In this document: positions 1 through 36,654 of the stretch, one piece after another | How the letters are laid out: the number at the start of each line of letters is the position of its first letter | Position numbering within the stretch: position 1 is the first letter of the stretch | Origin: Gammaproteobacteria bacterium RIFCSPLOWO2_02_FULL_57_10 | Lineage (GTDB): Bacteria; Pseudomonadota; Gammaproteobacteria; Pseudomonadales; Pseudohongiellaceae | Reading direction: 5' to 3' | DNA: 36,654 nucleotides | Assembly (NCBI GenBank): GCA_001802565.1 | Contig: MGYS01000009.1 | Location: forward strand, 21,118 to 57,771 | Notes under the pieces: generated by a model | Told to the model about the DNA's origin: nothing | Databases searched by the model: none | Seen by the model: the letters and a program-made list of their open reading frames with translations, nothing else | Program-made: the position numbers and the translations under genes

Positions 1-454
1 GTTCGCGCAGTGCCGACTGCAGCGAATCCATGATTTCCTGCGGATGAATGGCAGCACTCATGCGTTCGAGCAGCAGCAGCTCAATCCTGGCCGAGGCATC
101 GCGAAACTCAAGTGTGCGAATCTTGCTTTGCAGACGTGCGGCAAGAGGGCCGACCAACAGAGCAATCATCAAAAAGAAGGCCGCTGTCAGTGCGTCCTCG
201 CGATCGGTGATCCAGAAAGTGCCACGCGGCTCAGTAAAGAAGAAATTGAAAGCGAGAAATCCGCTGAAAGCACTCAGGAGGGCCGGCAGCGTTGCTGTGT
301 ACACTGCCGTGACGATGACGGCAGCCATATAAATCAACGCCAGATTCTGCGACGGCACAGCGCCTTGCAACACCCAGCCGACCCCTGTTGCCGCCAACGT
401 CAGCAATAACGCCACACCGCAGGCCCAGACTGGGCGTATCAACCAGACTTTCAT
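1..454 (-). CDS. KdpD-like sensor histidine kinase, N-terminal fragment with DUF4118-type membrane domain (truncated by window edge)
   Basis: Manual translation of the minus strand from ATG at 454: MKVWLIRPVWACGVALLLTLAATGVGWVLQGAVPSQNLALIYMAAVIVTAVYTATLPALLSAFSGFLAFNFFFTEPRGTFWITDREDALTAAFFLMIALLVGPLAARLQ...; open to the window edge. NLALIYM...LAFNFFFTEPRGTF resembles the KdpD transmembrane region. Confidence 0.8.
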   Translation of the reverse strand, partial: MKVWLIRPVWACGVALLLTLAATGVGWVLQGAVPSQNLALIYMAAVIVTAVYTATLPALLSAFSGFLAFNFFFTEPRGTFWITDREDALTAAFFLMIALLVGPLAARLQSKIRTLEFRDASARIELLLLERMSAAIHPQEIMDSLQSALRE

Positions 455-458
455 ATGG

Positions 459-1931
459 TTACCGCCGCCAGAATGCAGGTGTGAGCAATACTATGATGGT
501 CAGAAACTCCAAGCGCCCCAGAATCATCCCCATACTTAGCACCCATTTGGCAGCCTCAGGCAGTGGCTGGAAGTTTCCCGCAGGACCAATAACAGCACCG
601 AGACCCGGACCGACATTCATCAGCGCCGTCGCCGAGCCTGTAAGACTTGTCACCAGATCGAGCCCCATGAGTGACAGCAGCAAGGTCATTATCGTCAGGC
701 TGATGGCCATCAGGAACAGAAATCCCACCAGCGATGCCACGATCTCGTCGCTCACAGTGCTGCCATTGTACTGCCGCTTCAGGATGGCGTTGGGGTGCAC
801 AGCCTTGATGATCTGTTCGCGAATGATAGTGAAGCACAGCTGCACGCGGAAAGTCTTGATGCCGCCGCTGGTAGAGCCGGAACATCCGCCGAGGAAAGTC
901 GCGAAGAAAAAGATGGCAATAGCAAAATCACCCCAGAGCGTGTAGTCGGTACTGGCAAACCCCGTTGTCGTCACCACCGAGACAATGTTGAACATTGCAT
1001 GCGTAAAGGCCCAGGGCAGTGTCTCACCCGGCATCGACAACGCCGGCAAAGTCAGCAGCAGTGCAAGCACGGCTAGGATAGCGAGCATCCCTCGCCACTG
1101 AGCATCACGGAAGATCGAAACCTGCTTGTGGCGCACCAGTTTGATGAACAACACGAACGGCGTCGCGCCAAGGACCATGAATACAATTGACACCCAGTGC
1201 AGCGAGATTGAATCAAATTGTGCAAAGGAGCTGTCGGACGTGGAATACCCTCCGGTGGAAACCGTCGCCATAGCGTGATTGACGGCATTGAACACATCCA
1301 TCCCGAACAGCCAGTAGGCCAGCATGCAGGCCAGCGTCAGCAGCGCGTAGGTGACAACCATCAACATCAGCAATTGCTGAGTGCGAGGTAACGATTTGTC
1401 CGACCAATCGGAGGATTCGGTGCGAAAGAGCTTCATACCTCCCACATTGAGGAAGGGCATAACAGCGATTGCCATTCCGATGATCCCCATCCCGCCGATC
1501 CAGTGCAGCAGAGATCGCCATAGCAGAATGTCCGGCGGCTTATTGTCCAGCCCGACAAAGATTGTGGCACCCGTTGTCGTCAACCCAGAGACAGTCTCGA
1601 AAACCGCATCGGTCAGTGATACGCCCTGTTCCCAGAACCAGAAAGGCAGGGCGCCAAAAAAAGGGACTACCAGCCAGGCGCTGGTAGTAATGATGAACAT
1701 CTGCCGCGACTGCAGGTTGGTGGCCCGGTGGCGAAAGCCAGTAATAGCAAGCACCACACCCGTGAAGCTAGCCAGTCCGGCGCTTAGAAGAAAGTCAGAA
1801 TGGTTACCTGTCGCCTGCAAGTAGCCAAGCGCAGCAGGGATCAGAAGGAAAGCGGCAAGCATGTTGAGCACGACACCCAACACCAGCAAACTGGGGCTGA
1901 TGAGTTTCATGTGCGCAGAATAGGATGCCAC
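459..1931 (-). CDS. trkH: TrkH-family potassium uptake protein
   Basis: 490-aa multi-TM protein; motifs FETVSGLTTTGATI, LHWIGGMGIIGMAIAVMPFL, MATVSTGGYSTSD, SVVTTTGFASTDY, GGCSGSTSGGIKTFR, ALMNVGPGLG typical of TrkH selectivity-filter repeats. Start may be Met at 1910 (MKLISPSLL). Confidence 0.93.
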   Translation of the reverse strand: MASYSAHMKLISPSLLVLGVVLNMLAAFLLIPAALGYLQATGNHSDFLLSAGLASFTGVVLAITGFRHRATNLQSRQMFIITTSAWLVVPFFGALPFWFWEQGVSLTDAVFETVSGLTTTGATIFVGLDNKPPDILLWRSLLHWIGGMGIIGMAIAVMPFLNVGGMKLFRTESSDWSDKSLPRTQQLLMLMVVTYALLTLACMLAYWLFGMDVFNAVNHAMATVSTGGYSTSDSSFAQFDSISLHWVSIVFMVLGATPFVLFIKLVRHKQVSIFRDAQWRGMLAILAVLALLLTLPALSMPGETLPWAFTHAMFNIVSVVTTTGFASTDYTLWGDFAIAIFFFATFLGGCSGSTSGGIKTFRVQLCFTIIREQIIKAVHPNAILKRQYNGSTVSDEIVASLVGFLFLMAISLTIMTLLLSLMGLDLVTSLTGSATALMNVGPGLGAVIGPAGNFQPLPEAAKWVLSMGMILGRLEFLTIIVLLTPAFWRR

Positions 1932-2103
1932 CGCGTAAGTTCTCTATATCCGACCGACGGGTTTCCATAACAAATACGTAACAATCCCCGCGAACCCATA
2001 TCGGGGCAACTGATCCAATGACGCTGGTCGGCGTATATAGTACTGCCCCTGCAATTTGCTCTTCTGCCAACGCCAACCAACATTACCGAGAGGATACTCA
2101 CAA

Positions 2104-3270
2104 GTGAAGCGAATCATTCTACCCGTCGCCATTCTGGCCGGTGCCGCGCTGTTGTTCATGTTGCTGGTGAACAACCCCAAGCGCCTGGAAGCCGTCGCTC
2201 CAGAGCAGGCTCTTGCGACAGTGCGGGTAACCCCGGCGCAGCCTGAAACTGTGACACTGCAAGTCACCTCTCAAGGTAAAGTGCAGGCAAGTCGGCGTGC
2301 CAGCCTCTCCGCCGCGGCAGCAGGCCCCGTGGATTGGATATCGCCCGCGCTGGTGGCTGGTGGATATTTCGAAGCTGACGAGGTAGTACTGCGACTCGAC
2401 AGCAGTGACTACCTGAACGCACTTGAACGCAGCCGAACGAGCCTTTCACAGGCGGAAACCGAAGCCAGTCACGCCGCCAGCGAACTGGCACGCTATACCG
2501 AGCTGGCCGCACGTCGCCTGATCAGCGAATCGCAACTGCAAGAGCTGCAACGCCAGGCTGATATCGCCAATGGACGGGTCAGGGATGCCAAGGCAGCACT
2601 CGCGCAAACAGAGCTGGACCTGCGCCGCAGCGAGATCCGTGCTCCGTTCGCCAGCATAGTGGAGAGCACCAGCATCGAACTTGGCCAGCAGGTTAACCGC
2701 GGCCAGGCACTGGCCATGCTTCTAAGCGCAGACGATGTGGAAGTGCGTGTGCCGCTGGCACTGGCTCAGCTTGGTCATCTCAACATTCCGCTGGGACATC
2801 GCGGCGAATTGCCGCCTGAACAGTCACCTGCTGTCACTCTCAGGGGCATGTTCGGCGGACAGATGCACACCTGGACCGGGCACCTGGTACGCACGGAAGC
2901 GGGCATCGATGCCACCAACAATTCCGTGCAGGCCATCGTGCGCGTTGCACAGCCCGCTGAAACGGCGATGGATCCAGGTGCGGAAAGCCTGAACGCCATT
3001 CCCCTCCCTGTGGGGCTTTTTGTGGAAGCCACAATCGACGGACGTAGTGTGGACAACATCTTTGCCCTGCCAAGAGACGTTATTCGCGCCAACAACCGGG
3101 TCTTGATCGTGGATGAAGAAAACCGCCTGCGCTTCAGAGAAGTCGAAATCCTGCGACTGGAAAATGAGCGCGTCCTCATCAGTTCCGGCCTGCGTGCCGG
3201 AGAACGCATCTGCCTCTCTCCAATCCAAGCAGTAGTAGACGGCATGGCCGTACAGGTCATCACAGAATGA
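2104..3270 (+). CDS. RND efflux periplasmic adaptor (HlyD/AcrA family membrane fusion protein)
   Basis: N-terminal signal/TM (MKRIILPVAILAGAALLFMLLV), coiled-coil hairpin and lipoyl-like halves; GTG start at 2104 preceded by GAGAGG; stop overlaps the permease start. Confidence 0.88.
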   Translation: MKRIILPVAILAGAALLFMLLVNNPKRLEAVAPEQALATVRVTPAQPETVTLQVTSQGKVQASRRASLSAAAAGPVDWISPALVAGGYFEADEVVLRLDSSDYLNALERSRTSLSQAETEASHAASELARYTELAARRLISESQLQELQRQADIANGRVRDAKAALAQTELDLRRSEIRAPFASIVESTSIELGQQVNRGQALAMLLSADDVEVRVPLALAQLGHLNIPLGHRGELPPEQSPAVTLRGMFGGQMHTWTGHLVRTEAGIDATNNSVQAIVRVAQPAETAMDPGAESLNAIPLPVGLFVEATIDGRSVDNIFALPRDVIRANNRVLIVDEENRLRFREVEILRLENERVLISSGLRAGERICLSPIQAVVDGMAVQVITE

Positions 3271-6200
3271 GAACGATCATCTATTGGTTCGCTGACAACC
3301 CTATTGCCGCCAATCTCCTGATGATGGTCTTTCTGGTGGGCGGCACGATGTCGCTGATGAATATCCGCCAGGAGGAATTCCCCAGCATCGACACCGGCAT
3401 GATTCAGATCAACGTGGCATACCCGGGTGCTGCGCCACAGGAAGTTGAACAGGCCGTCTGTCTTCCGCTGGAAGAAGCGCTGGAGAATGTCGAGAACATC
3501 GACACCATGACTTCCACGGCACGCGAGGGTGCCTGTGCTGCCAGCCTGCAAATTGACCCAAGTGCCGACCTGAATCGCGTTCTTAACGAGGTCAAGAGCA
3601 GCGTCGACGGCGTGATCGGTTTCCCCGCAGACATTGAGAAGCCCATCGTCGCGGCATTCTCACCCAGCAGCACGGTGATGTCTCTGGCCCTGTCCGCCAA
3701 TACGGATTCCGCTACATTGAAGGAGCTTGCCGAAGAAATCCGCCTTGAACTCATCGATCTGGACGAGATTTCCCGTGTCGACGTCAATTATGTGCGCCCT
3801 TACGAAATATCCGTTGAAATTTCGGAGTTCACATTGCGCCAATACAACTTGACCCTGAATCAGGTTGCTACAGCCATTAACAGCTCTGCGATGGATATGC
3901 CGGCAGGAACGTTGCGCACCACCGGAGGCGATATCCTGCTGCGCAGCAAAGGTCGCATGTCCACGGGTGACGAATACGAGAACATCATCGTGCGCTCTTA
4001 CCCCGACGGCTCGCAGTTGCGCCTTGCAGACATCGCGACCGTCAAGGATGGTTTCGAAGAGGGTTACCTTGCTGCGAGAATCGACGGAAAGAACACCACC
4101 ATTATCCAGATCTACCGGATGGGTGAGGAAGACACCATCGAGTCCGCAGAAATTGTAAAAGGCTACGTGGCCACCAAAGCGCCTACACTGCCAGAAGGTG
4201 TAGAGCTTTCAATTTTGACCGATGATGCGCGCGCTCTTCAGGAGCGAATCTCTACGGTGTCGAGCAATGCATACCAGGGATTCCTGCTCGTGCTAATCAT
4301 GCTGACGCTGTTCCTGCGCTTCAAACTCGCCATCTGGGTTGCGGCTGGCATCCCTATTTCCATGCTGGGAGCGCTGGCATTATTCCCTTCTCTGGATATC
4401 ACGCTCAGCTCACTCACGATCATGGCTTTTATCTTGGTGCTGGGGATTCTGGTAGACGACTCCATCGTTGTCGCAGAGCGCGTATTCGTTTACGAGCAAC
4501 GGGGAATTCCGCAGAGGGAAGCCGCAGCTGAAGGCACGCTGGACGTGTCTGTGCCCGTGATCTTCGGCGTGCTGACCACGATGGCAGCCTTCCTGCCTTT
4601 GCTCATGCTGGAAGGCCCCATGGGGTCTTTTTTCACCGTCATCGGCGCGGTGGTGATTCTGTGTCTGTTGATGAGTTTGATCGAATCACAATTAATCCTC
4701 CCCAGCCACCTTTCTCATCGTCGCACCACTGGCTACTGGCTGGAAGGTACTCCCGTCGTAACGCGCTGGTTACAGATTCAGGAACGTATCAACCAAAGCC
4801 TGGATAGGTTTGCCTCCAGCACCTACAACAAAGCGCTTCGCAAGTGCCTGGACTACAGGTACGCCACCTGGGCAGGCGCGATCGCCATTATCATCCTTAC
4901 AGCAGGGCTGATGGCCAGTGGCCGTATCGTGTTTCAATTTTTTCCTGCCGTGGAAGGCGACCGTATCTATGCCAGCGTGCAGATGCCCGAAGGCGTCGCC
5001 GTCGGCATCACCGAAGAGGCCCTGCAAAGGTTGGAAGAGGCAGCCATCGAGCTGACGCGTGAACTCGACGAAGAACTCGCGGCCAAGATAGCAAGCGGCG
5101 ATGCCCCTGCCACACCCGGACACGTCGTCGAACGGTCTCTGACAACGCTGGGCGCACGCATCAATCGTGGCGGCGGACCCGGTGGAGCCCGGCCTTCTGC
5201 CGGTGGCAGTCATATTGCCGAGGTCGTTCTGATTCTGAACCCCTACGAGCAACGCGGTGAGATCAGCTCCAACGAAGTACGCGACCGCTGGCGTGAGAAG
5301 GTCGGCTTTATTCCAGATGCGCTGGAAGTGGGCTTTGTTTCCGATTCATTCTCGGCCGGGTCTGCATTGAGCTTCCGATTGGAGGGCCGAGATGAGGAAG
5401 GCTTGCAATCTGCCACAGCCGAATTGCGTGAAGCACTCGCTCGCTATCCCGGCGTTTTCGACATTAATGATTCATTCAGGGCTGGCAAGCAGGAGGTTCA
5501 GATCGAGATCCTGCGCGAAGGCGAGCTGATGGGCTTCACTCTCGACAGCATCTCGCGTCAGGTCCGGCAGGCCTTCTATGGCGCAGAATCGCAGCGTATC
5601 CTGCGCGGCTCCGAGCAGATCCGTGTCATGGTTCGTTATCCGGAGAATGAAAGACGTTCGCTGGGAAATCTGGAAGACATGATGTTGCGCACGCCCGACG
5701 GCGGTGAAATTCCCCTTTCAAGTGTCGCCAGACTTTCTCTCGGCAACGGTTATTCCAGCATCAATCGCCAGGATGGCCGCCGCGTAATCACGGTTAGCGC
5801 TGATGTGAATCGCAGTGTTACAACTCCGGAACAAGTTATCCAGGAAATCAACACTGAGTTCGCAGACAAATGGCGTACCGAATACGGTGTCGAAATGGCC
5901 CTGGGCGGTGAGGCTGAACAAAGCGCTGAATCCATGGGCTCTTTGTTCTCGAGCTATCCGCTGGCACTGTTCATCATCTACACATTGCTGGCGATTCCCC
6001 TGAAATCCTACAGCCAGCCTCTGATCATCATGTGCGTGATCCCATTTGGCGCCATCGGAGCAATCATGGGTCACTTCATTCTTGGTCAGGAACTGGTGTT
6101 CTTCTCGCTGATCGGGATCGTGGCGCTGGGAGGTGTCGTGGTGAACTCCAGCCTGCTGATGGTGGACTACGTCAACAAGGAGCGAGATGCCGGACACGAC

Positions 6201-6485
6201 CTGCACGAGGCGATCGCCACTGCTGGAACCGCGCGTTTCCGACCGATTTTCCTGACATCCATGACGACGTTTATTGGACTGGCACCATTAATGGTGAATC
6301 CGACGCCGGCCACTTTTTTCATCGTCCCCATGGCAACGTCTCTGGGGTTCGGAGTTCTGTTTGCGACGATCATTACGCTGTTCCTGGTGCCTTGCCTGTA
6401 TGCGATTCTCGAGGACATCGCCCACCGCAAAACCAGAGAACACCTGGCTCCCGTGGCACCTGGCACCTACCACGTCGAAGGCTAA
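3267..6485 (+). CDS. RND efflux permease (AcrB/MexB-like)
   Basis: 1072 aa; N-term IIYWFADNPIAANLLMMVFLVGG, TM4 GILVDDSIVVAERV, C-terminal RFRPIFLTSMTTFIGLAPLM; ATGA overlap with the adaptor gene. Confidence 0.93.
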   Translation: MRTIIYWFADNPIAANLLMMVFLVGGTMSLMNIRQEEFPSIDTGMIQINVAYPGAAPQEVEQAVCLPLEEALENVENIDTMTSTAREGACAASLQIDPSADLNRVLNEVKSSVDGVIGFPADIEKPIVAAFSPSSTVMSLALSANTDSATLKELAEEIRLELIDLDEISRVDVNYVRPYEISVEISEFTLRQYNLTLNQVATAINSSAMDMPAGTLRTTGGDILLRSKGRMSTGDEYENIIVRSYPDGSQLRLADIATVKDGFEEGYLAARIDGKNTTIIQIYRMGEEDTIESAEIVKGYVATKAPTLPEGVELSILTDDARALQERISTVSSNAYQGFLLVLIMLTLFLRFKLAIWVAAGIPISMLGALALFPSLDITLSSLTIMAFILVLGILVDDSIVVAERVFVYEQRGIPQREAAAEGTLDVSVPVIFGVLTTMAAFLPLLMLEGPMGSFFTVIGAVVILCLLMSLIESQLILPSHLSHRRTTGYWLEGTPVVTRWLQIQERINQSLDRFASSTYNKALRKCLDYRYATWAGAIAIIILTAGLMASGRIVFQFFPAVEGDRIYASVQMPEGVAVGITEEALQRLEEAAIELTRELDEELAAKIASGDAPATPGHVVERSLTTLGARINRGGGPGGARPSAGGSHIAEVVLILNPYEQRGEISSNEVRDRWREKVGFIPDALEVGFVSDSFSAGSALSFRLEGRDEEGLQSATAELREALARYPGVFDINDSFRAGKQEVQIEILREGELMGFTLDSISRQVRQAFYGAESQRILRGSEQIRVMVRYPENERRSLGNLEDMMLRTPDGGEIPLSSVARLSLGNGYSSINRQDGRRVITVSADVNRSVTTPEQVIQEINTEFADKWRTEYGVEMALGGEAEQSAESMGSLFSSYPLALFIIYTLLAIPLKSYSQPLIIMCVIPFGAIGAIMGHFILGQELVFFSLIGIVALGGVVVNSSLLMVDYVNKERDAGHDLHEAIATAGTARFRPIFLTSMTTFIGLAPLMVNPTPATFFIVPMATSLGFGVLFATIITLFLVPCLYAILEDIAHRKTREHLAPVAPGTYHVEG

Positions 6486-6522
6486 TGCCAAGCGGGTGGG
6501 TGCGTGTCAGATGTGTCGCTGC

Positions 6523-9500
6523 TCAGAGGAGACCGCACATGAGTTCCACAAGGCTTGCCTTTCTATAGGGCTTGTCCAGAATTCTCCAGGAAGGAAGAAG
6601 GGATTGGCGGCTTTTTTCATCTAAAAAGCCGGTAGTGATAATTACTTTTATGCCTGGGTACTTCTCACTCACATGTTTTGCAAGCGCGATTCCATTCAAT
6701 GTCCCAGGCATCGCGATGTCTGTAAAGAGAATGTCGACATTGCTATCTTGAAGGATGAGTACAGCCGCATCTGCTGAATCTGCCTCAATGACTGTATGAC
6801 CGAGATCGCTAAAAAGCCTGCAGGCGACTTTACGCAAAAAGAGCTCATCTTCGACTACTAGAACGCGTGACACGGGCGCCGTGCCACCCACTGCCGATCG
6901 GGGGACAACCGTACTGCCGATCAATGACTGTCTGTCAACTCCAGCAAGAGGCAAGTAGAGTTTCACGCAGGTGCCTTGCTGCTCCCGGGTCTCAATGGTG
7001 ACTTTGCCATGCAGCTGTCGTGCGAAGCCGTAAGCCATTGGCAGTCCCAATCCCGTACCCAGACCCCGCTCTTTTGTCGTGAAGAAAGGCTCGAAAACCC
7101 GCGCCAATATTTCGGGTGACATGCCGGGCCCCGTATCGGAAACGCTGACCACGGCGTATTTGCCCGGCGCCAGTTCATCGGCACCAACCTCCAAAGTTTC
7201 AGTCGTCGTTGCCACGGTGACACAACGCACTGGTGACTCTCTAACCGCATCTCTCGCATTGATTACCAGGTTGACAATCGCGTTATTGAATCCGCTGGTG
7301 TCGAATTTCGACGCCAGACACCCTTTAGCCAGCTTCAATTCAAAGTGGACGGTTTTGCCGATGGTGTTTTCCATCAAAGGCTTGAGCTCAGCAAGCTCAG
7401 CATTGATATCGAAGACACCGACATCCATCGCCTGCCGTCGAGCCACAGACATGAGCGACTTGGTCACTTTTGAGGCGCGCACGGCAGCATCAAGAGCATC
7501 TTTAACATGTCGCTGACTAACTTCATTCAGTCCGTTGGCGTTCAGATAGTCGAGATTGTTAATGACAATACCAAGCAGATTGTTGAAATCGTGTGCGAGC
7601 CCGCCCGTAAGCTGCCCGATAGCGTCAAGCTTCTGAGACTCTCTCAGCCTGACCTCCGCTCGCTGCCGCTCAGTTACGTCTCTGATCAGGCCGATAAACT
7701 CATGTTTGCCACGCAGAAAAACCGGACGAACTGAAAGCTCCACAGTAAAAATTTCACCGTTGGCACGACGTGCCGACATTTCAGATATCTTGTTCACAAC
7801 TCGGCTCTCGCGCTCCGAACTATAGTTACTCATTGCCAGAGCATGTGCGACTGCAAACTGTTCCGGAATTATAAGCTCTACCAGCGGCTTTCCCAGAGTA
7901 TCTCGTTCCTCATACCCAAACATCTGCACAGCAGCTTTGCTCCACTCTGTCACAAAGCCTTTGTTGTCGATCGCGATTATTGCATCTGACGCACAGTCAA
8001 TAATCTGCGATGTCCGGATTTGGGCATCCTCACGCATGGCAAGAGTTCTGAGCCATTGGAGATACAGCAAACTTGCCAGCAGCGTCAGCAACAATGATGT
8101 GATCAGAACAGTTCCTGGAATCGGACTCGCATTTGCGATCAGGAATCTGTCGGCAGGCTCGGATTCAATTAAATAGTTGCGACCGGCGATCTCCAGTGTC
8201 CTAGTTCTCCCCAAGCCCGCCACGCCCCCCCCCAAGCCTGAATCCTCAGAGGCTGCGCTCCTGAAATTGCTGTAGATAGTGACTGGCGCGCCGAAGTCGG
8301 TAACATCACTCATCGACACTCGGGCATCTGCGATAAGTGCACTGCTCGTGTCATTGAGGAGATTGCTGAAATTCACAACCGCAACCACAAAGCCGATAAG
8401 TTGGCGCTCCAATTCCCTGGTTTCTGAGGCCCGCCACACAGGCCTTGGCACCAATGCCCCAATCGATCCTTCTCCATTGCCGCCCTGCACCAGCTGAATT
8501 GGCGACGTCGCAGCAGGCGCGTTGGTGCGGATGGCGCGCTCGATCGCCTCGCGCCGCAAAGGCTCCGAAAAAATGTCGTAACCCACAGCTGACTGATTGG
8601 TTTCATAAGGCTCTATGTAAAGGACCGTGACGTAACGATCTCTTTCAACAGACCTCACCCGGCGCCCGTTCGCGTCAAGCTCGGTGATCTGGAAATTCTC
8701 CTGCCCTCGCAGCCGCGTTTGGCGCTCGAAGTCATCACGATCCTCACCACGGACAATTGGATTCCATGACAATGCCTGGAGACCCAATGCTCTGTACTCT
8801 CCCTGCACAACATCCCGCGTTAACACCCGGAAACGATCACTACCGAGATCAGGCTCTAGTTCAATTTGAGAGGCGATGCTGGCTTGATGCTGAAAAATCT
8901 CCCGCACAGCATTCTCCAAAGATAGAAACGCCACCTCGGAGACATAGTTGAAGCGCAGCCTCAGACTCTCTGTCTGGACATTCAATGTAAAAATATAGCT
9001 CAGGATGGAAAGCAGAAGTCCGATGGCAGTTACTGTCATCTGATTCAGAAAATAATCAGGCTTTCTGCCAAAAAAGAATGCTCTGTAGCCCTTGTAGACA
9101 AGGGGAAACCCCGTGATGATTCCAAGGGAATCACCCAGCCACCAGGTGAACAATCTTTCAAGCAATCCGTAGGTGCCGGAACCCGGTTCCTGCATCACGA
9201 ATGCACCCGGAACAGCGGCGACCAGGCCGCACATAAAAGCGCCGCCGACAAAGGGCAGCACACTTTTCATCCGCAACTTGGGGTTCTCCATCGAGAAACT
9301 GCGCGGCAGCATTCGGGCGGCAACCAAACCCTCTGCAGTGTTGAAGCAGGCTATGAGCAGAGAGGGAAAGAACGCCATTTCAGCCTGCGTGCCGACGACT
9401 AGATTGAAGTAGTTTGCGAGGAATGCCCCTGTCAGTACGCCTACGGCGGCATGGGCACCCAAAGCCAGAATAGCAGCCATCGCCAGGCCCGACGGCAACC

Positions 9501-9642
9501 AGATAATCGTTATATTACCGGGGGGAATCGCAAACAGAAAGCCAAGCTGGGCAAGAGAAAAATAAAGCAGCGCTACAGCCAAAACATCTACTGCCTGTTG
9601 CCGCACGCTGCCGGACTTGAAGAATTCACCAGATCTTTTCAT
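6523..9642 (-). CDS. Hybrid sensor histidine kinase: MASE1-like membrane domain, CHASE, PAS, HisKA/HATPase, C-terminal receiver
   Basis: N-term FSLAQLGFLFAIPPGNITIIWLPSGLAMAAILALG (MASE1-like); CHASE-like LGLQALSWNPIVRGEDRDDFE; PAS; H-box GQLTGGLAHDFNNLLG; G-box GTGLGLPMAYGFARQ; receiver VLVVEDELFLRK...LFTDIAMPG...DKPY. Confidence 0.9.
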   Translation of the reverse strand: MKRSGEFFKSGSVRQQAVDVLAVALLYFSLAQLGFLFAIPPGNITIIWLPSGLAMAAILALGAHAAVGVLTGAFLANYFNLVVGTQAEMAFFPSLLIACFNTAEGLVAARMLPRSFSMENPKLRMKSVLPFVGGAFMCGLVAAVPGAFVMQEPGSGTYGLLERLFTWWLGDSLGIITGFPLVYKGYRAFFFGRKPDYFLNQMTVTAIGLLLSILSYIFTLNVQTESLRLRFNYVSEVAFLSLENAVREIFQHQASIASQIELEPDLGSDRFRVLTRDVVQGEYRALGLQALSWNPIVRGEDRDDFERQTRLRGQENFQITELDANGRRVRSVERDRYVTVLYIEPYETNQSAVGYDIFSEPLRREAIERAIRTNAPAATSPIQLVQGGNGEGSIGALVPRPVWRASETRELERQLIGFVVAVVNFSNLLNDTSSALIADARVSMSDVTDFGAPVTIYSNFRSAASEDSGLGGGVAGLGRTRTLEIAGRNYLIESEPADRFLIANASPIPGTVLITSLLLTLLASLLYLQWLRTLAMREDAQIRTSQIIDCASDAIIAIDNKGFVTEWSKAAVQMFGYEERDTLGKPLVELIIPEQFAVAHALAMSNYSSERESRVVNKISEMSARRANGEIFTVELSVRPVFLRGKHEFIGLIRDVTERQRAEVRLRESQKLDAIGQLTGGLAHDFNNLLGIVINNLDYLNANGLNEVSQRHVKDALDAAVRASKVTKSLMSVARRQAMDVGVFDINAELAELKPLMENTIGKTVHFELKLAKGCLASKFDTSGFNNAIVNLVINARDAVRESPVRCVTVATTTETLEVGADELAPGKYAVVSVSDTGPGMSPEILARVFEPFFTTKERGLGTGLGLPMAYGFARQLHGKVTIETREQQGTCVKLYLPLAGVDRQSLIGSTVVPRSAVGGTAPVSRVLVVEDELFLRKVACRLFSDLGHTVIEADSADAAVLILQDSNVDILFTDIAMPGTLNGIALAKHVSEKYPGIKVIITTGFLDEKSRQSLLPSWRILDKPYRKASLVELMCGLL

Positions 9643-9729
9643 GAAATTGACCGAGCGCGAGAACTTCGTCTACTTGTGAATCGGCATCTTGAAATGAACC
9701 CCGTTCATCTGAGTGCCAAACGTTGAACA

Positions 9730-10137
9730 TCACACCATGAGTGCGACACTCAATGCGTGTACCTCCAGCTTCAGCTCCAGGAGAGTCTTGTCACAATCTT
9801 GCACAATATGTGCAAGACTATCCCGCAGCCTTTCACTATCGCCCTTTAATGCCAACTCTTCCACCACAGACAACCTTGACGCTACGCGGAAAGCACCAAT
9901 GCTCTGCGAAGAAGACTTCATCTTGTGAGCAAGGGAGACAACTGACCCCACGTCTTCCGGCAGCGAGATTCGTCCAAGCAGTCCAATCAACTCTTGAAGT
10001 TGCTCCATGTATAGACTGTAGAACTCCAGCAACACTTTCGGCTCGTCGGTCTCGAGAGTATTTCTAAGCTTGTTGTTATCCAGATGACTCTTTGCGGCGC
10101 TGTCGACGCTGATCTGCCGATTAGTGTTCATAACCAT
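9730..10137 (-). CDS. Hpt (histidine phosphotransfer) domain protein
   Basis: Hpt signature LAHKMKSSSQSIGAFRVA; ORF extends to 10188 but Met at 10137 (MVMNTNRQ) starts just after the response-regulator stop at 10142. Confidence 0.82.
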   Translation of the reverse strand: MVMNTNRQISVDSAAKSHLDNNKLRNTLETDEPKVLLEFYSLYMEQLQELIGLLGRISLPEDVGSVVSLAHKMKSSSQSIGAFRVASRLSVVEELALKGDSERLRDSLAHIVQDCDKTLLELKLEVHALSVALMV

Positions 10138-10141
10138 CGCC

Positions 10142-10858
10142 CTACTCCGATTTCGCCGAAGATGAAACCAAAAAATAGCCATTCCCACGCACGGTCACTA
10201 TGTCAATGGCGCTGTCCAACAGAACGAGCTTTTTGCGAAGTCGACTTATCAGAACATCAACTGCGCGGTTCAATGGACCTCTCTCCATTCCGTAAATAGC
10301 TGAAAAAGCCCACTCGCGATCCACATAAGCCTCATCAGAGGCGAGAAACAGCGCAAGCAGTGCCAACTCTTTTTCCGTCAAACTTACTACACTGCCATGC
10401 GCTGATGACAGTCTGCGCTCGTCCCAGTTGATTCTTATCCCTGAGGACAATATTTCATTCGGGCGATAATTTGCGACTTTGCCTTCATACAGACGAAGAA
10501 CAGCCCCGATTCGCGCAACAAGCTCATCGATATCGTACGGTTTGGTAACATACTGATCGGCGCCCGCGTTCAGACAGTTGACTACGGTCCTCGTCCTGCG
10601 GTCGCCTGTCAGCATGATCACTGGAACACCGAGCGCTCCCTTGGCTCTCATGCATACATCCAGGCCGGAACACTTTTCATTCCCGAGAAAATAGTCGAGG
10701 ATAATCAGGCTCGGTGCTGCCCCGCCATCCAGCCAGGCAAAAAAATTGACGCTCTGACAGAATGAAATGCAGGAATATTTTCTGCGCTCAAGCTGCCTTT
10801 TGAGAAACAACGCAGCAATCTCATCGTCATCAAGTATGCAAATCAATCTCTTCTTCAT
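10142..10858 (-). CDS. OmpR-type response regulator (receiver + winged helix)
   Basis: ICILDDDEIAALFLKRQ, LIILDYFLGNEKCSGLDV, VIMLTGDR, YVTKPYDIDELVARI; C-term VSLTEKELALLALFL...VDVLISRLRKKL...IVTVRGNGYFL. Confidence 0.9.
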   Translation of the reverse strand: MKKRLICILDDDEIAALFLKRQLERRKYSCISFCQSVNFFAWLDGGAAPSLIILDYFLGNEKCSGLDVCMRAKGALGVPVIMLTGDRRTRTVVNCLNAGADQYVTKPYDIDELVARIGAVLRLYEGKVANYRPNEILSSGIRINWDERRLSSAHGSVVSLTEKELALLALFLASDEAYVDREWAFSAIYGMERGPLNRAVDVLISRLRKKLVLLDSAIDIVTVRGNGYFLVSSSAKSE

Positions 10859-11020
10859 CGATTTCTTTTCGAAAACTTCCCCTATGGGAAGTAGCTCACG
10901 TAATCAAGAATACCTTGTCCTGCTCAGCTGGAATGATATGCACACATGGCATTGATACAATTTTTTACATTCCTGCCAACGGCTCACTGCTACAATCTTT
11001 TCCGAAACGGGAGTCATTGT

Positions 11021-11287
11021 ATGCAAAATTCAAATGAAGCGAAAGCACTTGTAGCAATTGGAATGAATGGGGAGATGGTAATTTTGAGCGTGTCTCCTGA
11101 AAATTACGAACTGACTTTGGATGCAAAAACCTACCCCGCTGAGCTCGCCCTGTGGCCAAGTGCGGCACCCCTGCCTCGAGATCCCGGACTTTATGAATTC
11201 AAAGGTTACACCGCACTTGAGGTCTTTGACGACCTTTCACCAGTAACCGTTCATAGAGGTTCATTCGAACGCGTGGTTGGATATTGA
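11021..11287 (+). CDS. Small protein of unknown function (88 aa)
   Basis: ATG at 11021 (MQNSNEAKALVAIGMNGEMVILSVSPENYELTLDAKTYP...); stop overlaps the upstream-most possible start of the next kinase; the ORF-track start at 10946 is less likely. Confidence 0.6.
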   Translation: MQNSNEAKALVAIGMNGEMVILSVSPENYELTLDAKTYPAELALWPSAAPLPRDPGLYEFKGYTALEVFDDLSPVTVHRGSFERVVGY

Positions 11288-13839
11288 TCCCTCCTGTACG
11301 GACGAACGCCGAAATGGCTGTTATGTTGATGTCAACAGATCGCGCCACTTGTCACAAGCAGGTTGATGAAGAAGCAGACGCGGGCACCGACACGATCGTC
11401 ATATTGAGCGACAATGGAGTAATCCAAGCGGCGGAGGAAACCCCCTGGAACCGTCTTGGATTCCCAACACTAGCCAACATCCAATTCTCGGATTTTGTAC
11501 ACCCTGATGACGTTGAGTTCACTCAGGCTGCTCTTGAGACACTCAAAGAGCGAGGTGGCGAAATGAAGATCAGAAATCGCTGCCGAAAAAGCGACGGGAG
11601 CTATGTTCCCATTGACTGGACTTGCGCCGTCTATCCACTTGGAAAATCAATTCAATGCAGTGCAAGACTGCACTTGGCTAAGTTCACTGGCGCTGCAAAG
11701 CGGCTGGCAAACAGTGCACTCCTTAGCGCTGTAAGTCAGGCTCTCTCGATGTTCATAAGTGAGGAAAATCGCAAAGCGCCCTTCGAAACATTGCTCAAAC
11801 ACCTCCTCAGCATATCCTCAAGCGAATATGGATTCATAGGCGAAGTTCACTACACGAATGGAGAAATCCCCTTCCTGAGAACACACGCAATTACGAACAT
11901 CGGTTGGGATGAAGAGACGCGCGCGATCTATGACAAACAATCTTCTCTGGGAGGCCTGGAATTTCATAACCTGAACACTTTGTTTGGTCGCGTCATGACA
12001 TCAGGAAAGGCTGTAATGTCGAACTCCCCGTCTTCCGATCCTCGCCGCGGCGGTATTCCCAAGGGGCATCCGGCGCTGGATGCGTTTCTAGGATTACCAA
12101 TTTATAGCGGGCCGACGATGGTCGGCATGATCGGCGTCGCCAACCGCCCCGGAGGTTACGATTCCGAGATGATAGGTGATTTGGAAATTTTCCTCTCTAC
12201 TTGCTCTACACTTATCATGGCCATCAGGGCTGAGCGGGCTAGGCGCGATGCCGATACCAAACTCGAACAGGGAAAAACTATGCTGCGTGCGATAGTGGAG
12301 ACAGTACAAGATGGTATTTTCGCCACAGACGCGTCAGGAAGTATGTTGCTTGCTAATCCCGGCTTCATAAAGATGTTCGGAATCAATACCCCGAATGTCG
12401 AAGGCTTGAGTATTTTGGACCTCATAGTCTCCGCAGATGAAAGTCCTATAAGCCTGCCGGAAATCTCCCCCACCGGAAACAGATTTTACTCTGACAAATC
12501 CTTACGCGGCGTGAAAAACCGCAGCGGTGAATTCCCCGTTGAACTTACGCTTTGCGCCACGCAAGTCTCAGAACAAAAGCTGATCGTCGGAACCGTGCGT
12601 GATATCACAGAATTGAAACAGGCTGAATCGAACTTGATCAGCGCGAAGCAACTAGCCGAATTTGCAAACAAGGCGAAGAGTCAGTTCCTGGCTAATATGA
12701 GTCACGAAGTCCGCACCCCAATGAATGGCATCATCGGCATGACGGAATTGATCCTGGGGACGCAATTGACGTCGGTGCAACGTGATTACGTGGAGACACT
12801 GCGGGAGTCGTCGGAATTCCTGTTGAATATTATCAACGACATTCTCGATTTCTCCAAGATTGAAGCGGGGCGCGTCGATATCGAGATGGTCGGGTTTGAT
12901 TTTTTCAAAATGCTGGACGGTTTAATGCGGGAATTTCGCTTGCGGGCTGAATATAAGGGGCTCGAACTTCAGTTTGATTCTCCGTCTGCCACCCCAGCGA
13001 TTGTGATTGGAGATCAAAAGCGACTAAGGCAAGTACTTCTCAACATCCTTGACAACGCAATCAAGTTTACCGAGAGAGGTCGCATAGCTGTCGCTGTAGA
13101 GACTCTTTCCAAGAGCGAAACGAGTGCAACCGTACGCTTTGAGGTCAGCGACACCGGCATCGGCATTGCCTCAGACTCACAGGCCGCAATTTTCGAACCC
13201 TTCCAGCAAGCTGATTCTTCGGTAACACGCCGCTTTGGCGGAACGGGCTTGGGACTCAGCATATGCCAAAGCCTCCTGAGCGCAATGGGGGGCACTTTGG
13301 AGCTTAGGAGCGAACTGCATGTCGGCACTACCTTGTCATTCACGCTGACATTTGAGCTGCCGGAAAATGCTACCTCTGAAGTCAATCTTCTTTCCGACGC
13401 GGCTCGCACAGAAGACGCCCCTCTGAGGAATCTCAAAGATGGTATCGGCAATCAGGAACAAAATGCCTTACGGATTCTGCTGGCCGAAGACAATGAGATC
13501 AACCAGAAACTTATGCATCATATGCTCGAAAAAAACGGCCACTTTGTCGCGCTCGCGGAAGACGGCGAGAAGGCCGTACAGTTGGCCGTTGAAGGACACT
13601 TTGATGTGATACTGATGGATGTTCATATGCCACGTCTGGGAGGGCTGGATGCCACAAAGCAAATTCGCGCCCATGAATCGGGAAGAGATCGAAGATCAAC
13701 CATCATCGCGCTAACTGCCGACGCGATGCCTGAGGATCGCGATTTATGTATAGAAGCGGGAATGGACGCTTATCTTTCGAAGCCGATAAGAAGCGCCGAA
13801 TTGCAGTCAATTCTCTCACGTATAAATGTCGCCTCTTGA
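11284..13839 (+). CDS. Hybrid sensor histidine kinase (PAS-GAF-PAS-HisKA-HATPase-REC)
   Basis: H-box AKSQFLANMSHEVRTPMNGIIGMTELI; G-box RRFGGTGLGLSICQSLLSAMGG; receiver ILLAEDNEINQKLM...VILMDVHMPRLGG...YLSKPI; N-terminal PAS- and GAF-like regions. Start TTG 11284 or ATG 11314. Confidence 0.92.
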   Translation: MIPPVRTNAEMAVMLMSTDRATCHKQVDEEADAGTDTIVILSDNGVIQAAEETPWNRLGFPTLANIQFSDFVHPDDVEFTQAALETLKERGGEMKIRNRCRKSDGSYVPIDWTCAVYPLGKSIQCSARLHLAKFTGAAKRLANSALLSAVSQALSMFISEENRKAPFETLLKHLLSISSSEYGFIGEVHYTNGEIPFLRTHAITNIGWDEETRAIYDKQSSLGGLEFHNLNTLFGRVMTSGKAVMSNSPSSDPRRGGIPKGHPALDAFLGLPIYSGPTMVGMIGVANRPGGYDSEMIGDLEIFLSTCSTLIMAIRAERARRDADTKLEQGKTMLRAIVETVQDGIFATDASGSMLLANPGFIKMFGINTPNVEGLSILDLIVSADESPISLPEISPTGNRFYSDKSLRGVKNRSGEFPVELTLCATQVSEQKLIVGTVRDITELKQAESNLISAKQLAEFANKAKSQFLANMSHEVRTPMNGIIGMTELILGTQLTSVQRDYVETLRESSEFLLNIINDILDFSKIEAGRVDIEMVGFDFFKMLDGLMREFRLRAEYKGLELQFDSPSATPAIVIGDQKRLRQVLLNILDNAIKFTERGRIAVAVETLSKSETSATVRFEVSDTGIGIASDSQAAIFEPFQQADSSVTRRFGGTGLGLSICQSLLSAMGGTLELRSELHVGTTLSFTLTFELPENATSEVNLLSDAARTEDAPLRNLKDGIGNQEQNALRILLAEDNEINQKLMHHMLEKNGHFVALAEDGEKAVQLAVEGHFDVILMDVHMPRLGGLDATKQIRAHESGRDRRSTIIALTADAMPEDRDLCIEAGMDAYLSKPIRSAELQSILSRINVAS

Positions 13840-13914
13840 TACCCGTGCTTTTCCACGAGGCCCAAACGCTCGCTATGAATCAAGAAGTGCCACATCAGAC
13901 AACAGGAAGACACC

Positions 13915-15186
13915 ATGCCCGTAAAACAAGATCTACCACTGCTGCTGGTTGTAGATGACGATTCGTTTTTCCTTAAGCAGGTCGCATTTACTGCACAGTC
14001 TATCTACCGAGTCATTCAGGCATCGACACTTGGAGAAATCGGGAATTTGCATTTTAGCAACCTGCACACATTGATTCTTGATCTCAATATCCCAAACGGC
14101 AATGCCGTTGAATTCATGCTCTCCTTCCCGGACATCGCTCATCGCGTCAACCTGATCATCATCAGCGGGCTGGACACAAAGACTGTCAATCTATGCGCCG
14201 CGATCGCGGAAAACACACAATTCAAATCGGTACACTCCATCAAGAAGCCATTCAATGTCAGCGCTCTCCGAGACCTGCTGGAAAGGCTTGCATGCTTCAA
14301 AGATATTTCCCCGAGATCCAGCGCTGTTGCAGCTCAAGAGAAGAGGACCACAGCCGCCGAAGTCAGGACAGCACTTGCAAACAAAGAGTTTGTGACCTAC
14401 TTTCAGCCTCAGATATGCTCGAAGGAGGGACGTTTTTCCGGAGCGGAAGCGCTGATAAGGTGGCGCCATCCAGCCAAAGGGATATTACAGCCGTCTCTTT
14501 TTATCGAGCTACTGGAGTCTCAAGAGTTGGCGTTGCCGTTTACGCTTTACGTGGCCGAAGACGCTGTGCGGCGATTCCAATCGATAGAGCCCGAGCTTCG
14601 CAGGGGCGCTAAGCTCAGCATCAATGTCCCACATGCAGCGCTTGAAGAGCCTCGCTTCACCGAACAGATTTGTGAAATTCTGGATAGGCATTCCTTCCAC
14701 CCATCCGATTTAGTTATAGAGATTACAGAACGCGGTGTGCGTGGAAATTCCTGCGCAGACATCAGCTCAGTAGCTATGATGAGGATCAAGGGTATTGAAA
14801 TATCGATCGACGATTTTGGGACTGGCAACTCGGGATTCGAAAGGCTTAAAACCCTGGCGGTGGATGAAATCAAGATTGACAAGATGTTCATTGGAGACAT
14901 CTGCGAGTCCAGAACCTCTCAACTGCTGGTGCAATCCATTATGCAGATGGCAAAGACATTAGACATAAGAGTGGTTATCGAAGGAATTGAGACGGAAGAC
15001 TCTCTACGCTGGCTGCGTGAACAAGGGAATTTCATTGCGCAAGGTTATTATTTCTCCAAACCGGTATCATGCAGCGCATTGATTGAATTTCTCCAGAAAC
15101 TTAACCAAAATTCGATCTCTCCTTGCAACAATATTTTCGGCGAGTCCTGCGCGATCGACACCTATCCGATATCGGTGGGTCGATAG
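13915..15186 (+). CDS. Response regulator with C-terminal EAL (c-di-GMP phosphodiesterase) domain
   Basis: REC LLVVDDDSFFLKQ...LDLNIPNG...IKKPF; EAL FQPQI...GAEALIRWRHP, SINVPHAAL, VIEITE, IDDFGTGNSG, EIKIDKMFI, VIEGIET, QGYYFSKP, so the main catalytic residues appear present. Confidence 0.92.
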   Translation: MPVKQDLPLLLVVDDDSFFLKQVAFTAQSIYRVIQASTLGEIGNLHFSNLHTLILDLNIPNGNAVEFMLSFPDIAHRVNLIIISGLDTKTVNLCAAIAENTQFKSVHSIKKPFNVSALRDLLERLACFKDISPRSSAVAAQEKRTTAAEVRTALANKEFVTYFQPQICSKEGRFSGAEALIRWRHPAKGILQPSLFIELLESQELALPFTLYVAEDAVRRFQSIEPELRRGAKLSINVPHAALEEPRFTEQICEILDRHSFHPSDLVIEITERGVRGNSCADISSVAMMRIKGIEISIDDFGTGNSGFERLKTLAVDEIKIDKMFIGDICESRTSQLLVQSIMQMAKTLDIRVVIEGIETEDSLRWLREQGNFIAQGYYFSKPVSCSALIEFLQKLNQNSISPCNNIFGESCAIDTYPISVGR

Positions 15187-16637
15187 ACCGCCACTTGCTC
15201 ATACCCCGCATCGCGCAGGTGCGACGCGTGCAGACGACTCATGATTCCTCTGTCGCAATAAAGCAGATATTGTCGCCCTTGTGGCAAATCTGAAAAGCGC
15301 GTGCGCAGTTCGTAAAAGGGAATCTTCTCGACGGCGGCTTGCACATCGACCGGCAGTACCAACGGACAAGCCTCTTCTTCCTCGGGGTGGCGAATGTCGA
15401 TGATGACAACACCGTTCTCGGGAGCTGCCACCTCCTCTACCTTCACCGCCTTGTTGCCAACACCCTCGATCACTCGATCAATCATCTGAATCTCGATGTT
15501 CTGGATTGCCGTTTCCAGAACCTCGAAATTGAACAGCGCTTCTTCCGCTTCGATACGGGGCAACCTGGCCCGTGTGGTGGGCCGCACCGAGATGACGCCG
15601 CAGTATTCCGGCACATGTCTGGAGAATTCCTCCGTCCCGATCTGTCTGGCGAGATCGATGATCTCCTGCTTATCGCTCGTAATCAGAGGGCGCAGCACCA
15701 GCTTGTCGGTCACACGGTCGATGATCGCGAGGTTGGCGATAGTCTGACTCGCGACTTGCGCCACACACTCACCAGTGACTATTGCCTCCAGCTTGAGAAA
15801 ACCCGCCACTCTGTCCGCAGCGCGCAGCATCATGCGCTTGAGCACTACCCCCATCTGCGTCTTGCCGATCTTGGTGACAATCTCCTCCACCACCCCTTCA
15901 AACGGCACCGTCACAAACTTCACACGGTGCGAGGCACCATATTTGAGCCACAGATACAGGGCGACCTCTTTGACCGCGAGTTCATGCTCGCGTCCACCCA
16001 GGTTGAAAAAACAATAGTGGGTAATCAGCCCGCGCCGGATGCACAGATAGCTTGAGACCGCTGAATCGAAGCCTCCCGAAATCAGTGACAGCACCCCATC
16101 CTGCGTCCCCAGGGGATAGCCACCCAGCCCCTTGACCGTGCGCTCCACCACAAACATCTCATCGTGATGAATCTCGATCTTGACCTCGACTTCAGGGTGA
16201 TCAAGATTGACGCCACGGGCTCCATAGCCTTTCATCAGACCTGCGCCGACAAACCGCTCCACATCCATGGAGTTGTAGGGATGCACACCCTGCCGTTTGC
16301 AGCGCACGGCAAAGGTCTTGCCTTGCAGTAGAGGCCCATAACACACTCGAGCAAGCTCCAATATTCCGTCCAGGTCTGGAAGCGGACACTTGCGCACCTG
16401 CATCACCGCAGCAATGCCCGGGGTATGCGCAAGCAACATCATGATGCGCTCCAGGATGACCGGATCCGAGATTTCCGTGCGGATCTCCAGATTATCCCAT
16501 TCCCCGATGATGCTGATTGCCTCGTCAATCACTGTCAGCCGGGTGCGCAGGCTGCGCCTGAGCACGCGAATCATGCGCCGACGGACCTGACGGGTCTTGA
16601 TGATAATCTCTGGAAAAAAGCGCACGACAAACAGCAT
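15162..16637 (-). CDS. thiI: tRNA 4-thiouridine synthase ThiI with C-terminal rhodanese domain
   Basis: THUMP region, PP-loop GVLSLISGGFDSAVSSYLCIRRG, GECVAQVASQT, rhodanese tail with YCDRGIMS. Confidence 0.94.
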   Translation of the reverse strand: MLFVVRFFPEIIIKTRQVRRRMIRVLRRSLRTRLTVIDEAISIIGEWDNLEIRTEISDPVILERIMMLLAHTPGIAAVMQVRKCPLPDLDGILELARVCYGPLLQGKTFAVRCKRQGVHPYNSMDVERFVGAGLMKGYGARGVNLDHPEVEVKIEIHHDEMFVVERTVKGLGGYPLGTQDGVLSLISGGFDSAVSSYLCIRRGLITHYCFFNLGGREHELAVKEVALYLWLKYGASHRVKFVTVPFEGVVEEIVTKIGKTQMGVVLKRMMLRAADRVAGFLKLEAIVTGECVAQVASQTIANLAIIDRVTDKLVLRPLITSDKQEIIDLARQIGTEEFSRHVPEYCGVISVRPTTRARLPRIEAEEALFNFEVLETAIQNIEIQMIDRVIEGVGNKAVKVEEVAAPENGVVIIDIRHPEEEEACPLVLPVDVQAAVEKIPFYELRTRFSDLPQGRQYLLYCDRGIMSRLHASHLRDAGYEQVAVYRPTDIG

Positions 16638-16680
16638 GAATTCAACTCACAGGTGGCAAAAAAGGTCGACGGCAAAGAGG

Positions 16681-16727
16681 AGCACCATTTTGGATCACAA
16701 ACAAAATGCACGCACCAAAAAGGAGCA
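16681..16727 (+). promoter_or_regulatory. Two putative NtrC-binding boxes upstream of glnA
   Basis: AGCACC-ATTTT-GGATCA (16681-16697) and CGCACC-AAAAA-GGAGCA (16711-16727), imperfect matches to TGCACC-N5-GGTGCA, 30 bp apart. Confidence 0.6.
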
Positions 16728-16799
16728 ATGATCGTGCGGGCTCGGAGGAGGACAGAGTGCCAAGCCTTGAAAACGCTCGCTATGCAGGGCACCCCCAAC

Positions 16800-16815
16800 T
16801 GGCATATATTTTGCT
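16800..16815 (+). promoter_or_regulatory. Putative sigma54 (-24/-12) promoter of glnA
   Basis: TGGCAT-ATATT-TTGCT: GG-N10-GC spacing and near-consensus to TGGCAC-N5-TTGCW. Confidence 0.75.
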
Positions 16816-17024
16816 CCACCCCTGCACACAAGGCCCGCTGGCGCGCTATTATAGTCCCGATGGAGCAGCTTGTTGAGCGCAGCCCACTGCACTTCTTCAG
16901 CGACCCGCGTTATAGTGAGGCTTTACTGGGGAATCGCGAGTATATCGGCGATTCCAGCCTTTAACCCGTGACACCGTAATGTCACGAACTGTTGTCACGA
17001 TCTCGATCACTCGGAGGATCAAGA

Positions 17025-18434
17025 ATGTCTGCAAAGACTTTGAAATTAATAAAAGATAACGATGTAAAGTGGGTTGACCTCCGTTTTACGGACACCAAGG
17101 GCAAAGAGCAGCATGTGACTTTCCCTGCGGCCGTTGTTGACGAGACTTTCATGGAAGGCGTCATGTTCGATGGCTCTTCAGTCGCTGGCTGGAAAGGCAT
17201 CAACGAGTCCGACATGATCCTGCGCCCGGATGACAGCACTGCCGTGCTCGACCCGTTTGCGGACGAGCCACAGCTCAACCTCACCTGCGACATCATCGAA
17301 CCTAAGACCATGCAGGGTTACAACCGCGATCCGCGCTCTGTTGCGCGTCGTGCGGAAGAATTCCTGAAGTCTACAGGTATCGGCGACAAAGCCTTCTTCG
17401 GTCCGGAGCCTGAATTCTTCGTATTCGATCAGGTGAAGTGGAAGACTGAAATGAACCGCTCCTTCTTCGAGATCATCTCCGACGAAGCAGCCTGGTCAAG
17501 CGACGCAGCGATCGAAGGCGGTAACAAGGGCCACCGTCCAAAAGTAAAAGGCGGCTATTTCCCCGTTCCTCCAATCGACTCCTTCCATGATCTGCGTGGC
17601 GCCATGTGCGACACCATGACTGAAATGGGTCTGGTCATCGAGCTGCACCACCACGAAGTGGGCAACGCCGGCCAGCTGGAAATCGGTGCCAAATTCAACA
17701 CGCTCGTGAAGAAAGCCGACGAAGTACAGATCCTGAAGTACTGCATCCACAACACTGCGGATGCCTACGGCAAGACTGCGACATTCATGCCCAAGCCTCT
17801 GGTAGGCGACAACGGCAGCGGCATGCACGTGCACATGTCTATCTCCAAAGATGGCAAGAACGTGTTTGCGGGCGACCAGTATGCTGGTCTGTCCATGGAA
17901 GCCCTGTATTACATCGGCGGTATCATCAAGCACGCCAAGGCACTGAACGCTTTCGGCAACGCTTCCACCAACTCTTACAAGCGTCTGGTGAAAGGCTTCG
18001 AAGCCCCGACTCTGCTGGCTTACTCGTCACGTAACCGCTCTGCGGCGATCCGTATTCCTTACGTCCTTGGCGGCAACCCGCGCGCCATCCGTATCGAAGT
18101 GCGCTTCGGTGACCCCACAGCGAACCCCTACCTGTTCTTCGCGGCGATGCTGATGGCCGGTATCGACGGTATCAAAAACAAGATTCACCCCGGCGACCCA
18201 GCCACCAAGGACCTCTACGACCTGGAGCCGGAAGAAGAGGCGTTGATTCCACGCGTCTGCTACTCCCTGGACGAAGCACTGGAAGCCCTGGACAAGGACC
18301 GCGACTTCCTGAAGCAGGGCGGCGTGTTCTGCGACGACCTGATCGATGCCTACATCGAACTGAAGTCCCTGGACTGCACACGTCTGAACATGTCCACTCA
18401 CCCGGTTGAGTTCGACATGTACTACAGCGTTTAA
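17025..18434 (+). CDS. glnA: Glutamine synthetase type I
   Basis: [35 protein letters not shown]...; [28 protein letters not shown]; adenylylation loop [26 protein letters not shown] 17025 with GGAGG upstream. Confidence 0.97.
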
Positions 18435-18457
18435 GATCGACGTCTGACAGAAGTCAT

Positions 18458-18488
18458 AAAAAAGCCCGGCGCTGCCGGGCTTTTTTTT
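18458..18488 (+). terminator. Rho-independent terminator of glnA
   Basis: AAAAAAGCCCGGC-GCT-GCCGGGCTTTTTTTT: perfect GC-rich stem plus T-run, 24 nt after the glnA stop. Confidence 0.95.
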
Positions 18489-18512
18489 GCCTCGAGATCC
18501 ACTGACTGTGGG

Positions 18513-18596
18513 TGTGGGAGCGAGCCCTGCTCGCGATTGAGCTCTCACATTGAACTTCAAACCGACACATTCATCGCGGGCAGGCCCGCTCCCACA
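18513..18596. repeat. Inverted pair of REP elements (BIME-like)
   Basis: TGTGGGAGCGAGCCCTGCTCGCGA (18513-18536) and inverted TCGCGGGCAGGCCCGCTCCCACA (18574-18596). Confidence 0.88.
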
Positions 18597-18643
18597 AAGC
18601 AGTGCAGCCTATGCCCAATATGGAACACCTGTTATTTGCACAT

Positions 18644-18660
18644 TGCACCAATTCGGTGCA
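18644..18660. promoter_or_regulatory. NtrC-binding box upstream of ntrBC
   Basis: TGCACC-AATTC-GGTGCA, perfect 6-bp dyad matching the NtrC site TGCACC-N5-GGTGCA. Confidence 0.8.
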
Positions 18661-18752
18661 TAGTGAAATCCGATTCTCACCCCTTTGTCTGTAAACCACG
18701 TAAATCAAGGCCTCACAGTAATTGGTTTAGTATTTGCATAATCAGCTGAGCG

Positions 18753-19904
18753 GTGGCCCTCAAAGCCGCTTTGATGCACCTGGAAAGAGCAGTTCCCTTG
18801 ACTATCGATAATCTGCACAGGCGACTATTGGACAATCTCAGCACGGGCGTGATCGTTTTCGATCACGATCTGCGGCTGGGCTATATCAACCTGGCTGCGG
18901 AAAGCATGCTCGCCCTCAGTGGCCGTCAGGTGCTTGGCGCCTGGATTGGTGACATCTTCCTGAACTCGGACCAGGACATTGCGGATATCCGCAACGCACA
19001 AACCAGCAACCACAGCTTTACCAAGCGCAAGGCGGAACTGCTCACGATCCAGGGGCAGACCATCAATGCCGATTACACGATCACACCTCTGGTCGATATG
19101 GCCGAAGCACACATCCTGATGGAGATTCAGGCCATCAACTATGCCGAGCGCATCAGCAAGGAAGAGGCACTGATCTCCACACACGAGACCACGCGGGAAC
19201 TGGTCCGCGGTCTGGCTCACGAGATCAAGAATCCACTGGGTGGAATTCGCGGCGCGGCACAGCTGCTCGCGCGCGAGCTGCCCAACAGCGATCTTACCGA
19301 CTACACCAATGTCATCATCGAGGAGGCTGATCGTCTGCATAAACTCGTCGACCGCCTCGTCGGATCGCGCAAGTTGCCCGAGTTGAAACTGATCAACATC
19401 CACGAGGTTCTGGAGCGCGTGCGCAATCTGATCGAGGCCGAGGTCATCGACAAGGACATTCGCATCGAGCGCAACTACGACCCCAGCATCCCCGATGTGA
19501 TGGCCGATTCCGAGCAGCTGATTCAGGCCGTGCTGAACATCGTGCGCAACGCCATGCAGGCGCTGGAGAGCCCAAATGTCCGACACAACACCGGCACCAT
19601 CGAATTGACCACGCGTGTGCTGCGCAACGTCACCATCGGATCGGTATTCCATCGTCTGGCCGCACGCATCGAGATTATCGATAACGGTCCCGGCATTCCC
19701 GACGATCTGATCGGCAGCATCTTCTATCCGATGATCAGCGGACGCGCCGAAGGCACAGGACTCGGACTGTCAATCGCGCACTCCATCATCACGCAGCACA
19801 AAGGGATGATCGAGTGCAGCAGCAAACCCGGCAAGACACGTTTCGCCATTTTCATTCCCGTAGCTCCACGACCGCGCGCCAAGCGCAAGTTGACAGAATC
19901 ATGA
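18753..19904 (+). CDS. ntrB: Nitrogen regulation sensor kinase NtrB
   Basis: PAS-like N-term; H-box ELVRGLAHEIKNPLGGIRGAAQLL; N-box QAVLNIVRNAMQAL; G-box GTGLGLSIAHSIITQHKG; adjacent to ntrC. Exact start uncertain (GTG 18753 or downstream). Confidence 0.94.
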   Translation: MALKAALMHLERAVPLTIDNLHRRLLDNLSTGVIVFDHDLRLGYINLAAESMLALSGRQVLGAWIGDIFLNSDQDIADIRNAQTSNHSFTKRKAELLTIQGQTINADYTITPLVDMAEAHILMEIQAINYAERISKEEALISTHETTRELVRGLAHEIKNPLGGIRGAAQLLARELPNSDLTDYTNVIIEEADRLHKLVDRLVGSRKLPELKLINIHEVLERVRNLIEAEVIDKDIRIERNYDPSIPDVMADSEQLIQAVLNIVRNAMQALESPNVRHNTGTIELTTRVLRNVTIGSVFHRLAARIEIIDNGPGIPDDLIGSIFYPMISGRAEGTGLGLSIAHSIITQHKGMIECSSKPGKTRFAIFIPVAPRPRAKRKLTES

Positions 19905-19935
19905 CGCAGCACACAATCTTCAGGAGCCCACAATC

Positions 19936-21366
19936 ATGAGCAAGCACAATTCAGTATGGGTACTGGATGACGACAAATCCATTCGCTGGGTGCTGGAAAA
20001 ATCCCTGACGAAAACGGGATTGAACACCATGTGTTTCGACAATGGCGAGGATCTCCTGCACCGCCTTGAAAGAGAGCGACCTGACGCCATCATAAGCGAC
20101 ATTCGCATGCCTGGCATCAACGGACTTGATCTGCTGTCGACGGTGCACGATCAGTATCCACAGTTGCCGGTAATCATCATGACGGCGCATTCGGACCTGG
20201 ACAGTGCGGTATCATCCTACAGTCGTGGTGCTTTCGAATACCTGCCAAAACCGTTCGACATCGACGAAGCCGTGGCAATGACTGTGCGCGCACTGGAGCA
20301 CGCACGCGACAAGAATGTGGAAATTCCTGCGCCGACGCTGGAAAGCCGCAAGGACATCATCGGTGAAGCACCGGCAATGCAGGAAGTCTTCCGTGCCATA
20401 GGTCGCCTGTCACAATCCAATATCACAGTGCTGATCAATGGTGAATCCGGTACGGGAAAAGAACTTGTCGCTCACGCTCTGCATCGTCACAGCCCGCGCA
20501 GAAAGAATCAGTTCATCGCGTTGAACGTGGCCGCGATACCCAAGGACCTTATCGAATCGGAACTGTTCGGTCATGAAAAAGGCGCCTTCACAGGCGCAAC
20601 CTCGCAACGTACCGGACGTTTCGAACAGGCCAATGGTGGCACACTGTTTCTCGACGAGATCGGTGACATGCCGGCGGAAACCCAGACGCGTTTGTTGCGC
20701 GTACTCTCCGATGGTGAGTTCTACCGGGTGGGCGGCCATACGCCCATCAAGGTGGATGTGCGCATCATCGCGGCCACGCATCAGAATCTGGAAGTCCTGG
20801 TTTCCAAGCACCTGTTCCGCGAAGACCTGTTCCATCGTCTCAACGTGATCCGCATTCACATCCCACGACTGCGCGACAGACGTGAAGACATTCCACGCCT
20901 TGCACAGCACTTTCTCGCGAAGGCCGCCGAGGAGCTGGAGACAGAGCCGAAAGTATTGCGTCCCGAGACGGAGAAATACCTCACCGGTCTCAACTGGCCT
21001 GGCAACGTGCGTCAGCTGGAGAACTTCTGTCGCTGGATTACCGTGATGGCGTCCAGTCGCGAAGTGCATGTCGACGATCTGCCACCGGAGCTGTTGGAGA
21101 CACAGGCGCAGAGCAGCAGCTCTGGCAGCTGGTCACAGTTGCTGTACAACTGGGCGGATCAGGAGTTGAACCTGGGGCACAAGGAAATTCTCAATCAGGC
21201 CACACCCATCTTCGAACGCACGATGATCGAAGTGGCACTCAAGCATACGGCAGGCCGCCGACGTGATGCGGCCCTGCTGCTCGGCTGGGGCCGCAATACG
21301 CTGACGCGCAAGATCAAGGAGCTGGAGATCGAAGGTGACGGCGAGGGTGAAGGGGATGACGAATAA
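19936..21366 (+). CDS. ntrC: Nitrogen regulator NtrC (REC-AAA+-Fis)
   Basis: [49 protein letters not shown] (sigma54-contact loop); Fis-type [26 protein letters not shown]. Confidence 0.96.
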
Positions 21367-21390
21367 TCCACTGACTGTGGGATATACAAA

Positions 21391-24300
21391 TCATGGAGTC
21401 GGGCGGTTGTAGATTTCCTGCCAGTTGATCACGCGGTCGTGATTGCGGAACTGGCCGAACTCGATCTGGCCGCGGGGGCTCTCGTCGTAGTCGTCGCCCA
21501 CATCGTCCCACTCGAAGCTCAAATACTCCAAGCCCGCCGCAGTCAGATTCAGTTCAACGTCCACGGTGCCACTGTTACCTTCTCCAGGCGCTGATGTCAG
21601 CAATGGATCGTCCGTCGGGGACGGCACATTCTCCAGCCCTTGTGTCTGCCCTTCCAGGAAAGTCACTGTATCCGGCGACGTCAGTGTCGTTTCTCCATCG
21701 GCAAGTTCACCCGTATAGGTAGTCCCCACGTAACTCAGATCATCCACGTCAATGAGCGTGCAGTTGTCGAGCGAGTTGCGGACGAATTCACTGCCGTTGA
21801 AGTATTCGACCAGGAACGTCAACGCCAGGTCTTCCGTTTCAGGACCATAGGCATTGTTGACGATGATTCTGCCATAGCGGAACTCATGTTCATCAATCAG
21901 GTAATACTCGAAATCACCTGGTTCCGGATCGCCATCATCAAGATCGACATTGAGAACACCTGTGGATGCCAGCCCATTGCGCTCAGGATCGATCGTCACC
22001 CCGGCATCACCATTCTCTGCAGGCAGGAAAGCAATCTGCATGTTCGGATAAGGGCCATCCGGTGCCGCAGGATCATTGCGTTCGAACATCATGTTGCCAG
22101 TCAGCGTGAGAATGCCGTTATTCCACGTTCCAGCGAAGGATGTCGGCATGCTCACATTGGCGAGTCGCGTCGTCATGTCTTCATCGCTCGCGGCGTCGAC
22201 ATCACGAATCGCGACCAGGCCAAGTTCTGCAAACGTGTCGAGCTTGGCGTAGTTGCCGCGATAATTCACCGTAGTGTAGTTGCCACTGTCCGACAAGCCC
22301 TTGGCCACCAACTCCAGCTCCAGACCGAAGGCTTCATTCATGTACGTGAAAACTGAGTCTGGCACGCAACCGGCGTTTGCACGTGGATTCAGAACAGCGT
22401 CCGTCACCGTGAACAGATTCGGATAGAAACGTCCTACATTGCGCACATAACCGCGAATGTTGACACCGGAATTCAGGTAACCCGTCTCCACTTCACTGGC
22501 CTGACCGACGATACGTGCGCTCAGATCGATGATACCCACTTCGTTGTAGGCGATAGTGTGCGTCACGGCACCTGAAGCGAAACCATCAAAGAACTTGTCA
22601 ACCAACTGATTGGCAGCGCGTATGCCACCCTGCGCTTCTACCTTATTCTCATCCACCGTCAGCATGACGCGATAATTGGTCGCATCGGAATCCAGCTCGA
22701 AGTTCGGCGTCGGGCGATTATTCGCCAGGCTCGCATCGCTGTCGGGAATGCCATCATTGGCATTATCGCCGTTCAAATTGGAGTCATCATCCGCCGCCTC
22801 CCAGCCCACTGAGGTGACAGTAGTATTGAAAGACTCCCCGGCGATCTTCCACAACGTTCCAGTGTGGTCTGCAGCATAGGAAGCATGGCCCGTACCACTG
22901 TTCTGACGCCCATTGTCGAAATCGATATCAAATCCGAAGGGGCGTACGATGAACTGATTACTGGCGCGGTCCAGAGTGTCTCCCGACTTGGTGGCCAGCA
23001 CCGGATCAAGATTATCGCTGAGTGGAATATCGAAGCGCGTGTGCAGGCGCATTCTGCCAACGTCGGTGTACTCAATGACGATCGGCGCACCGGGTTCGCC
23101 GCTGTAGTCCTGCAACGTGATGTCCAGAGCAGTGTAGTTGACAGGGTCACCATCATCGATGAGTGGCACTTCGGTGTCGTTGACTTCGAAGGTCTCGGGG
23201 TCAAGACCCGTGTTGTTGCATGTGCCTGGGTCGTCACACTCTGCTGCGAACTGAAACTGCAGTGTCTCTCCCACGTCGAACAAGGGTTCGCACACACCAG
23301 GATTGGTACCGGAAGAATTGACAGCCTGCACGATCAGCACGGATGCCAGCGGATTCACGCTCGAGGGCTTGCTCGCGATCTGCAGTGGGATGGGCGTCAC
23401 ATCATCGTTGGTGCCAATGTTCAGAATACGCAGCCCCACCTGGGACACGGATAGACTGGGATCCTCACCCGGTGAAAGTTCCGACTGAGTACCATCCGAG
23501 ACATTGACGCTGACAACTTCCGGGTCTGTTGCGGGGCCTGTGTAATCAAAACGAATGGAGACTGAGTTTTCATCTACCGGGAAAGTGTAGGTAGCCGTTC
23601 CATCCACGTCAGTGCCGGTATCATTCAGAGTGCCATCGCCAACCAGCAGACGCGACCAGCTGCCACGGCCGGTGCTGGTGGTCAGATTGATGCTGATGGC
23701 ACCTGGCAGCACCGGATTATGATTGGCATCGTGCGCAGTAATAGTGACATCCGACGCCAGACATGCAACGCCATTCACGACTCCCGAGGTCGATCCATTG
23801 ATGTCCACCTCGTAATGATGCACACCAAGTGGGCTGACGTCGCATTCATTCGTAAGCGCTGTAAGCGTCACATTATCTATCGTGAACGATTTCCCGCCCA
23901 ACGTGTAACCCTGATTGACTCGAAAGCGAATCTGCGTAGTAGCGGTAGGCGCCGCTGCCAGCACATCTGAAACATTCAGACTACCGGAGGAGGCGCTTCC
24001 TGAGGCAGTGTTCGGCAAGGGAGCAGTTCCTCGTTCGTAAAGTGCTATCTGCTGCCACGCAGGATCTCCAACAGACGTGTGACGGGCTTCCACTATGATT
24101 TCATCACTCCCGATATCCAGCCCCGCCCAGGTATAGTCGAAAGACAGCATCAGATCGGAGACCAGTGTCGCTCCGCTCAGATCAATTGCGCGCGCCAGAC
24201 TCGGTTGAGACGTGCCACCGGTGGCAGTGAACACCGCGGTTCCTCCTGAAACCCTGCCAAAGTTATCGACGTAATTCAGTGTGACCCCTTCGTCGTACAC

Positions 24301-27300
24301 AAACGTGGGCGCCTCAGCACCTGTTCCAGGAGGATGCCCTTCACGGGCAAGACCGTTGGTCACATCGACGTTCACAGTGCCAGCGACAGACTGCGACAAG
24401 GCAAGCACCACCGTACCAAGATCGCCTGGCACATACGTGTAGATAGCGATACCGTCGTCTGCAGTGCCATTGTCAATCGTTCCATCACCATCGATCAGTA
24501 CCCAGTCACCTATTCCCGTGTTGGTGGTCAGGCGGATTGACCCGAAATAGTCGGTATCACGACTGTGAGTCAACCCCTCATGTTTGCTGATGCGGATCTC
24601 CATTCCCGTGGCAGAGCACACGGTTGCCTCACCACCAGCGTTGGAGATACGGAAGTGTCCAACGTAGCTGTCTTCGATCAGATGCAACGCATCGATCAAA
24701 AGGTCGGCTTCATTTCCGGTGGATTCGAAGATTCCCAGCGCGACGTTGCCAAGGAAGAGATTCTCCGTATCCCTGTCGGGATCGTTCACAACGCTCTCAC
24801 CATCAAGGTTGATGCTGGTGACATCGTCGCGCGTGAACAGCGTTCCGGTTTCGGGCTCCCACTCGACGCCGACACCAATGGTGATTGCGTCGTCGGAATC
24901 ATTCGCCGAAATGATCAGCGTATCGAGGTTCCCGTCCGCCGTGTTCGGATCATCGCGCAGATAAAATCCGTTGATACTCACGTTCGTCGTGTCGTCGAAA
25001 TAGTCAGCGCCCGCGAAGAAGATGCTCGCATCTCCCGTGTCGGGATCGTACAGGATCAGATCGGCGCTGGTGAACGGTACGCCATCGATTGTGCTGCCGC
25101 CCGCTGCCGGGGTCGCCGCAAATATGATGGTGCAGTTGTAAGGGGCACTTGGCGCGCAATCGCCCTGCAAATAGACCGCCGTAATATTGACGCCACTCGC
25201 TGGCCCGGTGCCACCGAAAATGGTGGAGCCATCGAACAACATCGTGGCGGTCATCAGGATGGGATCATAGACCACCAGGTCTCCCGGCTCGAAGGCCAGG
25301 TTATTGGTGCCGACAGTGCTGCCCGCTTGATCTGCCGAGATCACGATGTGACCATTCTTCATCAGATGCACCGCATCGGCATCGTTGACGTTGTAGCCCA
25401 GCGCGCTGTTGTCGAAGAACATCGTCGCCGTGTCGGTAACGGGATCATAGATGATGTAGTCATCGTCTTCGAAATTGCTCAACCCCCCAATGGTTGTCTG
25501 CTCACCCAAGGAGCTCACGGAGATAAGGAATTTCTCCTGCGAAGCCACCGGCGCGGCGACAATCGCTGTGATATCCGTGTCGGAGTTGTTTCCTGGTACC
25601 ACATCGAAATTGTATTGTCCCGCCGTGACTGTCGCGGTGTTGGTCACCTGATATCCGCCAGATCCGGTGACGTCGACCGTCAACAGAATGTCGGTACTCT
25701 GACCAACACCAAGCGAGCCGGCAAACGTGCAGGACAGATTGCCCGGCGGCGTGGGGCATACCCATCCTGTACCCGCTGCAGACAAGAATTCCACGCCTGC
25801 GGGAGGCTCCGTATCCGTCACGGTTATTGTGGCAGTTGTTGCATCCGGTCCGTTGTTGGTCACGCGCAAGGTGTAGATGCCTTCCTCATTTTCCTCAAGG
25901 ATGTCATCGACAAACTTGTCGATCGTCAGATCCACTTCGACGCCCTTCACGACGGTAGTCACGCTGTCGACGTTGTTGTTGTTCTCCTGTTTGTCATCCA
26001 GATCGTTGATGTCGATGTTGCCGCCTTCCAGATCGTTGTAGTTGTCGAACTGGGGTGAACGGACACAGGTCTCTGGGTCTGGAATCAATCCGGTGGCGGC
26101 GGTGCATGGAAGCAACGGAGTCGGGTCCTCCGCACTGGGTCCGCCCGAATGTAATACGCGAACGCTGTTCTTGGCATTGTTGTTCTGTAGTGGGAACGAT
26201 CCGGTGCCGCCAATGTTCACAGTGGCGGTAATGACAGGCAGATCCTCATTTGCGGCCAGTTGAAAGTCAGTCGCGCCACCCGTCCACTGCGAGATATCCA
26301 TTGTGCAGGTGAAAGCACCCGGCGACGACACTATGTCAACCGTGCAATCCCAGTCGGTACCGCTGACATCACCAGCACTGTCGAAGGTCATGCCGGCAGG
26401 CAATGTATCGGCGACCACGACATACCCGTTGGCAAATCCACCATCCAGACCGCCGTTACCGTTGTTGGTGACAGTGAACTGGTACGTGCCCGTGCCATTT
26501 ACCTTGAACGTACCAACCTGGGACTTGAACACTTCGATGTCCGCCACCGGGAAGTTGGTGACGCTGATGACCTCTGAGATCAGCATCACGAGGTCGGCCT
26601 CGGCACTGTAGCGAGTCGTGATCTGTTCTGCCTCGGCACCGAGAAAACCGAACTCGTACAGTGTGTCTCCCGGATTGGCTCCCTGGAAATAATGTGTATC
26701 AACGTCGAGCCCCCAGGAATTACCGATGCGAGGGCCGCCAGTCTCCGCCTGCGGGCCGGGAGCATCGATCTCATAGCCATCGCCGTTCAGCCCACCAGTG
26801 CTGTCGAATTCAAAGAAACCAGTGGTGCCGTCCAGGTAATAGACCGGACGCGTGATAGTGGAATTGAACTCTTGTCCCAATGGATTCAGAGTTGACGTTA
26901 CCACATTGAAGTCTGTGGAGTTCGGGGCATCCTGGATGCCAAGTCCTTCTTCCTCATTCACGGCGTTCAACGTTTCGTCACCTTCGATCGTAATGTGGGT
27001 GACCTGGCCATTTGGCAGATTGTTGGCGACGTCATGCGATGCCATGCGGAAGTTGCGTGGCACCAGAGTGAAGGAGGAATTCTGGAAAGGCTGGAAACCA
27101 TGGAACATATTCAGCACTCGCAGTCGTTCATCTTCATGTTCATACACCACGATCATGGCCCAACCGCCTGCGCACGCCTGGGACAAATTCCACGGACTGC
27201 CAATCTGCACGGCCAAATTCTTGAGTGTGTAGGAACCTGATCCAGTCACCAGATTGGTGACATCCCTGTACGCAGCAAAGTAGTCAAGATTGTTACTGTT

Positions 27301-30300
27301 GCCGACATCGTCGATAAGGAAAATCTGCTGAGCGGTAATTGCAATTTCGGATCCGGTTAGGCCGAAATTCACATTTTCATCCACTTGATCGAGCGCATCG
27401 TCACCGGCGGACGACCAGTAGAGATAGGCCGCCTCGATCTGAGCTCCTACCGGAAGCGTCAGCGTAGCCGAAGAGCCGACCGCCGGGTCTACAAAATTGC
27501 ATCCAAGCGGCGCAGGAGAATCCTCATTGTAGGTCGTGCGCAGCGTAGCGCCTATGGCACGATAGCTCATGTTGCCGGAGAAGGTCTGAAATAGAATGAC
27601 CGGCTCATAATTACCTGCCAACGGAGAGCCAGCTACCAGTGGCTCAAAGGCGGCAACAACCTGAGAGTATACAGGCGCACTGACATTCAACGTCTCCGAT
27701 GCTGTAACGATGCCGGCCGTTGGTTGGCGACCGGCTGCACCGGCGAAACGGGACTCTGCACCTGTCGGGTTGGCGACCGGTGCAGGTGATTGTCCGAACT
27801 GCCTGACCATGAAAGCAGTTGGCACGGGACTGCTGTAAGCGCGCGCATTGTTGAAAGTGGTTCCGTCCATGTTGGTGGCCATCACCAGCAGCGCGTTGTT
27901 GGAGGTAGTCGTGATCGTCGTGGACACTACAGACGAATTGGTGCCGGTTGTCCCATTCAGAGGTCCGGTATTCGCCGGTGACTCGACAGCCGGAAACTCC
28001 TGCTTGACCTGATCAATCGCCAGCATACACATACCGGCACCTGCGGCACCTCCTGTATAGGCTCCGGGGTATGCCCCTGCTGCCGTCGGCAGATCGGCTT
28101 CCAGGATTCCCCACATCTCCACCACGCTGCCTTCACCTGACGTCGTGGTCTCACGTCTGATCAATGTCATTGGCTCGCCATCGAATGTCGCTCCACTGAC
28201 AGCCGGTCCTCCACCCGTGGCCGCGGCAATCATCATCAACACCATACGGCTGCGCTGATTGGCAACAGCGGTCTGTGCAGGGATGGTCAGATTGGTAGTG
28301 GTGCCTACAACACACGCTGCGGTGCCGACAACATCCGGCAGACATGAGCTTACAAGCAGATTGGGGTCGAAACTCGCATTGACCACGATCGGACCATCTG
28401 TCGCGTTGAAGTTCACGCCCTCAGCATGTGGGTTGCTGAAATTCAGAATGACCGCCCCATTATCTGCGTCAGCAAAAGCGTAAGTCGCAACGCCATTGTC
28501 GTCGCCCGCGCTATCCGTGAGCACGCCAGTGCCTGTGTTCACCAGCCAGTTGCCATGGTTGGTGCTGGTCGCCAGCGTCATCGTGCCGATGTAGTCCACT
28601 GCAACACCACCGGTGCTGTTACGCACGGTGAACGTCACAGCTTCCTGTTCGCAAGCCGTTGACTGCCCGCTGTGACTGATCTCGAATGTACAGGTCGCGA
28701 CTGTGATGTTGAGGTCATAGGCATTGGCGGAATTGCGCGGATCCAGTGTCGTGCCATCCGACACGTTGATATTGACCACGCCCGAAGAGGTCGTGTGGAG
28801 GAAATCCAGCGTTACGGTGCCGGAGTCGCCACTGTTGAACAGATACGTGGCATTACCGTCTTCGGCAACCGGGTCGGTCAGGGTGCCAAGACCATTGCCT
28901 GTACGCCACGTTCCATCACCGGTTGTCGTGCTGAGATTGATAGTGCCAGTGTAGTTGGTAATCGTGGTGCCACCACTGTTCACCAGAGTGATTGTCACGG
29001 CTTCGATGGAACATACATCCATGGTTCCGCTGTGCGTGACGCGGAATGTGCATGCGGTAATGGTGAGATCGGGGTCGTTGGGGCTTGCAGGAGCAGTAAC
29101 CCCTCCTGCGACCACGTTGAAGTTTGCCGTTCCGGCGCCAGCCTGATAGTTGAGAAAAATCTCTCCACCGTCAGTTGCCAGGAAACCGTAGGTCGCCGCA
29201 CTGTCGCCCAGAGCACCATTGTCAAATGTACCGTTGGCGTCGGTGAGCACTGTTGTCTTCGACCAATTACCTCCGGTCACACCCGAAGCGCTCAAGTTGA
29301 CGTTGCCAACGAAATTCACAAGCGCGCCGGTGGAATCCACTACACGAATTCTGATCTGCTCCACGGCACAGACATCGGCCGCACCATCATGATTGATCTG
29401 GAACGCACAGGCGCCCACGTTCATGCTGAGTGCGTAACTCTCTGTCACTACCGCGCCCCCCACCGCATCGAATGTGATGACTCCCACAGTGCTGGTGGAG
29501 AAATTAAGAATCACCTGACCGTCGTCGGCATCCAGGAAAGTGTATTGCGCGATGCCATCGTTGGTGGTCAGATTGTCGAATGATCCGACGCCGGTATTGA
29601 GGGTGTAGTTGCCTGTTCCACCACTCGAGGTCAGCGTTACTGTGCCAGTGAAATCGGTCACGAGATCACCGAAGTTGTCACGCACGGTAATGGTGATCGG
29701 CGTGGTTGCGTTGCAGGTGCCATGTGATGTCGCATGGGAAATTTCGAAATGTGGCGCCGGCGCAGGCTCGATACCGATGGTTTGTGTGACCCAGTTGGTC
29801 GCGTTATTGGTGAAGGCAGCTGTTCCCGATCCTCCCGCACTCTCCTGATTCAGATACGCACCGGCGCCGTACATGATGCCTGCGTTATCCTGCGTGATGT
29901 TGCGGTACCCTGTGATGACAGTCCCCGGATCAGAGACCATCCCTCCAGCACCGTTAACCGCAGCAAGACGCACGATGAGTGTGTCGTCCAGCGTTGTCGT
30001 AATCGCGGGAGCTAGAGCGTTGGCGGTGTTGCTGACCGTGGGGGTGCCGGCGATGACAACGCCGGAGGCACCGGTGTAGCGCATCATGTACGCATAAGTG
30101 ATGGCGCTGTTGCTGGTGGTGAATGTGTAGGACGCTGGTTCGGAGCCTCCTGCCACACGAGTCATGATCGTCAGGTTTGCTCGTGCGTTGCCGTTGCCGC
30201 CACCGGTGCCGGCATTGGTGATATTGCTCCAGCCGGCCAGCGCGTTGACGTTCGTGCCATTCTGGTTACTGGCGAACACGGCGACCAGCAGATCCCCTGC

Positions 30301-33300
30301 CGCAGTGCTCGGTGGCACATTCAACAACACGGATGTAGAGGCAGCGCTGATTTCTGTCGTGGTACAACCCATCAGTTCCACGAGCTGCGAGCCCACGATA
30401 CCACCTGTGAAATTGCAGTTCGCTGGAGGCGCATTCACGCCAATGATGCCGGACGTGACGGCGCCCCACCCTGTCGCAGTAAATTGCAGTGTACGATCTC
30501 CGGGGGTACCAGTAATCATCAGATCAGTGAAAGCAGCAAACCCGGCACCATTGGTGGTAGCGGTGAGCGTGCCGCCAAGTGTGCCACCACCGGATGCGAT
30601 TGCCGCTGTGACGATCAGACCACTGACAGGTGAGCTGTTGCCGTCCAGCGCCTGCACCACCGGTTGCTGGGCAAAGGCGAACCCACTCGTCACAATGGTC
30701 GATGCCTGCTGGGTAATGGCAAGGTTGGAGAACACCGTAATGGCATTGCTGTCGACGGAAGCCCAGTTGGTCGCCGTGAAGCGCAACACGCGATTGCCAG
30801 GCGCGCCCGTGATGCTCAGGTTAGTGAATGTAGCGAGTCCGTTGGCATCAGTGGTGGCGGTAACGGTACCGCCCAAAGTGCCTCCGCCGGAGAATATCGC
30901 CGCTGTCACCTGCAACCCACTGACTGGGTTGCCCGCGCCATCGAGGGCTTCAATCACTGGCTGCTGGGCCAGCGCAACGCCGCTCCCCACACTCGTTGAT
31001 GGCTGCACGGATACCGCGAGCGGTGATGCCACCACGGCAACCGTATTCGAATCCACCGAGTTCCATCCCGTTGCCGTGAAGCGCAACACGCGATTGCCCG
31101 GGGCTCCGTTGATGGCAAGGTCTGTGAACGTTGCCAGCCCCGAGCCGTTCGTGGTCGCCGTCAACGTACCACCCAACGAACCACCACCCGACTGAATGGC
31201 AACCGTCACCTCCACTCCGGCGACAGGATTCGAGGCGCCATCAAGCGCGAGAACGACAGGCTGTGGCGAGAGTTGCTCACCACTTTCAACACTCGGATCA
31301 GGCTGGGTATTCAGCGTCAGCGTGGACGGCTGGATGGTAATCGTATTGGAGATCACCTGGCTCCATCCGGGAGCGGTGAAGCGCAGAGTATGGGCACCAG
31401 ATGCCCCCGTGATGAACAATCCACTGAAACTGGCCAAACCACTGCCATTGGTGGTTGCAGTCAGTGTGCCGCCAAGCGTGCCAGGGCCGGACGCTATCGC
31501 CACCGTCACTTCAACCCCCGCAACCGGGCTGCCATTGTTCGCCAGAACAATGGGCTGCTGCGCGAACACGACTCCCAGATTCGCACTGGCCGAAGGTTGT
31601 TGCTGCATCGCCAGCGGTTGCAAGGCTGCTTGTACCGTGATGGTGCCCGAGGTCACTGGTGTCCAACCGGTCGCGCTGAAACTGAGCGTGTGGGCGCCAA
31701 GCCCGGTGATTGCCAAATCGTCATACGTGGCATAACCGTTGACATCTGTTGTACGGACCACGGTGCCACTTAAACTTCCGGTTCCGGACGCGATAGCGGC
31801 CGTGACCTCCACGCCCTGAATCGGTGTGCCGAAACCATCTACCGCGCGAATTACCGGCTCCTGGGGAAAAATCGTTCCACTGTTGACCGTCGCGGAGGGC
31901 GCCGTAGTGATGGCCAGCGTCGAAGCCGTGACAGTAATGGTGTTCGAGTCCACCGGATTCCAGCCAGTGGCACTGAAGCGCAGCACGCGCGGCCCGGGCT
32001 CTCCTGCAATCCTTAGGTTGGTGAAGGAAGCGAGACCACTGCCGTTCGTAGTGGCGGTGACGGTGCCCTCCAGCGTTCCACCGCCAGACAGAATGGAAGC
32101 TGTCACCAACAGGCCACTGACCGCAGCCCCATTGTTGGCAAGTATTACGGGTTGCTGCGCCAGCGTGGCTCCCCTTTGTACGCTGGCTGAGGGTTGGGTC
32201 TGGACCACCAATGACGGCTGAATGGTCACTGTGTTCGACACCACCTGCCCGGTGCCGCCCGCCGCCGTGAATGAGATGGTGCGCGCCCCTGTGGCACCCG
32301 TTATGACCAGGTTCGAGAAGGTGGCAAAACCGCCTCCAGTGGTGACGGCGCTCAGCGTTCCGCCCAGTGTGCCTGCACCGGAGGCCAGTGCGGCATTGAT
32401 GGTGATGCCATCAACCCCGATTCCTGCGGCGTTCTGCAGCCGAATGATGGCAGGCTGCGCAATGGCCACGCCAGACGTTGCGGTTGATGAGGGCTGTTGG
32501 GTAATGGTCAGGGTCGGTGCTTCGTAACGCACAATGACGATACCGCGAGCGCCGGTACCGGCTGCTTGGCCATTACCCCTGGATGCTCCGCCGCCGCCGC
32601 CGCCGGTGGTCGCCGTGACCGTAGCGTTGCCACCAATACCGTTACCACTGGAGCCAGCCCCTCCACCGCCGGCTCCCCCCGGTCCTCCTGTACCTCCAGA
32701 GCTACCGCCACCACCACCGGCGTAAGTCACTGCAGATCCCGAAATCGACGACGTGTAGCCAGCGCCACCATCACCACCGTCTGAGCTGGCCGCATTCTGA
32801 GCAGCCAACGGCGCGCCAGTGACCCCGCCGCCACCGCCGCCACCGCCGGAGTTCGTGGCGTTGCTGTTGCCTGCACTGGTACCTCCATCGCGTCCTTGCG
32901 AGCCCGTACCACCGGTTCGGCTGGTACCGTTGCTACCAGCACCGCCACCGCTACCACCATTCAAACCATTGGCTGTACCAGCACCGCCGCCACCACCGCC
33001 GGCGGCGGTAACGGCTGATGGGGCCGAGAAGGTTGAAGCCGTACCGCTGTTACCACTTGTGCCATTCGATCCAGGCGCAGCACCGCCCGTACCAATCGTG
33101 ACGTTGGTCGCCCCGGTCACTGTGACGCTGGACTGATAGTTCACACCGCCGCCACCGCCACCGCCACCACCTGCGTTGTTACCTGCTTGGGCTCCGCTGC
33201 CACCGCCGCCCACTACCAGCACTTCCACCTGCGTCACACCTGGCGGAGGAACAAACTGCTCGGTTACCGCAGTGTTGGTAAAGGTATGAACGCGGAAATT

Positions 33301-33513
33301 GCCATCGGTGGTAATCGTGCCGCCGGAGCCCTGAATCCGCACCGGCCCTGGCACTTGTGCAGTCACCATGCTGACAACGGCAAGCGCCGCAGAGAGGAAA
33401 AGAGTGGTACTGACCAGCCGACGCAGCAGCAGTCTCAGGCGCCCATGCTCATGACCTGAAGCCCCTTTCCCGGGAACGTCTGGTGCATTGTTATTGGCGG
33501 CATGGAGAGTCAT
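21391..33513 (-). CDS. mshQ: Giant MshQ-like surface protein (4040 aa): signal peptide, Gly-rich domain, Ig-like repeats, other repeat modules, DUF11-type domains, C-terminal DUF6701-like domain
   Basis: Single uninterrupted ORF; N-term LLRRLVSTTLFLSAALAVVSMVTAQ; C-term PDSVFTYMNEAFGLELELVAKG...GQIEFGQFRNHDRVINWQEIYNRP resembling the MshQ C-terminal domain; positioned downstream of mshC/D/O/P-like genes. Confidence 0.85.
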   Translation of the reverse strand: MTLHAANNNAPDVPGKGASGHEHGRLRLLLRRLVSTTLFLSAALAVVSMVTAQVPGPVRIQGSGGTITTDGNFRVHTFTNTAVTEQFVPPPGVTQVEVLVVGGGGSGAQAGNNAGGGGGGGGGVNYQSSVTVTGATNVTIGTGGAAPGSNGTSGNSGTASTFSAPSAVTAAGGGGGGAGTANGLNGGSGGGAGSNGTSRTGGTGSQGRDGGTSAGNSNATNSGGGGGGGGVTGAPLAAQNAASSDGGDGGAGYTSSISGSAVTYAGGGGGSSGGTGGPGGAGGGGAGSSGNGIGGNATVTATTGGGGGGASRGNGQAAGTGARGIVIVRYEAPTLTITQQPSSTATSGVAIAQPAIIRLQNAAGIGVDGITINAALASGAGTLGGTLSAVTTGGGFATFSNLVITGATGARTISFTAAGGTGQVVSNTVTIQPSLVVQTQPSASVQRGATLAQQPVILANNGAAVSGLLVTASILSGGGTLEGTVTATTNGSGLASFTNLRIAGEPGPRVLRFSATGWNPVDSNTITVTASTLAITTAPSATVNSGTIFPQEPVIRAVDGFGTPIQGVEVTAAIASGTGSLSGTVVRTTDVNGYATYDDLAITGLGAHTLSFSATGWTPVTSGTITVQAALQPLAMQQQPSASANLGVVFAQQPIVLANNGSPVAGVEVTVAIASGPGTLGGTLTATTNGSGLASFSGLFITGASGAHTLRFTAPGWSQVISNTITIQPSTLTLNTQPDPSVESGEQLSPQPVVLALDGASNPVAGVEVTVAIQSGGGSLGGTLTATTNGSGLATFTDLAINGAPGNRVLRFTATGWNSVDSNTVAVVASPLAVSVQPSTSVGSGVALAQQPVIEALDGAGNPVSGLQVTAAIFSGGGTLGGTVTATTDANGLATFTNLSITGAPGNRVLRFTATNWASVDSNAITVFSNLAITQQASTIVTSGFAFAQQPVVQALDGNSSPVSGLIVTAAIASGGGTLGGTLTATTNGAGFAAFTDLMITGTPGDRTLQFTATGWGAVTSGIIGVNAPPANCNFTGGIVGSQLVELMGCTTTEISAASTSVLLNVPPSTAAGDLLVAVFASNQNGTNVNALAGWSNITNAGTGGGNGNARANLTIMTRVAGGSEPASYTFTTSNSAITYAYMMRYTGASGVVIAGTPTVSNTANALAPAITTTLDDTLIVRLAAVNGAGGMVSDPGTVITGYRNITQDNAGIMYGAGAYLNQESAGGSGTAAFTNNATNWVTQTIGIEPAPAPHFEISHATSHGTCNATTPITITVRDNFGDLVTDFTGTVTLTSSGGTGNYTLNTGVGSFDNLTTNDGIAQYTFLDADDGQVILNFSTSTVGVITFDAVGGAVVTESYALSMNVGACAFQINHDGAADVCAVEQIRIRVVDSTGALVNFVGNVNLSASGVTGGNWSKTTVLTDANGTFDNGALGDSAATYGFLATDGGEIFLNYQAGAGTANFNVVAGGVTAPASPNDPDLTITACTFRVTHSGTMDVCSIEAVTITLVNSGGTTITNYTGTINLSTTTGDGTWRTGNGLGTLTDPVAEDGNATYLFNSGDSGTVTLDFLHTTSSGVVNINVSDGTTLDPRNSANAYDLNITVATCTFEISHSGQSTACEQEAVTFTVRNSTGGVAVDYIGTMTLATSTNHGNWLVNTGTGVLTDSAGDDNGVATYAFADADNGAVILNFSNPHAEGVNFNATDGPIVVNASFDPNLLVSSCLPDVVGTAACVVGTTTNLTIPAQTAVANQRSRMVLMMIAAATGGGPAVSGATFDGEPMTLIRRETTTSGEGSVVEMWGILEADLPTAAGAYPGAYTGGAAGAGMCMLAIDQVKQEFPAVESPANTGPLNGTTGTNSSVVSTTITTTSNNALLVMATNMDGTTFNNARAYSSPVPTAFMVRQFGQSPAPVANPTGAESRFAGAAGRQPTAGIVTASETLNVSAPVYSQVVAAFEPLVAGSPLAGNYEPVILFQTFSGNMSYRAIGATLRTTYNEDSPAPLGCNFVDPAVGSSATLTLPVGAQIEAAYLYWSSAGDDALDQVDENVNFGLTGSEIAITAQQIFLIDDVGNSNNLDYFAAYRDVTNLVTGSGSYTLKNLAVQIGSPWNLSQACAGGWAMIVVYEHEDERLRVLNMFHGFQPFQNSSFTLVPRNFRMASHDVANNLPNGQVTHITIEGDETLNAVNEEEGLGIQDAPNSTDFNVVTSTLNPLGQEFNSTITRPVYYLDGTTGFFEFDSTGGLNGDGYEIDAPGPQAETGGPRIGNSWGLDVDTHYFQGANPGDTLYEFGFLGAEAEQITTRYSAEADLVMLISEVISVTNFPVADIEVFKSQVGTFKVNGTGTYQFTVTNNGNGGLDGGFANGYVVVADTLPAGMTFDSAGDVSGTDWDCTVDIVSSPGAFTCTMDISQWTGGATDFQLAANEDLPVITATVNIGGTGSFPLQNNNAKNSVRVLHSGGPSAEDPTPLLPCTAATGLIPDPETCVRSPQFDNYNDLEGGNIDINDLDDKQENNNNVDSVTTVVKGVEVDLTIDKFVDDILEENEEGIYTLRVTNNGPDATTATITVTDTEPPAGVEFLSAAGTGWVCPTPPGNLSCTFAGSLGVGQSTDILLTVDVTGSGGYQVTNTATVTAGQYNFDVVPGNNSDTDITAIVAAPVASQEKFLISVSSLGEQTTIGGLSNFEDDDYIIYDPVTDTATMFFDNSALGYNVNDADAVHLMKNGHIVISADQAGSTVGTNNLAFEPGDLVVYDPILMTATMLFDGSTIFGGTGPASGVNITAVYLQGDCAPSAPYNCTIIFAATPAAGGSTIDGVPFTSADLILYDPDTGDASIFFAGADYFDDTTNVSINGFYLRDDPNTADGNLDTLIISANDSDDAITIGVGVEWEPETGTLFTRDDVTSINLDGESVVNDPDRDTENLFLGNVALGIFESTGNEADLLIDALHLIEDSYVGHFRISNAGGEATVCSATGMEIRISKHEGLTHSRDTDYFGSIRLTTNTGIGDWVLIDGDGTIDNGTADDGIAIYTYVPGDLGTVVLALSQSVAGTVNVDVTNGLAREGHPPGTGAEAPTFVYDEGVTLNYVDNFGRVSGGTAVFTATGGTSQPSLARAIDLSGATLVSDLMLSFDYTWAGLDIGSDEIIVEARHTSVGDPAWQQIALYERGTAPLPNTASGSASSGSLNVSDVLAAAPTATTQIRFRVNQGYTLGGKSFTIDNVTLTALTNECDVSPLGVHHYEVDINGSTSGVVNGVACLASDVTITAHDANHNPVLPGAISINLTTSTGRGSWSRLLVGDGTLNDTGTDVDGTATYTFPVDENSVSIRFDYTGPATDPEVVSVNVSDGTQSELSPGEDPSLSVSQVGLRILNIGTNDDVTPIPLQIASKPSSVNPLASVLIVQAVNSSGTNPGVCEPLFDVGETLQFQFAAECDDPGTCNNTGLDPETFEVNDTEVPLIDDGDPVNYTALDITLQDYSGEPGAPIVIEYTDVGRMRLHTRFDIPLSDNLDPVLATKSGDTLDRASNQFIVRPFGFDIDFDNGRQNSGTGHASYAADHTGTLWKIAGESFNTTVTSVGWEAADDDSNLNGDNANDGIPDSDASLANNRPTPNFELDSDATNYRVMLTVDENKVEAQGGIRAANQLVDKFFDGFASGAVTHTIAYNEVGIIDLSARIVGQASEVETGYLNSGVNIRGYVRNVGRFYPNLFTVTDAVLNPRANAGCVPDSVFTYMNEAFGLELELVAKGLSDSGNYTTVNYRGNYAKLDTFAELGLVAIRDVDAASDEDMTTRLANVSMPTSFAGTWNNGILTLTGNMMFERNDPAAPDGPYPNMQIAFLPAENGDAGVTIDPERNGLASTGVLNVDLDDGDPEPGDFEYYLIDEHEFRYGRIIVNNAYGPETEDLALTFLVEYFNGSEFVRNSLDNCTLIDVDDLSYVGTTYTGELADGETTLTSPDTVTFLEGQTQGLENVPSPTDDPLLTSAPGEGNSGTVDVELNLTAAGLEYLSFEWDDVGDDYDESPRGQIEFGQFRNHDRVINWQEIYNRPTP
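30430..32526 (-). repeat. Seven tandem ~100-aa (~300-bp) Ig-like repeats inside mshQ
   Basis: Recurring pattern ...QPSASV.SG..LAQQPV..A.DG...PVSG..VTAAI.SG.GTLGGT.TATT...GLA.F..L.ITG..G.R.L.FTATGW..V.SNTITV; repeat starts near 32520, 32218, 31925, 31625, 31325, 31027 and 30728. Confidence 0.9.
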
Positions 33514-33757
33514 GGCTTGGGAGGAACCGCTGGTGGGTGAATATCCTGTAATTTTAAAAGCTTAGGCATTTTATCGGATTAAAGCTGTGAGCGCCGCCAT
33601 AGCTTCACAAATGAGCCATAAATTGTCCCTAATTCGCCCACTGTAAATGGCCGAAAACATTGCAAAATCAGTGTGCAGGACAGAGAATACGGGCATTCCC
33701 AAGGACACGCAAAACGCCTGACTCAATCAATGATCTGACAACAACCCGGAGCTCAAG

Positions 33758-34051
33758 ATGGAACTGGAATACAAAGTCGTACAATCGACGACGCCGCTGT
33801 TCGCCACCAGCAAGAAAATCGACGAGATCATGGCCGAGGAATCCAAGGCGGGCTGGCAGTTGGTCGAGAAGTTCGACAACTACAAGATGCGCCTGCAGCG
33901 CGACGTCAGTCATCGCGGCAACGACAAGAATCTCGCATTTGATGCCTACAGAAGCCAGGTAGGGGTGAACAACTTCATCGTTTACGGCATCACAGCCGCT
34001 GTTACAGTTGGCGTGGTGTACGCGATTTTCGTTCTGGTGGGCGCCGTTTGA
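33758..34051 (+). CDS. Small DUF4177-like protein with C-terminal TM helix
   Basis: 97 aa: MELEYKVVQSTTPLFATSKKIDEIMAEESKAGWQLVEKF..., hydrophobic C-term NFIVYGITAAVTVGVVYAIFVLVGAV. Confidence 0.7.
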   Translation: MELEYKVVQSTTPLFATSKKIDEIMAEESKAGWQLVEKFDNYKMRLQRDVSHRGNDKNLAFDAYRSQVGVNNFIVYGITAAVTVGVVYAIFVLVGAV

Positions 34052-34063
34052 TTCACTGCCCCC

Positions 34064-34149
34064 TGTGGGAGCGGGCCCTGCCCGCGATGACTGTGCCTCT
34101 CTGAATCAATGCGGAACACAGACAATCGCGAGCAAGGCTCGCTCCCACA
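34064..34149. repeat. Inverted pair of REP elements (BIME-like) between convergent genes
   Basis: TGTGGGAGCGGGCCCTGCCCGCGA (34064-34087) and inverted TCGCGAGCAAGGCTCGCTCCCACA (34126-34149). Confidence 0.88.
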
Positions 34150-34160
34150 AGAATTCAGGG

Positions 34161-34610
34161 TTATTCATCAAAGCTGGTGCGCACCTGCACCGTTCGGGTC
34201 ACATCAGCACAGGTACCGACACTGGTAATCGTGTAGTACTCCACGTCGTCGACCGCTGCATCCACCTCACACGTCACCGATATTTCGCAACCACCAAGAC
34301 CGTCCACCGTCAGTTCGTACTCGCGCGGGCCTGCATCGCAGATAGCCGTCGGAGCAACGCCATTCTGATACAACGGAAACTCCTCTGGCGGAAACAGCGC
34401 GTTGAGCGCAAACCCGGCACCGGACTCCGCCGCGTAGAACGCTCGCGTCAACAACACCTCCTCCTGAAACGTTTCGGAATTCTGCGACACCAGCTCATTG
34501 ATCGCCACCGCCAGCAACGCCAGTATCGTGATCACGAACACTGCCGCGGGCACGCCGATGCCCCGCTGATACCTCCGACCACTCTTCCTGCTCTTCATGA
34601 AGTGCGTCAT
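34161..34610 (-). CDS. mshP: MshP-like MSHA pilus biogenesis protein
   Basis: MTHFMKSRKSGRRYQRGIGVPAAVFVITILALLAVAINEL; position after the mshO-like gene with ATGA overlap. Confidence 0.78.
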   Translation of the reverse strand: MTHFMKSRKSGRRYQRGIGVPAAVFVITILALLAVAINELVSQNSETFQEEVLLTRAFYAAESGAGFALNALFPPEEFPLYQNGVAPTAICDAGPREYELTVDGLGGCEISVTCEVDAAVDDVEYYTITSVGTCADVTRTVQVRTSFDE

Positions 34611-35590
34611 GGCACATTCCTCATGAGCACTTCATGCTTGAGGGTGACCACATCGCCCTGGTCCGTGAAATTGAGATTCAGGGAGATGATCGCGTTGCGG
34701 CGCAAACTTTGCTCGACCAGCGCAAACGGCTCAAGATCGAGGGTAGCGTTGTCAAGACGATCGGTGATCAGGTCACGACCGTCAACGGCGTTGTCCGGCA
34801 AGCAGGCGACTGTATCAGGATCACACTGCGTTGCGCGAAACCCGTAGTTCTCATACCGATATATCTTGTCATCCACCACGCAGAAACTGACAGGGTTGGA
34901 CGCCAGGTACATACGCTGCACGGGCGAGCGGCGCGCGAAACGGAACTCAGAGTCACTGTCCAGGTCGTCTGCACCATCCAGCAGACAAACGGTCGCGCGC
35001 CCCTCTTCATCCGGGTCCATTCCGGCCAGCGCATCGGTGCAGACATCCGTCGGCGGCGTTAAATCGTTGTCATAAGTATCGCGCAGTTTGCCTACTTCCA
35101 CGATCGGGCCCACGCCTGCGGTGGACATGCCGGCATACAGCTCGGCGGTGTCAATCGGGTAGATCACCGCATAAACATTATCTTCGCCCAGGTCCGAGGC
35201 GTCTTCCATCTGCAACGACGGATTGAAATCGATGACCTCGAATCGCGAGCTGCCAACGTCAGTGAACGATGGATTCAGATACGTGGTAACCCCAAGGAAT
35301 GGCACCATCTCCAGACACTGGTTACCATCCACTGCCGCAGTCACACGCACGCTGTTGGGTACGGCGTTGTGCAGCTCCAGCGCCAGCCTGTCGATCACCG
35401 TGCGGCCGGAACTCGCGAGTCGATTGCGATTCGCGCTGGAAGCAAACCCTTCGACAGAGTCTCCGATGAACGAGACTATCCCCATCGCCATGATTGCCGC
35501 CAAGACAATGGTCACCACCATCTCGATGATGGTAAACCCTCTGTGGGAGCGAGCCCTGCTCGCGATTCCTCCGCGCTCCTGTGTACCCAT
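34607..35590 (-). CDS. mshO: MshO-like minor prepilin
   Basis: Start ATG at 35590 (MGTQERGGIASRARSHRG|FTIIEMVVTIVLAAIMAMGIVSFI); type IV prepilin N-methylation motif; start overlaps mshD stop (TGATG). Confidence 0.8.
   Translation of the reverse strand: MGTQERGGIASRARSHRGFTIIEMVVTIVLAAIMAMGIVSFIGDSVEGFASSANRNRLASSGRTVIDRLALELHNAVPNSVRVTAAVDGNQCLEMVPFLGVTTYLNPSFTDVGSSRFEVIDFNPSLQMEDASDLGEDNVYAVIYPIDTAELYAGMSTAGVGPIVEVGKLRDTYDNDLTPPTDVCTDALAGMDPDEEGRATVCLLDGADDLDSDSEFRFARRSPVQRMYLASNPVSFCVVDDKIYRYENYGFRATQCDPDTVACLPDNAVDGRDLITDRLDNATLDLEPFALVEQSLRRNAIISLNLNFTDQGDVVTLKHEVLMRNVP
35542..35568. repeat. Single REP element inside the mshO leader-coding region
   Basis: TGTGGGAGCGAGCCCTGCTCGCGATTC, same core as 18513-18536. 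Confidence 0.88.
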
Positions 35591-36297
35591 CAGAAATTCG
35601 CCTTGTAGACACTGAACGGCCACCCGCTTTCATTCGTCGGATGCCGAATCGTCACGGTAATCAACTTGGCGTCCTCGGCATTATCCAGATCCGTCTGATC
35701 CGCCTCGACCGGTTCGTCACTGTCCACGCCGAGAAATTCCTCCTCTCCCGCTGCGCCTACTTCCAGATAACGCACCGAAATCTCGACGCTGAAATTCTCG
35801 TAACCCTCGCGCTCCTGACCTTCTGCATCTCGCAACACATTGAAAGGCGCCAGTTGCCCCCACCCTTCGTACAGTTCGTGATAGTCATCGACATCGTCGA
35901 AATCGACGCGATCATCCTCGTCACTGTCAGGCCGCCCGCCAAGTCCATCTTCCGGCCCGAACAGTATCTCGTCGGTACAGTTTGTACGGCACGGTGGAAT
36001 ACCGCGAGGGTTGGATGCATCGTCGAAACGCTTGCCAAAAATTTCATCCAGATAACTCTGTGCAAGTGCCACTGCACGCGTTTCCGTCAGCGTATTCGCA
36101 CTGCTGCGCAACCCATTGGAAATCATTTGCGTAATGCCGACCAGCGCTATGCCCAGAATGACGATTGTGATGACCATTTCAATGATGGTGATACCACGCT
36201 GCCTTACTCTCGATTGTACGCTCTGTGGGAGCGAGCCTGTCCGCGAAAAATCGCTTGCAAGGCAAGCTCCCACAGGACGGAAATTCTTTCTACGCAT
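35590..36297 (-). CDS. mshD: MshD-like minor prepilin
   Basis: ATG at 36297 (MRRKNFRPVGACLASDFSRTGSLPQSVQSRVRQRG|ITIIEMVITIVILGIALVGITQMI); prepilin motif G|ITIIE; 8-nt overlap with upstream gene stop. Confidence 0.8.
   Translation of the reverse strand: MRRKNFRPVGACLASDFSRTGSLPQSVQSRVRQRGITIIEMVITIVILGIALVGITQMISNGLRSSANTLTETRAVALAQSYLDEIFGKRFDDASNPRGIPPCRTNCTDEILFGPEDGLGGRPDSDEDDRVDFDDVDDYHELYEGWGQLAPFNVLRDAEGQEREGYENFSVEISVRYLEVGAAGEEEFLGVDSDEPVEADQTDLDNAEDAKLITVTIRHPTNESGWPFSVYKANF
36224..36275. repeat. Inverted REP pair inside the mshD leader-coding region
   Basis: TGTGGGAGCGAGCCTGTCCGCGA (36224-36246) facing TCGCTTGCAAGGCAAGCTCCCACA (36251-36274). Confidence 0.85.
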
Positions 36298-36654
36298 CGC
36301 AGTTCCCCGTATAGGCAAAACCTGCCGCAGAAATGCAGATCGACATGACCGGATCGTTGTTCAGACAAATGCGCATACCAGTGGTGACATCGACCGGATA
36401 GGCCGGAGTCCCATCGACAACTCCGCCAATCATGAGATCACCGAGTGCGTCGAATTCAACATGCAGGGGTTTGTCGTCAGTGGCCACGTTGTCGGAATCC
36501 GGTGGAGTGCTGCAACTGGCAAGGACATCAACATCGGCACTCAGGAGGCCCGCTGGGAGTGCCGTTGTCACCGGGCTGATCAAATTGCCGGCGCTGTCTT
36601 CGAGGCTGATCACAAGGTCGTCGCCACTCGGCTGCAGTGTTACCACAACATCCT
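36290..36654 (-). CDS. mshC: C-terminal part of MshC-like pilin/pseudopilin (truncated by window edge)
   Basis: Reading frame is open to the right edge (DVVVTLQPSGDDLVISLEDSAG...ICISAAGFAYTGNCDA*); identity inferred from position upstream of mshD-like gene and from the ICISAAG-type C-terminus. Confidence 0.55.
   Translation of the reverse strand, partial: DVVVTLQPSGDDLVISLEDSAGNLISPVTTALPAGLLSADVDVLASCSTPPDSDNVATDDKPLHVEFDALGDLMIGGVVDGTPAYPVDVTTGMRICLNNDPVMSICISAAGFAYTGNCDA

Follow-up and report, generated by a model that had tools for sequence, protein, structure and literature searches.

The 36,654-nucleotide stretch of DNA analysed here (the window), from a gammaproteobacterium of the family Pseudohongiellaceae, holds an intact gene for a 4040-residue MshQ, and this giant protein is best explained as the probable adhesin at the tip of an MSHA-type (type IVa) pilus. 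The original prediction had described the protein as a mosaic. That description was right and can now be sharpened, as comparison with related giants points to a constant core, carrying a DUF3344 domain and two DUF11 domains with predicted Lys-Asp-Asn triads, and to a variable head that appears to be exchanged from genus to genus.

Identity of the Protein and Its Place in the MSHA Locus

The protein is almost certainly MshQ, as first read, because the profile evidence and the gene order agree. The DUF6701 (PF20419) match at the C-terminus reached 304 bits against a cut-off of 27 and covered positions 32–577 of 577 (E 3.8e-90); the predicted MshQ-type C-terminus is thus present, and the lack of DUF6701 similarity that had been named as a possible refutation was not seen. 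Furthermore, the gene is the final one of a complete MSHA pilus locus, after the mshO and mshP homologues. Upstream on the same strand, the MshD-, MshO- and MshP-like genes lie inside the window, followed beyond it by a major-pilin-like gene and by MshF-like, MshG, MshE, MshN, MshM, MshL and MshI/J/K-like genes; downstream of mshQ are homologues of ntrC, ntrB and glnA. The distance between mshP and mshQ is ~650 bp, with an opposite-strand gene inside, so mshQ is likely not co-transcribed with mshP and probably has its own promoter.

Could a giant mshQ stand outside any MSHA system? The giants with enough flank, from isolates and MAGs, were located beside mshO/mshP or at the same mshQ site. The apparent exception was one genome (G028), in which mshP abuts ntrC and the full msh locus is on the same contig as the giant, about 20 kb away; a giant outside any MSHA system was therefore ruled out in this case. 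DUF6701 and MshL co-occurred with an odds ratio of 15 (p 1.3e-5, kinship ignored), which, like the location of the giants in msh loci, favours a link with the pilus. In the sample, four genomes with an MshL-like secretin lacked DUF6701, and eight showed the reverse, several of them being fragmented MAGs.

Domain Architecture

The open reading frame was exact as first noted in its coordinates, strand and length. The product has a computed mature mass of 406 kDa and a computed pI of 4.05, and the modules found along it are listed in Table 1.

Table 1. Window coordinates of the giant mshQ gene, its modules and its neighbours.
Feature	Position	Strand	Residues	Basis
MshD-like (PilV-type) gene	35590-36318	-		N_methyl prepilin motif
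MshO-like gene	34607-35623	-		N_methyl prepilin motif
MshP-like minor pilin-like gene	34161-34610	-		Synteny in relatives
Small DUF4177-like gene between mshP and mshQ	33758-34048	+		
Giant mshQ gene	21391-33513	-	4040 aa	ATG start
Signal peptide (predicted; long n-region, then hydrophobic stretch)	33355-33513	-	About 1-53	Sequence; same position in homologues
Head: glycine-rich domain (Gly_rich_2)	32518-33330	-	62-332	Pfam
Head: seven Ig-like repeats	30436-32511	-	335-1026	Iterated repeat HMM, each i-E < 1e-32
Head: Thr/Ala/Asn-rich module (TAN)	29764-30393	-	1041-1250	Own HMM
Core: four Cys-containing Ig-like repeats	28342-29748	-	1256-1724	Repeat search
Core: beta-sandwich module MOD2	27634-28326	-	1730-1960	HMM + AlphaFold2 model
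Core: DUF3344 domain	26524-27618	-	1966-2330	Pfam
Core: first DUF11/CLIPPER-like domain (predicted isopeptide triad K2330, D2369, N2449)	26014-26547	-		
Core: second DUF11/CLIPPER domain (predicted triad K2533, D2567, N2625)	25639-26001	-	2505-2625	
Core: YDP/FFDG array, propeller-like	24664-25626	-	2630-2950	Sequence + AlphaFold2 model
Core: fifth Cys repeat	24298-24654	-	2954-3072	Repeat search
Core: beta-sandwich segment	23839-24258	-	3086-3225	HMM + AlphaFold2 model
Sixth Cys repeat	23437-23802	-	3238-3359	Repeat search
DUF6701 (MshQ-type C-terminus)	21412-23355	-	3387-4034	Pfam E 3.8e-90
Conserved Asp-rich loop DDDSNLNGDNANDGIPD	22741-22791	-	3575-3591	
Conserved C-terminal tail IEFGQFRNHDRVINWQEIYN(RPTP)	21394-21465	-		

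Most of the architecture that had been proposed was recovered. Behind the putative signal peptide, the Gly-rich domain matched Gly_rich_2 at residues 85–331 (Pfam E 3.7e-19; 1.3e-21 when the segment was scanned alone), the iterated search returned exactly the seven Ig-like repeats suggested, and both the Thr/Ala/Asn-rich module, which our own HMM detected in at least 12 giants, and the four Cys repeats were present. The head matched no known lectin or ligand-binding family. When the segments were scanned singly, the large domain that had been marked by a 'VILFQTFSG' stretch proved to be Pfam DUF3344 (PF11824), with a partial match (positions 42–170 of 275) above the cut-off (E 4.5e-7, 30.2 bits vs 27.2).

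Other parts of the original prediction stood in part or fell. In the same segment scans, the second of the two proposed DUF11-type domains passed the PF01345 cut-off (E 5.4e-10, 40.0 bits vs 24.6), whereas the first remained below it (E 0.0013, 19.5 bits). Two further Cys repeats were indeed found, at residues 2954–3061 and 3238–3359 in the repeat search, but they are not adjacent, as a beta-rich segment lies between them; most short MshQ proteins also bear a repeat of the sixth type ahead of DUF6701. The YDP/FFDG array was confirmed and has three four-stranded repeats in its AlphaFold2 model, its propeller-like resemblance being putative. On the other hand, the suggested kinship of the module at 27613–28340 (MOD2) with that at 29760–30430 (TAN) found no support, as the profile comparison was not significant (probability 1.4%, E 0.04).

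Within DUF6701, the Asp-rich loop follows a DDxxxDGxPD pattern that is conserved throughout the family and is a possible Ca2+ site; PilY1 function is also calcium-dependent (PMC8833165). Similarly, most family members end in an FGxYxGxxRxIxWxE-type tail. This tail is conserved yet of low confidence in the model when alone, which makes it a candidate docking peptide.

The C-terminal 1141 residues were modelled by AlphaFold2 as tandem beta-sandwiches with a mean pLDDT of 84, and Foldseek matched this model to generic tandem Ig/macroglobulin rods, invasin among them. The model of the middle region was weaker (pLDDT 65), and its Foldseek matches, mostly to integrin-alpha and complement proteins with TM < 0.2, were not interpretable; the sole one that we used was a short match to the CLIPPER structure 9IFR (TMt 0.69). 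A search by sequence for solved structures returned none for the core or the C-terminus, DUF6701 included.

A Constant Core and an Exchanged Head

Giant MshQ is conserved throughout one bacterial family. Some 20 further complete giants, of 3217–4079 residues, match it in the core modules and in their order; they occur in the same genus and family, cultured Pseudohongiella included. The claim that the protein is far more elaborate than a minimal MshQ is borne out by its length, which is about three times the class-wide median (1280 residues in 73 DUF6701 frames). Class-wide, only one other DUF6701 frame was longer than 1813 residues (3756 residues, L090 in genome G216). It adjoins mshE/mshG homologues and its long N-terminal part is unrelated to the present giant; as the two share only the C-terminal end, it would have grown independently.

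The core comprises ~2800 residues in all complete giants and runs in the order Cys repeats, MOD2, DUF3344, DUF11, DUF11, YDP array, Cys repeat, beta segment, Cys repeat and DUF6701. Its conservation equals that of DUF6701 itself, about 50% mean identity. The heads, by comparison, were of several types: Gly + Ig ×7 + TAN; Gly ×2 + Ig; Gly + Ig; Gly + Ig + Gly ×2; and one or two TAN modules. On a tree of the C-terminal half of 26 giants, at least nine changes of head state are required. Furthermore, two giants from different genera (in G003 and G032) are 64.6% identical in their heads and 47.3% in their cores, whereas another pair (L104 and L106) is 83.8% identical in the cores and 41.8% in the heads. 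The simplest reading of these comparisons is that heads have been exchanged between lineages.

Simpler architectures were also found. An MshQ of 1718 residues (L092) joins a related Gly-rich N-terminus to DUF6701 and, of all the modules that lie between these two in the giants, has only the last Cys repeat; a free-standing exoprotein of 1061 residues (L129) carries the DUF3344-DUF11 block and lacks DUF6701. Together they suggest growth by insertion of ready-made blocks.

Some frames deviated from this pattern. Two DUF6701 frames of ~8500 residues in one genome (L055 and L056, G053) were discarded as runs of N; this genome does have two DUF6701 copies about 28 kb apart. In another (L127), the giant mshQ is present as two overlapping frames of 1448 and 2489 residues, from a frameshift or a sequencing error. 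A second, short DUF6701 protein of 920–1020 residues (L041, L043 and L045) is encoded outside the MSHA locus in three Pseudohongiella-group genomes (G016, G023 and G027); in G016, the gene for it lies close to a type II secretion-like cluster that has pseudopilins of its own.

Predicted Isopeptide Triads in the DUF11 Domains

DUF11 has been solved as the CLIPPER domain, with a Lys–Asn isopeptide bond and a catalytic Asp (PMC12617251). The triad predicted in the second DUF11 domain has a spacing of 34/58, compared with 33/58 in 9IFR (PMC12617251), and was found as Lys-Asp-Asn in every distinct giant except that of G028, in which all three residues are lost. We consider it likely that the bond forms in this domain. 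The relocated giant mshQ of G028 (L046, L130 and L131) lacks the triads of both DUF11 domains.

The triad of the first DUF11 domain is complete in 13 giants, partial in five and absent from 16 (L034 among those without it), and would thus be gained or lost as a unit, in a nearly all-or-none manner. In a sign test on eight phylogenetically independent pairs, the Lys and the Asp changed together seven times and never oppositely (p 0.016). Such covariation is expected if the predicted isopeptide bond forms and matters, and from the covarying triads we predict that covalent bonds brace a protein which would have to withstand the force of pilus retraction.

Does Giant MshQ Tip the Pilus?

MSHA pili drive surface attachment in aquatic bacteria. 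MshQ is counted as one of those MSHA components whose function is unknown (PMC9815625), yet published work terms it a putative MSHA adhesin, and its length varies between Shewanella strains (PMC7439477). Vibrio cholerae without mshQ has less surface MSHA, with pili that still retract (PMC7096442), and in V. fischeri mshQ alleles influence host specificity (PMC4094467). The original view of the present protein as an adhesin or pilus-associated exoprotein, putative here, fits these genetics by analogy (PMC7096442, PMC4094467). Our literature search found no published experiment that locates any MshQ at the pilus tip.

We regard it as likely that giant MshQ is an exported cell-surface or pilus adhesin, and we model its action by analogy with PilY1 (PMC13190605). 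The protein would pass through Sec into the periplasm, where the conserved C-terminal DUF6701 with its short tail would bind the minor-pilin complex of MshD, MshO and MshP. This complex would prime the pilus and then be pushed out via the MshL secretin, so that the docked MshQ would come to lie at the tip with its N-terminal head outermost, a placement that we hold to be moderately likely. The middle of the protein would form a beta-sandwich rod in which cysteine pairs and one or two DUF11 (CLIPPER) isopeptide bonds act as braces, and such a covalently braced rod could withstand the pull when the pilus retracts. The head, with its Gly-rich, Ig and TAN modules, would set the reach and the target, and would be swapped by recombination. 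That a constant part (DUF6701, the tail and the braced core) can be told apart from an exchanged head suggests one end for docking and another for binding.

PilY1/PilC, the tip adhesins of type IVa pili, are built on the same plan, with a C-terminal docking part that is fixed and an N-terminal end that varies, and are likewise coded beside minor pilins; in PilY1 the conserved C-terminus sits on the minor pilins and the variable N-terminus forms the tip (PMC13190605, PMC7541494). The PilY1 C-terminus is a beta-propeller, however, whereas DUF6701 models as tandem beta-sandwiches and the propeller-like array of the giant is internal. Membership of the PilY1 family was ruled out by this different C-terminal model fold and by the missing profile match (no PilY1 match in the giant in Pfam or NCBIfam).

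With the MshQ of the MSHA pilus in Vibrio, Shewanella and Aeromonas, the giant shares the C-terminal DUF6701 (PF20419) and the preceding Cys repeat, the position of last gene in the msh locus and the character of a secreted, beta-rich protein. It differs from typical MshQ in its modular head, and the short MshQ proteins examined lack its conserved ~2800-residue core with DUF3344, DUF11 and the YDP array. Fibrillar adhesins with DUF11 (CLIPPER) domains, such as Acinetobacter B9T28_05395, have the same Lys-Asp-Asn triad spacing and a long stalk; the giant, in contrast, has only two DUF11 copies, and its C-terminal DUF6701 replaces the usual anchors. DUF3344-DUF11 exoproteins of the L129 type share the succession of these two domains, but they are free-standing and have neither Cys repeats nor DUF6701.

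Could giant MshQ instead be a surface-anchored fibrillar adhesin, located at the outer membrane or released, that uses the MSHA machinery for export only? A signal peptide, an Ig/DUF11 stalk and a head make up the architecture of fibrillar adhesins, of which DUF11 is typical; at 406 kDa the protein would be a very large pilus tip, and the DUF3344-DUF11 block also stands free in L129. We nevertheless judge this reading unlikely, as neither a sortase motif nor an RTX/T1SS signal nor an autotransporter barrel turned up in Pfam and NCBIfam searches of the protein, the C-terminus is taxonomically its most widespread part and accompanies the msh genes, and the loss of mshQ reduces pilus number in V. 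cholerae (PMC7096442). Less probable still is that MshQ is mainly an assembly or priming factor of the MSHA pilus, with a long N-terminal part that is a neutral or structural spacer and binds no target. The same V. cholerae phenotype of fewer surface pili is consistent with such a role, and DUF6701 is the part common to short and giant proteins; however, the core is as conserved as DUF6701, and repeated replacement of the head and its movement between genera would be unneeded for a neutral spacer.

A more specific and tentative picture of the tip adhesin is that in Pseudohongiellaceae and their neighbours MSHA pili might end in a ~400-kDa, covalently braced fibril of roughly 100 nm with a head exchanged like a cassette. 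If so, giant MshQ would represent a polymorphic adhesin of the pilus tip and perhaps, by its inferred size and length, the largest type IV pilus cargo, and exchange of the head between genera would make it a recognition module under diversifying pressure.

Gene Integrity and Flanking Features

The giant is not an artefact, a possibility that the original prediction had named as a refutation: although the draft genome has runs of N nearby, one of which splits the mshE homologue on the same contig, fusion of adjacent genes by misassembly or frameshift is practically inconceivable, since the window carries no N, the 4040-codon frame is uninterrupted, and full-length collinear giants are present in about 20 other assemblies, including those of the isolates P. 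nitratireducens SCS-49, whose giant (L100) has 3375 residues, and Pseudohongiella sp. O18. Across the window, no tandem DNA repeats or RNA families were found.

The small gene between mshP and mshQ had a borderline DUF4177 match, and for most of the giants whose flank is long enough it occupies this gap, opposite in strand, at about 52–90% identity. Between it and mshP, at about 34060–34155, lies a REP-like inverted repeat (TGTGGGAGCGAGCC...GGCCCGCTCCCACA); similar REP palindromes are scattered in Pseudomonas genomes. The MshE homologue on the same contig has a c-di-GMP-binding MshEN domain, and positions 6523–15186 of the window are dense in sensory genes, which encode a CHASE/MASE1 hybrid kinase, a GAF/PAS hybrid kinase, response regulators and an EAL protein.
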